Of a stretch of DNA of 64,000 bases, positions 1 through 64,000 are shown piece by piece (position 1 is the first letter of the stretch; each line of letters starts with the position of its first letter). The position numbers and the translations under genes are program-made. The notes below the pieces were generated by a model that ran no database searches, was not told the origin of the DNA, and saw only the letters and a list, made by a program, of their open reading frames with translations. The DNA is taken from NCBI GenBank assembly GCA_902617895.1, contig CACMYJ010000003.1:1-64000 (forward strand). Direction: 5' to 3'. This DNA comes from an uncultured Pelagibacteraceae bacterium (GTDB lineage Bacteria > Pseudomonadota > Alphaproteobacteria > Pelagibacterales > Pelagibacteraceae).

Positions 1-318
1 AATACTGCAATTATATTTAGTATCTCTAATACTGCAAAAAATGGAGGTTTAATAGGATGGATTAATGAATTACAAATATCTAAACTAATACTTGAGAAAA
101 TTGAAAAACTTACCCAAGATCAATTCAGTGAGCCAATTAAAGTAAACAACTCATACTTAATAATTAAAGTAAATCAAAAAAAAGAGTTAAAAAATAAAGT
201 AAACCTAGAAAAAGAATTAGAAAAATTAATTAATTTAGAGACAAACAGACAACTTAATAATTTTTCAATTATTTTTTATAAAAGACTAAGAAAAAATATA
301 GAAGTTTATGAATATTAA
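1..318 (+). CDS. surA: SurA-type periplasmic peptidyl-prolyl isomerase, C-terminal part (5' end outside window)
   Basis: The reading frame is open from base 1 and stops at 316-318, giving about 105 residues. It contains the parvulin hallmark NGGLIGW at about residues 16-22, followed by a short stretch ending in FSEPIK and YLIIKV, as in the last part of a rotamase domain. SurA is a periplasmic chaperone and proline isomerase that helps outer-membrane proteins fold. pdxA starts inside its last codons (overlap of 11 bases), and surA-pdxA-rsmA is a conserved proteobacterial order. The N-terminal chaperone domain and signal peptide lie outside the window, so family membership rests on the parvulin piece plus the neighbours. 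Confidence 0.85.
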   Translation, partial: NTAIIFSISNTAKNGGLIGWINELQISKLILEKIEKLTQDQFSEPIKVNNSYLIIKVNQKKELKNKVNLEKELEKLINLETNRQLNNFSIIFYKRLRKNIEVYEY

Positions 319-1273
319 AGTAATTTTAATAGTACTTGGAGAGCCAAACTCGACCTTTTCAGAAGTTTTATTTAAGTATTTTAATTCAAACAAATATAAA
401 AAAAATAAGAAAAAAATAATTCTGATAGGTAGTGTTAAATTATTAAAAGCACAAATGAAAATCTTGAAACAGAAAGTTATATTTAATGAGATTTTAAATG
501 TAAATAAATCTGAAAATAAAAAGATAAATATTATAAATGTAGATTATAATTTTAAGGATGCATTTTCTAAAATTAATATTAACTCAAATAAATATATTGA
601 AAAATGTTTCGAACTTAGTTTAAAAATATTAAAAAAAAATAAGAATTGTGCTCTTATAAATGGGCCCATATCAAAAAAAACATTTTTAAATAAAAAATTT
701 TTAGGAATTACAGAATATATTGGACATAAAACTAAATCTAAAAATCCTGTAATGCTAATATATAATGAAAAACTTGCTGTATCTCCATTAACAACTCATA
801 TACCACTTAAAAAAGTTACTCAATTAGTGAAAAAAAGAAAGATTATTAGAGATATAATTAATATATATAAATTTTATAAATTAACTTTTAAAAAACAACC
901 TAATATTGCAGTGTTAGGTCTAAATCCTCATTGTGAAACTACAAGCAAAGTTAGTGAAGAAGAAAATGAAATAATACCAGCAATAAAATACTTATCTAAA
1001 AATAAAATAAAAATTGAAGGTCCAATCCCTGCAGATACGTTTTTTATTAAAAGAAATATGGATAAATTCGATGTTGCTTTAGGCATGTATCACGATCAGG
1101 TATTAGCTCCAATAAAGACCATATTTGAATTTAAAGCAGTTAATATAACTCTAGGTTTGCCTTTTTTAAAAATTACACCTGACCATGGACCTAATTATAA
1201 AATGATTGGAAAAAACCAATCAGATCCATCTTCAATATTCTATGCTTTTGAAATTTTAAATAACATAAAATGA
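308..1273 (+). CDS. pdxA: 4-hydroxythreonine-4-phosphate dehydrogenase
   Basis: 321 residues, the usual PdxA length. PdxA oxidises 4-phosphooxy-threonine in the DXP-dependent route to pyridoxal phosphate; the product condenses with deoxyxylulose phosphate through PdxJ. Visible motifs are INGPISK at about 117-123, GHKTKS at about 139-144, TTHIPL at about 161-166 and MYHDQVLAPIK at about 260-270. The histidines in the last three match the metal-binding histidines of the family. The ATG lies within the end of surA, and the stop overlaps the rsmA start by four bases (ATGA), so translation is probably coupled through the operon. Confidence 0.95.
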   Translation: MNIKVILIVLGEPNSTFSEVLFKYFNSNKYKKNKKKIILIGSVKLLKAQMKILKQKVIFNEILNVNKSENKKINIINVDYNFKDAFSKININSNKYIEKCFELSLKILKKNKNCALINGPISKKTFLNKKFLGITEYIGHKTKSKNPVMLIYNEKLAVSPLTTHIPLKKVTQLVKKRKIIRDIINIYKFYKLTFKKQPNIAVLGLNPHCETTSKVSEEENEIIPAIKYLSKNKIKIEGPIPADTFFIKRNMDKFDVALGMYHDQVLAPIKTIFEFKAVNITLGLPFLKITPDHGPNYKMIGKNQSDPSSIFYAFEILNNIK

Positions 1274-2061
1274 AATTTACCCAAAAAAAGAGTTTAGGAC
1301 AAAATTTTTTAATAGATCAAAATATTTTAAATAATATTGCTGATATAGGTAAAGTTGGACATGAAGATTTGGTAATTGAAGTGGGGCCAGGTAGCGGTGC
1401 TTTAACAAATAAAATTTTAGAAAGAAAACCAAAAAATCTCATTGTTATTGAAAAAGATAGGCAATTATCTAATTTCTTACTAAAAAAATTTAAAGAAAAA
1501 ATTAAAATTATTAATGAAGATATGATGAAAATTTCTTATGAAAATTTTGAAGGTAAAAATCATATTATATTCGGAAACTTGCCATACAATATTTCAACTC
1601 AAATTTTAGCAAAATGGATCAAAATAAAAAATATAAATATTTTTTGTAAAAAATTTGTATTAATGTTCCAAAAAGAAGTTGCGGATAGAATAATTGCAAA
1701 AACTAATACAAAAAGCTACGGTAGATTATCAATATTATCAAACTGGAGAATGAAAATAGATAAAATCTTTGATATTGAACCTGAAAGTTTCAATCCTGTG
1801 CCAAAGGTTAGAAGCACATTGTTAGTTTTGGTTCCTAAAAATAATTTTTATAATTTAAAAGACCCAAAAAATTTAGAATATATTACGAATATTTTTTTTA
1901 GCCAACGACGTAAAATGATAAAAAAGCCACTAAAAATATTATTTAAAAATTATGAGGAAATATCAAAAAAATTAAATCTGGATTTAGATTTAAGACCCCA
2001 AAATTTAGATAGCGTCACCTATTATAAAATTTGTGAATTATATGAAGCTTCAATTCAATAA
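1270..2061 (+). CDS. rsmA: 16S rRNA (adenine1518/1519-N6)-dimethyltransferase
   Basis: 263 residues. RsmA (KsgA) dimethylates two adjacent adenines in the 3'-terminal hairpin of 16S rRNA late in 30S assembly, using S-adenosylmethionine. The protein opens with KKSLGQNFLID, has the SAM-binding loop VEVGPGSGALT at about 37-47 and the catalytic NLPYNIST at about 102-109, and carries the C-terminal FFSQRRKM typical of the family. It is the last gene of the surA-pdxA-rsmA run. Its 3' end overlaps the convergent gmk gene by 12 bases, leaving no room for a separate terminator. Confidence 0.96.
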   Translation: MKFTQKKSLGQNFLIDQNILNNIADIGKVGHEDLVIEVGPGSGALTNKILERKPKNLIVIEKDRQLSNFLLKKFKEKIKIINEDMMKISYENFEGKNHIIFGNLPYNISTQILAKWIKIKNINIFCKKFVLMFQKEVADRIIAKTNTKSYGRLSILSNWRMKIDKIFDIEPESFNPVPKVRSTLLVLVPKNNFYNLKDPKNLEYITNIFFSQRRKMIKKPLKILFKNYEEISKKLNLDLDLRPQNLDSVTYYKICELYEASIQ

Positions 2062-2685
2062 ATTATTAATATGATTCGATATAAATCTTCTATTAAAGTT
2101 AATTTTTTTTTTTTGTTTTTTTTGTGAATTTATAAAATTAGAAATTAGTTTGTAGCAATTTTCTACTTTATCATTTATTACAGTAAAATCATAATCTTTC
2201 CAATGCATAACATCATTTTTGAATTGTTTCATTCTTTCTGCTGCAATTTTTTTATCTTTTTTTTCCCTTTTTAATAATCTTTCAAATAATTCTTTTTTTG
2301 AAGGTGGTAAAATAAATATTGTAATAATTTTATAATTTAATTTATTATTTTTTATTTGCTTAGTTCCTTGCCAGTCAATATCAAAAATTACATTTTTACC
2401 TTTTTCTAATTTGGTTATAATATTTTCTCTTAAGGACCCGTAATAATTTTTGAAAACTTTAGCATATTCTAAAAATTTTTTTTCCTTTATAAGTTTTTTA
2501 AATTGAGAGTTATTAATAAAATAATAGTCTTTACCATTTTTTTCATTAATTCTTGGTTTTCTGGTTGTATAAGAAATTGAAATCTTATATTTTTTTCTTG
2601 ATGAAATTTTTTTTACTAATGTAGTTTTTCCTGCGCCCGAAGGTGAGGATAATATTACAATTATCCCTGCTTTTTTTTCGGCCAT
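2050..2685 (-). CDS. gmk: guanylate kinase
   Basis: 211 residues. Phosphorylates GMP to GDP with ATP. The P-loop SSPSGAGKTTL sits at about 13-23, followed by the GMP-binding stretch ISYTTRKPR and the later DIDWQGTKQI and lid-region arginines (ERLLKRE). The C-terminus is lysine-rich. It begins 13 bases after the acpP stop on the same strand and converges on rsmA. In many alphaproteobacteria fabF, mltG and yicC separate acpP from gmk; here they are absent. Confidence 0.96.
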   Translation of the reverse strand: MAEKKAGIIVILSSPSGAGKTTLVKKISSRKKYKISISYTTRKPRINEKNGKDYYFINNSQFKKLIKEKKFLEYAKVFKNYYGSLRENIITKLEKGKNVIFDIDWQGTKQIKNNKLNYKIITIFILPPSKKELFERLLKREKKDKKIAAERMKQFKNDVMHWKDYDFTVINDKVENCYKLISNFINSQKKQKKKINFNRRFISNHINNLLN

Positions 2686-2698
2686 TTAAGTAAAAACT

Positions 2699-2938
2699 TT
2701 AGTTTGCTTTATTTTCTATAAACTTAACTGCATCACCTACAGTTAAAATTTTTTCAGCATCACTATCAGATATTTCAGATCCAAATTCCTCTTCAAAAGC
2801 CATAACTAGCTCAACTGTATCTAAACTATCTGCACCTAAATCATCAATAAAACTCGATTCTTCATTAACTTTTGCTTCATCAATTCCTAAGTGATCTGCA
2901 ACTATCTTTTTTACTTTGCTCGAAATATCATCTGACAT
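2699..2938 (-). CDS. acpP: acyl carrier protein
   Basis: 79 residues, acidic. Ser38 in the [11 protein letters not shown] motif is the site for the 4'-phosphopantetheine arm that carries growing acyl chains in type II fatty acid synthesis. The gene lies in the order fabD-fabG-acpP, 46 bases after fabG, which leaves room for a separate ribosome site (GGAAC just before the ATG). Such spacing is common before this very highly expressed gene. Confidence 0.97.
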
Positions 2939-2984
2939 TTTGTTCCTTTAAGTTAATTTGTTAATAAATATTTTATTAACTTTG

Positions 2985-3722
2985 TCAACTAAAATACATG
3001 CCACCATTTACATGAATTGTTTCACCTGTGATATAATCTGATAAATTAGAACACAGAAAAGCAATTGAATTTGCGACATCATCTGGGGTGCCAAATTTGT
3101 TAAGTGATATCCTTGATTTCATTAATTCAGTATGTTCTTCGCTGATTTTAGCTGTCATATTTGAGACTATAAAACCTGGAGATACACAATTTACAGTGAT
3201 ATTTTTTTTTCCATATTCAATTGCTAGGCTTTTTGACATTGCTACAATACCTGCTTTTGATGCTGCATAATTTGCTTGGCCAATATTACCTGTATGCCCT
3301 ACTACTGATGTAACATTTATTATTTTTCCATTTTTTGATTTAAGCATTTTTTTTAGAACACTTTTAGTAATTAAAAATGTTGATGTTAGGTTTATATCGA
3401 TAACTTTTTTCCATTCTTCTTCTTTCATTCGTAAAGATAAATTATCTTGGGTGATACCAGCATTATTTATTAAAACATCAATTTTATTTGAAAAAATTTT
3501 GCCACAATCCTCAACAAATTTATCTATCGTGCCGTGGTCGGACAAATTAAGCTTTATTGCATTTAAATCTTTATACTTATCCTGAATTTTTCTTAATTTT
3601 TCCTCGTTAGTACCTGTTGCGATGACGTGTGCTCCAGCCGAAATCAAGTTATCTAGAATAGTGTTTCCAATAACTCCCGTTGCACCAGTTAAAATTATAT
3701 TTAAATTTTTTAAATCAATCAT
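2985..3722 (-). CDS. fabG: 3-oxoacyl-[acyl-carrier-protein] reductase
   Basis: 245 residues, a short-chain dehydrogenase. FabG reduces 3-oxoacyl-ACP to 3-hydroxyacyl-ACP with NADPH. The Rossmann glycine motif GATGVIGN is at 13-20, NNAG at 86-89, and the catalytic residues Ser139, Tyr152 and Lys156 are visible (YAASK). The start codon overlaps the final base of fabD. The position between fabD and acpP fixes the identity among the several SDR proteins of this window. Confidence 0.95.
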   Translation of the reverse strand: MIDLKNLNIILTGATGVIGNTILDNLISAGAHVIATGTNEEKLRKIQDKYKDLNAIKLNLSDHGTIDKFVEDCGKIFSNKIDVLINNAGITQDNLSLRMKEEEWKKVIDINLTSTFLITKSVLKKMLKSKNGKIINVTSVVGHTGNIGQANYAASKAGIVAMSKSLAIEYGKKNITVNCVSPGFIVSNMTAKISEEHTELMKSRISLNKFGTPDDVANSIAFLCSNLSDYITGETIHVNGGMYFS

Positions 3723-4648
3723 TAATTTTTTAGGTTATTAAGATCATTAATATTATTTATTTGAATTAATTCAACATTTCTGTCAATCCTTTTTACAAGT
3801 CCAGATAATACTTTGCCAGGACCAATTTCAATAAATTTTTTATTTCCTTGTTTTATTATATTTATTATACTTTCTCTCCAACGTACTGGTTTTTCGATCT
3901 GTTGAATTAAAAGAGCTCTTAAGTTGTTTGGATCGCTTGATGGTTCTGCTGTAACATTTGAAACTATCATATTTTTAGAGGCAGAAAATTTAATTTCATT
4001 TAATTCATTACTCATAATTTTTGTAGCTGAACCCATAAGAGGACAATGAAACGGAGCAGAAACTGGCAATTTAACATTTTTAATACTTAATTTTTTTAAT
4101 TCAATTATAAAATTTTCAATATCATAAATTTTTCCACTCACAACGACCTGACCATTAGAATTATCATTAGCTAAAAAACAATTGAAATTATTTTTATTAT
4201 TTTCAATTATTTCCTCAATTTTTTTAATTTCTTCACCTAAAACTGCTACCATCCCTCCTTCATTTTTAGGTACTGCGTTTTGCATTGCATTACCTCTAAT
4301 CTTTAAGAGTTTAATTGTTTCTTTAAAATTTATCACACCAGCACAAGCTAAAGCAGAATACTCTCCTAATGAATGTCCTGCAAAAAAGTTAGCGTTACTA
4401 ATATCGAATTCTGTTTCATTTTTTATCACATTAAAAATTGAGTAACTTACTAAAAATATTGCTGGTTGTGTATTTTCAGTTTGATTCAATAGTTCTCTTG
4501 GACCCTCGAAAATTAATTTACTTATGGATAAATTAAGTACATCATCAGCCTCACTGAATAGTTTTTTCACATAATCAAAATTATCATGTAATTCTTTACC
4601 CATACCAACTGATTGAGAACCTTGACCTGGAAATAAAACAGAAAACAT
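3722..4648 (-). CDS. fabD: malonyl-CoA:ACP transacylase
   Basis: 308 residues. FabD moves malonate from CoA to ACP, supplying extender units for fatty acid synthesis. The N-terminal FPGQGSQ at 6-12 and the nucleophile elbow GHSLGEYSA (Ser93) are standard, and the second catalytic residue is the histidine in SAPFHCPLM at about 201. It is the first gene of the fabD-fabG-acpP-gmk run and diverges from rpsF across an 84-base gap. Confidence 0.96.
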   Translation of the reverse strand: MFSVLFPGQGSQSVGMGKELHDNFDYVKKLFSEADDVLNLSISKLIFEGPRELLNQTENTQPAIFLVSYSIFNVIKNETEFDISNANFFAGHSLGEYSALACAGVINFKETIKLLKIRGNAMQNAVPKNEGGMVAVLGEEIKKIEEIIENNKNNFNCFLANDNSNGQVVVSGKIYDIENFIIELKKLSIKNVKLPVSAPFHCPLMGSATKIMSNELNEIKFSASKNMIVSNVTAEPSSDPNNLRALLIQQIEKPVRWRESIINIIKQGNKKFIEIGPGKVLSGLVKRIDRNVELIQINNINDLNNLKN

Positions 4649-4732
4649 AGAAAATATAAGTAAAAACCTTATTTTTTATATTGTAATTAAAAAATTATAA
4701 TAGTATATCCTCTTTTTTTTAAAAGAATTATT
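4649..4732. promoter_or_regulatory. divergent promoter region between fabD and rpsF
   Basis: This 84-base, almost entirely A+T spacer separates the divergent fabD and rpsF operons and must hold promoters for both. For rpsF a plausible pair is TTGTAA at 4681-4686 and TATATC at 4704-4709 (17-base spacer); a TATAAT also occurs at 4696-4701. In sequence this AT-rich such matches are weak evidence, so the exact elements are uncertain. Confidence 0.4.
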
Positions 4733-5104
4733 ATGAACTTATACGAGCATACAATAATAGCAAGGCAAGACGTAAGTCCATCACAATTGAAACAAATACA
4801 GGAAAAATATTCAAAGATAGTTGAAAAACTTGACGGAGATGTTGTTAAGCTAGAAAACTGGGGATTAATGAACTTGTCTTATATAATAAAAAAAAATAAA
4901 AAAGGAAACTATATACATTTTAAAATAAAAGCAGATGGAAAAATTATTTCAGAGCTTGAAAAAAATGAAAAAATTGACAAAAATTTATTGAGATATTTAA
5001 CAGTAAGAGTAAAAAAATTTGATCTAGATACAGATTATTTTAAAAAAAACGAAGAAACAGAAGAAATGAATAAAAAATATGTTAATGAAAAAAAGAAACA
5101 ATAA
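4733..5104 (+). CDS. rpsF: 30S ribosomal protein bS6
   Basis: 123 residues. bS6 binds the central domain of 16S rRNA as a partner of bS18. The N-terminal [12 protein letters not shown] and the [24 protein letters not shown] region are characteristic. The C-terminal tail is rich in Lys and Glu, as in many bacteria. It is the first gene of rpsF-rpsR-rplI-dnaB, and its 3' end overlaps rpsR by about 20-26 bases. Confidence 0.96.
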
Positions 5105-5354
5105 AAAAAAATCTAAACAAAGTAATTTTGCTAAATTAAGTATATTTCAAAACCAAAAATATAAATTTAAAAAAAAATGCCCACTTTCAGGCAAAGGTGC
5201 TCCAGTAGTAGATTACAAAAATATAAAACTACTTAAAAGATATATATCTGAGAATGGAAAATTATTACCATCTAGAGTTACATCCGTAAGCCAAAAGAGA
5301 CAAAGAGAATTATCTCTGTCAGTTAAAAGAGCAAGAAATTTAGCGTTGTTATAA
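5079..5354 (+). CDS. rpsR: 30S ribosomal protein bS18
   Basis: 91 residues from the first ATG. An alternative ATG at 5085 would remove two residues, and neither has a clear Shine-Dalgarno sequence, so coupling to rpsF termination is likely. The core KKCPLSGKG followed by [19 protein letters not shown] and [16 protein letters not shown] is the typical S18 fold region that pairs with S6. The N-terminus is a strongly basic Lys/Asn stretch. It ends one base before rplI starts. Confidence 0.95.
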
Positions 5355-5355
5355 A

Positions 5356-5811
5356 ATGAAAATAATTTTATTAGAAAACGTTAGAAAAATCGGATCAATT
5401 GGAGAAGTAATTGATGTTAAAAGAGGTTTTGCAAGAAATTATCTAATATCAAAGAAAAAAGCACTATTTGCATCTAAAGAAAATATTAAACAAGTTGAAA
5501 AAATCAAACAAGATTTAAGCAAAAAAGATCAAGATAAAAAGAAAGAAGCAAAATTAATTCAAGAAAAAATTAAAAACAAAAAATACGAAATCAAGAAGCT
5601 AAGCACAGAAAATAAAGAGCTTTATGGATCAGTAAAACCAACTGAAATCTCAAGGGTCCTAGAAGAAATCGATAAAGTAAAAGTTAATCCGTCATTAATA
5701 CAACCTTCAAAAGAAATTAAATCTATAGGTAATTTTGATGTCATCATTAACCTTCACCCTGAAGTACAAACTCAGATTGTAATATCTACAATTGTCCAAG
5801 AAGACAAATAA
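5356..5811 (+). CDS. rplI: 50S ribosomal protein bL9
   Basis: 151 residues. The N-terminal domain (MKIILLENVRKIGSIGEVIDV, then GFARNYLI) binds 23S rRNA. A long Lys/Glu/Gln helix at about 40-80 connects to the C-terminal domain (LYGSVKPTEI at about 93-102). It begins one base after the rpsR stop. A 69-base gap then separates it from dnaB. Confidence 0.96.
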   Translation: MKIILLENVRKIGSIGEVIDVKRGFARNYLISKKKALFASKENIKQVEKIKQDLSKKDQDKKKEAKLIQEKIKNKKYEIKKLSTENKELYGSVKPTEISRVLEEIDKVKVNPSLIQPSKEIKSIGNFDVIINLHPEVQTQIVISTIVQEDK

Positions 5812-5844
5812 TTATACAAAATTTTCCCCAGCTTAATTAAAGAT

Positions 5845-5873
5845 TTGTTTTTAATTTATTAATTTTGTATCAA
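5845..5873 (+). promoter_or_regulatory. possible promoter directly before dnaB
   Basis: TTGTTT at 5845-5850 and TATCAA at 5868-5873 are separated by 17 bases, a plausible sigma-70 pair. If it is used, transcription would start about 7 bases downstream, practically at the GTG start codon (5881), implying a leaderless or nearly leaderless message. The region is very AT-rich, so this is a weak call. Confidence 0.3.
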
Positions 5874-5880
5874 CTTAATT

Positions 5881-7296
5881 GTGTCTCAACCTTTAAATTT
5901 GGTAAAATCAAAATTCGATGAACTTCCAAATAATATAGAAGCAGAACAGTCAGTAATAGGCTCAATATTATTAACAAACGAGATATTTGATGAAATTAGT
6001 ATACTCATTTCAAGTAAAAATTTTTATGATCCTATGCATCAAAAAATTTTTAGTGCAATTGAAAGTTTGATTTATAAAGGTATGTTGGCAAATCCAATCA
6101 CATTAAAAAATCACTTTGAAAATCAAAAAGATGACCTCGATATTCCTGAGTATCTTGTGAAGATAACAAAATTTTCTACGTCAGTAAGACAAAGTATAGA
6201 ATACTCTAAACTAATTTATGATTTATATGTTAAGAGAGAATTAATTAAAATTTCAGATAATATAATTGATACAGCTAAACTTAACGATCTAAACAATGAC
6301 GGGCAGAAGATTATAGAAAATTTTGAAAAATCTTTATTTGATTTAGCTGAGAAAGGATCGTTTAGTTCCTCAATTGTGAAATTTGATGAAGCCATGAGAC
6401 AAACTATAGAGATGGCATCAAATGCTTATAAAAATGAAGAAGGAATTGTTGGCGTACCATCAGGTTTGAAGGACCTAGATGATAGGTTGGGTGGTATGCA
6501 TAAATCAGATTTAATTATAATTGCTGGTAGACCTTCTATGGGAAAAACTGCTCTCGCAACTAATATTGCATTTCATGCTGCAAAAAATATTCAAGAGAGA
6601 GGTGAAAAATCTTGTATTGCTTTTTTTTCTTTGGAAATGTCCTCTGAGCAATTATCCACTAGGATACTTGCTGAACAATCAAGGATTAAATCTAATGACA
6701 TAAGACGTGGGAAAATATCAGAAGAACAATTTGATAAATTTATAGAAACCTCAAAAAATATTGCTGAACTACCTTTGTATATTGATGAAACTCCAGCAAT
6801 CTCAATTGCAGCTCTAAGTAATAGAGCTAGACGAATTAAACGGATTCATGGTCTTGACATGATAGTAGTTGATTATATTCAGTTAATGAAAGGAACTAGC
6901 TTTAAAGATGGAAGAGTTCAGGAAATTTCAGAAATAACACAAGGTCTAAAAGCTCTAGCTAAAGAATTGTCAGTACCTGTTTTAGCACTTTCTCAATTAT
7001 CTAGGGCAGTTGAACAAAGAGATGACAAGAAACCTTTACTTTCAGATCTAAGAGAGTCTGGATCAATAGAACAAGATGCAGATGTTGTTATGTTTGTCTT
7101 CAGAGAGTCATATTATTTAAAAAATAAAGAGCCAAGGCCTGCGACTGTTGAACATGCTGAATGGCAGGCAAAAATGAATGAAATTTCTCATTTAGCTGAA
7201 CTACTCATACTTAAACAAAGACACGGCCCAACAGGTACCATAATGCTTGAATTTGAGGAAATGTTTACCAAATTTAAAGATATTCAAAATAATTAA
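5881..7296 (+). CDS. dnaB: replicative DNA helicase DnaB
   Basis: 471 residues starting with GTG. DnaB is the hexameric 5'-3' helicase of the replication fork. The N-terminal helical domain (LPNNIEAEQSVIGSIL) covers about 14-115. The RecA-like motor has Walker A GRPSMGKTA at about 216-224, FFSLEMS, Walker B MIVVDYIQLM and the LSQLSR and LRESGSIEQDAD motifs, ending with KQRHGPTG. No upstream in-frame ATG gives a family-like N-terminus. It follows rplI, as in many alphaproteobacteria. Confidence 0.96.
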   Translation: MSQPLNLVKSKFDELPNNIEAEQSVIGSILLTNEIFDEISILISSKNFYDPMHQKIFSAIESLIYKGMLANPITLKNHFENQKDDLDIPEYLVKITKFSTSVRQSIEYSKLIYDLYVKRELIKISDNIIDTAKLNDLNNDGQKIIENFEKSLFDLAEKGSFSSSIVKFDEAMRQTIEMASNAYKNEEGIVGVPSGLKDLDDRLGGMHKSDLIIIAGRPSMGKTALATNIAFHAAKNIQERGEKSCIAFFSLEMSSEQLSTRILAEQSRIKSNDIRRGKISEEQFDKFIETSKNIAELPLYIDETPAISIAALSNRARRIKRIHGLDMIVVDYIQLMKGTSFKDGRVQEISEITQGLKALAKELSVPVLALSQLSRAVEQRDDKKPLLSDLRESGSIEQDADVVMFVFRESYYLKNKEPRPATVEHAEWQAKMNEISHLAELLILKQRHGPTGTIMLEFEEMFTKFKDIQNN

Positions 7297-7321
7297 TATA
7301 AATTATAAAAGCTAATATTCA

Positions 7322-9694
7322 ATGTTAGCTAATTTTTACGAAAAAAATATTATAGAAAAACCAAGGTTAGTTTTTTCGATTTTAGTATTGATATTATTTT
7401 TCGCTTTATATTTTTCTAAAGATTTTCGCTTAGATGCAAGTTCAGAAACATTGTTATTAGAAAACGATCCAGATCTAAAATATCTAAATGAAATTAATGA
7501 AAGATATGGTGCTAAAGAATTTCTAGTGCTCACCTACACTCCGAAAGTTAAAATGAATTCGGAAGCTTCAATTAAAAATCTCTCTAAGTTAAAAAATGAG
7601 TTAAAATCATTAAATTGGGTTCATAATGTTGTTACACTTTTGGATATTCCTTTATTAGAAGCAACAGATGATTCTTTAATTGAACGTATTCAAAATTTTA
7701 AAACGTTAACAAGTAAAAATATTGATAAAGACCGTGGATTTAATGAAATATTAAATAGTCCAGTATTTAGAAATTTTGTAATTAGTGAGGATGGAAATAC
7801 AAGTGGTATCATTGTATACATTAAGCCGGATAAAATAGTAAAAGAGTTTAAGACCAATAAGGAATTAGAGGTTTATAAGGATAAAATTAAAAAAAAGCGA
7901 CATCAAAATATTTTAGAAATTAGAGAAGTTATAAAAAATCACAACCAAAATACACAAATTTATCTTGGGGGTATCCCAATGATTGCAGATGACATGATGA
8001 CCTTTATAAAAAATGACATTGTGACTTTTGGTATAGGTGTACTGCTTTTTATAATCTTAACGCTTTGGTATGTATTTAGAAAAATTATTTGGATAATAAT
8101 TCCAATTAGTAGCTGTTTTTTTTCAGTTGCATTTATGATTGGTTTTCTAGGATTAGTTGGATGGAAAGTTACAGTAATTTCATCAAACTTTATTGCATTA
8201 ATGTTAATTCTTACAATGGCAATGAATATTCATATAAGTACTAGATTTTTACAATTGTACAAACAGTTTCCAAGTAAGAAAAAATTTGAAATCTTAATTA
8301 TGACAACGAGAAAAATGATTTGGCCGATTTTTTATACTGTCTTAACAACTATATGTGCTTTCATGTCGTTAATTTTTAGTGAGATAAAGCCAATTATAGA
8401 TTTTGGGTGGATGATGACATTTGGATTAATAACCTCGCTAATAATTACATTCACACTTCTCCCTACATTGTTAAGTTTTGTAAAAAACTCAAATGTAACA
8501 TTAACTAAAGAAAAAGAATCTAAAATAACTAGCTATTTAGGAATATTAGCAGTTAAAAATAAAAATTACATATTTGGTTTAACTGGGATAATTATATTTT
8601 TAAGCATATTTGGTATCTCAAAATTAGAAGTTGAAAATAGTTTCATTAATTATTTTGATAAAAATACTGAGATTTATAAAGGTATGAAGTTAATTGATGA
8701 AAAGCTGGGTGGAACAACTCCGCTAGAAGTAATTTTAAAATTTCCAAAAGATGAGGATGAAGAAACTGATAGTGAGAATGATTGGGGTGATGAGGATGAA
8801 AATGACAATAAATATTGGTTTACAAAAGATAAAATTAACAAAATATCTCGGGTTCACAATTACTTAGATGATATTGATGCTGTTGGTAAAGTTTTATCCT
8901 TTTCATCAATAATTGAAGTTGCAACAAAATTAAATAATAATAAACCACTTGGAACTTTGGAAATGGGAGTTCTGTATACTAAAATTCCAGATAATATTAA
9001 AAAAGAAATAGTAGACCCATATATATCTATAAAAAATTCTGAAGCTAGGATAAGTTTAAGAATAAAGGATTCTTTGGATGGATTAAGAAGAAATGATCTG
9101 ATTAATCAAATTAGTTTTGATTTAGAAAATAAATTAAATATTAGTAAAGATGAATTTAAACTTGGAGGTGTCCTTATATTGTTTAATAATTTACTTCAAA
9201 GTTTATTTAAATCTCAAATATTAACTCTTGGTTTTGTGATGGCTGGTATAATTATTATGTTTTTAATCCTTTTTAGAAATATTAAAATTTCATTAATTGG
9301 TGTAATACCAAATTTTATTGCAGCTTTTTTTATTCTGGGAATAATTGGTTTGGCTGGCATCCCTTTGGATATGATGACAATCACAATTGCTGCTATCACG
9401 ATTGGTATTGCTGTAGATAATAGCATTCATTATATTTATAGATTTAGGGAAGAACTTATAAAAATAAAAGATTACAATAAAACACTGAAATATTGCCATT
9501 CAACCGTTGGTGTTGCAATACTAAATACATCTATAACAATTGTATTTGGATTTTCTATTTTGGTTCTATCTAATTTTATTCCAACAATATATTTTGGGGT
9601 CTTTACTGGGATAGCGATGCTATTAGCTATGATTTCAGTTTTAACATTATTGCCATCTTTACTTTTAGTACTCAAACCTTTTAAGATTAAATAA
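7322..9694 (+). CDS. MMPL/RND-family exporter
   Basis: 790 residues with the duplicated RND/MMPL plan. TM1 (about 15-32) is followed by a periplasmic loop to about 230 and a block of hydrophobic segments to about 390. A second TM near 415-432 leads to a second loop, and a final five-helix block runs from about 640. The second loop holds an unusual Asp/Glu-rich stretch around 478-500. The last block includes AITIGIAVDNSIHYIYRF, the intramembrane acidic motif typical of this superfamily. Its relatives move lipids or hopanoids, but the substrate here cannot be read from sequence. It sits where alr and radA are usually found between dnaB and cvpA. Confidence 0.85.
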   Translation: MLANFYEKNIIEKPRLVFSILVLILFFALYFSKDFRLDASSETLLLENDPDLKYLNEINERYGAKEFLVLTYTPKVKMNSEASIKNLSKLKNELKSLNWVHNVVTLLDIPLLEATDDSLIERIQNFKTLTSKNIDKDRGFNEILNSPVFRNFVISEDGNTSGIIVYIKPDKIVKEFKTNKELEVYKDKIKKKRHQNILEIREVIKNHNQNTQIYLGGIPMIADDMMTFIKNDIVTFGIGVLLFIILTLWYVFRKIIWIIIPISSCFFSVAFMIGFLGLVGWKVTVISSNFIALMLILTMAMNIHISTRFLQLYKQFPSKKKFEILIMTTRKMIWPIFYTVLTTICAFMSLIFSEIKPIIDFGWMMTFGLITSLIITFTLLPTLLSFVKNSNVTLTKEKESKITSYLGILAVKNKNYIFGLTGIIIFLSIFGISKLEVENSFINYFDKNTEIYKGMKLIDEKLGGTTPLEVILKFPKDEDEETDSENDWGDEDENDNKYWFTKDKINKISRVHNYLDDIDAVGKVLSFSSIIEVATKLNNNKPLGTLEMGVLYTKIPDNIKKEIVDPYISIKNSEARISLRIKDSLDGLRRNDLINQISFDLENKLNISKDEFKLGGVLILFNNLLQSLFKSQILTLGFVMAGIIIMFLILFRNIKISLIGVIPNFIAAFFILGIIGLAGIPLDMMTITIAAITIGIAVDNSIHYIYRFREELIKIKDYNKTLKYCHSTVGVAILNTSITIVFGFSILVLSNFIPTIYFGVFTGIAMLLAMISVLTLLPSLLLVLKPFKIK

Positions 9695-9697
9695 TTA

Positions 9698-10240
9698 ATG
9701 GAAACTGTAAAAGATATTTTCAGTAATCTATATGCTTTTGATATTATTTATTTAGTTTTCACAGCACTATCCTTGATTACATGTACAAAAAAAGGTTTTT
9801 TATTGAGCATTTTGTCAGCCTCCAAATGGCTTTTGGCTTATGTTGTTACTCTATTTCTATTTCCAAAAGTAAAGCCATATTTTGAGGATGTAGTTGATAG
9901 TGAATATGTCCTTGATCTAGCAGTTGGTATAGGATTATTTATAATAATTATTTTTTTAATTTTATTAATAAATAAAGGAATTAATAGAGCGGTCACTTAC
10001 TCTGGATTAGGAAATCTAGATAGAATCTTTGGTTTCTTTTTTGGATTTATTAGGGCTTACGTTATAGTTGTATGTATTTATACAACTATAAATATCATCT
10101 ATAACCATAAAAAATGGCCAATTAATTTAGATGATGCTTTTACATATGCATGGGTTGAAAAAGGTAGTAACTATCTTATAAAAGAATTTCCTGATAAAAA
10201 AGAATATGAAGAAACTAAAGAAAAAGTTCAAGACATATGA
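9698..10240 (+). CDS. cvpA: CvpA family membrane protein
   Basis: 180 residues with four hydrophobic segments in the first two thirds: about 15-33, 40-56, 72-92 and 105-128. The glycine-rich stretch before the last helix (YSGLGNLDRIFGFFFGFIRAYV) is the CvpA signature. In enterobacteria CvpA is needed for colicin V export and envelope integrity; the biochemical role is not settled. It starts three bases after the MMPL exporter and its end overlaps purF by 35 bases, and cvpA-purF is a widely conserved pair. Confidence 0.88.
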   Translation: METVKDIFSNLYAFDIIYLVFTALSLITCTKKGFLLSILSASKWLLAYVVTLFLFPKVKPYFEDVVDSEYVLDLAVGIGLFIIIIFLILLINKGINRAVTYSGLGNLDRIFGFFFGFIRAYVIVVCIYTTINIIYNHKKWPINLDDAFTYAWVEKGSNYLIKEFPDKKEYEETKEKVQDI

Positions 10241-11675
10241 TCCTAAATTAAAAGAGGAATGTGCTGTTTTTGGAATAAGCAATAATGAGGACGCTGCAAC
10301 ACTTACAGCTTTAGGACTTCATGCTCTTCAACATAGAGGACAGGAAGGCTGCGGGATTGTTTCTTTCGATGGATCCAAGTATCACTCTGAAAAAAGATTT
10401 GGACTTGTTGGGGATAATTTCAACGATGAAAAAGTTTTAAAGAATTTACCAGGAAAATTTGCAATAGGACATAACAGATATTCTACCACTGGAGGTACAG
10501 CATTAAGAAACGTTCAGCCATTTTTTGCGGATACCAACTCGGGAGGTATTGGAGTTGCACATAACGGTAATTTAACTAATGCGATTACTTTAAGAAATAA
10601 AATGGTTCAAGAAGGATCTATTTTTTATACTACGTCAGATACTGAAACAATTGTTAAATTAATAGCCAAATCTAAAAGAGCAAAAACATTAGATAAAATT
10701 ATTGATGCTATATTTCAAATTCAAGGGGGTTACGCTTTAGTAATGATGACACAAAATACTCTTATAGGAGTAAGAGATCCTTATGGAATTAGACCTTTAG
10801 TAATTGGTAAATTAAAAAACTCGTATGTATTCGCATCTGAAACATGTGCCTTTGATATAATTGGAGCTAAGTTTGTTAGAGAAGTTGAAAATGGAGAAAT
10901 TGTTTATATTGATAATGATGAACTGAAAAGTATTAAACCATTTCCACCAAAAAAAGTTAGACCATGTGTTTTTGAATTTATTTATTTTTCAAGACCTGAC
11001 AGTATATTAAACGGCAAAACTGCTTATGAATACAGAAAAAATTTTGGTGCTCAACTTGCTGATGAAGATAATATTGATGCTGATTTAGTTGTACCAGTTC
11101 CAGACTCTGGAAATGCAGCTGCACTAGGATATGCTGAAAAAAAAGGTTTAAAATTTGATTTAGGTTTGATTAGGAATCATTATGTTGGTAGAACGTTTAT
11201 TGAGCCTTCTCAACAAATTAGAAGTCTAGGTGTAAAATTAAAATTAAATCCAAATATTTCAGTAATTAAAGACAAACGAATTATTTTAGTCGATGACTCA
11301 CTTGTAAGAGGGACTACATCATCAAAAATAGTTAAAATGTTGTACGATGCTGGTGCAAAAGAAGTTCATGTGAGAATAGCAAGTCCGGAAATAAAATTTC
11401 CTGACTTTTATGGAGTTGATACACCAACAAAAAAAGAACTTTTAGCTGCAAATAAGACAACAAATGAAATCTGTGAATTTATCAAAGCAAAATCTCTAAT
11501 ATTCTTAAGTTTAAATGGTTTATATATGGGTATGGGATTTGAAAAGAGAAATGAAAATTATCCACAATTAACTGATCATCACTTTACTGGAGAATATCCA
11601 GTAAAAATAATTGATGAGCTTGGTGAGGATAAAGTAACTCAATTATCATTATTAAGTACTGCATCTAATAATTAA
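10206..11675 (+). CDS. purF: amidophosphoribosyltransferase
   Basis: 489 residues. PurF makes 5-phosphoribosylamine from PRPP and glutamine, the committed step of purine synthesis. Cys19 in KEECAVFGI would be the N-terminal nucleophile after removal of an 18-residue propeptide. LQHRGQEGCGI, HNRYSTTG and AHNGNLTN follow in the glutaminase domain. The PRPP-binding motif IILVDDSLVRGTT lies at about 359-371. The start overlaps cvpA by 35 bases; a later start would delete the propeptide. Confidence 0.96.
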   Translation: MKKLKKKFKTYDPKLKEECAVFGISNNEDAATLTALGLHALQHRGQEGCGIVSFDGSKYHSEKRFGLVGDNFNDEKVLKNLPGKFAIGHNRYSTTGGTALRNVQPFFADTNSGGIGVAHNGNLTNAITLRNKMVQEGSIFYTTSDTETIVKLIAKSKRAKTLDKIIDAIFQIQGGYALVMMTQNTLIGVRDPYGIRPLVIGKLKNSYVFASETCAFDIIGAKFVREVENGEIVYIDNDELKSIKPFPPKKVRPCVFEFIYFSRPDSILNGKTAYEYRKNFGAQLADEDNIDADLVVPVPDSGNAAALGYAEKKGLKFDLGLIRNHYVGRTFIEPSQQIRSLGVKLKLNPNISVIKDKRIILVDDSLVRGTTSSKIVKMLYDAGAKEVHVRIASPEIKFPDFYGVDTPTKKELLAANKTTNEICEFIKAKSLIFLSLNGLYMGMGFEKRNENYPQLTDHHFTGEYPVKIIDELGEDKVTQLSLLSTASNN

Positions 11676-11676
11676 A

Positions 11677-12234
11677 ATGAAAAAAGTAAGTTTCACAGAA
11701 ATGAAGAATGGAACAAAAGATGACTATCAACTTTTAGAAAAATTAGAAAGTCAGTATGAAAGAAAAACTGCTGATAGAATTTTAAATTATTTAGCCTCTC
11801 AAACTACAACACTTGAGGGCTATCAGATAACAAGATTAGAACACTCATTACAAGCAGCGACAAGGGCTTACAAAAATGGAGAAAATGAGGAAATGGTTGT
11901 AGCTACATTATTACACGATTTAGGAGATGAATTGGCTCCTATGAATCATTCTCAATATGCAGCATCAGTGATTAAACCTTATGTTTCAGAAAAAACTTAC
12001 TGGATTATTTTACATCATGGTTTATTTCAAACTTATTACTCTGCAGAGCACTTAGGAGGGAATAAGAATGCTAGAGAAAAATATAAGGATGCCGAACATT
12101 ACCAAGCAACAATAGATTTTTGTGAAAACTATGATCAAGCATCTTTTGATCCAAATTATAAGTCAATGACTTTAAAAGAATTTGAACCAATGGTTAGGAA
12201 TATCTTTTCTAGAAAACCTTACTACCATCATTAA
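11677..12234 (+). CDS. HD-domain protein resembling PhnZ/TmpB-type diiron oxygenases
   Basis: 185 residues. The metal-binding pattern is His56 in LEHSLQ, His80-Asp81 in LLHDLGD, His91, His113/114 in LHHGLFQ and an acidic residue near 153-158 (YDQASFD). The LEHSLQ start and the 24-residue spacing from His56 to His80 recall PhnZ, an HD-domain mixed-valence diiron oxygenase that cleaves phosphonates. Most proteins of this type are annotated only as predicted HD phosphohydrolases. It begins one base after purF and is followed immediately by the DUF255 gene. No phosphonate gene is nearby, so the substrate is open. Confidence 0.7.
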
Positions 12235-12235
12235 A

Positions 12236-14176
12236 TTGTCTAATATTTTAAAAAACGAAAAAAGTCCTTATCTTCAACAACATAAAGATAATCCAGTAGA
12301 TTGGTTTCCTTGGAAAAAAGAAACTTTAGATAAAGCTAAGATAGAAAAAAAGCCCATATTTTTAAGCGTTGGTTATGCGAGTTGTCATTGGTGCCATGTT
12401 ATGGCTCATGAGAGTTTTGAAAACGATGAAACAGCAAAACTGATGAATGAAAAATTTATAAATATTAAAGTTGATAGAGAGGAAAGACCTGATTTAGATT
12501 ACGTCTTTCAAAAAAGCTTATCAATCTTAACTGGGGCACAAGGTGGGTGGCCATTATCAATGTTTTTAGATGAAAATGGAGTACCTTTTACTGGTGGCAC
12601 TTACTTTCCACCAAAGGAAATTCAAGGAAGGCCCGACTTTAAAAAAGTCCTAAATAATGTGCATAATGTTTATAATGAAAATAGAGAAAAAATTTTAGCT
12701 CAAGCGCCACAGGTTAAAGAAATATTCTCAAAAATTAATCAAAGATCTGCAGTTTTAAATCAGCCATTGGAGCCATTTGTTGAAAAAATTATTAATTATT
12801 TAGATGAAAATAACGGAAGTTTCAAAGGAGCACCGAAGTTCCCCCAATTTTATTTATTTGATGCAATGTTTTACTTCTTTTTAAAGACTAAGAATAAAAA
12901 TTATTTTAAGCCTGTTGAAATTTTGCTCAATAATCTTTGTTCCAAAGGTATTTATGATCAACTAGAGGGAGGAATTTCAAGATATGCTGTTGATGAAAAA
13001 TGGATAATTCCTCACTTTGAAAAAATGCTTTATGACAATATCCAATTTATCGATCTCTTAACTAAATTTTATCAAAATACAAAAAATGATTATTTTAAAA
13101 ATAAACTTTTACAAACAATTCAATATTTTAATAATGAATTTAAAAACAAAGAAGAATTATATGGTTCAGCATATGATGCTGATAGCGAAGGTGTTGAAGG
13201 AAAATATTATGTTTGGTCATATGAAGAATTAAAAAATCTTTTAAAAGAAGACATTAAATTACTAGAAAATAAGTACGAAATTTCGGAGAGCGGTAATTTC
13301 GAAGGTAATAACATTTTGGTGGAAAAAAATTTAATACTTGATGAAGATAAAAATAATCTAGACCAAATAAAAAATAAATTACTTAATATTAGAAGAAAAA
13401 GAGTAAAACCATTTTTTGATGATAAATCGCAAACTGATTTAAATGCGTATATGCTGCAAGTTCTTTTAAAAACTTCAGTAAATTTAGACGATGAAGATTT
13501 AAAAAGTAAGACGATAGAAACAATTGAAATATTAAATAAAAAATTGCATCAAAAAATTATTCATTGTTATGAAAATAAAGAAATAGAGACTTTTCTTGAG
13601 GACTACGTATATTATGCTTTACTTATGATAACTCTATATGAAGTTAATGCTGACAAAAAAGCTTTAGAAAAATCAATAAAAATAATGAATGATACTTGGG
13701 AATTATTCTTTAATAAAGAAACGCAGCTGTTCCAGAAAAATATTATTAAAGATAATGATTTGTTTGCAAGTCCATTAGACTTGAATGATAGCAATATACC
13801 AAATGGTAATAGTGTTTATCTACTAATTTCAAATAAATTATATTCAATTACAAATGATAAAATATGGTCTGAAAGAAATGAGGTTATAAAAAAATCATTT
13901 CATCAGGTTTTAAACTCTTATTATTCACAAATGTTTAGCTTTATTAAAACCCTAGATATTTGCGATAATAGCTTATCATTCACATTCCATGGAACATCGC
14001 AGTCTATTAAGGAAATGCAGATTTATTTACAAAAAGAATATCTAGGAATTGCAACATTTGTTTACAAATTAAATAATGATACAAAACCAAGTGTTATTAT
14101 ATGTAAAAACCAAACTTGTTCTAACAAATTAACTAGTATAAGTGAAGCTGTTGAATATCTAAGCAAGAGTGATTAA
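12236..14176 (+). CDS. DUF255 thioredoxin-fold protein (YyaL/SSP411 family)
   Basis: About 646 residues from a TTG at 12236, one base after the preceding stop. An in-frame ATG at 12182 exists but would overlap the HD gene by 53 bases and add a non-family leader. The N-terminus [20 protein letters not shown] and the redox-like [12 protein letters not shown] at about 44-55 define the DUF255 thioredoxin-like domain. The remainder resembles an alpha/alpha-barrel glycoside-hydrolase-like fold ([16 protein letters not shown]). The function of the family is unknown, although CxxC suggests thiol chemistry. gshA follows nine bases later, so redox context is plausible. Confidence 0.85.
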
Positions 14177-14185
14177 ATCATTAAT

Positions 14186-15475
14186 ATGAATAAAGATAAC
14201 ATAATAGATCATTTTAAATCAGGAATTAAGGAGCCTATAAATTCCAAAATAGGCGTTGAGCACGAAAAATTTCTTTTTTACAAGAAGAATAATAAAAGAA
14301 TTACTTATTCTACAATTAAAGAGATTTTCAAAATTTTATATGAATTTGGTTGGAAACCATCTTATGAAGGTGAAAATGTAATAGCGTTAAACAAAGATAA
14401 TAAGAGTATAACTTTAGAGCCGGGCAATCAAATTGAGCTTGCAGGTGCTCAATTAACTAATATTCATGAAGTTTGCTCTGAAGCTAATAATTATTTGTTT
14501 GAACTTAAACAGGTTGTTGAAAAATTAGATTTAAAAATAGTAAGTGCTGGATTTGATCCAATATCTAAGTTGTCTGAAATTCCAAATAATCCTAAAAAAA
14601 GATATGAAGTAATGACAAAGGATATGCCTAAAGGTGGGTCCCTTAGTTTAGATATGATGTATAGAACATCTGGAACGCAGTTAAATCTTGACTACACGTC
14701 TGAGAATGATTTTATAAAAAAATTTAAATTAGCAAATAGTTTAGTTCCATTAAGTATTGCACTTTTTGCAAACTCATCAATTGTTGAGAAAAAAGATAGT
14801 AAATATTTATCATACCGATCAAAAGTATGGCAAGAAACATCAAGAGGTGGTCTTCCAGAAATTTTTTTAGAAAATGTTGATTTTGAAAAATATGCTGATT
14901 TTGTAATGGATTATCCAATATTGTTTTTAAAAAAAGATGATAAATACTTATCTGGTAAAAATTATAAATTTTCTGATTATATGAATGGTAATATTCAAGA
15001 AATTAATAAATCTTTACCAAGTATTGACGATCTTGGATTGCATTTAAGTACTATATTTACAGAGAATAGATTAAAACAATACATTGAATTAAGATCTATG
15101 GATACTTGTGGTTGGAACTGTATCTGCGCTGGTCCTGCTTTTTTTACTGGTCTTTTATATGGTAATTTAGACGAAGCATTAGAATTTATTTCAAAATGGG
15201 AAAAGAAAGATTTATTAAATGCGTATAAAAATGCGCCTATGAAAGGACTTGATACAAATTTAATGGGTAAAGATATGATTTATTGGATCTCTAACTTGTT
15301 AAAAATTGCTGAAAAAGGCTTAGAAAAGAGAGATTTTATTGGAAAAAGCGGTACAAACGAAACTAAATACTTGGAACATTTAAATAAGATTATCAATAAT
15401 AAAGAAACAGTCGCTAGTCATGTTATAAATAAATTCTCTAAATTTCAAAATTTAGAAGATTTATATGACATATAA
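14186..15475 (+). CDS. gshA: glutamate-cysteine ligase (plant/alphaproteobacterial class)
   Basis: 429 residues. Catalyses the first step of glutathione synthesis, joining glutamate to cysteine with ATP. Family features are IGVEHEKF at about 22-29, ITLEPGNQIELAGAQL at about 74-89, MYRTSGTQLNLDY at about 156-168, and an arginine-containing IELRSMD near 298-304. This is the class found in plants and alphaproteobacteria, not the enterobacterial GshA type. Its last 11 bases overlap gshB, forming a two-gene glutathione unit. Confidence 0.93.
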   Translation: MNKDNIIDHFKSGIKEPINSKIGVEHEKFLFYKKNNKRITYSTIKEIFKILYEFGWKPSYEGENVIALNKDNKSITLEPGNQIELAGAQLTNIHEVCSEANNYLFELKQVVEKLDLKIVSAGFDPISKLSEIPNNPKKRYEVMTKDMPKGGSLSLDMMYRTSGTQLNLDYTSENDFIKKFKLANSLVPLSIALFANSSIVEKKDSKYLSYRSKVWQETSRGGLPEIFLENVDFEKYADFVMDYPILFLKKDDKYLSGKNYKFSDYMNGNIQEINKSLPSIDDLGLHLSTIFTENRLKQYIELRSMDTCGWNCICAGPAFFTGLLYGNLDEALEFISKWEKKDLLNAYKNAPMKGLDTNLMGKDMIYWISNLLKIAEKGLEKRDFIGKSGTNETKYLEHLNKIINNKETVASHVINKFSKFQNLEDLYDI

Positions 15476-16391
15476 AATAATAGGCATACAAGGCGATAAA
15501 TTAGATAAAATAAATATTTCTTCTGATACATCAATATTTTTAGCTTATGAAGTTCAGAAACTAGGATATAAAATATTTTATTATACTCCCTCAAACTTAT
15601 CTATCATCAAAAATAAAACATATGCAAATGGAGTATTTGTAAAATTTAATTATGAAAGAAAAAAATTTTATAAAATTTATAAAAAACAAAAAATTAATGT
15701 TGAAAATCTTAAATTTATTTTAATTAGGCAGGATCCTCCATTTAATTCAGAATATTTGATAACTACTCTTATTTTAGATGGCTTAAAAAAAGTAAAAGTA
15801 ATAAATAATCCAACTGCTATCAGAAATGTGTCAGAAAAGTTGTATTCAAAGCATTTTATCAAATTTATGCCTAATACTTTGTTTTCAAATAATATAGAAG
15901 AAATTAAGAAATTTTATAAACAAAATAAAAGTATGATTATGAAACCCATTAATGGATATGGTGGTAATCAAATTCATCTCATTAAAAATAAGTTTAATAA
16001 AAAACTTATTACAAGTTTTTTAAATAAAAATGGTCATTCAATGTTTCAAAAATTTTTAAAAAATATATCTAAAGGAGATAAGAGAGTTTTTATTATTAAT
16101 GGAAAAGTATGTGGAGCAATCTCAAGAGTTCCAAAAAAAGGTTCATATTTGAGCAATATGAGCAAAGGTGCTGTGCCTAAACTTACAAAACTTACAAAAC
16201 AAGAAATAAAAATTTCAAAACTTATAGGAAAAAAATTAAAGAATGATAATATTTATTTTGCTGGAATTGACTTCATAGATCAGAAACTAAATGGAGATAT
16301 TAATGTAACGTCTCCTACTGGATTAAAAACATACTATGACCTTTCTAAAATCAATCTTGCTAAGATATTTTGGAAAGGTTTAGGAGCTTGA
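15465..16391 (+). CDS. gshB: glutathione synthase
   Basis: 308 residues with an ATP-grasp fold. Joins gamma-glutamylcysteine to glycine. Recognisable elements are FILIRQDPPFNSEYL at about 84-98, NPTAIRNVSEKLY at about 114-126, MKPINGYGGNQIHLI at about 158-172 and the C-terminal INVTSPTGLKTYYDLS. The translation start overlaps gshA, which fits a coupled operon. The end overlaps or abuts the following EamA carrier. Confidence 0.93.
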   Translation: MTYKIIGIQGDKLDKINISSDTSIFLAYEVQKLGYKIFYYTPSNLSIIKNKTYANGVFVKFNYERKKFYKIYKKQKINVENLKFILIRQDPPFNSEYLITTLILDGLKKVKVINNPTAIRNVSEKLYSKHFIKFMPNTLFSNNIEEIKKFYKQNKSMIMKPINGYGGNQIHLIKNKFNKKLITSFLNKNGHSMFQKFLKNISKGDKRVFIINGKVCGAISRVPKKGSYLSNMSKGAVPKLTKLTKQEIKISKLIGKKLKNDNIYFAGIDFIDQKLNGDINVTSPTGLKTYYDLSKINLAKIFWKGLGA

Positions 16392-17263
16392 ATAAATTAT
16401 CAGATCAAAAGAAAGGTTCACTACTAGCCTTCGTAGCTGTAATGTTCATTACACCTGATTCATTACTTATCAGGCTTTCAGACATAGAAACATGGGGAAT
16501 GCTTTTTTATAGAGGAGCCATTCCTTTCTTTATAGTCTTAATTGGATTATTATTGTTTTATAGGCAAAATTTTATTAATGCCTTTTTAAAAGTCGGTATA
16601 GTTGGTATATTTTATGCTATTAGCTTTTCTATTTGCAATATTACTTTCATTGTCTCTATTCAAAATACTAACGTAGCCAATACGTTAATAATGATTGCTT
16701 TAGCGCCTATGCTTTCAGCAATACTTGGGGCAGTATTCTTAAAAGAAATGCCTAGTAAAGGGACTTGGATCGCCATTTTCATCACATTTTTGGCGGCTTT
16801 ATTTATTTTTTACGACTCGCTACAAGTCGGTAATCTTTTTGGGAATATAATGGGATTTGTTACAGCATCTGGATTAGCTGTAAATGCTGTTCTTATCAGA
16901 TATGCTAAAGACAGAGATCTTTTGCCTTCTGCTGTAATGGGCAAATTAGGAGTTGCAGTATTTGCTTTCTTTTTTGTTGAAAACTTTAATCTAATCGGAA
17001 CAGATCAAATTTATATACCGATAATGTGCATTATTTGTGTAGCCCTACCTTTTGTTTTGGTAACAATCGCACCAAGATTTATACCAGCAGAAGAAGTAAA
17101 TCTATTTTTCTTATTAGAAACAATAATAGGTCCAATTTGGGTTTGGTTAGTTGTCAAAGAGCAGCCAACCCTTGAGACAATTATTGGAGGTGCCGTAATC
17201 ATTATTACTTTGGGTATCCACTCATTTATAAAACTAAGAGAGACTGAAAAAATAATTAATTAA
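16388..17263 (+). CDS. EamA-domain (DMT superfamily) transporter
   Basis: About 291 residues and very hydrophobic, with the ten-helix, two-EamA-repeat pattern. First-repeat segments include MLFYRGAIPFFIVLIG and NTNVANTLIMIALAPMLSAILG; the second ends with VNLFFLLETIIGPIWVWLVV. Such carriers export amino acids or other metabolites, and the substrate is not readable. The start is uncertain: TTG at 16388 overlaps the gshB stop (TTGA) but has AGGAG too close, while TTG at 16370 gives six more residues. The position after gshAB might suggest thiol or peptide traffic, which is only inference. Confidence 0.8.
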   Translation: MNKLSDQKKGSLLAFVAVMFITPDSLLIRLSDIETWGMLFYRGAIPFFIVLIGLLLFYRQNFINAFLKVGIVGIFYAISFSICNITFIVSIQNTNVANTLIMIALAPMLSAILGAVFLKEMPSKGTWIAIFITFLAALFIFYDSLQVGNLFGNIMGFVTASGLAVNAVLIRYAKDRDLLPSAVMGKLGVAVFAFFFVENFNLIGTDQIYIPIMCIICVALPFVLVTIAPRFIPAEEVNLFFLLETIIGPIWVWLVVKEQPTLETIIGGAVIIITLGIHSFIKLRETEKIIN

Positions 17264-17304
17264 TTTCTTGATTTAATATCAAATCATCCATAGATAGCGA
17301 AATT

Positions 17305-18624
17305 ATGGAAAAGATACTTAAAAACTCCTGGGCATTATTCACGGGCATGGGTCTAATTATGATAGCTCATGGCTTTCAAGTTTCTTTACTTGGAGTAAGA
17401 GCTGTTCATGAAAGTTTCAGCTTAACAGCAACCGGCTTTATGTTGTCTGGATATTTTGTAGGCTATTTTATAGGAGCAAAAACAGTTCCAATTTTAGTAT
17501 CAAGAGTTGGTCATATAAGAGTATTTGCTGCTTTTGCATCAATTGCTTCTATCGTTGTTTTAGTACACTCTATAATCATCAATCCTTTTACATGGTTTCT
17601 ATTAAGAATTGCCTCAGGTTTTTCAATGGTATGTTTATATACAATTGCTGAAAGCTGGTTAAACGACCGAGCAAGCAATAAAAACAGAGGAAGTGTTTTA
17701 TCAATTTATATGATCGTTCTTTACGCATCTATGGCGATTGGAATGTTTTTTTTAAACATCAGTAAACCAGAAAATTTTCAGCCATTTATACTTGTTTCTT
17801 TATTCATGTCATTGTCACTTGTTCCAATATTATTAACTAAGAAAAAACCTCCAAAATTTAAAAAAATTATTGGAATGAAAATTAAAGAACTTTATGAAGC
17901 ATCTCCTTTTGGAATGGTAAGTGCACTTTTATGTGGAATTTGTCACTCTGCAATGTTTGCTTTAATTGCTGTTTATGCAGCGTCAATGAATTTTAGTATT
18001 TTTGAAATTTCTTTTGTAACATTTTTAATAGCTATTTCTGGAGCTATTTCGCAATGGCCAATTGGTAAACTATCAGATATTTATGACAGAAGAACAGTTA
18101 CAGTATATTCCACATTTGCTTCGGCTTTCTTTGCGTTATGTGCAATTTTTTCAGTGGGCACGATGCATTTACCTGAAGGTTTAGCAAGCTCGAAGTTTTG
18201 GTTTTATATTTTTACAGGTTTATATGCTTTCTTTAGTCTTCCTATGTTTGCATTAATATTTGCTCACACTAATGATTTTATAGCTAAAGAAAAATTTGTC
18301 GCTGCAGGTGCGGGTTTACAATTTACCTTCGGAATGGGTGCAATTAGTGGACCTTTTTTATGTTCTATGTTTATGGATTTTATAGGAGAGAATGGTTACT
18401 TTATATTTCTAATTATATTTCACTGTTTAATAGGAGCATATGGAATTTACAGGATGAATGTAAGAGAGGTTATTGAAAACCCTGACTCTCAATTCACACC
18501 TCTTCCTACAACAATAACACCTATTGGCTTAGAACTTAATCCAGCGACAGAGCCTATCGAAGACCCAATAAAACCAGTAGAAACCGAAGAAACAGTAATT
18601 GTAGAGAATAACCCTTCCCAATAA
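17305..18624 (+). CDS. MFS transporter (YcaD-like)
   Basis: 439 residues with about twelve hydrophobic segments. It starts with FTGMGLIMIAHGFQVSLLGVRA and has RIASGFSMVCLYTIAESWLND at about 98-118, a signature of the YcaD-like branch of major facilitator carriers. The second half carries the loop GKLSDIYDRR. The last 40 residues form a cytoplasmic Pro/Glu/Thr-rich tail (about 395-439) not needed for transport. The substrate is unknown; two Gfo/Idh/MocA dehydrogenases follow, so sugar- or polyol-like substrates are possible. Confidence 0.82.
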   Translation: MEKILKNSWALFTGMGLIMIAHGFQVSLLGVRAVHESFSLTATGFMLSGYFVGYFIGAKTVPILVSRVGHIRVFAAFASIASIVVLVHSIIINPFTWFLLRIASGFSMVCLYTIAESWLNDRASNKNRGSVLSIYMIVLYASMAIGMFFLNISKPENFQPFILVSLFMSLSLVPILLTKKKPPKFKKIIGMKIKELYEASPFGMVSALLCGICHSAMFALIAVYAASMNFSIFEISFVTFLIAISGAISQWPIGKLSDIYDRRTVTVYSTFASAFFALCAIFSVGTMHLPEGLASSKFWFYIFTGLYAFFSLPMFALIFAHTNDFIAKEKFVAAGAGLQFTFGMGAISGPFLCSMFMDFIGENGYFIFLIIFHCLIGAYGIYRMNVREVIENPDSQFTPLPTTITPIGLELNPATEPIEDPIKPVETEETVIVENNPSQ

Positions 18625-18665
18625 TTAAAATCTTATTTAAAACTTTTATTCTGCTAAAATAGTTT

Positions 18666-19673
18666 ATGACTAAAACTATAAATCTTGGAGTATTGGGTAT
18701 TGATCATGGTCATATCTTCGACATGCTTGATAAGATGCTTAAAGAGGGATGTAGTTGTAATTATTTTTGGACACAAGGTTCTCCGTTAACTTTAAATGAA
18801 TTTAGAAAAAAATATCCTCGAATTAAAAGAGTAGATAATAAAAGTGATATTTTAAATGATGATACAATTGATATGATTTTAATTTCATCCATTCCTAAAG
18901 ATAGGGCAAATCTATCTATAGACGCAATGAAAGCTGGAAAAGATGTCATGGTCGATAAGCCAGGATGTACAACACTTGAGCAACTTAATAATCTAAAACA
19001 AACAGTTAAGGAGACAGGAAAAATTTGGTCAATTAATTTTTCAGAAAGATTTCATGTAGCCGCTGTTACAAAAGCTGAAGAGTTAGTCGCGGAAGGTAAA
19101 ATCGGTAAAGTTAAACAAACAATTGGTACTGGTCCCCACAGGCAAGGTAATTATGAAAGACCAGATTGGTTTTATGATCGTGATAGTTATGGTGGAATAA
19201 TAACAGATATAGGCTCACATCAAATTCACCAATTTTTAGTATTTACAAATTCAAATGAAGCTAAAGTAAATCATGCGTTAGTTGAAAATACAACTAAGAA
19301 AAAATCTGCTGGTTTTCAAGATTTCGGTGAAGTTAATCTTACTGGAAATGGTGGTCATGGATATGTTCGTTTAGACTGGTTTACTCCTGATGCGCTTCGT
19401 ACTTGGGGAGATGGAAGGTTATTTGTCTTGGGTGATAAAGGTTTTATTGAAATTAGAAAATACACAGATTTAGCAAAATCTGAAAAAGGAAATCAACTAT
19501 TTTTGGCAAATAATGATGAAGTTAAACATATTGACTGTTCGAATGAAAAACTTCCCTACTTTGCTAATTTAATTCAAGATGTTTTGAATAGAACTGATAC
19601 TGCTTGTTCGCAAGAACTTACTTACTTATCAATGGAACTAGCAATTAAAGCTCAAGAATTAGCAGAAAAATAA
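18666..19673 (+). CDS. Gfo/Idh/MocA-family oxidoreductase
   Basis: 335 residues. The N-terminal Rossmann part begins LGVLGIDHGHIFDML, with the usual glycine motif altered to GIDHGH. The conserved lysine motif appears as VDKPGCT at about 96-102 in place of the common EKP. The C-terminal domain has GGIITDIGSHQIHQF at about 178-192, with the family's catalytic-type Asp and His. These enzymes use NAD(P) on sugars, inositols or related hydroxyacids; the substrate is not identifiable. Its TAA overlaps the ATG of the next Gfo/Idh gene by one base. Confidence 0.85.
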   Translation: MTKTINLGVLGIDHGHIFDMLDKMLKEGCSCNYFWTQGSPLTLNEFRKKYPRIKRVDNKSDILNDDTIDMILISSIPKDRANLSIDAMKAGKDVMVDKPGCTTLEQLNNLKQTVKETGKIWSINFSERFHVAAVTKAEELVAEGKIGKVKQTIGTGPHRQGNYERPDWFYDRDSYGGIITDIGSHQIHQFLVFTNSNEAKVNHALVENTTKKKSAGFQDFGEVNLTGNGGHGYVRLDWFTPDALRTWGDGRLFVLGDKGFIEIRKYTDLAKSEKGNQLFLANNDEVKHIDCSNEKLPYFANLIQDVLNRTDTACSQELTYLSMELAIKAQELAEK

Positions 19674-20749
19674 TGAAAAAATATCAGGTAGCAATAATAG
19701 GAACTAATATAGGAGCTAAACATTTTGAAGACTTTCAAAAAGTATCAGACCGATTTAGTGTTCATACATTGTGTGGTTTAACAAGAGATGCAATAGATAG
19801 GATCTTGGCGTCAAATAATGATACTAAAATGTCATTAAACTTTGATGATGTATTAAAAATAAAGGAAATTGATATAATTGATATTTGTCTTCCACCCCAT
19901 TTACATTTTTCTGCGTGCAAAAAATCTCTTGAAGCTGGAAAGCATGTAATTTGTGAAAAACCATTGGTTTCAAGTCTTAAAGAAATTGATGAGCTAGAAA
20001 ATATAAGTAAAGAAACAGGAAAGATAATTTTTCCTGTATTCCAATATAGGTATGGATTAGGATTTTCTAAATTTAAGGCACTAATAAAGTCAGGACTTGC
20101 TGGAAAACCTTTAATCGCCTCATTGGAGACTCATTGGAATAGAGGAAAAGATTATTATTCAAAACCTTGGAGAGGTACTTGGGATGGTGAACAAGGTGGG
20201 GCAATATTAAGTCATGCTATACATATTCATGACTTGGTGAGCATGATACTAGGCCCAGTTTCAAATGTATTTGCAAAATTAACAACAAGAGTAAATGATA
20301 TTGAGGTTGAAGACTGTGCGTCTTTATCAATTGAAATGGAAGATGGAACATTGGTCACTAGCTCTATCACCCTTGGTGCAGCAAATGATACCAGTAGACT
20401 AAAATTCTGTTTTGATGGACTGACAGTAGAATCGGGAGCATCTCCAGATAAACCTTATAATCCAGCTGACGATGAATGGGTATTTTTACCAAGAGCTCCT
20501 ATTTCAAAAAGTCAAATTGAAGAGGTATTGTCAAAAGTCGAAAAAACTAAATCATGGTACGCAGGAATGTTTGATGAAGTAGCAAAGAAACTAGATGGCT
20601 CTTCAAGTGATGAGGTAACATTGTCAGATGCTAGAAAATCATTAGAGTTTGTAACTGCTGTTTACCAATCTTCAAGACAAAATATAAATATCAAACTTCC
20701 AATTGATAAAAATAATCCATTCTATAACTCTTGGTTACCAAAAAATTAA
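19673..20749 (+). CDS. Gfo/Idh/MocA-family oxidoreductase
   Basis: 358 residues. The Rossmann start is YQVAIIGTNIGAKHF, the lysine motif is CEKPLV at about 95-100, and the substrate-domain motif is GGAILSHAIHIHDLV at about 181-195. It is a different subfamily from the preceding dehydrogenase (canonical EKP, longer C-terminus). The one-base overlap implies co-translation, so the two may act in sequence on one substrate, for example oxidation then reduction of a sugar-like compound. That pairing is inference. Confidence 0.85.
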   Translation: MKKYQVAIIGTNIGAKHFEDFQKVSDRFSVHTLCGLTRDAIDRILASNNDTKMSLNFDDVLKIKEIDIIDICLPPHLHFSACKKSLEAGKHVICEKPLVSSLKEIDELENISKETGKIIFPVFQYRYGLGFSKFKALIKSGLAGKPLIASLETHWNRGKDYYSKPWRGTWDGEQGGAILSHAIHIHDLVSMILGPVSNVFAKLTTRVNDIEVEDCASLSIEMEDGTLVTSSITLGAANDTSRLKFCFDGLTVESGASPDKPYNPADDEWVFLPRAPISKSQIEEVLSKVEKTKSWYAGMFDEVAKKLDGSSSDEVTLSDARKSLEFVTAVYQSSRQNINIKLPIDKNNPFYNSWLPKN

Positions 20750-20834
20750 AAGAATAAAGAAAATGTGAATAAAGTAGCTCTGATGAAGGTTGTTCTAATT
20801 AAAAAATATATTAATGTAAGTAGTATTAAAAAGT

Positions 20835-21320
20835 ATGCCTTCATTTGATGTTATAAGTAAAATCAATTATCAAGAGTTTGATAATGCTCTTGCTAATTGT
20901 TTAAGGGAAATTGCTAACCGATACGATTTTAAGGGGCTTAATATTTCTATTGAAAGAAAAGATAAAATAATAACTACACTAGCTCCAGATGAATTAAAAT
21001 TAAAACAAGTAAATGAATTGTTACAAGTTCACCTTATAAGAAGAAAAGTAGATCCAAGAGTATTAATTATTAAAAATTCAGAGGGTGCAGCTGGTGGAAC
21101 TATAAGGCAGGTTAGTGAATTAGCTGAGGGTATAAGCCAAGAAAATGCTAAGAAGATTATTGCTGATGTAAAAAAACTAAAACTTAAAATCCAAATTAAA
21201 ATTCAAGGAGAAGAATTAAGAGCTCAAGGAAAGAAAAGAGACGATCTTCAAGAAGCAATATCTGCCATAGAAGCAATAGATATAGGGCTTCCGATTGAAT
21301 TTATTAATTTTAGAGATTAA
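20835..21320 (+). CDS. YajQ-family nucleotide-binding protein (DUF520)
   Basis: 161 residues. The N-terminus PSFDVISKINYQEFDNAL, then NRYDFKG at about 33-39 and the C-terminal DDLQEAI..IDIGLPIEFINFRD, identify the YajQ family. These small two-domain proteins bind RNA or nucleotides, and a Xanthomonas member binds cyclic di-GMP. The role in this organism is unknown. It is separated from the dehydrogenase by 85 bases of AT-rich sequence in which I see no other feature. Confidence 0.92.
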   Translation: MPSFDVISKINYQEFDNALANCLREIANRYDFKGLNISIERKDKIITTLAPDELKLKQVNELLQVHLIRRKVDPRVLIIKNSEGAAGGTIRQVSELAEGISQENAKKIIADVKKLKLKIQIKIQGEELRAQGKKRDDLQEAISAIEAIDIGLPIEFINFRD

Positions 21321-21326
21321 TTAAAC

Positions 21327-21449
21327 ATGATTGAAATTATTTTAGGTATATTCGTAATTGTTGTAGTGGGTTTTTATTTATTTAGACCTACTTCAAAACA
21401 AGAAGAGAAAGATTTGAAATCTAAAAATAATTGGCGAGGTGGATTTTAA
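21327..21449 (+). CDS. 40-residue single-span membrane microprotein, unknown function
   Basis: An ATG at 21327 opens 40 codons ending TAA at 21447-21449, with the next gene's ATG at 21450. The protein has one hydrophobic helix (residues 3-19, IEIILGIFVIVVVGFYL), then a charged tail (KQEEKDLKSK) ending NNWRGGF. It starts six bases after the YajQ gene and abuts the secreted lyase-like gene exactly, which supports a real, co-translated gene. No function can be assigned; it could be a small inner-membrane partner of either neighbour. Confidence 0.6.
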   Translation: MIEIILGIFVIVVVGFYLFRPTSKQEEKDLKSKNNWRGGF

Positions 21450-22334
21450 ATGGAAAAAATTTTTGGGATTGTTGTTCTAATCTTTTTTACATGTAATTTA
21501 GGTTATACAGAGCCTGTTACAATTAAAAAAACTAAGTGGCATCACATGGATATCAAAGAGCATTTTGAAATAGTCGATAAGAATGTTCGTGCTGGTAAAT
21601 CAGCTCAAAAGTTTGAAATTAGACATGGTGAATGTAAAAAACAAGATTGTAAATGGGGTGCTCAAAGAACAGAAAGACATTTAAAAAAACTTCATTACTC
21701 AAGTAAAAAATTTAAAGAACCAGTATTTTATGCTTTGAGTATCTATATACCCGAAGATTTTGGTTACGATTTCGTAGCATCAAAGATGTCTTTGTTTCAA
21801 GCTAAAATGAAAGGTGTAGATATGCCATTATGGATGGTTTCTACACAGGGTTCAGGCTTTCAAGTGAGATTAGGTCACTATAAGAGATGCCATGGATTCT
21901 CTTTTAAAAAAGGTAGTTGGAATGATTTTATAGTTAAAACTAATTATAGTAGAGAAAGAATTAAAGGTGAAAAATATTTTGAGCTATGGTGGAATGGAGA
22001 ACAGATTAATGAGTGCACCCATTATATTCCATTTGTAAAAAGCAAACATATTAAAGAGTCCAAAAGCCATGGGTGGAGCAGTAACAAACAACAAATTAAT
22101 ATGAGATATGGTATTTATAAATTTAGAGTTGGTGATTACTTATCTCAAATAAATAGAAATAAACCAAAGGGAATGAAGACCATGACTCAACCAAGTGGTC
22201 AAAAAAATATAATAAAACCTTTTAAATATAAATGGGAAAATAAAATTCCAACAACCGTAATGCTATTTGATGAAGTGAGATTTGGTAAATCCTATGATGA
22301 AGTAGATATAAATAAGAACAAACCAGTTGATTAA
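21450..22334 (+). CDS. secreted protein resembling heparin-lyase-I-type polysaccharide lyases
   Basis: 294 residues with a signal peptide (residues 1-20, MEKIFGIVVLIFFTCNLGYT). The mature part has the layout I associate with the bacterial polysaccharide lyase family of heparin lyase I: KFEIRHGEC, then AQRTER, FYALSIYIPEDFGYD at about 91-105, a Gly-Ser-Trp-Asn-Asp stretch near 157-161, and W-W-N-G-E near 180-184, ending MRYGIYKFR. Cysteines (CKKQDCKW, C near 149, C near 190) may form disulfides. A jelly-roll sugar-binding or lyase protein is likely, but substrate and activity are not proven. Confidence 0.6.
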   Translation: MEKIFGIVVLIFFTCNLGYTEPVTIKKTKWHHMDIKEHFEIVDKNVRAGKSAQKFEIRHGECKKQDCKWGAQRTERHLKKLHYSSKKFKEPVFYALSIYIPEDFGYDFVASKMSLFQAKMKGVDMPLWMVSTQGSGFQVRLGHYKRCHGFSFKKGSWNDFIVKTNYSRERIKGEKYFELWWNGEQINECTHYIPFVKSKHIKESKSHGWSSNKQQINMRYGIYKFRVGDYLSQINRNKPKGMKTMTQPSGQKNIIKPFKYKWENKIPTTVMLFDEVRFGKSYDEVDINKNKPVD

Positions 22335-22340
22335 TAAATT

Positions 22341-22425
22341 AAAAAATCTTTTAAGTTTATGGTTCTGTGTTGTAGGATTTTTTAGAGAAACTAGTCCTGA
22401 AACTTGAACAAGTTGAGATAAATTA
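22341..22425 (+). repeat. repeat module copy 1: degenerate signal-peptide start plus TTGAGATAAAT tail
   Basis: AAAAAATCTTTTAAG, GGTTCTGTGTTGTAGGATTTTTTAG and then CAAGTTGAGATAAATTAGTTG line up with the module at 23901-23990 in the same order and spacing. The first part resembles the coding start of the secreted genes here (ATGAAAAAACTTTTAGGG...) but is decayed. TTGAGATAAAT lies at 22413-22423. It occupies the gap after the lyase-like gene. Confidence 0.6.
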
Positions 22426-22495
22426 GTTGAAAATCTTATTGATTGGGAATTTATTGTGTCTATATTATTTTAATTTATTAATGAAAGGAAAAACT

Positions 22496-22753
22496 ATGAA
22501 CTTTGTTGGAACAACAACATATGAAGGAACTAAAAAAGATGCAGATGAATTATACAGTATATTTAAAGATGATCTTGCAAAATGTACTTCATCATTTGAA
22601 TGGGCACACATTCGTGAAGGTAAAATGATTTTTATTGCAAATGTCACTGATGAAGAAAAATTTTATGCCTTATTTGAAGATCAAAGATCTAAAGACTGGA
22701 ACGCAAAGTTTAATGCTAAAGATGAAGCTTGGAAACTTGAGAAAATAATGTAA
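22496..22753 (+). CDS. conserved small protein, unknown function
   Basis: 85 residues from the ATG at 22496, which has AGGAA upstream (22485-22490). A longer frame from 22427 would start in repeat-flanking sequence and lacks such a site. The protein begins NFVGTTTYEGTKKDADELY and contains SSFEWAHIREGKMIFIANVTDEEKF. It is soluble, without cysteine pairs, and has the size and alternating pattern of a ferredoxin-like alpha/beta fold; that fold is a guess. It is followed by a hairpin terminator and stands alone between repeat elements. Confidence 0.7.
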   Translation: MNFVGTTTYEGTKKDADELYSIFKDDLAKCTSSFEWAHIREGKMIFIANVTDEEKFYALFEDQRSKDWNAKFNAKDEAWKLEKIM

Positions 22754-22778
22754 CTAGTTTACAAACTAGAACTTTTTG
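22754..22778 (+). terminator. intrinsic terminator after the 85-residue gene
   Basis: CTAGTTT at 22754-22760 and AAACTAG at 22763-22769 form a perfect seven-base stem directly after the stop codon, followed by ACTTTTT at 22771-22777. It has the form of a Rho-independent terminator, although the stem is only moderately GC-rich. Confidence 0.6.
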
Positions 22779-22802
22779 AGGTAAAATAAGAAAAGTGAAG
22801 GT

Positions 22803-22871
22803 GTGAACAAAGAAAACGCAAGTAAACTCTGGAAAATTATTCAGGAAGCTGGCGATTATTTACGGGGCTAG
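22803..22871 (+). pseudogene. truncated duplicate of the 75-residue gene at 24002
   Basis: Bases 22804-22863 are identical to 24003-24062, the first 20 codons of the intact gene. The start codon is GTG here and ATG in the intact copy. Directly after the identity ends the frame runs into CGG GGC TAG, so the product would be only 22 residues. The upstream flank differs from that of the intact copy. This reads as a recent partial duplication or a recombination scar rather than a working gene. Confidence 0.85.
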
Positions 22872-23061
22872 TGGTACACACTACCTCACACGACTTCACA
22901 CTAGTTATGCGGATATTTTAATTTTCACCAAAAATAAATCGCTTAAAGACTCATCAATTTAAGCAAAAAACTATACCGCAAACTATACCAAGTTGAGATA
23001 AATCAAATAGCCATTTTCAAAGCAAATAGACTCATGGTCCATGATTTGGTAATCTTGGATT
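22872..23061. other. intergenic scar-like region with hairpin
   Basis: No gene of plausible length is seen between the truncated duplicate and the hydrolase. The first 40 bases (GGTACACACTACCTCACACG and onward) are richer in C than their surroundings. GCTTAAA at 22941-22947 pairs with TTTAAGC at 22958-22964. Repeat module copy 2 follows (22965-23007), and the last 50 bases lead into the ATG of the secreted hydrolase and should contain its promoter and ribosome site. The base composition contrast hints at a foreign insertion remnant. Confidence 0.4.
22965..23007 (+). repeat. repeat module copy 2: double ACTATACC plus TTGAGATAAAT tail
   Basis: AACTATACCGCAAACTATACC followed by AAGTTGAGATAAATCAAAT matches the tail of the module at 23950-23990 (ACTATACCGCAGACTATACC, then TTGAGATAAATCAAGG). 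The octamer ACTATACC occurs twice in each. Here the tail precedes a full secreted gene (23062), whereas in copies 1 and 3 it follows a truncated signal-peptide start. Confidence 0.75.
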
Positions 23062-23901
23062 ATGAAAAAACTCTTAGGGATCGTGTTTCTTGGTTTGTTG
23101 TTGAGTGGAAACTCTAACGCTTGTGAAAAAGAGGATTTCATAAAATATATATCAGCAGGTAAAAACAAATGTATAGCAATTTTAAATTTAGGAAAAATTG
23201 AAAAGAGTAAAAAAAACTTAATAGTATTTCTTCATGGTGATGGTAGTCCTAATTCTCCAAGGCCAGGAATACCCAAAAAAAGTCAAATTAGATTTGCAAA
23301 AGAATTAATAAACGATGATAACAATATTTTTCTTTTTGCAAGACCTGGTTACTTTATTAGAGAAAGAGGCAGTAGTGAAGAGGATAGATATTCATCAGGA
23401 CCTCGTAACGCTATAAAGAGTACAGTAGTAAATTATGATTGGAAAAATTTTCAAATACTAGTGCCTGCATTACAAAATCTTAAAAAATATTATAAACCAA
23501 AAAAACTAATTTTAATTGGTCATTCTGGAGGAGCTTATCAGGGAGGTACTATTCATGGAAAAGTACCAGGATTAGTTGATATGAATATTTTGATCTCTTG
23601 CCCGTGTGACTGGGAAATTAGAAAAAAACTAAGCAACGGTAAAAAATGGGAAACCAAATCTCAATTGAAAGAATTAAAAAAAAACTCACCAAGTTTCAAT
23701 TATAAAGATATAGATTTAAAATCTCTCAATATATTAATTGTTGGAAAAGATGATAAAAATACAGCTCCAGGAGTTTCAAAATATTATTATGATTTACTTA
23801 AAAAGAAAAAACTACAAGTTAAGTTACATATTATTGATGGAGGTCACGGATTAAGGTCTATGCCAACAATTGGATCTATAATTAAAGAATATATAAACTA
23901 A
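23062..23901 (+). CDS. secreted alpha/beta hydrolase
   Basis: 279 residues. A signal peptide (MKKLLGIVFLGLLLSGNSNA, cleavage after Ala20) is followed by an alpha/beta-hydrolase core. LIVFLHGDG at 53-61 carries the HG oxyanion motif, GHSGG has the nucleophile Ser155, the acid is Asp230 or Asp231 in VGKDD, and His262 lies in DGGHGL. Substrates could be esters or peptides outside the cytoplasm; nothing pins this down. The signal-peptide DNA is 31/36 identical to a fragment that overlaps the gene's own stop codon, linking it to the repeat modules of this region. Confidence 0.8.
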   Translation: MKKLLGIVFLGLLLSGNSNACEKEDFIKYISAGKNKCIAILNLGKIEKSKKNLIVFLHGDGSPNSPRPGIPKKSQIRFAKELINDDNNIFLFARPGYFIRERGSSEEDRYSSGPRNAIKSTVVNYDWKNFQILVPALQNLKKYYKPKKLILIGHSGGAYQGGTIHGKVPGLVDMNILISCPCDWEIRKKLSNGKKWETKSQLKELKKNSPSFNYKDIDLKSLNILIVGKDDKNTAPGVSKYYYDLLKKKKLQVKLHIIDGGHGLRSMPTIGSIIKEYIN

Positions 23902-23990
23902 TGAAAAAACTTTTAGGGATCGTGGTTCTGGGTTATAGGATTTTATAGGATACTATACCGCAGACTATACCAGATTGAGATAAATCAAGG
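23901..23990 (+). repeat. repeat module copy 3: signal-peptide start fragment plus TTGAGATAAAT tail
   Basis: Beginning at the last base of the hydrolase stop codon, ATGAAAAAACTTTTAGGGAT and the next 16 bases match the hydrolase's own start at 31 of 36 positions. The frame gives only 15 residues (MKKLLGIVVLGYRIL) before TAG at 23946-23948. The double ACTATACC and TTGAGATAAAT (23975-23985) then follow. It lies directly upstream of the intact 75-residue gene. Confidence 0.75.
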
Positions 23991-24001
23991 TTTGAAGTCG
24001 T

Positions 24002-24229
24002 ATGAACAAAGAAAACGCAAGTAAACTCTGGAAAATTATTCAGGAAGCTGGCGATTATTTACAAGGACAACTTCCAGATCATCCTAATCATCCTAAAGGC
24101 AGAAATCCTTATGCACACGTCGCAATTTGCGTAAAGAGTAAATTTAATGCAAGTTATAAAGATATTGAGGATGAAAAATTTGATGAAATAGTTAATTACA
24201 TAAATTTTCTTAAAGAAAATCCTAGCTAA
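24002..24229 (+). CDS. 75-residue protein, unknown function
   Basis: Starts MNKENASKLWKIIQEAGDYL and continues with a His/Pro-rich turn (LPDHPNHPKGRNPYAHV at about 24-40), then VCVK-like and acidic helical parts (YKDIEDEKFDEIVNYINFL). Soluble and without a signal peptide. The His/Pro turn could bind a metal, but this is speculation. The first 60 coding bases exist as a second exact copy at 22804-22863. It is preceded by repeat module copy 3 and ends one base before the convergent threonine aldolase. Confidence 0.75.
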   Translation: MNKENASKLWKIIQEAGDYLQGQLPDHPNHPKGRNPYAHVAICVKSKFNASYKDIEDEKFDEIVNYINFLKENPS

Positions 24230-24230
24230 A

Positions 24231-25277
24231 TTAAGATTTAATTATATTTAAAAACGCTTCTACATCATCTGGATGAGTATTCCAGGCAGCAACTAATCTA
24301 ACAGCTTTATCTTCCCACTCATCATCGTTAATTTTGTAACCATGCGAATTAAATTGATCAATTATATTTTTTGGTATTTTGACAAAAACTTCATTTGCAT
24401 CTGTTGGGTAAGCTAATTCAATATTTTTGTGTTTCAGTAAACCTTGGCTTAATTTTTTCCCCATAGCATTTGCATGCTTTGCATTTTTTAACCAAACCTC
24501 ATTTGAGATATAAGCATCTAATTGAGCTGATACAAAACGCATCTTTGATAGTAAATGCCCTGCTCTTTTCATTAAAAAAGCTAAATTTCCAACCAACTCT
24601 GGTTTAAAAAAAATAATGGCTTCTGCTGCTAGGCATCCATTTTTAGTTGCTCCAAATGATAGTACATCAATTCCAGACTTCCATGTCATTTCTGCTGGAG
24701 TACAGTTTAATGAAACTAATGCATTTGCAAATCTTGCACCATCCATATGAATATTTAGATCATGTTTATGAGTAATCTCTGATATTTTTTTTATTTCATC
24801 TAAATTGTAAGCAACACCTGTTTCACACAATTGAGTAATACTTACTGATGAAGGTTGGGTATGATGTACCACACCTTTTCCAGAGATGTTTCTATCTAGT
24901 TCTTCTGCTGTTATTTTTCCATTATTACCGTCCAGATTAACTAACTTTGCACCTCCAGTATAAAATTCTGGAGCCCCACATTCATCTACATTTATATGGG
25001 AAAGTCTATGGCAATAGATATTTCCAAAAGAGGGTGTCATCGTTGATAAGGCTAAAGCATTAGCGGCTGTTCCTGAGGCTGTAGGAAAAACTACAACTTC
25101 TTTCTCAAATATTTCTGAAAATTTATTTTGTAAGTTTTTTGACAGCTCATCATTACCATATGGAGTTTTGTCTTCCTCATTATCTTTAAGAAGTGCATTT
25201 AAGACCTCTGGACATGCGCCTGTAACGTTATCTGAAGCAAATTTTACTCTTTCTCTTTTTGTTTTTATCTTTGTCAC
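24231..25277 (-). CDS. ltaE: low-specificity threonine aldolase (beta-eliminating lyase family)
   Basis: 348 residues from a GTG, two bases after the amidinotransferase stop. Pyridoxal-phosphate enzyme splitting threonine and related hydroxyamino acids to glycine and an aldehyde. The PLP lysine is Lys212 in LSFGATKNG. FASDNVTGACPEV at the N-terminus, FPTASGTAANALAL at 64-77 and NIHMDGARFANAL at about 175-187 are family motifs. In a glycine-dependent lineage such as SAR11 it could supply glycine. Phenylserine aldolase-like specificities cannot be excluded. Confidence 0.88.
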   Translation of the reverse strand: MTKIKTKRERVKFASDNVTGACPEVLNALLKDNEEDKTPYGNDELSKNLQNKFSEIFEKEVVVFPTASGTAANALALSTMTPSFGNIYCHRLSHINVDECGAPEFYTGGAKLVNLDGNNGKITAEELDRNISGKGVVHHTQPSSVSITQLCETGVAYNLDEIKKISEITHKHDLNIHMDGARFANALVSLNCTPAEMTWKSGIDVLSFGATKNGCLAAEAIIFFKPELVGNLAFLMKRAGHLLSKMRFVSAQLDAYISNEVWLKNAKHANAMGKKLSQGLLKHKNIELAYPTDANEVFVKIPKNIIDQFNSHGYKINDDEWEDKAVRLVAAWNTHPDDVEAFLNIIKS

Positions 25278-25279
25278 AA

Positions 25280-26395
25280 TTATTGTTTTGGAAAATAATC
25301 TTTTAATTCACCTTCTCTATAAACATCTGCTGTACAACAATGCAATCCACCGCCAAACGCATAAGCGTCTCTAAGCTCAACAGGAACAACCTCCATTCCT
25401 AATTTATCTAATTGTTCTGCTTGATATACTTCACTTTTTTCTACACATACAGTTTTAGGATCTAAAACTAAAACATTCATTGATAACCATGTTGAAGAGT
25501 AACATAGAGGTGGTGGTTCATTATGTGCAGGTTGAGCACTATCAATAATTTCCCAACCGTTATTTTCAAATAATTTTCTTTGCTCTTTAGGAAGTCTTCT
25601 TTGAGGATTATTAATTATTATACCCTCCTTGATAGGTGTAAAAGTTGCATCTATATGAATTGGATAAGGATCGCCTGGAAAATTTACTGCATGAACCCTG
25701 TGATCTTTATAATGTCTTTTTAACCAATCAATTCCTTTTAAATTTGTTGTAAAACCATGTTGTACTACTAAATCTTTACCAAACCTTAGAACGTCAGCAG
25801 CATCAAATAATGGCTCCTCTTCAGTGGTTACAAAATATTTATTTTCTGTCCATTCCAGTCTTTTTTGAATTCCTATTTTATCTGATAAGTAATCTTCTCT
25901 GTAATCCTCATCTGTTAATCTTGGTTTAGGAGCAGATTCGTGTCTCATATTTGGATCTGAATTATAATATTGTTTTAAAAGTGGTCGGTAGCATAAATAT
26001 TCAAACCATCGGCAACGATAACTCATCGTAGCCTCTAAAATTTCATTACCGACAGTTAACAAAACATCTCTCGGTGGCATACATCCAAACATCGTCTCCG
26101 CTTGCCAATCAGGTGTAGATGTTTTTTGATTAAAATCAATTGGGTCTGGTCTATCAACTTTAATCCCTCTTTTTTTTAATATATTTGAGAAATTATCTAA
26201 AAGCTGATTTGCTTTATCTACAGTATCTTTAGTTCTTGGACCAAATTTTCCTCTCATATCGCTGTCTTCAGGAACTTTGGCGTCAAGTGCTGGCTCAGGG
26301 GCAGGTATACAAGTGCCATCTGCTTTACCTACTATTACATGTTTCAATGGATCCCATTCATTCCAACTATTAACAATTACTTTTTCATTTATCAT
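25280..26395 (-). CDS. glycine amidinotransferase-like enzyme
   Basis: 371 residues of the amidinotransferase (AGAT) family. The likely nucleophile is the first Cys in GGGLHCCTADVYR near residue 354; the supporting catalytic-type residues are Asp in LFDAADVLRFGKD and His in PIHIDATF. VNSWNEWDPLKHVIVG at the N-terminus is characteristic. AGAT transfers the amidino group of arginine to glycine, but relatives use other acceptors. It lies between a threonine aldolase, which makes glycine, and an EamA exporter, all on one strand with gaps of 1-2 bases. Confidence 0.85.
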   Translation of the reverse strand: MINEKVIVNSWNEWDPLKHVIVGKADGTCIPAPEPALDAKVPEDSDMRGKFGPRTKDTVDKANQLLDNFSNILKKRGIKVDRPDPIDFNQKTSTPDWQAETMFGCMPPRDVLLTVGNEILEATMSYRCRWFEYLCYRPLLKQYYNSDPNMRHESAPKPRLTDEDYREDYLSDKIGIQKRLEWTENKYFVTTEEEPLFDAADVLRFGKDLVVQHGFTTNLKGIDWLKRHYKDHRVHAVNFPGDPYPIHIDATFTPIKEGIIINNPQRRLPKEQRKLFENNGWEIIDSAQPAHNEPPPLCYSSTWLSMNVLVLDPKTVCVEKSEVYQAEQLDKLGMEVVPVELRDAYAFGGGLHCCTADVYREGELKDYFPKQ

Positions 26396-26396
26396 T

Positions 26397-27302
26397 TTAA
26401 TTTAAACCTATAAATCTTCTATTAGACTGCATAATAAGGCTATAATAAAAAATTGACATAAAGATAAAAAACCCACCAATAATAGTATTAGTGGATGGGA
26501 CTTCATTAATTCCCATCCATGGTAACCACACCCAGAATATTCCACCTATAACCTCAGTCAGTGAGAGTAAAGTTAGATCAGCTGCTGGAATATTTTTTGA
26601 TCCAATTGAATACAAAATCAAACCCATACATACTAGAGTTCCATGAGTAGCAAATAAGGCTTCATTTTTTCCAGTAGATAAAAAATTAGCATCATTCGAC
26701 ATAAGTATTACAGCAGAAAATATGAAACAGAACAATCCCGCAAAGGCTACAGTAGTAAATTTTGGGGTTTCTTTTCTCCATCTAAGTGAAACAGAAAAAA
26801 TTGAGAAACCTACTGCAGAAATAAGTCCAAATACAAGCCCTGGCAATGAATTTTTACCAGAATTGTCAAAAGCCATTATACATATACCCGCTGCTGCAAC
26901 TATAATCGCAATCCATACTGTTAATGAAATTTTTTCTTTTAAAAACAAAAATCCTAATAATGCTGTTATAAATGGCATTGCCGCAAGACAAAGTAGAGTG
27001 ATAGCTGCTGTCGTATTAGTAATTGACCATATAAATGTTATCATTGCGGTACCAAGACCGATACCTCCAATTAAACCCGATATACCAATCTTAAAATAAT
27101 TTTTATAAAACTCTTTTCCCTCCTCAAGGAACAAATACATATTAAGCAAAAGAAAAATAACTATTCCTCTTGTAAATAAATATTGCCAAGGAACTGTTTC
27201 TGGCTGATCGATGTGTCTTACAACATATGGACCAAATGACCAAAAAATACCAGCAATTAATACCATTGGGATGGCTACTTTAGGATTTTTTAAGTTTAGC
27301 AT
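26397..27302 (-). CDS. EamA-domain (DMT superfamily) transporter
   Basis: 301 residues with about ten hydrophobic helices in two EamA repeats. FTRGIVIFLLLNMYL, TTAAITLLCLAAMPFITALLGFLFLKE and the second-repeat ADLTLLSLTEVIGGIFWVWLPW are the usual family blocks. First gene of a minus-strand run with the amidinotransferase and threonine aldolase, one base apart from the former, so it may carry a guanidino or amino acid compound. That substrate link is inferred from position alone. Confidence 0.83.
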   Translation of the reverse strand: MLNLKNPKVAIPMVLIAGIFWSFGPYVVRHIDQPETVPWQYLFTRGIVIFLLLNMYLFLEEGKEFYKNYFKIGISGLIGGIGLGTAMITFIWSITNTTAAITLLCLAAMPFITALLGFLFLKEKISLTVWIAIIVAAAGICIMAFDNSGKNSLPGLVFGLISAVGFSIFSVSLRWRKETPKFTTVAFAGLFCFIFSAVILMSNDANFLSTGKNEALFATHGTLVCMGLILYSIGSKNIPAADLTLLSLTEVIGGIFWVWLPWMGINEVPSTNTIIGGFFIFMSIFYYSLIMQSNRRFIGLN

Positions 27303-27380
27303 GTGCTATTTTTTTATTTAAGAAGTATGAAAATATAAATATAAATTTGTATAATAACAATCAAATAAATACTCAAATTA

Positions 27381-27776
27381 ATGGATATTAATATTTTAAA
27401 AATAGCTTCTGATACCAAAAACAATAAACATATTCATAACTTTACTCACTCGATGAAATATAAAAGTCAAATTTGTGGTGATGAGATTGAAATTTTTTTA
27501 ATTATTAAAGACAATGTTATAAAAGATTTTTCGTATCAGTCTCAGTCTTGCATTTATTGTAATGCATCTGCGAATTTAGCTACAAAAAATTTTAAGAAAA
27601 AAAGTAAAGAAAAAATAAAAAATTTTTTAAAATTATTAGATCGGTTTAATGATAAAAAAAATATATCATTTCCAAGTGAATGGAAAGAGTTTAAAAAAAT
27701 TTTTGATAAAAAAAATTATGCACGGAAAGAATGTTTAACTCTTCCAATAAAAGCTTTAAAAAAGGTAATACAATAA
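27381..27776 (+). CDS. IscU/SufU-like iron-sulfur scaffold protein
   Basis: 131 residues. Three conserved cysteine positions of the IscU/SufU fold are seen: Cys32 in SQICGDE, Cys57 in QSQSCIYC (with an additional Cys60) and Cys118 in ARKECLTLP. CGDEIEIFLIIKDNVIKDFSYQ matches the scaffold's beta-sheet part. In SufU these cysteines hold zinc or a nascent cluster. The protein is lysine-rich and divergent, so it may be a dedicated sulfur or cluster carrier rather than the main scaffold. It abuts an HPP-family membrane protein. Confidence 0.72.
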   Translation: MDINILKIASDTKNNKHIHNFTHSMKYKSQICGDEIEIFLIIKDNVIKDFSYQSQSCIYCNASANLATKNFKKKSKEKIKNFLKLLDRFNDKKNISFPSEWKEFKKIFDKKNYARKECLTLPIKALKKVIQ

Positions 27777-28238
27777 ATGAACAAAGATAAAATTATTAAA
27801 TCCTTTTTAGCATTGATTTTTACAACTATAACAATTGGTATACTCACTTTATTGACTTATAAAACTAATTTTGGACTTTTTTTGATTGCATCATTTGGAT
27901 CCTCAATGGTTCTTTTATACGGTTACCCAGAAAGTCCATTTGCTAAACCTAAAAATATATTATTTGGTCACCTAGTAACTTCAGCAATTGGAATTCTATT
28001 TTATAATTTTATCCCATTGCCAATTTATATATCGATACCTTTAGCGGTAGGTCTTGGTGTTGGACTGATGATTTTGCTAGATGTAACCCACCCTCCAGCT
28101 GGAGGAAATCCTATTATAGTCATATTGGGCTCAGTATCGTTTGATTATTTATTCTTCCCAATATTAACCGGATGTTTGATTATAATAGTCTTTGGAATTA
28201 TTCTGAATAAATTCGTTGCTAAAAAGAAATACCCCTAA
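27777..28238 (+). CDS. HPP family membrane protein
   Basis: 153 residues with four or five transmembrane helices. The signature VTHPPAGGNP at about 103-112 gives the family its name. FGSSMVLLYGYPESPFAKPKNILFGH at about 40-65 is the other conserved block. HPP proteins of some cyanobacteria and plastids act in nitrite uptake, but function elsewhere is unknown. The ATG follows the stop of the IscU-like gene with no spacing, indicating a two-gene unit. Confidence 0.85.
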   Translation: MNKDKIIKSFLALIFTTITIGILTLLTYKTNFGLFLIASFGSSMVLLYGYPESPFAKPKNILFGHLVTSAIGILFYNFIPLPIYISIPLAVGLGVGLMILLDVTHPPAGGNPIIVILGSVSFDYLFFPILTGCLIIIVFGIILNKFVAKKKYP

Positions 28239-28253
28239 TCAACTACTATTCGT

Positions 28254-28283
28254 TTGATTGATGTTCTAATTTTATGCTACACT
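28254..28283 (+). promoter_or_regulatory. probable promoter of formate dehydrogenase
   Basis: TTGATT at 28254-28259 and TACACT at 28278-28283 are separated by 18 bases, with TATG just before the second hexamer. A 5' leader of about 50 bases follows and includes AGGAGA at 28329-28334 just before the ATG at 28338, one of the clearest ribosome sites in the window. This fits strong expression of the gene. Confidence 0.5.
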
Positions 28284-28337
28284 TTCATAAGAAAATATCT
28301 ATAGAGAGATTTTAAAACATAAATATTAGGAGAAAAA

Positions 28338-29537
28338 ATGAAAGTACTTTGCGTGTTATATGATGATCCTAAAGGTGGTATGCCAAAAGCTTACCCTTTA
28401 TCAGATCTTCCAAAATTAGAAAAATATCCTGATGGAATGACTTTACCTAGTCCAAAAGGTAGGGATTTCACACCTGGAGAATTATTAGGATGTGTATCTG
28501 GTGAATTAGGATTAAGAAAATTTTTAGAGAGCAATGGTCATGAGTTAGTTGTAACTAATAGTAAAGATGGAGAAGGGTGCGAGGCTGATAAACATATAGT
28601 CGATGCAGATATAGTTATTTCTCAACCATTCTTTCCTTATTATTTAACAAAAGAAAAGATTGAGAAAGCAAAAAACTTGAAAATGGCAATAACTGCAGGA
28701 ATTGGATCAGATCACGTAGATTTACAAGCAGCAATGGATCATAAAATTGATGTCGTAGAAGTTACTTTCTGTAACTCAAGATCAGTTGCTGAGCATATAG
28801 TAATGATGATAGTTTCACTTGTTAGAGATTACCATAACCAACATCGAATCGTTAATGAAGGTGGATGGAATATTGCAGATGCAGTTCAAAGATCTTACGA
28901 TGTTGAGGGAATGCACATTGGAACTGTTGCAGCTGGAAGAATTGGGTTAGATGCATTAAGAAAAATGAAACCATTTGATGTACATCTTCATTATTTTGAT
29001 AGACATAGATTACCTGAGTCAGTTGAAAAAGAGTTAAATCTTACTTTTCATGAAACCGTAGAGTCTATGGTTAAAGTATGTGATGTTGTTACAATTAACT
29101 GCCCTCTTCATCCTGAAACAGAAAATTTATTTGATGATGAAATGATATCTAAAATGAAAAAAGGTGCATATATTGTAAATACAGCAAGAGGTAAAATTTG
29201 TAATAGAGATGCAATAGCAAAAGCCTTAAAGAGTGGGCAATTAAGTGGATATGCGGGAGATGTATGGTTTCCTCAACCAGCTCCAAACGACCACGTGTGG
29301 AGAACAATGCCAAACCATGGAATGACACCTCATACTTCTGGAACATCACTATCTGCTCAAGCTAGATATGCTGATGGTGTAAGAGAAATCTTGGAATGTT
29401 TCTTCGAAGGTAGTGAAATACGTAACCAATACTTGATTGTTAAAGATGGACAATTAGCTGGAATGGGTGCGCATTCTTATAGTAAAGGAAGCGCTACCGG
29501 TGGTTCAGAAGAAGCGGCAAAATATCAAAAAAAATAG
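28338..29537 (+). CDS. fdh: NAD-dependent formate dehydrogenase
   Basis: 399 residues, almost exactly the length of the Pseudomonas sp. 101 enzyme. Oxidises formate to CO2 with NAD. Arg284, Gln313, His332 and the NAD-selecting Asp221 (YFDRHRLP) fall at the same numbers as in that enzyme, and the PHTSGTSLSAQ motif is present. The glycine loop here reads VAAGRIG. It belongs to the D-2-hydroxyacid dehydrogenase superfamily and is metal-free. In SAR11 it would be the last energy-yielding step of methyl and one-carbon oxidation. A clear AGGAGA site precedes the ATG. Confidence 0.95.
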   Translation: MKVLCVLYDDPKGGMPKAYPLSDLPKLEKYPDGMTLPSPKGRDFTPGELLGCVSGELGLRKFLESNGHELVVTNSKDGEGCEADKHIVDADIVISQPFFPYYLTKEKIEKAKNLKMAITAGIGSDHVDLQAAMDHKIDVVEVTFCNSRSVAEHIVMMIVSLVRDYHNQHRIVNEGGWNIADAVQRSYDVEGMHIGTVAAGRIGLDALRKMKPFDVHLHYFDRHRLPESVEKELNLTFHETVESMVKVCDVVTINCPLHPETENLFDDEMISKMKKGAYIVNTARGKICNRDAIAKALKSGQLSGYAGDVWFPQPAPNDHVWRTMPNHGMTPHTSGTSLSAQARYADGVREILECFFEGSEIRNQYLIVKDGQLAGMGAHSYSKGSATGGSEEAAKYQKK

Positions 29538-29555
29538 AGTTTTAAATAGAAATTA

Positions 29556-29593
29556 TTAAAGGTAAGCTATCATTAATTAGATAGCTACCTTTA
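29556..29593 (+). promoter_or_regulatory. long hairpin touching the msrA start codon
   Basis: TTAAAGGTAAGCTATC (29556-29571) pairs with GATAGCTACCTTTAA (29580-29594) with one bulged A and an eight-base loop. The right arm runs into the ATG of msrA at 29594. There is no T-run outside the stem on the plus strand. It could end the fdh message, or hold the msrA ribosome site in a closed state, since any Shine-Dalgarno sequence would lie inside the stem. Confidence 0.6.
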
Positions 29594-30172
29594 ATGAAAA
29601 AATTTTTATCAATAATTTTCATTCTTATTTCTTCAACGAGTTTTGCAAATTCACCAAATTTTGAAAAAGCCTATTTTGCTGGAGGATGCTTTTGGTGTAT
29701 GGAAGAGTCTTTTGAAAATATTCTTGGTGTTTCAAAAGTTATCTCTGGCTATTCAGGTGGCACTACCGAAAATCCAACTTATAAAGAAGTTACATATGGA
29801 AACACAGGTCATTTTGAGGTTATTGAAGTCATATATATTCCAGAAGTAGTTAGCTATAAAAAACTCTTAGAAGAATTCTGGGTAAATATTGATCCATTTG
29901 ATGCTGCAGGACAATTTTGTGACAAGGGATATAGTTATAGATCAGTGGCATTTTATCAAAATGATGAGCAAAAAAACCTAATAGAAAATAGTATTAAGGA
30001 AATAGAGAAAAAATTTAAAAAAAAAGTAGTAACTTATGTAAGAAAATTTGATAAATTTTACATGGCAGAGGCTGTTCATCAAGATTATTACCAAATAAAT
30101 TTTCTTAATTACTTAAGATATAAAAAAGGATGTAGACGCGAAGCAATATTAAATAGTATTTGGGGGTCTTAA
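29594..30172 (+). CDS. msrA: peptide methionine-S-sulfoxide reductase, secreted
   Basis: 192 residues. Catalytic Cys32 lies in GGCFWCMEESF, followed by VISGYSGGTTENPTYKEV and HFEVIEV, the standard MsrA core. A signal peptide at 1-18 (MKKFLSIIFILISSTSFA) sends it to the periplasm, unlike the usual cytoplasmic enzyme. It repairs oxidised methionine in exported proteins. A resolving cysteine is available in QFCDKGYSYRS or near the C-terminus (KKGC). The next gene starts one base after its stop. Confidence 0.92.
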   Translation: MKKFLSIIFILISSTSFANSPNFEKAYFAGGCFWCMEESFENILGVSKVISGYSGGTTENPTYKEVTYGNTGHFEVIEVIYIPEVVSYKKLLEEFWVNIDPFDAAGQFCDKGYSYRSVAFYQNDEQKNLIENSIKEIEKKFKKKVVTYVRKFDKFYMAEAVHQDYYQINFLNYLRYKKGCRREAILNSIWGS

Positions 30173-30173
30173 A

Positions 30174-31181
30174 ATGTCTGTGGTTAGTAAATACGTATCT
30201 TTAAAAAATTATATTCCAACTGGATTACCAAAAGAAACAGATTTTGAAATAAAATCAAAAGAAATTTCAATGAATGATGAAAAAAATGTCTTAGTGTCAA
30301 ATTCATGGATATCAGTTGATCCATATATGCGTGCAAGAATGACTGAGAGAAAAAATTATAAACCACCATTTAAAATCGGCGAGGAAATGGAAGGGTATGC
30401 AATCGGTAAAGTAGAACTCTCAAATGATAAAGATTTTAGTGTTGGAGATTTAGTATTTAGCAGTCTTGGTATGAGAGATAAATTTGTTTGTAGTTCTGAT
30501 GAACTAAAGAAACTAAAACCAATTGATATGCCTATACAGTCGTACTTAGGTCCACTTGGAATGACAGGTCATACAGCTTATATAGGTCTGTTAAAACACG
30601 GTGAATTAAAACCTGGACAGACAGTTTTAGTCTCCTCTGCTGGAGGGAGTGTTGGATCCACAGTTTGTCAAATTGCAAAAAATCTTGGTTGTAAAGTTAT
30701 TGCAAGCACAGGGTCTGATGAAAAAGTTGATTGGTTAAAAAATGAATTAAAAGTTGATCATGCTTTTAATTATAAGAAAGTAGAAAACCTTGTGTTACAT
30801 TTTAAGGAAATTTGTCCTGATGGTTTTGATCTTTATTTCGATAATGTTGGTGGAGATTTTTTAGAGTCCGCTATTTTCCAAATGAAAACATATGGTCGTA
30901 TTGTGATTTGTGGAAGAATTTCTCAAATGAATGCAACAAATCCTGGATCTGGTTTGAAAAATATGGCTTATGTTTTAGTAAAAAGACTTACAATTAAAGG
31001 ATTTCTTATTTTTGATCACGATAATGAAAGAGAGCCATTTGAAACTGAAATGTCGAAATGGTTGGCGGATGGTAAAATAAAATTTAGAGAAACTATCTAC
31101 GAAGGAATAGAGAATGCTCCAAAGTCATTTATTGATTTATTAAACGGTAAAAATATTGGCAAAATGCTTGTCAAAATTTAG
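30174..31181 (+). CDS. NADP-dependent medium-chain oxidoreductase (CurA/prostaglandin-reductase type)
   Basis: 335 residues. Zinc-independent medium-chain dehydrogenase: SWISVDPYMRARM at about 42-54, LGPLGMTGHTAYIGL at about 124-138, and the nucleotide loop VSSAGGSVGSTVCQIAK at about 152-168. The family reduces alpha,beta-unsaturated aldehydes and ketones with NADPH, so detoxification of lipid-peroxide products is likely. It follows the oxidative-repair gene msrA with a one-base gap, which agrees with such a role. Confidence 0.87.
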   Translation: MSVVSKYVSLKNYIPTGLPKETDFEIKSKEISMNDEKNVLVSNSWISVDPYMRARMTERKNYKPPFKIGEEMEGYAIGKVELSNDKDFSVGDLVFSSLGMRDKFVCSSDELKKLKPIDMPIQSYLGPLGMTGHTAYIGLLKHGELKPGQTVLVSSAGGSVGSTVCQIAKNLGCKVIASTGSDEKVDWLKNELKVDHAFNYKKVENLVLHFKEICPDGFDLYFDNVGGDFLESAIFQMKTYGRIVICGRISQMNATNPGSGLKNMAYVLVKRLTIKGFLIFDHDNEREPFETEMSKWLADGKIKFRETIYEGIENAPKSFIDLLNGKNIGKMLVKI

Positions 31182-31214
31182 TTTAGAAAATTTGTGACTT
31201 AAAATCCTCAATAA

Positions 31215-32063
31215 ATGATTAAAACATTTCCTTTACTATTTATATTGCTATGGTCATCCGCATTCATCTCAGGTGATATTATAGTTCAGAATGCATCACC
31301 TTTTGCAGCACTTGCCTTTAGATTTGGAATTGTAACTATAGGTTTCTTCTTATTCGCTTTACTTAAAAAAGATATAATTTTTACAAAAGTGAGATATATA
31401 TTGGAGAGCATAACTACAGGTGTATTATTTCATGGATTATATCTTGGTGGTTGTTGGTACGCGTTTCATGTAGGGGTCCCTGCAAGTGTTGTAGCTTTAA
31501 TAGTTACTCTTCAGCCAATATTAACTAACTTATTATCAGGACCAATTTATAAAGAAGTAATTGGGTGGAGACAGTGGGTTGGTATTATATTTGGTTTTAT
31601 TGGCTCTTTACTAGTGCTTGGGGTAGATTTTGGAGATGAGTTCCCAAAGGATGGACTTGTAACTTGTTTTATTGCTCTTGCTGCAATTACTACAGGAACT
31701 TTGTGGCAAAAAAAATTAAGTGGTAATGTTCCATTATCAGTTAATAATGGATTTCAAGCTTTTGGGGGCTGTGCTTTTAATTTAATTTTAATATTAACAT
31801 TTGAAACTCCTTATATAAATTTTACAACAGGATTTTTATTAGGAATGACACATCAAATTATTCTTGTGTCATTTGGAGCCTTCACAATTTTAATGTTTTT
31901 AATAAAAGCAGGCTCAGTTAGTAAAACTTCAACATTATTTTTTCTTGTCCCACCTACAACTGCTGTGATGGCCTATTTATTTTTAGGAGAAAAATTATCT
32001 AATATTGATATAGCAGGATTTATACTTGCAACAATTGGCGTTTATATTGCAACTAGAAAGTAA
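31215..32063 (+). CDS. EamA-domain (DMT superfamily) transporter
   Basis: 282 residues, starting TFPLLFILLWSSAFISGDI, a common N-terminal signature of the RhaT/EamA carriers. It has two repeats of about five helices; blocks include VPASVVALIVTLQPILTNLLSG and SVSKTSTLFFLVPPTTAVMAYLFLGE. Probably a metabolite exporter of unknown substrate. It is the third of four EamA carriers in the window. The next small membrane gene starts on the base after its stop. Confidence 0.85.
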   Translation: MIKTFPLLFILLWSSAFISGDIIVQNASPFAALAFRFGIVTIGFFLFALLKKDIIFTKVRYILESITTGVLFHGLYLGGCWYAFHVGVPASVVALIVTLQPILTNLLSGPIYKEVIGWRQWVGIIFGFIGSLLVLGVDFGDEFPKDGLVTCFIALAAITTGTLWQKKLSGNVPLSVNNGFQAFGGCAFNLILILTFETPYINFTTGFLLGMTHQIILVSFGAFTILMFLIKAGSVSKTSTLFFLVPPTTAVMAYLFLGEKLSNIDIAGFILATIGVYIATRK

Positions 32064-32243
32064 GTGAAAATTTTAAAATTTATAAAAAAATTTTATCGAC
32101 CTTTTGTGTTAACTTATCTTTTTTTTTCAATTGGGATAAGTTTTTATCCATCCTTTGAATTTTACTCGTTTAAAGGACAATTATTGATTTTAGCTGTATC
32201 TATATTTAACGGAATACTAGGAGTTTATATTAAAAAATTATAA
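32064..32243 (+). CDS. 59-residue two-span membrane protein, unknown function
   Basis: GTG at 32064 directly after the EamA stop opens 59 codons to TAA at 32241-32243. A basic N-terminus (MKILKFIKKFYRP) is followed by hydrophobic segments at about 14-30 and 38-55, ending YIKKL. The 3' end overlaps the convergent FAD oxidoreductase by six bases. The exact abutment and the well-formed positive-inside topology favour a real gene; no family is recognised. Confidence 0.6.
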   Translation: MKILKFIKKFYRPFVLTYLFFSIGISFYPSFEFYSFKGQLLILAVSIFNGILGVYIKKL

Positions 32244-33341
32244 AACGTAAGGTTCTGGTCTAGCATTACTTTTTAAAACTCTTTCTACATCAAAAACACT
32301 TATATCTATTGATTGGTAGCTACCTGTTGTGATCAATTCAGTCAGAGCCCTTCCAATTCCTGGTGCCTGCATCAAACCTCTTCCAGTGAAACCGGAAGCT
32401 AAATAAACATTGTCATATTTTGGATGTTTGCCTACAACTGCGTTGTTATCAAGTTTATTACAATCATAAAATCCTGCCCAACCACCGGTTAATTTTAGTT
32501 CTTCAAAGGCTGGAACTCTTTTTGCCAGAGCAGGCCAAACTAATTCTTCAAAATCATTCCATGCTGGTTCTAAATCTTTCGCATCAAATACAGATATAGG
32601 TGAACCTGCTAAGAATTCTTTACCCTCTGGTCTCCAATATACACCTGTTGTTAAATCTCCAGTTAGTGGCATATCAGGAAAATGTTTTGGGCATTTAACT
32701 CGAAATACAGTGTGCTTTTGTGGTTCAACTGGAATATCTGATAACAATTCTTTAGTCCAACATCCTGCTGCTGAAATGATAGTTTTTGCATTTATCTCAG
32801 ACAAATTTTTAACCTCACCTTTAAGAAACTCTGCGCCTAACTCAATTGCTTTACTTTTTAAAGCACTATGAAACATAAAAGGATCAATCCAACCTTCACT
32901 TTTATTATCAGTATATGTAGCTGTTTCTATACCTTCGTTATTTATATATGGAAAAATTTTATTTAATTCTGAACCTTTAATATTTTTAGTACCAGCATCG
33001 CATTCTCTATGATTTTCCAAAGCTTTATATTGTTCCTCTGCATGTTCTGATCCAAACATTAAAAGGTATCCATTAGGAACCATGCTTGCCGTTGGGTTTG
33101 GATTTTTTTTTGTTTTTAATAATTCTGGTATTTTAAAGATGAATTCTCTAGCAAATTTACCTAAAAGTATATTTTCTTTTTGAAAAAATTGTCTTCTAAA
33201 TCCACCTAAAGATAGAGGAAATGAGGCAGTCTTATATGTAGGGTCTCTCTCAATTACCTTAACTTTTCTACCTTCCATTGATAAAAAGTATGCAGTTGCA
33301 GCGCCTATTATACCTCCACCAACTATGACGACATCATCCAT
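32238..33341 (-). CDS. FAD-dependent oxidoreductase of the DAO/sarcosine oxidase family
   Basis: 367 residues. The dinucleotide-binding motif VVIVGGGIIGAATAYFLS is at 4-21, followed by VIERDP. The C-terminal flavin motif GFTGRGLMQAPGIGRAL is at about 317-333. The family oxidises N-methyl or amino acids such as sarcosine, dimethylglycine, glycine or D-amino acids. Which substrate is used cannot be decided, but methylated amines are typical SAR11 nutrients. There are 15 bases between it and the upstream sugar-dehydrogenase gene. Confidence 0.87.
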   Translation of the reverse strand: MDDVVIVGGGIIGAATAYFLSMEGRKVKVIERDPTYKTASFPLSLGGFRRQFFQKENILLGKFAREFIFKIPELLKTKKNPNPTASMVPNGYLLMFGSEHAEEQYKALENHRECDAGTKNIKGSELNKIFPYINNEGIETATYTDNKSEGWIDPFMFHSALKSKAIELGAEFLKGEVKNLSEINAKTIISAAGCWTKELLSDIPVEPQKHTVFRVKCPKHFPDMPLTGDLTTGVYWRPEGKEFLAGSPISVFDAKDLEPAWNDFEELVWPALAKRVPAFEELKLTGGWAGFYDCNKLDNNAVVGKHPKYDNVYLASGFTGRGLMQAPGIGRALTELITTGSYQSIDISVFDVERVLKSNARPEPYVL

Positions 33342-33356
33342 AAATTTTAATATATA

Positions 33357-34421
33357 CTATTTTCTTTGCATTAACCATAAAGCATCTTGAGATAAAAAAT
33401 AAATTTTTCCGTTAGAGGGATGCACTTGAATATCTCTAATTCTCCCAATTTTATTTTTAAAAATAACCTCTTCTTTTACATTTGATAAGTCATCAAATAT
33501 CAGTTTTCTTAAGGATTTATCTTTTAAAGAAGTGATTAAAGCATGACTATTCCACTCATTAAACTCGTCACCTTTATAAATAGTTATTGCGCTAGTTGCT
33601 ATTGAGGGTACCCAATATTGAATAGCTTTTGTAAATCCAGGTTTCCATTTTGGGCCAATTGGAATTCCAGAATAATTGGTTCCTCCCCATCCTAAAATTT
33701 TCCATCCATAATTTTCACCTTTTTTAACTTCTCCGAACCAATCTCCACCTTTTGCCCCATGATTACTCATGTAAACTTTTCCATCAAATTCAGAAAGTGC
33801 CATCCCTTGAGGATTTCTAATTCCAATTTGATAAATCTCTGGCAACCAATCTACCATACCCTCAAACTTTGGATTATCTTTTGGTATACTTCCATCTAAA
33901 TGAATTCTTATAATACTACCTGGATGCTTTGAGGCGTCTTGTGCAATCATACCTTGTCCTCTCTCACCCGCAGAAGCAAATATAAAATTATCTTTGATAA
34001 CTAATCTTGATCCAAAATGATAACCAGAGTCTATTGGGGGATTTGCTTGAAAAATATTTTTAAAGTTTAATTGTTTCTTATTAAATTCTGCTTTTGCAAT
34101 AGAAGTACTAGTTTTATATCCACCTCTATCTTCAGTATATGAAATCCAAATATTATTGTCTTTATGAATAATATCTAATAAGCCTCCTTGACCATGGACA
34201 ACAAAGTTAAGTTGATGACTAATTTCTTGAACTTTTCTAGATAAAATATTTACAATTTTTATTTTGCCACTTTTTTCTGTAATTATTATTTCATTATTAT
34301 TAATAAAAGAGGATCCCCAAGGTGAATCTAGATTAACTAATTTTTCTAATTTAAAGTTTTGTGAATACGATTTTGGGGCAAATACGAAAAAAAAAATTAA
34401 AACGTATATTATTTTTTTCAC
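33357..34421 (-). CDS. secreted PQQ-type sugar dehydrogenase (sorbosone/aldose dehydrogenase family)
   Basis: About 354 residues from a GTG at 34421, one base after the upstream SDR stop. That start gives a good signal peptide (MKKIIYVLIFFFVFAPKSYS); a longer frame reaching 34457 would begin inside the SDR gene. The six-bladed propeller pattern is seen in LDSPWGSSF, GQGGLLDI, YHFGSRL, GIRNPQGMAL and GENYGWKI. Related soluble dehydrogenases oxidise aldoses using pyrroloquinoline quinone in the periplasm. Whether this cell makes PQQ is not visible here. Confidence 0.85.
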   Translation of the reverse strand: MKKIIYVLIFFFVFAPKSYSQNFKLEKLVNLDSPWGSSFINNNEIIITEKSGKIKIVNILSRKVQEISHQLNFVVHGQGGLLDIIHKDNNIWISYTEDRGGYKTSTSIAKAEFNKKQLNFKNIFQANPPIDSGYHFGSRLVIKDNFIFASAGERGQGMIAQDASKHPGSIIRIHLDGSIPKDNPKFEGMVDWLPEIYQIGIRNPQGMALSEFDGKVYMSNHGAKGGDWFGEVKKGENYGWKILGWGGTNYSGIPIGPKWKPGFTKAIQYWVPSIATSAITIYKGDEFNEWNSHALITSLKDKSLRKLIFDDLSNVKEEVIFKNKIGRIRDIQVHPSNGKIYFLSQDALWLMQRK

Positions 34422-34422
34422 T

Positions 34423-35133
34423 TTATGAAAGTTTTGATCTTCCACCATCAACTGCAATTATTTGACCCGTTACCCAGGAACTTTCCTCGGTAAGTAAAAA
34501 TTTTGCTAAAGCTGCTCCATCTTTACCCTCACCTAGTCTTTTAAGTGGGTGGGCTTTAGCTATTCCTTGAGCAATTGCTGTATTTTTTAACATTGGTTGA
34601 GCTATCTTAGAATTAGTTAAACTTAGAGCAACACAATTAACTCTTATGTTTGGAGCAAATTCAGCTGCTAATGATACAGTTAGTCCCTCAATAGCCGCTT
34701 TTGTTGATGCTATTATTGAATGATTTGTAAAACCTCTTTGAGCTGCAACTGTTGAAAATAAAACAATTGAACCATTATTTTGTTTTAGGTTGTCTTGATA
34801 TCCTTTGATTAAGTCCACCGCAGAATAAAAATTAAGTTTTATACATTTATTGAAATCATTCTCAGTTGCCATCTTTAAAGGCTTCAAATCTATAGATCCA
34901 ACACAATATGCTACACCTTTGATTTCTGATATGTCTGATTTAATTGTATCCACGAACCCCTCGTGTAATACATCTGCCACAGTATAAGAAGAGTTCAATT
35001 TCTCAGCTAAATTTTTAAGTTGACTTTCATCTCTTCCAACTAAATGAATTTCTTTACCAGAAGAATACATTTGCTCTGCTAAATTGGATCCGATAGAACC
35101 TGTCGCACCGACAATTAGATATTTTTCTGACAT
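34423..35133 (-). CDS. short-chain dehydrogenase/reductase
   Basis: 236 residues. The coenzyme loop VGATGSIGSNLA at about 8-19, the serine region FSTVAAQRGF near 126-135 and a C-terminal VTGQIIAVDGG are visible. The usual catalytic Tyr-x-x-x-Lys appears as IIASTKAAIEG, so isoleucine replaces the catalytic tyrosine, which would make normal SDR chemistry doubtful. It overlaps no neighbour and starts ten bases from the divergent photolyase gene. Substrate unknown. Confidence 0.8.
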   Translation of the reverse strand: MSEKYLIVGATGSIGSNLAEQMYSSGKEIHLVGRDESQLKNLAEKLNSSYTVADVLHEGFVDTIKSDISEIKGVAYCVGSIDLKPLKMATENDFNKCIKLNFYSAVDLIKGYQDNLKQNNGSIVLFSTVAAQRGFTNHSIIASTKAAIEGLTVSLAAEFAPNIRVNCVALSLTNSKIAQPMLKNTAIAQGIAKAHPLKRLGEGKDGAALAKFLLTEESSWVTGQIIAVDGGRSKLS

Positions 35134-35143
35134 ATAATAATTA

Positions 35144-36640
35144 ATGAAATTATTTTTTATACTTGGAAATCAGTTATTTCCATTAAAAAACCTCGACCGC
35201 TTCAAAAAAGACCACCTATTTTTTATGTCAGAAGACTACCAATTATGTACATATGAAAGACATCATAAATTAAAAATTCTACTATTTTTATCTTCAATGA
35301 GATCTTATGCGGATAAATTGAAGGAAAATAAATTTAAGCTAAATTATTCAAAAATTGATTCTGCTGATTTTAAAAAAGATTATACGAAAAAATTAGAAAA
35401 AATATTAAAGGCAAACAAATTAAAAGAAATAACTAGTTTTGAAATAGAGGATAAATTTTTTGAAACAAAAATAAATAATTTTTTAAAAAAACAAAATATT
35501 AAGTGGAATATAATTCGATCTCCAATGTTTTTAGATAGTCGAGAAGATTTTAAAAAATATTTAACTAAAACAAAAAAACCCTTTATGGCTAAGTATTATA
35601 AAGAAAAGCGTGAAAGATTAAATATTTTGTTGAATAAAGATGGCACACCAGAGGGAGGGAAATGGAGTTTTGATGAAGATAATAGAAAAAAAATACCAAA
35701 AAATATCTTAATACCTAAATTTCCAGAAATTAAAGAAACTAAACATACAAAAAGTTTAAAACCAATTATTGAAAAATTATTTAGTAAACATCCTGGTGAT
35801 ACCAAAAAATTTTGGTTTGCAACTGAATATAAAGATATTTTAAAATTATTAGATTTTTTTATTAAAGATAAGTTGAATCTATTTGGTGATTATGAGGATG
35901 CGGTTGATCAAAATAATAATATTTTATTTCACAGTGCTCTTAGTCCATATTTAAATCTAGGTTTAATAACGCCAGATATAATCATTCAAAAAATAATGAC
36001 TTATCACGATAGTAAGGGTGTGAGACTAAATTCTTTAGAAGGCTATATAAGACAAATAATTGGTTGGAGAGAGTTTATGAGAGGAATATATCAAAATTTT
36101 AGTAAAGAAATGGAAAGTGGAAATTTCTTTAAACATAATAGAAAAATGAAAAATACATTTTATGATGGTAGCACTGGTTTGGATCCTTTAGATCATGCAA
36201 TTCAAAATGCTGACAAATTTGGTTGGTCGCACCACATTGAAAGATTAATGATATTATCAAATATTATGAATTTATGCGAAGTTGAACCAAAATCAGTTTA
36301 TAAATGGTTCATGGAGATGTTTGTGGACTCATCTGATTGGGTTATGGTTCCAAATGTTTATGGAATGGGTTTGTTTAGTGATGGTGGAATTTTTGCAACC
36401 AAGCCATATATATGTGGATCAAGTTATTTTATGAAAATGATGGATTTTAAGAGGGGCAGCTGGTGTAATGTTATGGATGGTCTATATTGGCGTTTCATAG
36501 ATAGAAATAGAAAATTTTTTTTGAAAAATCCAAGGTTGTCTATGATGGTAAGAATTTTTGATAAAATGAAAGAAGATAGAAAAAAATTAATATTATCAGA
36601 AGCAAACAAATTTATTAAAGATAATACTTATGGGAATTAA
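35144..36640 (+). CDS. photolyase/cryptochrome of the bacterial PhrB (FeS-BCP) lineage
   Basis: 498 residues. The N-terminus MKLFFILGNQLFPLKNL and blocks such as LEGYIRQIIGWREFMRG, GWSHHIERLMILSN and WVMVPNVYGMGLFSDGG identify the deoxyribodipyrimidine photolyase-related family, which repairs (6-4) photoproducts or senses light with FAD. PhrB binds a 4Fe-4S cluster through cysteines clustered before the final LYW block. Here that stretch reads DFKRGSWCNVMDGLYWRF, with one cysteine and a shortened loop, so the cluster is probably missing. It is followed by DCC and DUF2256 genes in overlapping frames. Confidence 0.87.
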   Translation: MKLFFILGNQLFPLKNLDRFKKDHLFFMSEDYQLCTYERHHKLKILLFLSSMRSYADKLKENKFKLNYSKIDSADFKKDYTKKLEKILKANKLKEITSFEIEDKFFETKINNFLKKQNIKWNIIRSPMFLDSREDFKKYLTKTKKPFMAKYYKEKRERLNILLNKDGTPEGGKWSFDEDNRKKIPKNILIPKFPEIKETKHTKSLKPIIEKLFSKHPGDTKKFWFATEYKDILKLLDFFIKDKLNLFGDYEDAVDQNNNILFHSALSPYLNLGLITPDIIIQKIMTYHDSKGVRLNSLEGYIRQIIGWREFMRGIYQNFSKEMESGNFFKHNRKMKNTFYDGSTGLDPLDHAIQNADKFGWSHHIERLMILSNIMNLCEVEPKSVYKWFMEMFVDSSDWVMVPNVYGMGLFSDGGIFATKPYICGSSYFMKMMDFKRGSWCNVMDGLYWRFIDRNRKFFLKNPRLSMMVRIFDKMKEDRKKLILSEANKFIKDNTYGN

Positions 36641-37001
36641 GGTTTATTTTAACGATTCTTGCAATATTTGTAGAATGGAAATTAATCATTATAAAAAAAT
36701 TGCAAATAGTGATTTGGAGTGGATAGATATTACAAATAATGATGAGGCTATAAAAATAACATCTAAGTCGCAAAAAGAGTTACTAAGAAGGTTGCATGTA
36801 ATCAATAATGGTGAAGTTATTGGGGGTGCTAAAGCATTTATTATAATTTGGTCAAAAATACCAAAATATAAAATCCTGTCTAAAATTTTTTCAATAAAAC
36901 CCTTATTTATTATTTTTCATTATATATACGAAATTGCTGCATATTTCTTATTTTTAAAAAACAAAAAACAATTAAATGAAAAAACAAAACCTACCTACTA
37001 A
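36630..37001 (+). CDS. DCC-family (DUF393) thiol-disulfide protein
   Basis: 123 residues. [19 protein letters not shown] carries the CxxC pair Cys11/Cys14 of the DCC family, and [22 protein letters not shown] at about 56-77 is the second conserved block. The C-terminal third is hydrophobic (about 85-113) and could associate with the membrane. The start overlaps the photolyase by 11 bases and the end overlaps a DUF2256 gene by 26, so all three are probably co-translated. A redox role around the flavoprotein is inference. Confidence 0.85.
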
Positions 37002-37104
37002 GGTATGCAAAGTTTGTAACAAGCCTTTTTCTTGGAGAAAAAAATGGAAACTTAATTGGGAAAAAGTTAAGTATTGCTCTAAGAGATGCGCCTCTAATAA
37101 TTAA
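36976..37104 (+). CDS. DUF2256 small zinc-ribbon-like protein
   Basis: 42 residues from ATG at 36976 to TAA at 37102-37104. Cys11/Cys14 ([10 protein letters not shown]) and Cys34/Cys38 (YCSKRC) with RKKW and NWEKVKYC between them match the DUF2256 pattern, a probable zinc site. Genes of this kind often sit beside photolyase/cryptochrome genes, as here. The function is unknown. The stop is directly next to the end of the convergent membrane-protein gene. Confidence 0.85.
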
Positions 37105-37398
37105 TTATTGTGTATTGCTTTTTCTAGGATCTTTAAGTGTTTTTAAAATTTTTGATAGCCCCGTAATTTTTAAACTATAATAAATCACATAAATTAAAGT
37201 TAATCCTAAAGCCATGGTAGATAGAAATACAAATACGGCTGTCAAAATTTTTTCTTGAAACCAGTTCTCTACCCCAGAGTTTGAATAATAAAGAATATTC
37301 CAAAACGCGACGAAAATTAACTCATATATGATTATAATTTTGAACATATGGTTGATATAGTTCTCAATATAATTAATACTATTCAATTCTTGTCGCAT
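37105..37398 (-). CDS. 97-residue two-span membrane protein, unknown function
   Basis: Two hydrophobic segments, about residues 19-38 and 51-75, and a basic C-terminal tail (KTLKDPRKS). No family is recognised. It ends exactly where the convergent DUF2256 gene ends and starts 38 bases from the divergent SDR gene, so it fits the genome's tight packing. A start at an internal ATG (codon 18) would still keep both helices. It may belong with the surrounding light-related genes, but nothing in the sequence proves that. Confidence 0.6.
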   Translation of the reverse strand: MRQELNSINYIENYINHMFKIIIIYELIFVAFWNILYYSNSGVENWFQEKILTAVFVFLSTMALGLTLIYVIYYSLKITGLSKILKTLKDPRKSNTQ

Positions 37399-37436
37399 GT
37401 CGATAAAAATTTATGTGATAAAACAATGAAAAATAG

Positions 37437-38192
37437 ATGAAAAAAGTAATTTGGATAACTGGCGGCAGCAGTGGAATAGGAAAAGCAGTTGCATTAAAGT
37501 TTGCAAATAAAGGATGGCAGGTAATTATATCATCAAGACGTGAAGAAGTTTTAAAAGATATTTCAGACAAAAATGAAAATATTGATTATTTGAAATTAGA
37601 TATTGTTGATTATGAAGCATGTAATTCAGTTTTTAAAACTATTTTAGAGAAATACAATAAGGTTGATATTTGTTTTTTTTCTACTGCAATTTATGAGCCT
37701 GAAAAAGAGAAGGATTTTGATCTTCAGAATATAATTGATGTTACGAATGTCAATTATATTGGAACCATAAACTGTATTAAAGCTGTTGAAAAATATTATA
37801 AAGAAAAAAGGCAAGGAGTTATATCTATTGTATCTTCTACTGCAGGATACAGAGGTTTGCCAAATTCAACTGCCTATGGGCCTGCAAAAGCAGCTCTTAT
37901 TAATTTAGCAGAAAGTTTATATCTTGATTTTCAAAGATATGATGTTCGCGTATGTCTAGTCAGCCCTGGATTTATCAAAACAAGACTTACGGATAAAAAC
38001 ACATTTAAAATGCCATTTTTAAAAACCACACAATATGCGGCTGAACAGATTTATGATGGTTTAATAAATAAAAATTCATTTGAAATAGCCTTTCCTAGAA
38101 GTTTATTTTTAATATTAAAATTTTTTAAGATTTTGCCAAATGGGATCTACTTATATTTGATAAGAAAAATGACGAAGCTTCAAAAAAAATAA
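37437..38192 (+). CDS. short-chain dehydrogenase/reductase
   Basis: 251 residues with a full SDR set: WITGGSSGIGKAVA at about 5-18, the catalytic serine in VSSTAGYRG near 138-146, and Tyr-x-x-x-Lys in TAYGPAKAAL near 153-162. LVSPGFIKTRLT follows. SDRs of this kind accompany DUF1365, CFA-like and FAD-oxidoreductase genes in light-response clusters of other proteobacteria, here just across on the other strand. Its stop lies two bases from the end of the convergent DUF3833 gene. Confidence 0.85.
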   Translation: MKKVIWITGGSSGIGKAVALKFANKGWQVIISSRREEVLKDISDKNENIDYLKLDIVDYEACNSVFKTILEKYNKVDICFFSTAIYEPEKEKDFDLQNIIDVTNVNYIGTINCIKAVEKYYKEKRQGVISIVSSTAGYRGLPNSTAYGPAKAALINLAESLYLDFQRYDVRVCLVSPGFIKTRLTDKNTFKMPFLKTTQYAAEQIYDGLINKNSFEIAFPRSLFLILKFFKILPNGIYLYLIRKMTKLQKK

Positions 38193-38194
38193 AT

Positions 38195-38731
38195 TTAATC
38201 TTTTACAAACATCACAGTTAATTCTGCAACTTTAATACCAAACTTTGTCATTTTTGCTCTATTAATTGCTACTCTTTCATCTTGCATAAAGATCCAATCA
38301 TCAAAAGTTATTTTCATTTCTCTTCCTTTTACAGGAACTAACAGTGCATATTCAAACTTAAATGCAGGACCATAAGAAAAACCCTTTGCAGTTCCAACTA
38401 CATCTCCAGCAGTGCCTTCATAGTTATGTTCATCGATTTTATTGATTGTCCATTGCCTATTTTGAATTTCTCCATCGTTCCAAACAAATTTTTCGTCAAG
38501 TATTAATTGTTTTCCATCCCACTTTCCATCTAGGTCTGCAGAAAATTGTCTTGTCACTTTACCTGATCTATTTTGTAAAATTCCCCATGCTTTTACATTT
38601 CCAGATAAATACTCTTCTATTATTAATCTAGGTTTTTGGTTTTTGAAATCTTCTGGTTTCATTGCTTGGTTTGATGAACAACTTGTAATCAATACTGAGA
38701 TTATTATCAATAATAAATATTTTATTTTCAT
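38195..38731 (-). CDS. DUF3833 lipoprotein
   Basis: 178 residues. Lipoprotein signal peptide MKIKYLLLIIISVLITSCSS with Cys18 in the lipobox. The mature part has KPRLIIEEYLSG, VKAWGILQNRSGKVTRQF and ADLDGKWDG, the DUF3833 pattern. The family has no known activity but is a frequent companion of CFA-like and DUF1365 genes. It is the last gene of the minus-strand run, eight bases after the methyltransferase. Confidence 0.87.
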   Translation of the reverse strand: MKIKYLLLIIISVLITSCSSNQAMKPEDFKNQKPRLIIEEYLSGNVKAWGILQNRSGKVTRQFSADLDGKWDGKQLILDEKFVWNDGEIQNRQWTINKIDEHNYEGTAGDVVGTAKGFSYGPAFKFEYALLVPVKGREMKITFDDWIFMQDERVAINRAKMTKFGIKVAELTVMFVKD

Positions 38732-38739
38732 AGTATTAT

Positions 38740-39912
38740 TTATTTTTGAAGAGCAAATTGGATTAAGTCTATATTTTTTGATTTAAAACCTGCTTCACAA
38801 TAAGATAAATAAAAATTCCACATTCTTTTAAAAGTATTGTCAAAGCCTTGGGATGAAATTTGTTCCCATTTTTCTAAGAACTCTTCTCTCCAAATATTTA
38901 GTGTATTTGAGTAATGATCACCATATGAATTACAATTCTCAAACTTAAGTCCAGATTGATTTGCTAGTTTTACTAACTCATTTTTACTAGGTAAAAAACC
39001 ACCAGGAAAAATATATTTTTGGATAAAATCAGTTTTACTTTTATATCTATCATAGATGGAGTCATCTATAGTAATTGATTGTATAGCTGCCGTTCCTCCA
39101 TCAACTAAGTTTTCTTTGATAGTATTAAAATAGTTTTTTAAATAACTCTGCCCTACTGCTTCTATCATTTCTATAGAGGCTATTGAATTATAATTATTTT
39201 TAACATCTCTAAAATCTAACATTTGTATATTTATTTTTTCATTCAAGCCCTCTTTGTGAATTCTTTCTTTTGAATATTCGTATTGTTTTTTGGAGATTGT
39301 TATACAATCTAACTTTACGTCATAATTTTTTCCAATATATTCTGCAAATCCTCCCCAGCCACAGCCAATCTCAAGCATCTTATCACCTGATTTAGGCTTA
39401 ACAAGACTCGAGAGTTTTTTATATTTATTTAACTGAGCTTTTTCCAAATCATTACTATCGTCGAAAATTGCGCTTGAATAAGTTAGGGTTTTATCAAGCC
39501 ATAATGAGAAAAATTCATTTCCTAAATCATAATGTTTTCTAATATTTTCTTTACTCCTAGATTTATTATTTTTAATAAACAAACCTTTAATTTTATTAAA
39601 TATTGAAAGATCGAAAGAGCCAGAAAATTTATGAACTATTTTTATATTTTTTGCCGCAAGCTCTATAAGATTAGTTAAATTATTTGTCTCAAAATAATTA
39701 TCCATATATGCTTCTGCCAGACCTACACTTCCATTTTTGATAATTTTAAAAGTTAACCCTGGTTTATTTATTTTTAGATTAGCATTTAATTTTTCATTAC
39801 CATTTCCAAAGGTATATTCTTTTCCATCATGGTTTATTATTTTTAAATTTCCATGTTTAATAAATTTTAGTGAGTTAAAGACAATTTTGTCTGATAATTT
39901 ATTCAAATTCAC
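38740..39912 (-). CDS. cyclopropane-fatty-acyl-phospholipid synthase-like methyltransferase
   Basis: 390 residues from a GTG. The N-terminal lipid-binding part (about 1-115) leads into KENIRKHYDLGNEFFSLWLD and the SAM site LEIGCGWGGFAEY at about 181-193. FIQKYIFPGGFLPS is a CFA synthase hallmark. The enzyme transfers a methylene or methyl group from SAM to unsaturated acyl chains in membrane lipids. In Rhodobacter a homologous gene in the singlet-oxygen regulon makes methylated furan fatty acids, so either product is possible. The start overlaps DUF1365 by 14 bases. Confidence 0.9.
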   Translation of the reverse strand: MNLNKLSDKIVFNSLKFIKHGNLKIINHDGKEYTFGNGNEKLNANLKINKPGLTFKIIKNGSVGLAEAYMDNYFETNNLTNLIELAAKNIKIVHKFSGSFDLSIFNKIKGLFIKNNKSRSKENIRKHYDLGNEFFSLWLDKTLTYSSAIFDDSNDLEKAQLNKYKKLSSLVKPKSGDKMLEIGCGWGGFAEYIGKNYDVKLDCITISKKQYEYSKERIHKEGLNEKINIQMLDFRDVKNNYNSIASIEMIEAVGQSYLKNYFNTIKENLVDGGTAAIQSITIDDSIYDRYKSKTDFIQKYIFPGGFLPSKNELVKLANQSGLKFENCNSYGDHYSNTLNIWREEFLEKWEQISSQGFDNTFKRMWNFYLSYCEAGFKSKNIDLIQFALQK

Positions 39913-40675
39913 TTTTTTCTACCGAACTATTATTTTTAATATTTATTTTTTTTTTAATAAACTTTATTCCTTTTAACCATAGTTTAAATGCCTCATAGTG
40001 GATTGCGACAATAACTTTAAATGTCATCAAGGGGTGAAAAATATAGGAAACGAATAGATTTTTATTACTAAATTCTTTTGCGGTACCGTCCTGGGATGCG
40101 AATAAAAGTTTACCATCATTATCAGATTGGTCAATTATAACTGATATTTTGTCTGAGGGTATATTTACTCTAAATTTGTAACTACACTCCATATCTATGA
40201 AAGGCGATACATGAAATTTTTTTACACAACTATTTCTTAAAGTTTCATTATCTTCAGCTTTGAAAATGTATGTGTGTTGTTCACCAAATGTATTTTTAAC
40301 CTCATAAAATAAAGAGATTATCTTGTCGTACTTATCATATATAAAGAAAACACTTAGAGGATTAAATACATAACCCAATATTCTTGGATAACAAAATAAT
40401 TTGATTTTAACGTCTTTATTGTCGATACCAATATTTTCTAGTTTTTTTTTTACCCAGTTTTTTAAAGAGGTACCATCTCTATCCCCATGGTCTTTATCAA
40501 AAAAACTAATGATATTGAATTTATTATATGAAAATATTTTAATTTTATTATCAATTTCATTTAAATCATCTAAGTCTATTAGTAATGAAAAAACCCTATA
40601 TTTGAAATAATGATTTTTAGGTTTAAATCGTCTATGTATTACTTTTCCTACGTATATCTTAGAGTTTTTAAGCAT
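39899..40675 (-). CDS. DUF1365 family protein
   Basis: 258 residues. The N-terminus KIYVGKVIHRRFKPKNHYFKYR, then LFCYPRILGYVFNPLSVFF at about 90-108 and EVKNTFGEQHTYIF, are diagnostic for DUF1365. The middle has VSPFIDMECSYKFRVN. No activity is established; the family nearly always lies between an FAD amine-oxidase-like protein and a CFA-like enzyme, as here, and is thought to act on membrane lipids. It overlaps both neighbours (8 and 14 bases). Confidence 0.9.
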   Translation of the reverse strand: MLKNSKIYVGKVIHRRFKPKNHYFKYRVFSLLIDLDDLNEIDNKIKIFSYNKFNIISFFDKDHGDRDGTSLKNWVKKKLENIGIDNKDVKIKLFCYPRILGYVFNPLSVFFIYDKYDKIISLFYEVKNTFGEQHTYIFKAEDNETLRNSCVKKFHVSPFIDMECSYKFRVNIPSDKISVIIDQSDNDGKLLFASQDGTAKEFSNKNLFVSYIFHPLMTFKVIVAIHYEAFKLWLKGIKFIKKKINIKNNSSVEKSEFE

Positions 40676-41906
40676 TTATATACTTAATCATATCTATTGA
40701 TGATTTTATACCATCTTCATGAAATCCATATCCAAAATAACTACCACAAAATAAAATATTATTTTTATTTTGAATTAGGTGAAGATCTTTCTGGCTATTG
40801 ATTGCATTTTGATCAAAGTAAGGGTGAGTAAATATAACTTTTCGGATTATCTTATCTTCGGGTATCTCTAAATAAGGATTTAATGTTAAAAAAATATTTT
40901 TATTTATATTCAAATTTTGTAATAGGTTTAACCAATAAGTAATCGAATTTTTTTCACTATTCTCAGATTCAATCGAGGAATTCCATGAACACCAAGCACT
41001 TTTATTATTTGGCATATAACTTATATCCTCATGGACTATAGCCTCATTTGTTTTATATTTAAAATTACTTAAGATCTTATTTTCTATTTCTTCAGGATTT
41101 TCAATTAAAGAGAGAGCTTGATTGGCATGAGTGGCCAATACGACTTTATCGTAAGTAAAATATTCATTTTTATCTCCATAATAAACCTGAACTCCTGATC
41201 CAATTCTTTTAATTTTATTAATATTGTAATTTTTATAATATTCTCCACTGATTTTACTTAGAATTTTATCTACATATGTTCTACTTCTTTTGGAAACTGT
41301 AAACCATTGTGGTCGATCTTTTAATTTGAATAATCCATGATTTTGAAAAAATTTAAAAAAAAATTTCAATGGCATTTGTTTTGCCTCGTAAGGGGGCATT
41401 GACCATATAGCTGATACCATAGGAATAATATGAAATTTGATAAAGTACTCTGACAATTTTAAATTGTCTAAATAGCTGCCTAAAGTAATATTTTCGTTAA
41501 TTCGATCTTGGTTTTCACTTTGTTTATAAAAACTGATTATAGTAAAAAACATCTTCAAAAATTTTATATTTAACAAGTTTGATTTATTGCTAAAAATTCC
41601 AGAAAGACCTTTTCCACAATATTCTATATTTGAGTCTCTAACGGATACTGAGAATGACATATTGCTTCTTTCGATAGCAATATCATTTTCTTGAAAAAAA
41701 TTTATTAAATTTGGATAAGTTTTTTTATTAAATACAATAAAGCCTATATCAACAGGGACTATATTATCTCCGACATTAACATCAATAGTATGAGAATGAC
41801 CTCCAAAATGGTCTTCTTTCTCAAATAGATCTACTTTATATTTTTTAGATAAACTGTAAGCTGCACTTAGACCTGATATACCAGAGCCTATAATAGCAAA
41901 TTTCAT
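40668..41906 (-). CDS. FAD-dependent oxidoreductase (amine-oxidase/desaturase-like) of the DUF1365-CFA cluster
   Basis: 412 residues. The flavin-binding motif AIIGSGISGLSAAYSLS is at 4-20, followed by LFEKEDHFGGHSHT, which also occurs in phytoene-desaturase-like enzymes. The C-terminal FCGSYFGYGFHEDGIKSS is typical for the family member next to DUF1365. Its probable substrates are lipid acyl chains, inferred from the constant neighbourhood. It starts on the last base of the EamA gene upstream and overlaps DUF1365 by eight bases. Confidence 0.87.
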   Translation of the reverse strand: MKFAIIGSGISGLSAAYSLSKKYKVDLFEKEDHFGGHSHTIDVNVGDNIVPVDIGFIVFNKKTYPNLINFFQENDIAIERSNMSFSVSVRDSNIEYCGKGLSGIFSNKSNLLNIKFLKMFFTIISFYKQSENQDRINENITLGSYLDNLKLSEYFIKFHIIPMVSAIWSMPPYEAKQMPLKFFFKFFQNHGLFKLKDRPQWFTVSKRSRTYVDKILSKISGEYYKNYNINKIKRIGSGVQVYYGDKNEYFTYDKVVLATHANQALSLIENPEEIENKILSNFKYKTNEAIVHEDISYMPNNKSAWCSWNSSIESENSEKNSITYWLNLLQNLNINKNIFLTLNPYLEIPEDKIIRKVIFTHPYFDQNAINSQKDLHLIQNKNNILFCGSYFGYGFHEDGIKSSIDMIKYINA

Positions 41907-42784
41907 TATTGAGGATTATATTTATTTTCTTTTGTAAAGGATGAGACAAATTGTAGAAAAACTGCAAGAATTATAATGCTTCCTCCAATTAATACGTAGA
42001 ATGAAGGGTTTTCATTTACAAATAGCCAAGCCCAAAGAGGACCAAGTATCGCCTCTGTAAGCATTATTATGCCAACCATAGCTGATAGAGTTTTTCTCGC
42101 ACCAATTGTTATAAAAATAAAGCCAAGTCCTATTTGAAATGTTCCAGACAAAAATGCCAAAAACATATCATTTAAAGATATAGAAATTTTTGTTGAAGCT
42201 AAAAAACCTATTATCATTGCAACTATTCCAGCAACTAATTGTAGGGGCACCATATCTACATGAGGATATCTTCTTACAATTAAAATTAGAGATGCAAAGG
42301 TAATTGGCATTACAAAGGCAACGATATTTCCAGAAATTTGTCCACTTGATAGAGTATTTCCTAGCATTAAAATTAATCCAGAAATTGCTAAAATGATAGA
42401 AGCTAAAGTAATTTTTGAAATTTTTTCTTTTAAAAAAAAATATCCAAATATCGCTAAGAAAATTGTTTGTGTTTGTATTATGAAGTTTGTATTTGCAACA
42501 GTAGTATTATACATAGCAAAAACGTAACTGCTAAATCCAATGCCTAATATAATTCCACCAATTAAGCCAGGAATTCCCGATACATAAATTTTTTTAAATA
42601 CCTCTTTTTTGTAAGTTGCAATTAAAAAAATAGTTACAACAATTATAAAAAAAACCTGTCTCCAAAATAAGATTTGCCATAAAGTTGATCCTTCAAATGA
42701 TTTAACTATCAACCCACCAAAACTAAGACAAAATGCACCAAAAAAGATTAATAATGGACCTGGTATCTTTGAAATAAAATTCAT
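41906..42784 (-). CDS. EamA-domain (DMT superfamily) transporter
   Basis: 292 residues, about ten helices. GPLLIFFGAFCLSFGGLIVKSFEG at the N-terminus, ANTNFIIQTQTIFLAIFGYFFLKE in the first repeat and GIIMLTEAILGPLWAWLFVNE in the second are typical. It sits inside the run between pxpC and the FAD oxidoreductase with overlaps of four and one bases, so it is co-expressed with 5-oxoprolinase subunits. Transport of 5-oxoproline or a related amino acid is possible but unproven. Confidence 0.84.
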   Translation of the reverse strand: MNFISKIPGPLLIFFGAFCLSFGGLIVKSFEGSTLWQILFWRQVFFIIVVTIFLIATYKKEVFKKIYVSGIPGLIGGIILGIGFSSYVFAMYNTTVANTNFIIQTQTIFLAIFGYFFLKEKISKITLASIILAISGLILMLGNTLSSGQISGNIVAFVMPITFASLILIVRRYPHVDMVPLQLVAGIVAMIIGFLASTKISISLNDMFLAFLSGTFQIGLGFIFITIGARKTLSAMVGIIMLTEAILGPLWAWLFVNENPSFYVLIGGSIIILAVFLQFVSSFTKENKYNPQ

Positions 42785-43740
42785 TTAATATTGGAAATCA
42801 AATTTTGAGTTTCCATCTCATACAACTTAAAAATAGTTTCTGCATCTTTTAAATTAATTTCTTTAAATTTAATTTTTGATCCTGGAGGTATTTGTACTAG
42901 TTTGTCATAATCAGCGCTTATTACAACTCCGATCTTAGGGTAACCACCTATGGTTCCATGATCAGATAGCATAATTATTGGATCCCCATCTGCTGTGATT
43001 TGGATAACACCCTTCACTAATCCTTCTGACTTTATATTTGTATTTTTAATATTACTAATCTTAGGTCCTTTAAGTCTTATACCCATACGGTCACTTAATT
43101 TGGTTACATTAAATTCATCACTAAAAAATGAATCTATTGCGTCCTTTGAAAAATAATCAAAATGAGGTCCTTTTATTATTCTAATATTTTCAATTTTAGA
43201 GTTTAGGTATTCTATTTTATTTTTTGGCAGGATTTTTTTTATATTTTTTAAATGAATTATTTGTCCTTTCTTAAGTTTTTCCCCACTATTAGCACCAATT
43301 TTAGCCTTAGTATTAGTAGAACAACTATTTAAATAATAATCCACCTCAAATGTGCCTCCAATAGATAAATAACCATATACTGATCGATTGGTAGACAGTA
43401 TATCTAAGCAATCATTATTCTCTAAAATAATATTTTCGTAACAACTAAATTCTAAATTTTTGTTTTTTCTTATAATTTTAAAATTAACATCTCCAGTAAT
43501 ACTGATGGAGATATTTTCTCCTATATATTTCAATTTAGGACCTTGATATGCAAATTCAACAACCGGATTATTTATTTCATTGTTTGAAATGGTATTTGCT
43601 AATAAAAAATTCCTATTATCCATTGCTCCACTAAAAGGTATGCCTATATGATAAAAATTATTTCTACCGTTATCTTGAAATGTAGAATTGATACCTGGTC
43701 GTAATACCTCAAAATAATTTTTATTCATATTTTTTTTCAT
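42781..43740 (-). CDS. pxpC: 5-oxoprolinase subunit C
   Basis: 319 residues of the biotin-dependent carboxyltransferase-like (KipA/PxpC) family. FEVLRPGINSTFQDNGR at about 8-24, IPFSGAMDNRNFLLAN near 33-48, VVEFAYQGP and the late SDHGTIGGYPKIGVVISADYDKLVQ are family blocks. Together with PxpA and PxpB it splits 5-oxoproline to glutamate using ATP. It overlaps pxpB by 20 bases. 5-Oxoproline arises from glutamine, glutathione and protein N-termini. Confidence 0.93.
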   Translation of the reverse strand: MKKNMNKNYFEVLRPGINSTFQDNGRNNFYHIGIPFSGAMDNRNFLLANTISNNEINNPVVEFAYQGPKLKYIGENISISITGDVNFKIIRKNKNLEFSCYENIILENNDCLDILSTNRSVYGYLSIGGTFEVDYYLNSCSTNTKAKIGANSGEKLKKGQIIHLKNIKKILPKNKIEYLNSKIENIRIIKGPHFDYFSKDAIDSFFSDEFNVTKLSDRMGIRLKGPKISNIKNTNIKSEGLVKGVIQITADGDPIIMLSDHGTIGGYPKIGVVISADYDKLVQIPPGSKIKFKEINLKDAETIFKLYEMETQNLISNIK

Positions 43741-44395
43741 ATTCTAGTTTAGAAATTGGATAAAATGATATTGTATCACCTGGATTAATTAGATTTGGCT
43801 CAGTATTTTTTTTATTATCAAAAATATCAACTGGTGTTTTGCCAATTATATTCCAACCACCTGGACTTTCAAAAGTATAAATATTACAAAATTGCTCTGT
43901 TATACCTATGGAATTTTTTGGGACTTTAACTCTTGGTGTTTCTAAACGCTTTGCAAAAAGAGATTTATCCATATCTCCCAAGAATGGCATGCCCGCAATA
44001 AAACCTGTCATATAACAATAATAATTTTTTGAAAAGAATGTTTCATAAATTTTTGCTTCATTTATCTTTAATAATTTTTGTAAACGTTTTATATCTAGTG
44101 CAAATTCCTCTGCACAACAAACTGGGATTTTAATTAGATTATTTTTTGAATTATTATTTTTTTTTAACTCAAGATTTTCAACTTGTTTTTTTAATTTAGC
44201 AAAACTCGTAAGTTTTAAATCGAAACTAATTACTAGTTTATTATAACTAGGTGTAATATTTGTAATACCTAAAAAATTACTATCTCTTAAATTATTAAAA
44301 TAATTTATAACATTTCTGTTAATTTCTTTATTTACCTCAGTACCAAAGTCACAGTACAATGCTGCGTCACCAAGATTTGATATATTTTTAATCAT
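43721..44395 (-). CDS. pxpB: 5-oxoprolinase subunit B
   Basis: 224 residues of the KipI/PxpB family. LGDAALYCDFGTEVN near the start, then IPVCCAEEFALDI, GFIAGMPFLGDMD, RVKVPKNSIGI and PGGWNIIGKTP, with LINPGDTISFYPI at the end. Those C-terminal motifs are very constant. It forms a complex with PxpC. It is the first gene of the seven-gene minus-strand run and diverges from pxpA over only 27 bases. Confidence 0.93.
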   Translation of the reverse strand: MIKNISNLGDAALYCDFGTEVNKEINRNVINYFNNLRDSNFLGITNITPSYNKLVISFDLKLTSFAKLKKQVENLELKKNNNSKNNLIKIPVCCAEEFALDIKRLQKLLKINEAKIYETFFSKNYYCYMTGFIAGMPFLGDMDKSLFAKRLETPRVKVPKNSIGITEQFCNIYTFESPGGWNIIGKTPVDIFDNKKNTEPNLINPGDTISFYPISKLEYEKKYE

Positions 44396-44422
44396 GTCAT
44401 GTTATACTTTAAGCTTTATAGT

Positions 44423-45196
44423 ATGGAAATTAATTTAAATTGTGATTTAGGTGAAAAATCAAAGCATCATTCAAATGAGAATGATCCTGATTTACTCAAA
44501 ATAGTAAATTCTGCAAATGTGGCTTGTGGGTACCACGCTGGAGATAAGGAAACTATGAGAGAAGTTGTAGAGATTTCAAAGCAAAATAATGTAAGTATTG
44601 GTGCACATCCATCTTTCAATGATCCAGAAAACTTTGGAAGAAAACGTATTAATCTTGGTGCTGATGAAATTTCTAAGCTTTTAATAGATCAATATGAAAT
44701 TTTGCAAAATATTGCCATTAAATTAGATGAAAAGGTTTCTCATATTAAACCACATGGAGCCTTAAATAATATGGCTTGTGAGGACCTTGAACTAGCAACA
44801 ATTTTGGCAAAAACTATTTATAGTATTGATAAAGATATAATTTATTTAGTACCAACAGGTTCAAAAATGGAAATTGCAGCTAAAAAATTAAATATGAAAA
44901 TTGCATGTGAAATTTTTGCAGATAGAAATTATGAAGACGATGGAACACTTGTGTCAAGAGGTAAGGACCATGCCCTAATAACCGACCCTGAGCGAGCTAA
45001 AGAGCATGTATTCAATATGGTGAAAAACCAAACTCTTAATTGTCACAGTGGAAAACAAATACCTTGTGAAATCGATTCAATTTGCATACATGGAGATAAC
45101 AAAAGTTCTCTCTCGACTGCAAAACAGGTAAGAGAAAACTTAATAAAAAATAATTTAGAATTAAAGCCTCTAAATAAAATGAAAAAATTTATATAA
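44423..45196 (+). CDS. pxpA: 5-oxoprolinase subunit A (LamB/YcsF family)
   Basis: 257 residues from ATG 44423. The family N-terminus MEINLNCDLGE begins there; an upstream in-frame ATG at 44399 would add eight non-family residues. NSANVACGYHAGD at about 30-42, GAHPSFNDPENFGR near 64-77, VSHIKPHGALNNMA and the final DSICIHGDNKSS are diagnostic. Acts with PxpBC in ATP-dependent hydrolysis of 5-oxoproline. Unlike the usual single operon, it is transcribed away from pxpBC. Confidence 0.93.
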   Translation: MEINLNCDLGEKSKHHSNENDPDLLKIVNSANVACGYHAGDKETMREVVEISKQNNVSIGAHPSFNDPENFGRKRINLGADEISKLLIDQYEILQNIAIKLDEKVSHIKPHGALNNMACEDLELATILAKTIYSIDKDIIYLVPTGSKMEIAAKKLNMKIACEIFADRNYEDDGTLVSRGKDHALITDPERAKEHVFNMVKNQTLNCHSGKQIPCEIDSICIHGDNKSSLSTAKQVRENLIKNNLELKPLNKMKKFI

Positions 45197-45198
45197 TT

Positions 45199-45678
45199 AT
45201 GATTAAAAAAATATTTACTTTTCTCATATTCTTTTTTTTGACTGTTGAGACTTTTGCTGCTGGAACAAGTTCATCAGATAAAAAACCGAGCTATAAAAAT
45301 GCTGTAAAAATAATTGAAGCAGCTAAGAAATATGAATCCAAAAATAAAATGGATAAAGCATTAAAAAGATATGAAAAAGCTCAAAAAATTTTATTAAAAC
45401 TCGACAAAGAAAAGCCCTTACAAGCTGATACACTAAATTACCTGGGTTTTACAACTAGAAAACTTGGGGACTTTGAAGCAGGAGAAAAATATTATTTGTT
45501 AGGTTTGCAAGTCGATCCAAAGCATGTTGGTATAAATGAATACTTAGGTGAATTATATGTTGTGACCAACAGAATTGATTTAGCAAAAGAAAGATTGGAA
45601 ATTTTGAAAAGCTGTAATTGTGAGGAGTATCAAGAGTTAAAAGAAATTATTGAAGGAACCAAAAAATCAAAATACTAA
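45199..45678 (+). CDS. secreted tetratricopeptide-repeat protein
   Basis: 159 residues. Signal peptide MIKKIFTFLIFFFLTVETFA, then helical TPR units: KNKMDKALKRYEKAQKIL, TLNYLGFTTRKLGDFEAGEKYYLLGL and GINEYLGELYVVTNRIDLAKERLEIL. A Cys pair (KSCNC) lies near the end. TPRs mediate protein contacts, so this is likely a periplasmic adaptor. It follows pxpA with a two-base gap, but a link to 5-oxoproline is not obvious. It overlaps the convergent dctM by four bases. Confidence 0.85.
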   Translation: MIKKIFTFLIFFFLTVETFAAGTSSSDKKPSYKNAVKIIEAAKKYESKNKMDKALKRYEKAQKILLKLDKEKPLQADTLNYLGFTTRKLGDFEAGEKYYLLGLQVDPKHVGINEYLGELYVVTNRIDLAKERLEILKSCNCEEYQELKEIIEGTKKSKY

Positions 45679-46985
45679 TTGATATTTTGAATCATTTGTT
45701 CGGGCATCCATAAAGCGATTTGTGGGAACAGTACAATCAATAGGACTGCAAAAATCATTAATAAAAATAACGGGAAGGCACTTTTTGCTATGAACCCCAT
45801 ATCTTTGTTTGCCATTCCTTGGAGAACAAATAGATTAAAACCAACAGGTGGTGTAATTTGAGCCATTTCTACAACAATAACTAAAAATATTCCAAACCAA
45901 ATCATATCAAAGCCTGCCTGCCTTATCATTGGTTCAATTATTGCCATTGTAAGAACAACTGCAGAAATTCCATCAAGAAACATCCCAAGAATTATGTAAA
46001 AAATCATTAATACAAATATTAATACATACGGTGATAACTCCATATTCTGTATCCACAATGCTAAATTTCTAGGCAAACCTGTAAATCCCATAGCAAGTGA
46101 CAAGAAAGTTGCCCCAGCTAAAATAAATGCAATCATACATGAAGTTTTAGTTGCTCCAAGCAATGAGTCTTTAAATGTTTTATAGGTTAAACTCTTTTGA
46201 AAATAAGAGAGAATTAAAGCTCCAACAACACCTAAAGATGCAGCCTCGGTTGCTGTTGCTATACCACTATATATTGAACCTATTACTCCAAGTATTAATA
46301 AAATAACTGGAATTAATTGTTTGGATTTACCTAGTTTATTAAAAAATGAAAAATTTTCATAATTAGTTGGCATTTTATTTTTATTTAACAAAGACCAAAC
46401 AATTACATAGCCCATAAAGATTAGAGCAATCATTATACCTGGGATTATTCCAGCTATAAAAAGTTTTGCAATTGATTCTTGAACAGTTACACCATAAATA
46501 ATTAAAATTATTGAGGGTGGAATTAAAAGACCTAATGTTCCTGACCCTGCCAAACTTCCAAGCAAAATTTTTTCAGGGTATTTTCTTTTTCTTAGTTCTG
46601 GAATTGACATTTTTCCAACTGTAGCAACTGTTGCGGCAGATGATCCAGAGATAGCGGCAAACAAGGCACAACCAACAACATTTACGTGAATTAAACCTCC
46701 AGGTAACTTCTGAAGCCATGGTGCCAATCCCTCAAATAAATTTTCTGATAATTTAGTTCTAAAAAGGATTTCACCCATCCACACAAATAATGGTAATGCT
46801 GTTAGTGTCCACGATGATGAAGCTCCCCAAATTGTTGTAGCCATCGCATCTCCTACTGGTCTAGAAGTAAACAAAATCATGCCTATTGAAGATACGCCAA
46901 CCATACTGATGGCTACCCATATACCAGATCCTAAAAAAAACAGTAAAACACTAATAAAAAAAAATGCTAATAAAATTTCAATCAT
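45675..46985 (-). CDS. dctM: TRAP transporter large permease
   Basis: 436 residues with about twelve membrane segments. GSSAATVATVGKMSIPELRKRKYP near 124-145, LIPPSIILIIYGV near 165-177 and the C-terminal ITPPVGFNLFVLQGMA are standard DctM motifs. It uses the sodium gradient to import organic acids or similar solutes bound by the periplasmic partner. It overlaps dctQ by eight bases. The substrate is not identifiable from the permease. Confidence 0.94.
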   Translation of the reverse strand: MIEILLAFFFISVLLFFLGSGIWVAISMVGVSSIGMILFTSRPVGDAMATTIWGASSSWTLTALPLFVWMGEILFRTKLSENLFEGLAPWLQKLPGGLIHVNVVGCALFAAISGSSAATVATVGKMSIPELRKRKYPEKILLGSLAGSGTLGLLIPPSIILIIYGVTVQESIAKLFIAGIIPGIMIALIFMGYVIVWSLLNKNKMPTNYENFSFFNKLGKSKQLIPVILLILGVIGSIYSGIATATEAASLGVVGALILSYFQKSLTYKTFKDSLLGATKTSCMIAFILAGATFLSLAMGFTGLPRNLALWIQNMELSPYVLIFVLMIFYIILGMFLDGISAVVLTMAIIEPMIRQAGFDMIWFGIFLVIVVEMAQITPPVGFNLFVLQGMANKDMGFIAKSAFPLFLLMIFAVLLIVLFPQIALWMPEQMIQNIN

Positions 46986-47466
46986 GCTTATTAACTATTC
47001 TTAAAATTAATTGATGAAAGATACATATAAAAAATAATAATGAACCAATTGCTACACTTGATTGAGGTATCCAAATTAAAATTTCATCAGCACCTTCACT
47101 TCTTTCCTGAAACTCATAAGATATCTTTAACATTTTTAGAAAATAAAAGGCCATGTATCCTGAAAAAATAGATGCAACACTTAAACTCCAAATTTCTAGA
47201 AACTTTTTTCTTAGATCAGTAGCTTTTTCTAAAAATAATGTGATCCTTATATGACCACCATTTACAAAAGTATATGAAAGTGCAAAAAATGAGGAAGCGG
47301 CCATACAGTAACCAGAATATTCAGCTAAACCTCTTATATAAAAACCAAACATTCTTGAGGCAATTCCAGTTAAAATAAAAGCTGCTATTAAAATTAAAAA
47401 AAACGCAGCTATGTATCCTGAGAAATTATAAAGATTATTTAAAGATTTATTAATTTTTTGTAACAT
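46978..47466 (-). CDS. dctQ: TRAP transporter small permease
   Basis: 162 residues with four hydrophobic segments (about 15-37, 45-68, 88-110 and 131-153). FALSYTFVNGGHIRITLFLEK at about 58-78 is the DctQ signature region. It forms the membrane complex with DctM. A strong hairpin terminator lies just upstream, between it and dctP, so its expression depends on readthrough. Confidence 0.92.
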   Translation of the reverse strand: MLQKINKSLNNLYNFSGYIAAFFLILIAAFILTGIASRMFGFYIRGLAEYSGYCMAASSFFALSYTFVNGGHIRITLFLEKATDLRKKFLEIWSLSVASIFSGYMAFYFLKMLKISYEFQERSEGADEILIWIPQSSVAIGSLLFFICIFHQLILRIVNKHD

Positions 47467-47470
47467 AAAA

Positions 47471-47494
47471 AAGGCCGTTTTTTTAAACGGCCTT
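47471..47494 (-). terminator. hairpin terminator between dctP and dctQM
   Basis: AAGGCCGTTT (47471-47480) and AAACGGCCTT (47485-47494) form a perfect ten-base stem with a four-base loop. Read on the minus strand it is followed by a T-run (plus-strand A-run at about 47467-47472). It lies after the dctP stop and before dctQ, a typical attenuating terminator that lets the binding protein be made in excess over the permease. Confidence 0.9.
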
Positions 47495-47510
47495 TCTCAT
47501 TATATTAATT

Positions 47511-48482
47511 TTATTTGTAGGCAGCAAGTACGCTAGCTCCTGTTTTGCCAGCCTTTTTCTTCCATTCCTTTGCCATTTTTTTTCCGACTTTTTGGAAATG
47601 TTTTTCTAAATCAGCGTTTACTTTGCCCACTGTCATTCCTGCAGCAGCTAAAGCTTTTTTATCTTCAATATTTCCAACTCTGGAAAGCATCCAACCTTTT
47701 TCTTCTGCAGCAGTTGCTTCTTTCATTATTAATTTTTGAGTATCTGCATCTAGTTTGTTCCAAGATCCTCTATGAGCAACCACCATATTCTTTGGGAACC
47801 AAGCAGCTATATCATAGAAATATTTTACTCCGTTCTCCCAAATTTTACTATTTTTTCCAGTTGTTGGTGAGGTTATCATACTCTCAACTGCTCCAGTTGA
47901 AAATGCTTGACTTATTTCTGCAGCTTCAATTTTTGTTGGAGCCATACCAGTAAGTTCAGCAATTCTAATTGTTGCTGAATTATAAGCTCTAAATTTTAGA
48001 CCTTGTAAATCTGTAACACTATTAATCTCGTTTTTACTATACAAACCTTGTGCAGGCCATGGCACAGCATACAAAAATACCAATCCTTTTTGGTTCAAGC
48101 TTTCTATGATTGCTGGTTTCGATGCTTGGTAAAGTTTCATAGCATCATCATATGATGTTGCTAAGAATGGTTGTGAATCAATTTCAAGAATAGGATCTAC
48201 TTTTCCCAGAGCCGACATAAATCTCTCTCCCATTTGAGCTTGACCAGTTCGAACTGCTCTAAAGATTTCTCCACCTTTAAATAATGATCCTCCAGGATGA
48301 GTTACAATAGTTAATTTGCCTCCACTTTTTTCTGAAACATTTTTAGCAAATTCTGCAGCGTTAGCTGAATGAAAATTGCTTGCACCATAAGCTAAAGCCA
48401 TATCCCACTTCTCAGCAGCATTTGAGTTAGCAGTTAATAAAACAGAAAATAAAATAGAAATTAAAGTTTTTAAATTTTTCAT
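47511..48482 (-). CDS. dctP: TRAP transporter substrate-binding protein
   Basis: 323 residues. Signal peptide of 22 residues (MKNLKTLISILFSVLLTANSNA), then the DctP fold: GGSLFKGGEIFRAVRTGQAQMG near 64-85 and GLKFRAYNSATIRIAELTGMAPTKIEA near 164-190, with the conserved arginine for carboxylate binding in the latter. The C-terminus is lysine-rich. Ligand could be a carboxylate, sulfonate or similar. It is the first gene of dctPQM, and a terminator follows it. Confidence 0.94.
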   Translation of the reverse strand: MKNLKTLISILFSVLLTANSNAAEKWDMALAYGASNFHSANAAEFAKNVSEKSGGKLTIVTHPGGSLFKGGEIFRAVRTGQAQMGERFMSALGKVDPILEIDSQPFLATSYDDAMKLYQASKPAIIESLNQKGLVFLYAVPWPAQGLYSKNEINSVTDLQGLKFRAYNSATIRIAELTGMAPTKIEAAEISQAFSTGAVESMITSPTTGKNSKIWENGVKYFYDIAAWFPKNMVVAHRGSWNKLDADTQKLIMKEATAAEEKGWMLSRVGNIEDKKALAAAGMTVGKVNADLEKHFQKVGKKMAKEWKKKAGKTGASVLAAYK

Positions 48483-48596
48483 TAATCCTCCTTATTTTTA
48501 AAAAAATACATCTGATTATGTATTATTTGTTAAATCAATAGAAAATTTTCTATGTTTTGTTGAAAAATAAGAAAATACTACTATTATACAGTCACT
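48483..48596. promoter_or_regulatory. divergent promoter region of dctP and the TerC-type gene
   Basis: 114 bases, AT-rich. AGGAGG lies just before the dctP ATG when read on the minus strand (CCTCCT at 48486-48491). On the plus strand, TTGAAA at 48560-48565 and TATTAT at 48582-48587 have a 16-base spacer. Transcription from that pair would start within a few bases of the TTG start codon at 48597, suggesting a leaderless transcript. Confidence 0.4.
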
Positions 48597-49211
48597 TTGA
48601 TCGAAGAAGCCCTTATTTTACTACAAATTATATTTATAAATATAATTTTGACTGCTGATAATGCTATAATAATTGGTCTTATCGCATCTAATTTTGTCCC
48701 TAAAAATAGGAAAAAAATTATATTTTGGGGAGTAGTCGGGGCTTTAGTCTTTAAAGTTTTATTTGCAGTATTTGCTACATATTTATTCAAATTTTACTTT
48801 ATAAAAATTCTAGGAGGTTTGTTGTTAATTTGGATAGTTAACGATTTAAGAAAAGATCTTTTACAAGTTCAAAAACAAACTAAATCACCTACAAAAAAAT
48901 CTTTAGAACCATCATTTGCTAAGGGTATGTATAAAGTACTTTTTGCAGATATTACAATCAGTTTCGATAATGTTATAGGTGTTGTTGGGGCTTCTAAGGG
49001 TAACTTTGGATTCATGATTTTTGGTTTAATTTTATCTGTGGTACTTACAGGTGCAATGGCCACTTATTTAGCTAATTACGTACAGAAACATTTATGGATC
49101 GTCTATGTTGGAATGGCATTTATTCTTATACTAGCAATACAACTTATTATTGGGGGACTTGTAGACTTAGAAATTCTAAATATAAACGAAGAGTTTAAAA
49201 AATATTTTTAA
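48597..49211 (+). CDS. TerC/YjbE-family membrane protein
   Basis: 204 residues beginning with TTG. Six or seven hydrophobic helices; the family motif IILTADNAIIIGL is at about 16-28 and a second copy, ADITISFDNVIGVVGAS, near 116-132, each with the Asp-Asn pair thought to bind metal. Relatives export manganese or calcium. The start gives the expected N-terminal helix although there is no visible ribosome site. It overlaps the convergent panB by four bases. Confidence 0.87.
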   Translation: MIEEALILLQIIFINIILTADNAIIIGLIASNFVPKNRKKIIFWGVVGALVFKVLFAVFATYLFKFYFIKILGGLLLIWIVNDLRKDLLQVQKQTKSPTKKSLEPSFAKGMYKVLFADITISFDNVIGVVGASKGNFGFMIFGLILSVVLTGAMATYLANYVQKHLWIVYVGMAFILILAIQLIIGGLVDLEILNINEEFKKYF

Positions 49212-49987
49212 TAAGAATATTTAATTGATGGGTATGACCCTTTCTTAACATCTAATTTAAATTTTTTAACTGCTGTCCTTACATTACTTTTCAAATCAGC
49301 ATATTTTTTTACAAATTTTATTTTATTATCTGTTAGTCCCAATAAATCATCTGTAACTAAAATCTGACCATCACAAAAATTTGACGAACCTATCCCTATT
49401 GTAGGTATGTTAATTGATTCCGTAATTTTTTTTGAAACTTTTTTTTCAATACACTCTAAAACAATTGCAAATACTCCAGCATCTTCTAAAGATTTTGAAT
49501 CTTTTAACAAATTTTTTTTTTCTAAATCTGTTTTACCTTTATATCTAAATTTTCCTCTTACAGATTGTGGTGTTATACCTATATGACCCATTACAGGAAT
49601 TTTATATTTTATTAAATGTTTAATGATTTCTATAATTTTTCCCCCTCCTTCTAATTTTATGCCATCACATTTTGTTTCTTTCATTACTTTTTTACAATTC
49701 TTAAGTGCTTGAGATTTATTTTTGTATGTATTGAAAGGCATGTCTACAATCAATAAACTTTTTTTAACTCCTTTTCTTACACTCTTGGAGTGCTCAATCA
49801 TCATTGATAAATTTACTTTTCTTGTAGTTTCAAAATTATATAAAACTGAACCCAAAGAGTCTCCAACAAGTATTAAATCTGTGAATTTATCAATCTCTTC
49901 AGCTATATTTTTTGAATAAGCGGTTAAACAAACAATTTTTGACTTATTTTTTTTTTTAAGAATTAGCCTACTCATTTTTGTAAGCAT
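49208..49987 (-). CDS. panB: 3-methyl-2-oxobutanoate hydroxymethyltransferase
   Basis: 259 residues. Transfers a hydroxymethyl group from methylenetetrahydrofolate to ketoisovalerate, the first step to pantothenate. LVGDSLGSVLYNFETT at about 40-55, VDMPFNTYKN, KLEGG (about 114-118), PVMGHIGITPQSV and PTIGIGSSNFCDGQILVTDDLLG are characteristic. An ATG four codons downstream is an alternative start. Pantothenate genes are often incomplete in SAR11, so a PanB here is worth noting. Last gene of the psd-to-panB run. Confidence 0.94.
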   Translation of the reverse strand: MLTKMSRLILKKKNKSKIVCLTAYSKNIAEEIDKFTDLILVGDSLGSVLYNFETTRKVNLSMMIEHSKSVRKGVKKSLLIVDMPFNTYKNKSQALKNCKKVMKETKCDGIKLEGGGKIIEIIKHLIKYKIPVMGHIGITPQSVRGKFRYKGKTDLEKKNLLKDSKSLEDAGVFAIVLECIEKKVSKKITESINIPTIGIGSSNFCDGQILVTDDLLGLTDNKIKFVKKYADLKSNVRTAVKKFKLDVKKGSYPSIKYSY

Positions 49988-49997
49988 AAATACCTGC

Positions 49998-50417
49998 TTA
50001 CCAAGTACCCGTATTTTCCATAGATTTCCAAGGTTCTATAGGTTCTAAGTTTCCTTCTTGAAGAATTTCAACTGATATTTTATCAGGAGATCTAACAAAA
50101 GCCATATGACCATCTCTAGGAGGTCTGTTTATTGTATAACCCATATCTTTTAATCTCTGACACGTTTCATAAATATTTTCAACTCTGTAAGCTAAATGTC
50201 CAAAATTTCTAGATCCGTCACCTAAATTATCTCCGTCCCAGTTATAAGTTAATTCAATTTCAGCATTTTCATCATTTGGAGCTGCAAGGAAAACTAATGT
50301 GTATCTTCCCTTTTCATTCTCCATTCTTTTTGTTTCTTTTAGACCTAAACCATCACAAAAAAATTTTAGTGAGTCATCAATATTTGAAACTCTAATCATT
50401 GTATGTAAATATTTCAT
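49998..50417 (-). CDS. gloA: lactoylglutathione lyase (glyoxalase I)
   Basis: 139 residues. Converts the methylglyoxal-glutathione adduct to lactoylglutathione. Metal ligands of the family are recognisable: His5 in LHTMIRV, Glu54 in AEIELTYNW, His74 in NFGHLAYRV and Glu117 in KISVEILQ. It depends on glutathione, whose synthesis genes gshAB are also in this window. Lies ten bases before panB and 22 bases after guaA on the same strand. Confidence 0.93.
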   Translation of the reverse strand: MKYLHTMIRVSNIDDSLKFFCDGLGLKETKRMENEKGRYTLVFLAAPNDENAEIELTYNWDGDNLGDGSRNFGHLAYRVENIYETCQRLKDMGYTINRPPRDGHMAFVRSPDKISVEILQEGNLEPIEPWKSMENTGTW

Positions 50418-50439
50418 ATAGTTTACTTATATAGTCTTA

Positions 50440-52002
50440 TTATTCCAATTCAATAGTACTTGGTGGCTTTGAAGTAACATCATAAACTACCCTATTAATA
50501 CCTCTTATATTATTTACAATTTGATTGGATATTGACTGCATGAAAGATTTATTAAATTGAAAGAAATCTGCTGTCATTCCATCTTCTGAGGTGATTGCCC
50601 TTAGCAAACAAAGATATTCATAAGTTCTATTATCTCCCATAACGCCAACAGTCTTAACTGGGAGTAAGGCAGCATAGGCCTGCCAAATCTTATCATATAA
50701 ATTATTATCTTTCAAAGATTTGATAAAGTAATAATCTGCCTCTTTTAAAATTTTTATTTTTTCTTTGGTGATTATACCAGGCATTCTTATTGCAAGACCT
50801 GGCCCAGGAAATGGATGTCTAGATATAATTTCATTACTTAATCCAAGTTCTAATCCAAGTTTTCTAACCTCGTCTTTAAAAAGATATTTTAATGGCTCTA
50901 CTAATTTAAGTTTCATTTTTTTTGGCAATCCCCCTACATTATGGTGAGATTTAATTTTTGATGTTTGGCTACCTGTAACAGATTTACTTTCAATTAAATC
51001 AGGATACAAAGTTCCTTGGGCTAAGAATTTTACATTTTTAATTTTATTTGAATATTTTTCAAAAATTTTAATAAAAAGATTCCCTATTATTTTTCTTTTT
51101 TTTTCTGGATCAGAAATATTTTTTAATTTAGATAAAAATAAATTTTCCGCATTTACATAGATTAGATTAATTTTAAATCTCTTCTTAAATGTGTTTACAA
51201 CTTGTTTTTCTTCATCTTTCCTAAGTAAGCCAGTATTAACAAATATACATGTTAATTTTTTTCCTACGGCGTTTGACAGTAATTTAGCAACTACACTGCT
51301 ATCAACACCTCCGGATAGTGCACAAATAACCTTTGAATTTCCTACACTATTTCTTACTTCATTTATTAATTTTTTTTTCTGGTCTTTTGAAGACCAATTT
51401 TTAGTTAATTTACATATGGAAAATATAAAATTTTTAAGTATTAACTTTCCTTTGATAGTATGGCTTACTTCTGGGTGAAATTGAATTCCAAACATTTTTT
51501 TTTCGTCATTTTCAATAATACACATTTTAGAATTTATACTTTGTGCAATTATTTTAAAATTTTTTGGTAGTTTTGTTACTTGATCTGCATGGCTCATCCA
51601 TACATTATTTTTTCCCTTAGAAAAAAAATCTTTAGTTAACTTGCTTTTTCTAGTTTCTTTTACCTCAGCAAGCCCAAATTCTCTATGTTTAGAGCTTCTT
51701 ACACTTCCTCCCATTGCTTTTGAAATAATTTGATGACCAAAACATATGCCTAGTACAGGTACTCCTAGTTTAAGAATTTTATTATTAAATTTTACTTTTT
51801 TACTCTCATAGACATTTAAAGGACCACCAGATAAAACTATTCCTTTAATATTTTTTTCAAACTTTGTGAATTTTTCTATTTTTTTGTGACTTACTATCTC
51901 ACAATAAATACCCAGTTCTCTGATTTTTCTTGCAATTAACTGTGTAAATTGGGAACCAAAGTCTACAATTAGTATTTTATTGAGAGTGTCCTCAAGACGC
52001 AT
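50440..52002 (-). CDS. guaA: GMP synthase (glutamine-hydrolysing)
   Basis: 520 residues from the ATG at 52002; a TTG four codons upstream is an alternative start. Class I amidotransferase domain with the nucleophile in LGICFGHQ and the histidine in IQFHPEVSH, then the ATP-pyrophosphatase loop [14 protein letters not shown], and a C-terminal dimerisation domain ending [17 protein letters not shown]. Converts XMP to GMP. It overlaps the TPR gene by 11 bases, and guaB lies one gene upstream, so both steps of GMP synthesis are in one run. Confidence 0.95.
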
Positions 52003-52420
52003 CTTTTCTTTCAAAAACTTTTAAACGATCTTCAATTGAAGCAATTTTTTCGCACATATCTACACAAATTTTTTTAAAATCTTTACTCAATTCATCTGCT
52101 TTTGAAAAATTTGATCTTTCTAATTCCATATCAATTAAAAGGAGCATTGCCTCTTCATTCTTAGGGTCTAAAAGTAAAGTAGTTTTTATATTCTTTTCTT
52201 CTTGTCTTTTATCTTCTTGAATTTTAAAAATTTTAGCTAAATAAAGGTAAGATACTGAGTCTTTCGGGTTATAGACTATATTTCTATGAAATAAAAATTT
52301 TGAATCTTCATATTTTTCCTTGTCAAATAAATCTTTAGCTTCTTTAAAAAAATTATTTTCATTCGCTTTAACAAAAAGGCTAAATGAAATAAATGTAAAA
52401 ATTAAAATTAAGTATTTCAT
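51992..52420 (-). CDS. small secreted TPR protein between guaB and guaA
   Basis: 142 residues. Signal peptide [19 protein letters not shown], then TPR-like helices: [42 protein letters not shown] and [24 protein letters not shown]. Two cysteines in CVDMCEK near 119-123. No specific family is recognised. It starts two bases after guaB and its end overlaps guaA, so it is co-expressed with GMP synthesis; the link to that pathway is unexplained. Confidence 0.82.
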
Positions 52421-52422
52421 AT

Positions 52423-53487
52423 TTATTTTTTAACAACATCTATATTATGTACCATACTTTCATAAAAACCTGCTTTAGTAATTTTAACAAATTTTGGTTT
52501 TTTTCTCAGATCAATTACTTTCTTAGCTCCCATGTAACCCATTGAAGATTTCAAACCTCCAACTAAGTCGTATATTATTTTATCAACTTTACCTTTGTAT
52601 TTAATGTATCCCTCTACACCTTCCGCAACATATTTTGATGAATCTTTTTGTTTCGTTTGAAAATATCTGTCTGCTGAACCTTTATTCATTGCACCTATTG
52701 ACCCCATACCCCTAAAATATTTATATAATTTGCCATTTTTCTTTATTTTTTTTCCAGGTGCTTCATCTGTACCTGCAAATAATGAACCAATCATAACTGC
52801 ATCTGCACCAGCTGCTAATGCTTTAGCGATATCACCAGAAAATTTTATTCCACCATCAGCAATTAATCTTGTTTTACTTTTCCCAATTCCCCTTTTAACA
52901 TCTAATATAGCACTTAGTTGTGGAACTCCTATTCCTGCTACAAGTCTTGTTGTACAAATTGATCCTGGGCCTATGCCTACTTTTATAATATCAACACCTA
53001 ATCCAACCAAAAACTTAGCAGCTTCTGCTGTAGCTATATTTCCAGCACAAATTGCTGTTTTTTTGGGACGTATTTTTTTTATTTTTTTAATTATATCTCC
53101 TACTTTTTTGGTATGTCCGTGTGCTGTATCAATTACTATTATATCTAAGTTTTCTTTTAATATTTTTTCAGCTCTGTTTAATTCTTTTTCGCTTGCACCA
53201 ACTGCTGCACCTACTAATATTTTTTTTGATTTTACTTTTCGAATTTCTTTAATCTGTTCCTCGATATTTAAGTTTCTATGAATTATTCCTAATCCCCCAG
53301 ACATCCCCATAGCAATCCCCATTGAAGATTCTGTAACAGTATCCATTGCAGATGACAAAAGTGGTATTTTTATCTTTAAACTTTCTGTCAAATTCACAGA
53401 GGTGTTTACTTCACTTGGTAGAATTGATGAGTAATTTGGCGCTAAAGTAACATCATCAAATGTTAAAGCTTCTTTAATAGTTTCCAT
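52423..53487 (-). CDS. guaB: IMP dehydrogenase lacking CBS domains
   Basis: 354 residues, against roughly 490 in typical IMPDH. Oxidises IMP to XMP with NAD. The catalytic barrel is complete: LTFDDVTLAPNYSSILPS at the N-terminus, PLLSSAMDTVTES, GLGIIHRNLN near 65-74, IGPGSICTTR with the active cysteine, ADGGIKFSGDIAKALAAGADAVM, and the flap RGMGSIGAMNKGSADRYFQ. The pair of CBS domains normally inserted after the IHRN helix is replaced by a short link (QIKEIRKVKSKKILVGAAVGA). The DRYFQ flap argues against GMP reductase. Confidence 0.94.
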   Translation of the reverse strand: METIKEALTFDDVTLAPNYSSILPSEVNTSVNLTESLKIKIPLLSSAMDTVTESSMGIAMGMSGGLGIIHRNLNIEEQIKEIRKVKSKKILVGAAVGASEKELNRAEKILKENLDIIVIDTAHGHTKKVGDIIKKIKKIRPKKTAICAGNIATAEAAKFLVGLGVDIIKVGIGPGSICTTRLVAGIGVPQLSAILDVKRGIGKSKTRLIADGGIKFSGDIAKALAAGADAVMIGSLFAGTDEAPGKKIKKNGKLYKYFRGMGSIGAMNKGSADRYFQTKQKDSSKYVAEGVEGYIKYKGKVDKIIYDLVGGLKSSMGYMGAKKVIDLRKKPKFVKITKAGFYESMVHNIDVVKK

Positions 53488-53526
53488 GTCCCTATATAAA
53501 TGATTCTTGAAAAAATAAAAGGATAA

Positions 53527-54138
53527 CTATCTCAAATTTCTACAAATTATAAAATTTTCTTTAGAGTCTTTTCTGCTTGAAGGTGGCTTAAAAATATCAA
53601 CATCTTTAAAAGATTTTTTACCTAATGCGACAATCTCGTTAAAAGATGATCCCATAAAAAGTTTAGAAATAAAGTTTCCTTTTTTATTAAGTATTTCAAT
53701 CGCAAAATTCATTGCATCTATACATAATTCTCCTGTAACTAATGAGTCTACACTTTTATTTCCTGTAGTGTTAACTGCCATATCAGATACTATAAGATCT
53801 ACTTTCTTACCAAAATAATTTTTGATATGTTCTTTTTGCTGTTCTTCAGTAAAATCCCCTTTTATATGTACTAAATTCTTAATTGGTTCAATATCCTTTA
53901 AATCAATTGAAATTATTTTAGAGTTACTGAAATTTCTTGATATATACTGGGACCAACTACCTGGGGCTGCACCAAGATCTATAACTAGAATATTATTTTT
54001 GATTATTTTAAATTTATCATTTATTTCTTGCAATTTGTATACGGCTCTTGACCTATAACCCTCTAATTTTGATTTTTTAACGTAAATATCTCTTTTTTGC
54101 TTAATGATCCAATTCTTAGAAAATTTATTCTTTTTCAA
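53527..54138 (-). CDS. rlmE: 23S rRNA (uridine2552-2'-O)-methyltransferase
   Basis: 203 residues from TTG directly after the glycosyltransferase stop. FtsJ/RrmJ fold: YRSRAVYKLQEINDKF at about 28-43 with the catalytic lysine, VIDLGAAPGSWSQ near 53-65 for SAM, LIVSDMAVNTTG near 114-125 with the catalytic Asp, and FISKLFMGSS with the second lysine, completing the K-D-K-E set with a glutamate near the end. Methylates the ribosomal A-loop in the large subunit. Followed by guaB after 39 bases. Confidence 0.94.
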   Translation of the reverse strand: MKKNKFSKNWIIKQKRDIYVKKSKLEGYRSRAVYKLQEINDKFKIIKNNILVIDLGAAPGSWSQYISRNFSNSKIISIDLKDIEPIKNLVHIKGDFTEEQQKEHIKNYFGKKVDLIVSDMAVNTTGNKSVDSLVTGELCIDAMNFAIEILNKKGNFISKLFMGSSFNEIVALGKKSFKDVDIFKPPSSRKDSKENFIICRNLR

Positions 54139-55038
54139 CTAATTCTCAAATCTTAATGATTTTTCAATTATATCTCCATCTAATGTTTTAATTTTGGATA
54201 TATAATTTTTATTATTTCTTATAATGTCATTATTTTTTCCTGCTAAATGAATAACTCCTATTTCATGGTTTGGTAAATATGGTTCAACAAAAGTATTTAG
54301 TTTTTTGTCAAATTTTATTGCATCTATAAGTGTCCAGTTGCAATAAGCCGGAAGAATTTCCACATCTAAATTATCTGAATATATTGTAATATTCATTGCT
54401 ATTTGCTCTGAACCCCAAATTTTTCCAGAGGACAATGCTTTTTTTAAATTTTTTTGCCATATTTCCCAATGAGGAGCACTTTCCTCCAAGCAGAATAATC
54501 CAATATTCAAATGGGGTTTAAGTGCAACTTCTCTTGAAACTTTTTCTGAAAATCCAGATGATTTGGCGTGTTTGTAATTTTGTGATTTTATTCTTGCAAA
54601 ACTTCCAAATATCCATTCTGCTCTTAAAACTCTTCCATAAGATCTATCTGCTGATGTTGCTATTGATAATTTATTATTCTCACATCCTTTAAAATAAAGA
54701 TCAATTGCATACCAAGAGTTTACCCATGCATCAGCATCTATCCATAAATATTTTTTATAACCCGGAAAATAATTTGGCAAGAATGCTCTAGATACTTGAC
54801 TTTTCAACCACTCTCTTCCTTTTATCTTAAAATCTGGAACTTCTATATCCCACTCTGCCTTTTTGATTTGAAATACTTTTTTTTCTAAAATTTTAATTTG
54901 TTCATCAGTTAATCCTGCATCCATGATGCAAATATCTACTGTTTTGCTTTGTTTAAATCTATTTATTGAGTCAATTAATTCGTTAAGAAGATTGAAATAA
55001 TTTGAATCTGCTAATGAGATTATTGTATTTTCCCTCAT
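54139..55038 (-). CDS. glycosyltransferase, GT8-like
   Basis: 299 residues, soluble. It starts NTIISLADSNYFNLLNELIDSI and contains YLWIDADAWVNSW near 99-111, a DxD-type motif that binds Mn and a nucleotide sugar. LNIGLFCLEESAPHW and a late GVIHLAGKNND resemble GT8 family motifs such as NAGVL and HxxGxxKPW. The acceptor is unknown. It sits three bases after pssA and directly before rlmE, so glycosylation of a membrane lipid is conceivable but not shown. Confidence 0.65.
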   Translation of the reverse strand: MRENTIISLADSNYFNLLNELIDSINRFKQSKTVDICIMDAGLTDEQIKILEKKVFQIKKAEWDIEVPDFKIKGREWLKSQVSRAFLPNYFPGYKKYLWIDADAWVNSWYAIDLYFKGCENNKLSIATSADRSYGRVLRAEWIFGSFARIKSQNYKHAKSSGFSEKVSREVALKPHLNIGLFCLEESAPHWEIWQKNLKKALSSGKIWGSEQIAMNITIYSDNLDVEILPAYCNWTLIDAIKFDKKLNTFVEPYLPNHEIGVIHLAGKNNDIIRNNKNYISKIKTLDGDIIEKSLRFEN

Positions 55039-55041
55039 TTA

Positions 55042-55839
55042 TTATAACACATCTTCATGATGATCAGTATCATCTGTGATGGCTTTCGCATTTTTTTTGG
55101 TCATAAGATAATGCATTGAACTTATTGGTACCATTAACAAATAAATTAAACCTGAAATAATAATAGCATTAAATGTATAAACAAGAATTAAGCCAAAATA
55201 TAAGATTATTCCAAATAACAAAAATATTGATGTACTTCTTGGGACAGCTATCCTTTTAAAAGAATAAGTTGGTATTTTGCTTATTAATAGTATTGAAACA
55301 ATTATAAACATTATTGGTACAATAATTTGGTAATTTAAGTTTAAAAACTGAAATTCACTAATACTTAATATCAGAGGCATTAAAACAAGAACTCCACCTG
55401 CTGGGGAAGGAATACCTTCGAAAAAATTATCTTTCCAAGAACTCTCTTCGTTTGATGAAACATTAAACCTTGCAAGTCTAAGCGCAACACAAACAACATA
55501 AATTAATGAAATTAACCAACCTATTCTTCCGGTTTCAGACAATGCCCAAAAATACATTATAAATGCTGGGGCAACACCAAAACTTATTACATCAGTCAGA
55601 GAATCTAATTCTTTTCCAACCTTAGAAGTTCCTTTAATTAACCTTGCAATTCTCCCGTCTAACCCATCAATAATTGCAGCTACTATAACTGCAATTATTG
55701 ATAATTCAAATTTACCATCAAATGCAAACTTTATTGAAGTCAATCCAATACATACTCCAACAAGTGTTAAAATATTTGGTAGAATTACTCTCGTTTTTTT
55801 ATTAGAAACTAATTTAATATTTTTATTTTGAAGCTCCAT
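55042..55839 (-). CDS. pssA: CDP-diacylglycerol-serine O-phosphatidyltransferase
   Basis: 265 residues from ATG 55839, four bases after the psd stop; a TTG at 55857 would overlap psd. The CDP-alcohol phosphotransferase motif is seen in DGLDGRIARLIKGTSKVGKELDSLTD near 57-82, with all conserved Asp, Gly and Arg positions. About eight hydrophobic segments. Makes phosphatidylserine from CDP-diacylglycerol and serine, which Psd then decarboxylates to phosphatidylethanolamine. psd-pssA is a common alphaproteobacterial pair. Confidence 0.93.
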   Translation of the reverse strand: MELQNKNIKLVSNKKTRVILPNILTLVGVCIGLTSIKFAFDGKFELSIIAVIVAAIIDGLDGRIARLIKGTSKVGKELDSLTDVISFGVAPAFIMYFWALSETGRIGWLISLIYVVCVALRLARFNVSSNEESSWKDNFFEGIPSPAGGVLVLMPLILSISEFQFLNLNYQIIVPIMFIIVSILLISKIPTYSFKRIAVPRSTSIFLLFGIILYFGLILVYTFNAIIISGLIYLLMVPISSMHYLMTKKNAKAITDDTDHHEDVL

Positions 55840-55843
55840 TAAA

Positions 55844-56488
55844 TCATTTTTTTGCAATTAAAGTTTCGCCAGCTATAGTTTTTTGATCAACTTTTACCAA
55901 AGGTATATAATTTTGAAAATACATATCAGCTCTACTTCCAAATCTAATCATTCCTATTCTTGAACCTTGTTCTAAAAGTTCATCTTTAGAAACCTCTGTT
56001 ACAATCCGTCTTGCAACAAGTCCTGCTATTTGGACAACAATTATATCTTCTCCATCAGAATTTTTTATTTTATAATAATTTCTCTCATTATCTTCACTTG
56101 CCTTATCTAAAGATGCATTAAAAAACTTTCCTGGTTTATAAAGTATCTCAGATATTGCTCCAGAACATGGAGACCTATTTACATGGCAATCAAAAACATC
56201 CATAAAAATACTTATTTTTTTCATTTGTTTATTTTCTAAACCTAATTCTTTTGGACCATTAGTATCCATCACTTGTATAACAACACCATCAGCTGGACTT
56301 GTAAGATAGTTATCGTCACCTATTGAAGTTCTTTCTGGGTCTCTAAAAAAATAATAGCACCAAATGGTTAATATCAACCCTATAAACCCAAGAAATCCAT
56401 TTATGAAATAAAGAATTATAGTTGCGATTGCAAAAATAATAATAAATTTGTAACCTTCATTATGTATTTTTGGAAAAATTTTACTCAT
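55844..56488 (-). CDS. psd: phosphatidylserine decarboxylase (short form)
   Basis: 214 residues. Two hydrophobic segments at about 13-45 anchor it. YFFRDPERTSIGDDNYLTSPADGVV near 46-70, FMDVFDCHVNRSPCSG near 92-107 and the C-terminal IGMIRFGSRADMYF are the motifs of the short bacterial form. Self-cleavage at the Gly-Ser in RFGSR produces the pyruvoyl cofactor. It makes phosphatidylethanolamine. First gene of the long minus-strand run, divergent from icd over 78 bases. Confidence 0.94.
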   Translation of the reverse strand: MSKIFPKIHNEGYKFIIIFAIATIILYFINGFLGFIGLILTIWCYYFFRDPERTSIGDDNYLTSPADGVVIQVMDTNGPKELGLENKQMKKISIFMDVFDCHVNRSPCSGAISEILYKPGKFFNASLDKASEDNERNYYKIKNSDGEDIIVVQIAGLVARRIVTEVSKDELLEQGSRIGMIRFGSRADMYFQNYIPLVKVDQKTIAGETLIAKK

Positions 56489-56566
56489 GACAATCCTATA
56501 ATTGATAATTTTGGATTAATATGTATACAAAAAGAATAAATTCAACTATTAAGATATATCGAAAAA

Positions 56567-57781
56567 ATGAGTAAAATTAAGGTTAAAAACCCCATTGTAG
56601 AGTTAGATGGCGATGAAATGACCAGAGTTATATGGGACTTCATAAAAAACAAGCTTGTTTTAACTTACCTTGATCTCAAAATTGAGTACTACGATTTAGG
56701 AATGGAAAGTAGAGATAAAACAGAGGATAAAATCACAATTGAATGTGCTAATGCAATTAAAAGAAATGGTGTAGGGATTAAATGTGCAACAATCACACCC
56801 GATGAAGCTAGAGTAAGGGAATTTAATCTTAAAAAAATGTGGCGATCTCCAAATGGTACAATAAGGAATATTATTGGAGGAACTGTTTTTAGAGAACCAA
56901 TAATTTGTAAAAATATTCCAAAACTTGTGCCCTCATGGACAGATCCATTGATCATAGGTAGGCATGCTTTTGGAGACCAATACAGAGCAACAGACTTTAC
57001 AGTGCCTGGTAAAGGTAAATTAGAAATCAAATGGACTGCTGAAGATGGTTCTGATGAAAGAAAATATGAAGTCTTCAATTTCCCAGGTCCTGGAATTGCT
57101 TTATCAATGTATAATTTGGATAAATCAATAGAAGACTTTGCAAGATCTTGCTTTAACTATGGGTTAATTAAAAAATGGCCAGTTTATCTTTCTACTAAGA
57201 ATACAATTTTAAAAAGATACGATGGAAGATTTAAAGATATTTTTGAAGAAGTTTTTGAAAAGGAATTTAAAGATAGATTTGAACAAAATAAAATTACTTA
57301 TGAGCATAGATTAATTGATGACATGGTAGCATGTGCAATGAAATGGCATGGTAAATATATTTGGGCCTGTAAAAATTATGATGGAGATGTGCAATCAGAT
57401 ACAGTTGCTCAAGGATATGGATCTTTAGGTTTAATGACAAGTGTTTTGCTTGCTCCAGATGGTAAAACGATGGAAGCTGAAGCTGCACATGGAACAGTAA
57501 CTAGACATTTTAGAATGCATCAACAAGGTAAAGAAACATCAACAAATCCTATTGCATCAATTTTTGCATGGACAAGAGGGTTGGCTCATAGAGGAAAATT
57601 AGATGGAAATGCGGAATTAATAAAGTTTGCAGAGACACTTGAAAAAGTATGTGTTGATTGTGTCGAAGAAGGTTCAATGACTAAGGACTTAGCTATTTTG
57701 ATAGGACCTTCGACAAAGTATTTAACAACTAATCAATTTTTAGATACTTTAGATGGTAAGTTAAGACAAAAATTAAATTAA
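56567..57781 (+). CDS. icd: NADP-dependent isocitrate dehydrogenase (eukaryotic-like homodimer type)
   Basis: 404 residues. [20 protein letters not shown] at about 8-27, [20 protein letters not shown] near 93-112, [22 protein letters not shown] near 204-225 and [10 protein letters not shown] near 303-312 identify the type found in alphaproteobacteria and eukaryotes. Oxidises isocitrate to 2-oxoglutarate in the citric acid cycle. It is a single-gene unit and overlaps the convergent alaS by nine bases. Confidence 0.95.
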
Positions 57782-60436
57782 AGTCTTAATTTTTTCAAAA
57801 GCCTGGTCGATTTTATCTTTAAATTGGCCTCCAGCTTGTGCAAAATCTTTTCTACCACCACCACCTTTTCCACCAATAATTTCAGATCCTGTTTTAGCAA
57901 ATGTAACTGCATCATACTTATCAATAAGCTCATCTGTTATCCCAACTGCAAGACCTACTTTGTCTTCTAAACTAGCAAAAACTACGACAATTCCATTTTT
58001 TAGCTCTTTTTTTCCAGTATCAACCAATTTTCTTAGCTCTTTAGGTGGAAGATCATCAACTTTTTGAAATCTTACGTTTACTTTATTAATTTTAACATCT
58101 TGAATTATATTTTTTGAATTATTGTCTAAAATTGAACTAAATTTTAATTGCTCTAATTGTTTTGATAATTCTTTAATTACAATCTTATTATCTTCATTTT
58201 CTAGATTTGGCTTGCCACCCAATTTAATTATTTGTTTTGATAAGTCATTAATCATTTCTTCATCTTTTTGTGCGGATAAGTCAGATAATTTTTCTTTATT
58301 TTGTAAGAAAATATTTAATTGATTTTCTCTAAGTGCTTCTACTCTTCTCACGCCTGCTGCAATTGATGATTGACTAATAATTTTGAATTTTCCAATGTCA
58401 CCTGTGTTTCGTACATGCGTACCTCCGCATAATTCAGTGGAAAAATATTTTTCTTTCTCATCTCCCATAGATAATACTCTAACCTCCTCTCCATATTTCT
58501 CTCCAAATAATGCAAGAGCTCCATTATTTACTGCTTCTTTAGGGGTCATGATCCTTGTTTTAACTTCTGATTTTTTCTGTACCATAGAATTAACGTGATT
58601 TTCTATTTTTTCTATTTCCTGGTCTGAAATTGGTTTCATATGACTAAAATCAAATCTTAGTCTATCTGGTGCAACTAATGATCCTTTTTGCGTAACATGA
58701 GTACCTAATACTCTTCTTAAAGACTCATGCAAAAGATGTGTTGCTGAATGGTAAGCTCTTATATTATTTCGTCTGTCTATATCAATTTTCATCTCAACTT
58801 GGTCTTTGATCTTTATGCTTCCTGATTTAACTTTGCCATAATGTACAAATAGATCACCTAATTTTTTTTGTACATCTGTTATTTCGAACTTAAAGTCTCC
58901 AGATGTTATTTCACCAGTATCTCCTACCTGCCCCCCAGACTCTCCATAAAAAGGAGTTTGATTTAAAATAATAATTCCTTCATCATTCTCATTCAATTCG
59001 TTTACTTCTTTATTGTCTTTTAATAACGATAATACAATGCCCTCTGCTTGATCTGTCTCATATCCTAAGAATTCTGAAGGACCTAATCTATCTTTTATCG
59101 AAAACCAAATATCATCTACAGTACTATCTCCTGAGCCTTTCCAATTTTTCTTTGCAAGTTCTTTACTTTCTTTCATCAAACTTTGAAATTTATCATTATC
59201 AATTGTCAAAGATTTATTTTTTAAAATATCTTGCGTAAGATCCAATGGAAAACCGTAGGTATCATAGAGTTTAAAGGCTACTTCTCCAGGTAATATCTTG
59301 TCTATTTTAGTTATTTCCTCATTTAATATTTTAATACCTCTGTCTAAAAGAATTAAAAATTTATCTTCTTCCATTCTTAATGTTTCTTTTATTAAAGACT
59401 CTGCTCTTTCTATTTCTGAGTAATTACCTTTCATCTCATCTTTTAAAGTTTTAAAAATATTGTAAAAAATTGGCTTTTTAGAACCAAGTAGGTGTGAATG
59501 CCTCATTCCTCTTCTCATAATTCTTCTTAAGACGTAACCTCTTCCTTCATTTGATGGCAAAACTCCCTCAGCAATTAAAAATGAACTTGCTCTCAAGTGA
59601 TCTGCTATTACTCTAAAACTTGCTAAATTGTCGTTATTAGGCTCGACTTTTAAAATTTCTGCAGCTGAATTTATTATTTTTTTAAAATGATCTGTCTCAT
59701 AGTTGTCGTGAGTTCCTTGAAGTAATGCAGCAATTCTCTCTAAACCCATTCCAGTATCAACTGATGGTTTTGGCAGATTAATTCGCTTATCTTTTGAAAT
59801 TTGTTCATACTGCATAAAGACTAAATTCCAAATTTCTATAAATCTATCCCCATCCTCATTTTTGGTTCCTGGTAATCCACCTTCTAAATGGTCTCCATGA
59901 TCATAAAATATTTCTGAACAAGGACCGCAGGGTCCTGTTTCACCCATAGACCAAAAATTATCTGATGTTGCTATCCTTATGATTTTATCATCACTTAACC
60001 CAGCAATTTTTTTCCAGTAATTAAAAGCCTCATCATCATCATGGTAGACAGTTACATAAAGCCTGTTCTTGTCTAAACCAAATTCTTTTGTTATTAAATT
60101 CCACGCAAGTTCAATAGCTCTTTCTTTAAAATAATCACCAAACGAAAAGTTTCCCAACATTTCAAAAAATGTATGGTGTCTCGGAGTATAGCCAACATTT
60201 TCAAGATCGTTATGCTTGCCACCTGCTCTTACACATTTTTGAGATGTTGTAGCTCTTTGATATTCTCTCTTTTCTAGTCCAGTAAACACATTTTTAAATT
60301 GGACCATTCCTGAATTGGCAAACATCAATGTTGGGTCATTATTCGGTACTAAATTGCTAGACTCAACTATCGTATGATCATTTTTTTCAAAATAATCTAA
60401 AAATGCTGACCTAATTTCATTTAATGTTTTAGCCAT
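57773..60436 (-). CDS. alaS: alanyl-tRNA synthetase
   Basis: 887 residues. The class II catalytic part begins [18 protein letters not shown], with [19 protein letters not shown] and [19 protein letters not shown]. The editing domain has the zinc residues in [11 protein letters not shown] and in TELCGGTHV. The C-terminal DHHA1 domain ends with [17 protein letters not shown]. Full length for the family. It is preceded on its strand by recA with a terminator between them, so it has its own promoter in 60437-60490. Confidence 0.96.
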
Positions 60437-60484
60437 ATTTTACCAAAATACAGCATTTTTATATGATGTCTACACTTCTGAAGG

Positions 60485-60517
60485 GAAAAAAGGCGCCCAA
60501 TAGAGCGCCTTTTTTTA
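60485..60517 (-). terminator. intrinsic terminator after recA
   Basis: AAAAAAGGCGC (60486-60496) pairs with GCGCCTTTTTT (60505-60515) around an eight-base loop, flanked by A and T runs so that it works in either direction. It lies 20 bases after the recA stop on the minus strand and upstream of alaS, and is the most GC-rich hairpin in this part of the window. Confidence 0.9.
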
Positions 60518-60535
60518 ATAACTAAAAGTTATCTG

Positions 60536-61660
60536 CTAATTCTTTTTAGTAGGTACTTCTTCCTCTTTTTTCTGGGCTTCAAGCTTTTCTTCACTTAAAG
60601 GATTGCCCTCAATCTTCTTTGAAATAACACCAGCTTTTTCTCTGATAGCCATCTCAATTTCAGCTGCAGCTTTTGGATTTTGTTCAAGGTAAAGTTTAGC
60701 ATTCTCTCTACCTTGACCAATTTTTTCACCTTTGTAAGCGTACCAAGCTCCAGATTTTTCAACAATCTCGGCTTTGGCACCAAGGTCAATTAGTTCCCCT
60801 ACTTTACTAATTCCTTTTCCATACATTAAGTCGAACTCAACAACTTTAAATGGTGGTGCAACTTTGTTTTTAACAACTTTTACTCTTGTTGTATTTCCAA
60901 CAATTTGCTCTTTATCTTTTATTGCTCCAATTCTTCTAATATCCATTCTTACTGAAGAATAAAATTTTAAAGAATTACCTCCGGAAGTTGTTTCTGGACT
61001 TCCAAACATTACACCAATTTTCATTCTAATTTGGTTAATAAATATAACCATTGTATTAGTTCTTGAAATTGATCCTGTTAATTTTCTAAGAGCTTGAGAC
61101 ATTAGTCTTGCTTGAAGACCAACATGGTGATCTCCCATATCTCCTTCAATTTCTGCTCTTGGAGTTAATGCTGCAACTGAGTCGACTACTAAAACTGACA
61201 TTGAGCCAGATTTGATTAAAGTATCAGTTATTTCTAATGCCTGCTCACCAGTATCTGGTTGCGAAATAAGCAACTCCTCAGTATTAACACCTAATTTCTT
61301 AGCATAAACTGGGTCCAATGCATGTTCTGCATCAACAAATCCACAAATACCACCTGCTTTTTGCGCTTCAGCAACAACTTGTAATGCTAATGTAGTTTTA
61401 CCAGAGGATTCTGGTCCATAAATTTCAACAATCCTGCCTTTTGGCAATCCACCTATTCCAAGTGCCAAGTCTAAACTTAAAGATCCAGTGGAAATGGACT
61501 CAATATCCATTGCTTTTTGTTCTCCAAGCTTCATCACGGAGCCTTTTCCAAAGCTATCTGTAATCTGGCTGATTGCAGCATCTAGTGCTTTATTTTTTTC
61601 TTTATCTTCCAATTCTTTATCTTTTGTGGTTTTCACCACTTTTAGGTTATTTTTAGTCAT
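60536..61660 (-). CDS. recA: recombinase A
   Basis: 374 residues. Forms filaments on single-stranded DNA for strand exchange and SOS signalling. Visible are [15 protein letters not shown] near 32-46, Walker [31 protein letters not shown], Walker [16 protein letters not shown], loop 2 region [19 protein letters not shown] and the C-terminal acidic/lysine tail (EAQKKEEEV). A possible SOS operator lies about 50 bases upstream. Monocistronic, with a terminator after it. Confidence 0.97.
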
Positions 61661-61768
61661 TTTTTGCCTCGTTTTTTTCGTTTATTAACATTCGAATCAT
61701 GAAAATAAATGTACACATTTTGTTCTCATTAGCAATATTTTTTTAAAATTAGGGCTAGAAGTCCCTAT
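61661..61768. promoter_or_regulatory. recA upstream region with a possible LexA-like site
   Basis: This 108-base gap lies between tolC-family gene and recA. On the plus strand GTAC, seven bases, GTTC at 61711-61725 (minus: GAAC-N7-GTAC) differs by one base from the alphaproteobacterial LexA operator GAAC-N7-GAAC. GAGG at about 61669-61672 (minus strand) would be the ribosome site. One near match in AT-rich DNA is weak evidence. Confidence 0.3.
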
Positions 61769-63067
61769 TTATCTAAGTTTTAGGTATTCACTATTTAATA
61801 AACCTGCAGACTTTAAGAGTCTATATTGAGCTAATAAATAATTTCTTTCAGCTTCGGCAAGATTAATTTTAGCATTAATTAAATTTGATCTGGATTGAAG
61901 AACATCAAATGTAGATCTATTCAGACCACTCTCATATTCAAAACTAATCCCTTCATTTGCAATTTCAGCAGCCTTAACTTGTGATTGTACAGCTCTTAGT
62001 AGACTTTTAGACGATTCTAAAGTGGACCAAGCTGCAGTAACCCCTTGAGTATTATTTCTAAAAGCATTTTCTAGTAGTAATTTTTTCATTCCTTTAACTT
62101 GAAGATTTTTATTTATATTAGACTTATTCTTTCCTCCGAATTGAAATGGCCAACTTACAGTTGCTTGTAGTACATCTTTTTCTCTTTCATCATAAGTTGC
62201 GCTTAGATCATCAGTATATGATCTTTCAAGAGAAAGTTTTGCTGTCGGAGATAAATCTGATCTTGCAATTTTAACATCTAATTCAGACTGTCCATATTCT
62301 ATTTCAGCAATAATAAGATTGGGACTTTTTTGTTCAGAAATCTTTTTTGCATCAACTAAACTTGAAGGTAATGGAACTTCAGAATTATAAATTTTTTTTA
62401 ATTTTTCATTGCTGCTGATTGGTCCAATTATATTTTCATAAGCTAATTTGCTGGTTACTATATAATTTTGTGCTCCAATGTAACCTGCTTGTGCCCCTGA
62501 TAAAGAAGATTGGGACTGTGCTAAGTCAGTGGCAGTTATTTGAGCTCTAGATAGTCTTGCATTATCTATTTCGAATTGTCTTTGGAGAAGGTTAACATTT
62601 TCTTCATTAATACTTAGTTTTTCATATGCAAGGATTAAACCTGTATAAGCCTCAATTGCTTTCATAAAAACATCTTGCTCTTTTTTAATAAGTTGTGCTT
62701 CAGATAAGTTTAGTCCTAATTTACTTTTTTCGTATTTTGTACCACGTTCACTACCATCTAAAAGTGTTTGTTCTAACTTTACAGAAGATGTCATTGGATT
62801 TGTATTAGTTATAGAAGCATCAGTACCATCTTGATTTGTTAATTTATTGGTTTCTTCAAAACTTTTAGTGCCTGAAAGAGTTAAAGTTGGAAAAAAATCA
62901 CTTTTAGAAATATTTAAGACTTCCTTTTGAACTTCTAAATTTTTTCTCTCAGCTTTGAGCTCTAAATTGTTCTGGAAGGTTTGTTTTAATGCATCACTCA
63001 AAGTTGCAGCATTTACTGGTAGTACAAAAGCTATTAAGCAAAAAGTGATTAGAGTGATTATTTTCAT
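61769..63067 (-). CDS. tolC: TolC-family outer-membrane efflux protein
   Basis: 432 residues. Signal peptide MKIITLITFCLIAFVLPVNA, then the duplicated coiled-coil pattern of TolC. LSDALKQTFQNNLELKAERKNLEVQKE begins the first half, with DLAQSQSSLSGAQAGYI; the second half has SPNLIIAEIEYGQSELDVKIARSDLSPTAKLSLE and ends YESGLNRSTFDVLQSRSNLINAKINLAEAERNYLLAQYRLLKSAGLL. Forms the outer-membrane exit channel for efflux or type I secretion. The start overlaps the glycerate kinase stop by four bases; no inner-membrane partner is nearby. Confidence 0.92.
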   Translation of the reverse strand: MKIITLITFCLIAFVLPVNAATLSDALKQTFQNNLELKAERKNLEVQKEVLNISKSDFFPTLTLSGTKSFEETNKLTNQDGTDASITNTNPMTSSVKLEQTLLDGSERGTKYEKSKLGLNLSEAQLIKKEQDVFMKAIEAYTGLILAYEKLSINEENVNLLQRQFEIDNARLSRAQITATDLAQSQSSLSGAQAGYIGAQNYIVTSKLAYENIIGPISSNEKLKKIYNSEVPLPSSLVDAKKISEQKSPNLIIAEIEYGQSELDVKIARSDLSPTAKLSLERSYTDDLSATYDEREKDVLQATVSWPFQFGGKNKSNINKNLQVKGMKKLLLENAFRNNTQGVTAAWSTLESSKSLLRAVQSQVKAAEIANEGISFEYESGLNRSTFDVLQSRSNLINAKINLAEAERNYLLAQYRLLKSAGLLNSEYLKLR

Positions 63068-63990
63068 TGATTATATTTTATTGATTTAATTTGATGATTT
63101 CTATTTAAATTTAATACAATTGAAGAATATTTTGGAGCAAATTTAAACATATTTTGTGTGACCCTTTGGTAAGTCTGCATAAATGTTAATACCTCGTTTT
63201 TACTCATAACCTTGCTATTTGCCTTATTTTTTGAGTTTAATTTTAGTAACGCTTCCTGTTTAAGCCTCCAGTTCTGCAATAATTTAAAATTACCTGCTTT
63301 TAAAAATAACAAACAGTCTAATTTAGAAAATAATTTTTTATATTTTGTTTGTAGTTGACCATTTACATATTTCCTCCATCTTAAATTTTTATCTGCTGTT
63401 CTTTCAAGAGAATTAATCGATTTTTTTAAAGTAGCATTTTTTTCTGCTCTAGCTCCTACACACCATCCTTCAAAGATTATAACATCTGGTACCTTTTTAA
63501 CTAGATACCAGGACTTTCTTTTTAATCTATCATCTATTGCCTTATTAAACTTAGGAAGTCTCTGTTGATTGAATTTCTTTCCCTTTGTTTTTTTTAGAAG
63601 ATCAAAAATAAAATTTATGTCGTGGGTGCCTGGAACGCCTCTGGTCATTAATAAGGGATGAATTTTTTTTGATAATTTTATTCTATCTTTTCGGGTTTTA
63701 TACAAATCATCAATTGATAATTTAAAAACATTTAACTTAAAATATTTTGTTAAAATGATTCTTAGAATAGAGCTAATTGTTGTTTTACCAGTTCCTTGAC
63801 CTCCTGCTAAGCCTATTAAGTAAGGTTTAGATTTATTTGTTCTATTATTGATCCAGAAACTAATTGGAATTAGAAAAGATTTAATCATCTTTTCTTTGTT
63901 TTTAAATTTTTCCTTTGTAGTTTCTTGAGATCTTATAAACTCAAAACAGTCTTTATTAACTTTTTTATAACACTCAGTAATTGATTGCAT
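63064..63990 (-). CDS. D-glycerate 3-kinase (GLYK-type)
   Basis: 308 residues. P-loop kinase with GLAGGQGTGKTTISS at about 60-74, SIDDLYKTRKDR near 96-107, TRGVPGTHDINF near 120-131 and IIFEGWCVGARAEK near 172-185, a motif set of plant-type glycerate kinases and their bacterial relatives. It makes 3-phosphoglycerate from glycerate, completing the glycolate/glycerate salvage path that SAR11 cells use. It is co-transcribed with, and overlaps, the TolC-family gene, an unusual pairing. Confidence 0.87.
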   Translation of the reverse strand: MQSITECYKKVNKDCFEFIRSQETTKEKFKNKEKMIKSFLIPISFWINNRTNKSKPYLIGLAGGQGTGKTTISSILRIILTKYFKLNVFKLSIDDLYKTRKDRIKLSKKIHPLLMTRGVPGTHDINFIFDLLKKTKGKKFNQQRLPKFNKAIDDRLKRKSWYLVKKVPDVIIFEGWCVGARAEKNATLKKSINSLERTADKNLRWRKYVNGQLQTKYKKLFSKLDCLLFLKAGNFKLLQNWRLKQEALLKLNSKNKANSKVMSKNEVLTFMQTYQRVTQNMFKFAPKYSSIVLNLNRNHQIKSIKYNQ

Positions 63991-64000
63991 AAAAATTTTA

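Follow-up and report, generated by a model that had tools for sequence, protein, structure and literature searches.

Small candidate mobile gene cassettes with matched end repeats in SAR11 genomes, and a signal-peptide start at which gene contexts recombine

Few cells in the sea are as abundant as SAR11 bacteria, whose genomes are very small and yet differ in gene content. Integron gene cassettes (attC/IntI) are small units without a recombinase, which hold one to few genes of varied kind and are stacked at a fixed site. Tyrosine-integrase elements, of the lambda type, have attP arms and use tRNA or other genes as targets, those of the SXT type entering at the 5′ end of prfC. Tycheposons are described as cargo islands of 4-200 kb with a tyrosine recombinase, sited at tRNA genes in streamlined bacteria of aquatic habitats (PMC10872708). 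For SAR11 itself, a 2007 survey found neither attC sites nor an integron signature at the hypervariable regions, and the route of gene entry was left open (PMC2217521). Here we argue, with a probability of about 0.8 and from sequence comparison, that the repeats at one locus of an uncultured Pelagibacteraceae bacterium are the ends of small candidate mobile gene cassettes which enter SAR11 genomes at a small number of precise sites. The locus lies in a window of 64,000 nucleotides, the whole stretch of DNA that was analysed, of which positions 18000-28000 gave no match in an Rfam search.

The preliminary description of this locus had pointed to three copies of a tail and to a leader copy at 23901 that matches the start of a hydrolase gene at 31/36 positions. 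Both were borne out, as the tail at 22970-23006 agrees with 23952-23988 at 34/37 and with 22390-22426 at 28/37 positions; a further match joins 22341-22385 to 23904-23948 (34/45). The main repeat had been overlooked: positions 22801-22863 equal 24000-24062, the start of gene 24002-24229, at 62/63 positions, and a fourth copy of the tail (24/37) is present at 22753-22789. When the 4.5 kb were shuffled 500 times by a Markov model, chance gave at best 25/36, 24/37 and 30/45, and therefore every repeat except the fourth tail beats chance. The tail had also been called dispersed, which did not hold for its exact core, since of four exact TTGAGATAAATYA matches in genome G000 (84% complete) three are at this locus.

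The window holds two stacked cassettes, the older one without its left end, and all features described here are on the forward strand. The cargo of the older cassette includes a gene for an exported protein resembling polysaccharide lyases, its leader diverged (21450..22334). This gene has no Pfam match of its own and was recognized by blastp through two leader genes of locus L176 (23-24%, E 3e-8 and 4e-8), both of them Pfam Polysacc_lyase. Next comes a right-end remnant (22341..22426, the first tail copy of the preliminary description) composed of a leader-like stretch, a TTATAGG-like arm and a tail, with the 34/45 and 28/37 matches given above, followed by a small gene of 85 aa (22496..22753); the L199 cassette carries a relative of the same length. 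The cargo and right end of that cassette match 21450-22863 of the window at 93.6% over 1416 nt, starting at the leader ATG, and the remnant lies within this common stretch. The fourth tail copy (22753..22789) is the right-end tail of the older cassette; by sequence alone it is not above the shuffles, and it precedes the displaced stub in the manner of other right-end tails.

The newer cassette, 22864-24062, is inserted at about codon 20 of its target, the small and conserved gene NKENAS (24002..24229, 75 aa). The left copy of the target site is a displaced NKENAS 5′ end (22801..22863), the frame of which runs into TAG, and the right copy is a new 5′ end brought by the cassette (24000..24062); the presumed crossover core GATTATTT lies in both, at 22854..22861 and 24053..24060. 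The left arm (22864..22969) begins with 10-bp phased repeats and continues into a conserved AAATAAATCGCTTAAAGACTCATCAATTTAA block, and the left tail (22970..23006, the second copy described earlier) is a tandem ACTATACC pair with GAGATAAATCAAA. The cargo is a secreted, Peptidase_S9-like alpha/beta hydrolase with the shared leader (23062..23901; PF00326, E 9e-7), whose body in L188 and L222 follows two other upstreams. At the right end are a leader fragment with a 15-codon ORF, MKKLLGIVVLGYRIL (23901..23936), an arm motif, TTATAGGATTTTATAGGATA (23933..23952), the like of which is found at 30/36 right ends of NKENAS cassettes, and the right tail (23952..23989, the third copy), which in the matched-ends comparison is of the same ACTATACC type as the left one.

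The original NKENAS start persists upstream as a dead remnant; the gene remains whole because the right end of the cassette supplies a replacement start. Consistent with this exchange, silent-site identity in NKENAS drops past the GATTAT/TTA boundary, from 0.862 before the core to 0.618 after it, the compared pairs not being independent; among the same non-independent pairs some codons before the core vary as much as those after it (L 0.56, G 0.67, I 0.69). NKENAS is present in 105/147 genomes of the order. Its protein gave no match in Pfam, NCBIfam or a PDB sequence search, and only five weak hints in PHROG (E 0.06-0.15), two of them anti-repressors; its AlphaFold model has a pLDDT of 91 and gave no match at E <= 0.001 in a fold search.

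Cassettes of the same build were found at NKENAS, in the anticodon loop of tRNA-Leu(UAA), at a hairpin between recA and alaS, and at scattered secondary sites. Their common layout is a core, a left arm of ~140-160 nt with a tandem-repeat tail, the cargo, a right arm whose tail matches the left one, 76-111 nt, and again the core, and they stack in tandem. A left end is present in 74/399 genus genomes, and 66/80 left-end matches are preceded by a copy of the gene start (score >= 42/63). A profile of the ends, R1, was built on 54/56 left ends. The other 14 comprise one at a contig edge (L064), three right-end tails only, three truncated ends (L081@6832, L202, L208) and seven at other places (L068, L163, L174@5001, L177, L182, L185, L211). 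A second copy follows 68/77 left ends within the sequence examined, at a median of 2.1 kb, and the cassettes range from 177 to 8588 nt (0.2-8.6 kb). Two of the 68 elements are units without cargo, and L081 contributes one nested count. In 65 left arms self-identity is 0.51 at a shift of 10 and 0.39 at 20, against 0.18-0.29 at other shifts from 4 to 21. The cargo includes restriction systems, a hydrolase, a lyase, a TRAP transporter and TypA. Four units that lack cargo and have a single tail (L182, L202, L265, L275) could alternatively have arisen by homologous recombination from tail to tail.

Copies of the target site with a common crossover core flank the cassettes at each target, namely 63 nt at NKENAS, the 5′ half of tRNA-Leu and 22 bp at the recA-alaS hairpin, the last seen in the single-contig genome G408. 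One may ask whether site-specific recombination is needed at all, as a hot spot of natural transformation with homologous exchange of alleles could leave the 63-nt repeat as a by-product of tandem duplication. In keeping with this, a dedicated recombinase was not found in the searched genomes or the listed cargo families, and such exchange seems to occur as well, at the leader. However, unrelated targets have one end layout with similar spacing (alike in five elements at three targets), and one element occurs in its full extent at a second, unrelated place: its NKENAS copy in G107 agrees at 98.5% over 1843 nt with a copy that G149 has beside purK, and the purK-side site is uninterrupted across the join in 16/201 genomes. 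Small changes accompany this insertion at the core copies. We therefore regard homologous exchange as an improbable account of the whole. Most of the searched genomes are fragmented and incomplete, which might suggest assembly artefacts or chimeric single-cell genomes, but cassettes stand in the single-contig genomes G408 and G384 and the matches are spread over many independent assemblies, from single cells and from metagenomes, so that an artefact is extremely improbable.

What had been called the TTGAGATAAAT tail is an end repeat which varies between cassettes and agrees at both ends of one. Left and right tails are exactly identical in 29/34 cassettes, while shuffling of the pairs gave a mean of 3.7 and a maximum of 12 in 10,000; counted once per tail type the figure is 15/20, with a shuffled maximum of 6. 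An earlier count of 31/36 in 111 loci had included L265 and L275, in which one tail was counted as both ends, and the later figure drops both. Four of the five inexact pairs differ at one base, and the fifth, L081, spans a nested fragment. At tRNA-Leu the inner units are identical within 6/6 cassettes, which have six different units, and a seventh pair is without tails.

The leader, frequent in these cassettes, is one start sequence common to unrelated exported proteins, at which gene contexts have been recombined. The same start DNA, rare codons included, opens 42 mature-protein families unrelated by blastp, 31 of them with a member within 4/32 mismatches and 22 within 1; one of the 42 (L322@2730) is a right-end fragment and not a gene. 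Leader codons are shared much more often than codon usage would give (430/476, with 0.373 expected), and, as these counts partly rest on loci fetched through leader matches, we also counted loci fetched by element ends only, where 168/194 are shared. Genes alike in ~270-300 nt upstream and in the first ~30 coding nt continue into bodies with no relation to one another, and a single protein body stands behind three unrelated upstreams; 8/10 junction pairs show the reshuffling at the leader cleanly, and L063/L199 and L165/L194 do not. A TTATAGGATTTTATAGGA-like motif follows 28/42 short leader starts. A +2 reading frame of the leader also appears conserved.

The preliminary description had proposed that leader and tail form one module, which moves to genes and confers export, and had held that confinement to this locus would speak against it. 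The leader start is not confined here, its DNA is common to the 42 families with unrelated mature parts, and contexts do recombine at it, so that the idea of a recombining leader is largely supported, by which cytoplasmic or foreign sequences might gain export. On the other hand, tails occur at both cassette ends irrespective of cargo, be it restriction systems, a TRAP transporter or TypA, and leader-like sequence is found at just 8/36 right ends, on which ground the leader fragment was also rejected as a constant component of the right arm. A strict tail scan of 20 stretches fetched through leader matches gave one tail, and a closer reading gave more, mainly at tRNA-Leu cassettes. A joint leader-tail module is accordingly hard to credit, and the tail is better seen as the end repeat of a cassette. 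Taken as a whole, insertion of cassettes into targets which they rebuild, together with a recombining leader joint, is in our judgement quite likely the best explanation.

How the cassettes would move can be proposed from these features. The core may be recombined by an integrase of the tyrosine type that a phage or some other element provides in trans, and the tails may be the arm-type binding sites of this enzyme, in which case they should be alike within a cassette and divergent between cassettes. The matched tandem tails and the 10-bp phased repeats of the left arm would then be the putative binding sites in both arms. At the leader, short homologous recombination between copies would swap protein bodies behind a common export signal. 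Phage_integrase is not among the Pfam families listed for 133 cargo representatives (89 of 117 family rows). PF00589 matches occur in 110/151 and 28/35 genomes, mostly one protein of ~310-325 aa; those listed, from mostly incomplete genomes, are on contigs other than the fetched cassette loci or far away (G010), and in single-contig G408 and G384 the only match, one each, is a ~325-aa tyrosine recombinase far from the cassettes. A serine recombinase (PF00239) was found in 1/50 genomes. The integrase region of L330, with the 3′ end of tRNA-Met and a 54-nt repeat, was set aside as a different layout.

It could also be that pelagiphages with the same targets integrate and package the cassettes, which would make these phage satellites, a sub-case of the explanation preferred here. 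Pelagiphage HTVC105P has the 5′ half and anticodon stem-loop of tRNA-Leu(UAA) behind its integrase gene (a PF00589 protein), thus sharing target and 5′-half side with the tRNA-Leu cassettes, and for HTVC109P and S35-C6 annotation and match position point to the same arrangement. But the 400-nt attP-like region of HTVC105P is without tails, phage structural genes are absent from the Pfam families listed for the cargo, and cassette ends were not found in phage and viral collections with the patterns used, the sole match there (L340) being a GC-rich chance match. Phage satellites are hence rather unlikely, though less so than the homologous-exchange or leader-tail accounts.

Insertion of cassettes into rebuilt targets bears on how genes enter SAR11 genomes, since that question can be tested on a cassette family whose targets and ends are known, as is its cargo of restriction systems, secreted enzymes and transporters, and the leader joint, if true, would be a tangible example of how recombination at one signal-peptide start yields new exported proteins. 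More tentatively, and with somewhat less than even confidence, SAR11 may possess an integron-like gene capture, in which cassettes without a recombinase, and with diversifying recognition repeats that agree at their two ends as 'barcodes', are moved by trans-acting integrases into a few host genes that they rebuild, one signal-peptide start serving as a universal joint for new secreted proteins. Like integron cassettes, the SAR11 cassettes are small, stacked, devoid of a recombinase and varied in cargo, but they enter host gene and tRNA targets and rebuild them, have long arms with matched tail repeats where integron cassettes have attC hairpins, and had no integron integrase near them in the genomes seen, most of which are incomplete. 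They resemble tycheposons (PMC10872708) in carrying cargo and in having one class at a tRNA gene, whereas they measure 0.2-8.6 kb, yielded no recombinase, and also sit in a protein gene and a terminator-like hairpin. HTVC105P shares the tRNA-Leu(UAA) target and the carried 5′ half with the tRNA-Leu cassettes, but is a full phage with its own integrase and no tails in the 400 nt read. Finally, although they are very small, yielded no integrase among the cargo families listed, use at least three targets and have arm repeats that vary between elements, the SAR11 cassettes are like tyrosine-integrase elements in having a core at both ends, repeated sites in both arms, a rebuilt target gene and secondary sites.

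The most informative repeat in the window had escaped the preliminary description: positions 22801-22863 and 24000-24062 are identical at 62 of 63 bases, and the second copy is the start of a 75-aa gene (24002-24229) which we call NKENAS after its first residues. The three tails that had been noted are real, as are the decayed copy at 22341 and the copy of the leader (a common export-signal gene start) at 23901, matching the hydrolase start at 31 of 36 positions; all exceeded the best of 500 Markov shuffles, which a fourth tail at 22753 (24/37) did not. Using 23885-24062 as query we obtained matches in 110 of 151 genus genomes, and in several of them a contig had more than one copy. As observed in the stretches surrounding 40 of these loci, a common plan is followed: upstream genes, a displaced NKENAS start of about 60 nt, a conserved left arm, cargo genes bracketed by two tails, and a new NKENAS start that continues into the remainder of the gene. 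Cassette-free loci (e.g. L097, L098) have a single intact NKENAS gene and lack the left arm; cassettes stacked in twos or threes are found in L062, L079 and L081, and four cargo-free units (L182, L202, L265, L275) carry one tail. Over 1416 nt, window positions 21450-22863 share 93.6% identity with a cassette in L199 (its cargo and right end), the match beginning at the leader ATG; in L199 the first cargo frame is itself broken. The window thus holds an older cassette without its left end and a newer, intact one. The older stands, from the leader onward, behind an upstream 40-codon gene, and it contains the copy at 22341 as the remnant of a right end; the newer (22864-24062) carries the hydrolase as cargo.

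In 74 of 399 genus genomes the left arm occurs together with the tail. A profile of 54 left ends matched 29 of 297 genomes of the order at E ≤ 1e-19, one of them from another genus, and 63 at the looser E ≤ 0.01, many of these matches being partial. All 21 named stretches matching the left-arm pattern belong to SAR11 (Pelagibacteraceae, Pelagibacterales or Ca. Pelagibacter). Of 147 genomes of the order, 105 have the NKENAS gene itself, and for 16 of these a displaced stub is listed as well, its end lying between residues 20 and 26. In the open-licence literature we found neither such cassettes nor a shared recombining leader described for SAR11.

Several observations point to site-specific insertion. 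A gene-start copy (at least 42/63) precedes 66 of 80 left-end matches. Third-base identity at identical NKENAS residues was 0.862 in the first 19 codons versus 0.618 later (3916 pairs, 89 genes); by codon it was 1.00 at both D and Y and then 0.57, 0.49 and 0.37, a drop expected if elements repeatedly replace the NKENAS start, with the caveat that some codons before the core are low too. Furthermore, copies of one element sharing 98.5% identity over 1843 nt occupy NKENAS in G107 and, in G149, the interval from purK to an SRAP gene. When joined, the G149 flanks gave alignments running across the join in 16 of 201 genomes (starting no later than base 41 and ending no earlier than base 298, at 73-83% identity), but two separate pieces against G149 itself. 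This empty site reads CTATTATTTG and has ATTATTT in common with the NKENAS core; the core copies in G149 show small changes. A second target is tRNA-Leu(UAA), where six cassettes duplicate the 5' half of the tRNA with its promoter, the break lying in the anticodon loop; their left arm matched 50 of 201 genus genomes at E ≤ 1e-3, and 31 of these at E ≤ 1e-17. The third lies between recA and alaS, a hairpin that is probably the recA terminator; in the single-contig genome G408, which carries an NKENAS cassette as well, a cassette at this hairpin has a 22-bp repeat on either side. Among five elements at the three targets, core and tail motif lie 141-158 nt apart in the left arm and 76-111 nt apart on the right side, and the left arms contain phased 10-bp repeats (self-identity 0.51 at shift 10). 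A further target site may lie beside the 3' end of a Peptidase_M24 gene, where L318, L319 and L322 have a leader fragment and a TTATAGGATT arm.

The cassettes span 177-8588 nt (median 2.1 kb; 68 left ends with a later gene-start copy). Among 133 cargo representatives (ORFs of at least 80 aa) were restriction-modification genes, Z1, AIPR, GmrSD, Schlafen and caspase proteins, and PADLOC, applied to 73 of them, added type III and IIG restriction models. Other cargo included trypsins, dienelactone-hydrolase and Peptidase_S9 enzymes, polysaccharide lyases, a TRAP transporter and TypA. Housekeeping-like genes also lie within cassettes: TypA with a DEAD-box helicase (L077, 6987-10327) and DUF520/YajQ (L209, 6738-7220).

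The leader was examined in 63 leader-like ORFs (at least 60 aa), which fell into 42 mature-protein families (blastp, E ≤ 1e-3). Between families, identity was 0.826 for leader DNA versus 0.322 for mature DNA, the ORFs having been selected by DNA; 22 of the 42 families had a member within one mismatch of 32. In a peptide-selected set of 53 ORFs the leader's own codon was used at 430 of 476 matched residues (expected from window codon usage, 0.373), and at 168 of 194 in loci fetched by element ends only; its codons GGG (0.073), ATC (0.098), GTG (0.067) and CTG (0.026) are rare here. L315, L317, L327 and L222 have a common upstream and first ~30 coding nt, diverging afterwards, and L188, L194 and L208 share another upstream. 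The hydrolase body stands behind three unrelated upstreams (L063, L188, L222) at 87-100% identity per 30 nt over its first 240 nt, L222 combining the upstream of L315 with the body of the window hydrolase; junctions were less clear for the pairs L063/L199 and L165/L194. The leader had been taken for a general SAR11 export signal, which was not borne out: allowing up to 3 mismatches, seven genomes gave 11 places in 4 genomes (reversed pattern, 0) and none in the single-contig genomes G012 and G082. These shuffled upstreams and bodies, together with the few places per genome, indicate that the leader is a recombination joint of low copy number. Read in the +2 frame, leader DNA (23062-23100, 23901-23936) yields peptides resembling EKT(F/L)RDRGSGL at the fragment. 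Another leader gene with tail and cargo genes lies near tRNA-Leu(GAG) in G000, the 1.17-Mb assembly to which the window belongs (L324; G000:C4, ~26800-30300), its cargo resembling, in the first ~25 residues, that of an NKENAS cassette (L164) and of a tRNA-Leu cassette (L321). Pilin-like proteins with the near-identical start MK..GFTLIELLVVVAIIGILA, perhaps a second shared leader, occur in L329 (7828-8915, two in tandem), L333 (reverse, 11332-11811) and the L174 cargo.

A tyrosine integrase acting in trans would most likely move these cassettes. The main gap of this proposal is that a dedicated recombinase was not found in the searches of genomes and cargo families listed, Phage_integrase being absent from the 89 of 117 cargo family rows listed. 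An integrase-bearing island with a 54-nt repeat lies at a tRNA-Met 3' end in G402 (L330, ~9515-14759), with a leader gene inside or near it and a layout unlike that of the cassettes. In both the recA-alaS hairpin and the anticodon stem-loop, inverted repeats enclose a short centre, the kind of site preferred by tyrosine integrases. Directly behind the integrase gene (a PF00589 protein) of pelagiphage HTVC105P lie the tRNA-Leu(UAA) 5' half and anticodon stem-loop (L335, 4684-4728), likely an attP for the target that one cassette class uses; enzymes with this target thus probably exist in SAR11 phages. Tails were absent from the HTVC105P stretch examined. In the 'TTGAGATAAAT tail', two ~9-nt units stand in tandem ahead of GAGATAAA, and the unit differs among cassettes while being the same at both ends of one cassette. 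Among 34 elements, two single-tail units having been excluded, the ends matched exactly in 29 (shuffled mean 3.7, maximum 12) and at 8/9 or better in 33 (mean 6.1, maximum 15); with one element per tail type they matched in 15 of 20 (shuffled maximum 6), and in the tRNA-Leu cassettes in 6 of 6, with six different units. Matched within and variable between cassettes, the tails behave, we infer, as integrase arm-type binding sites do.
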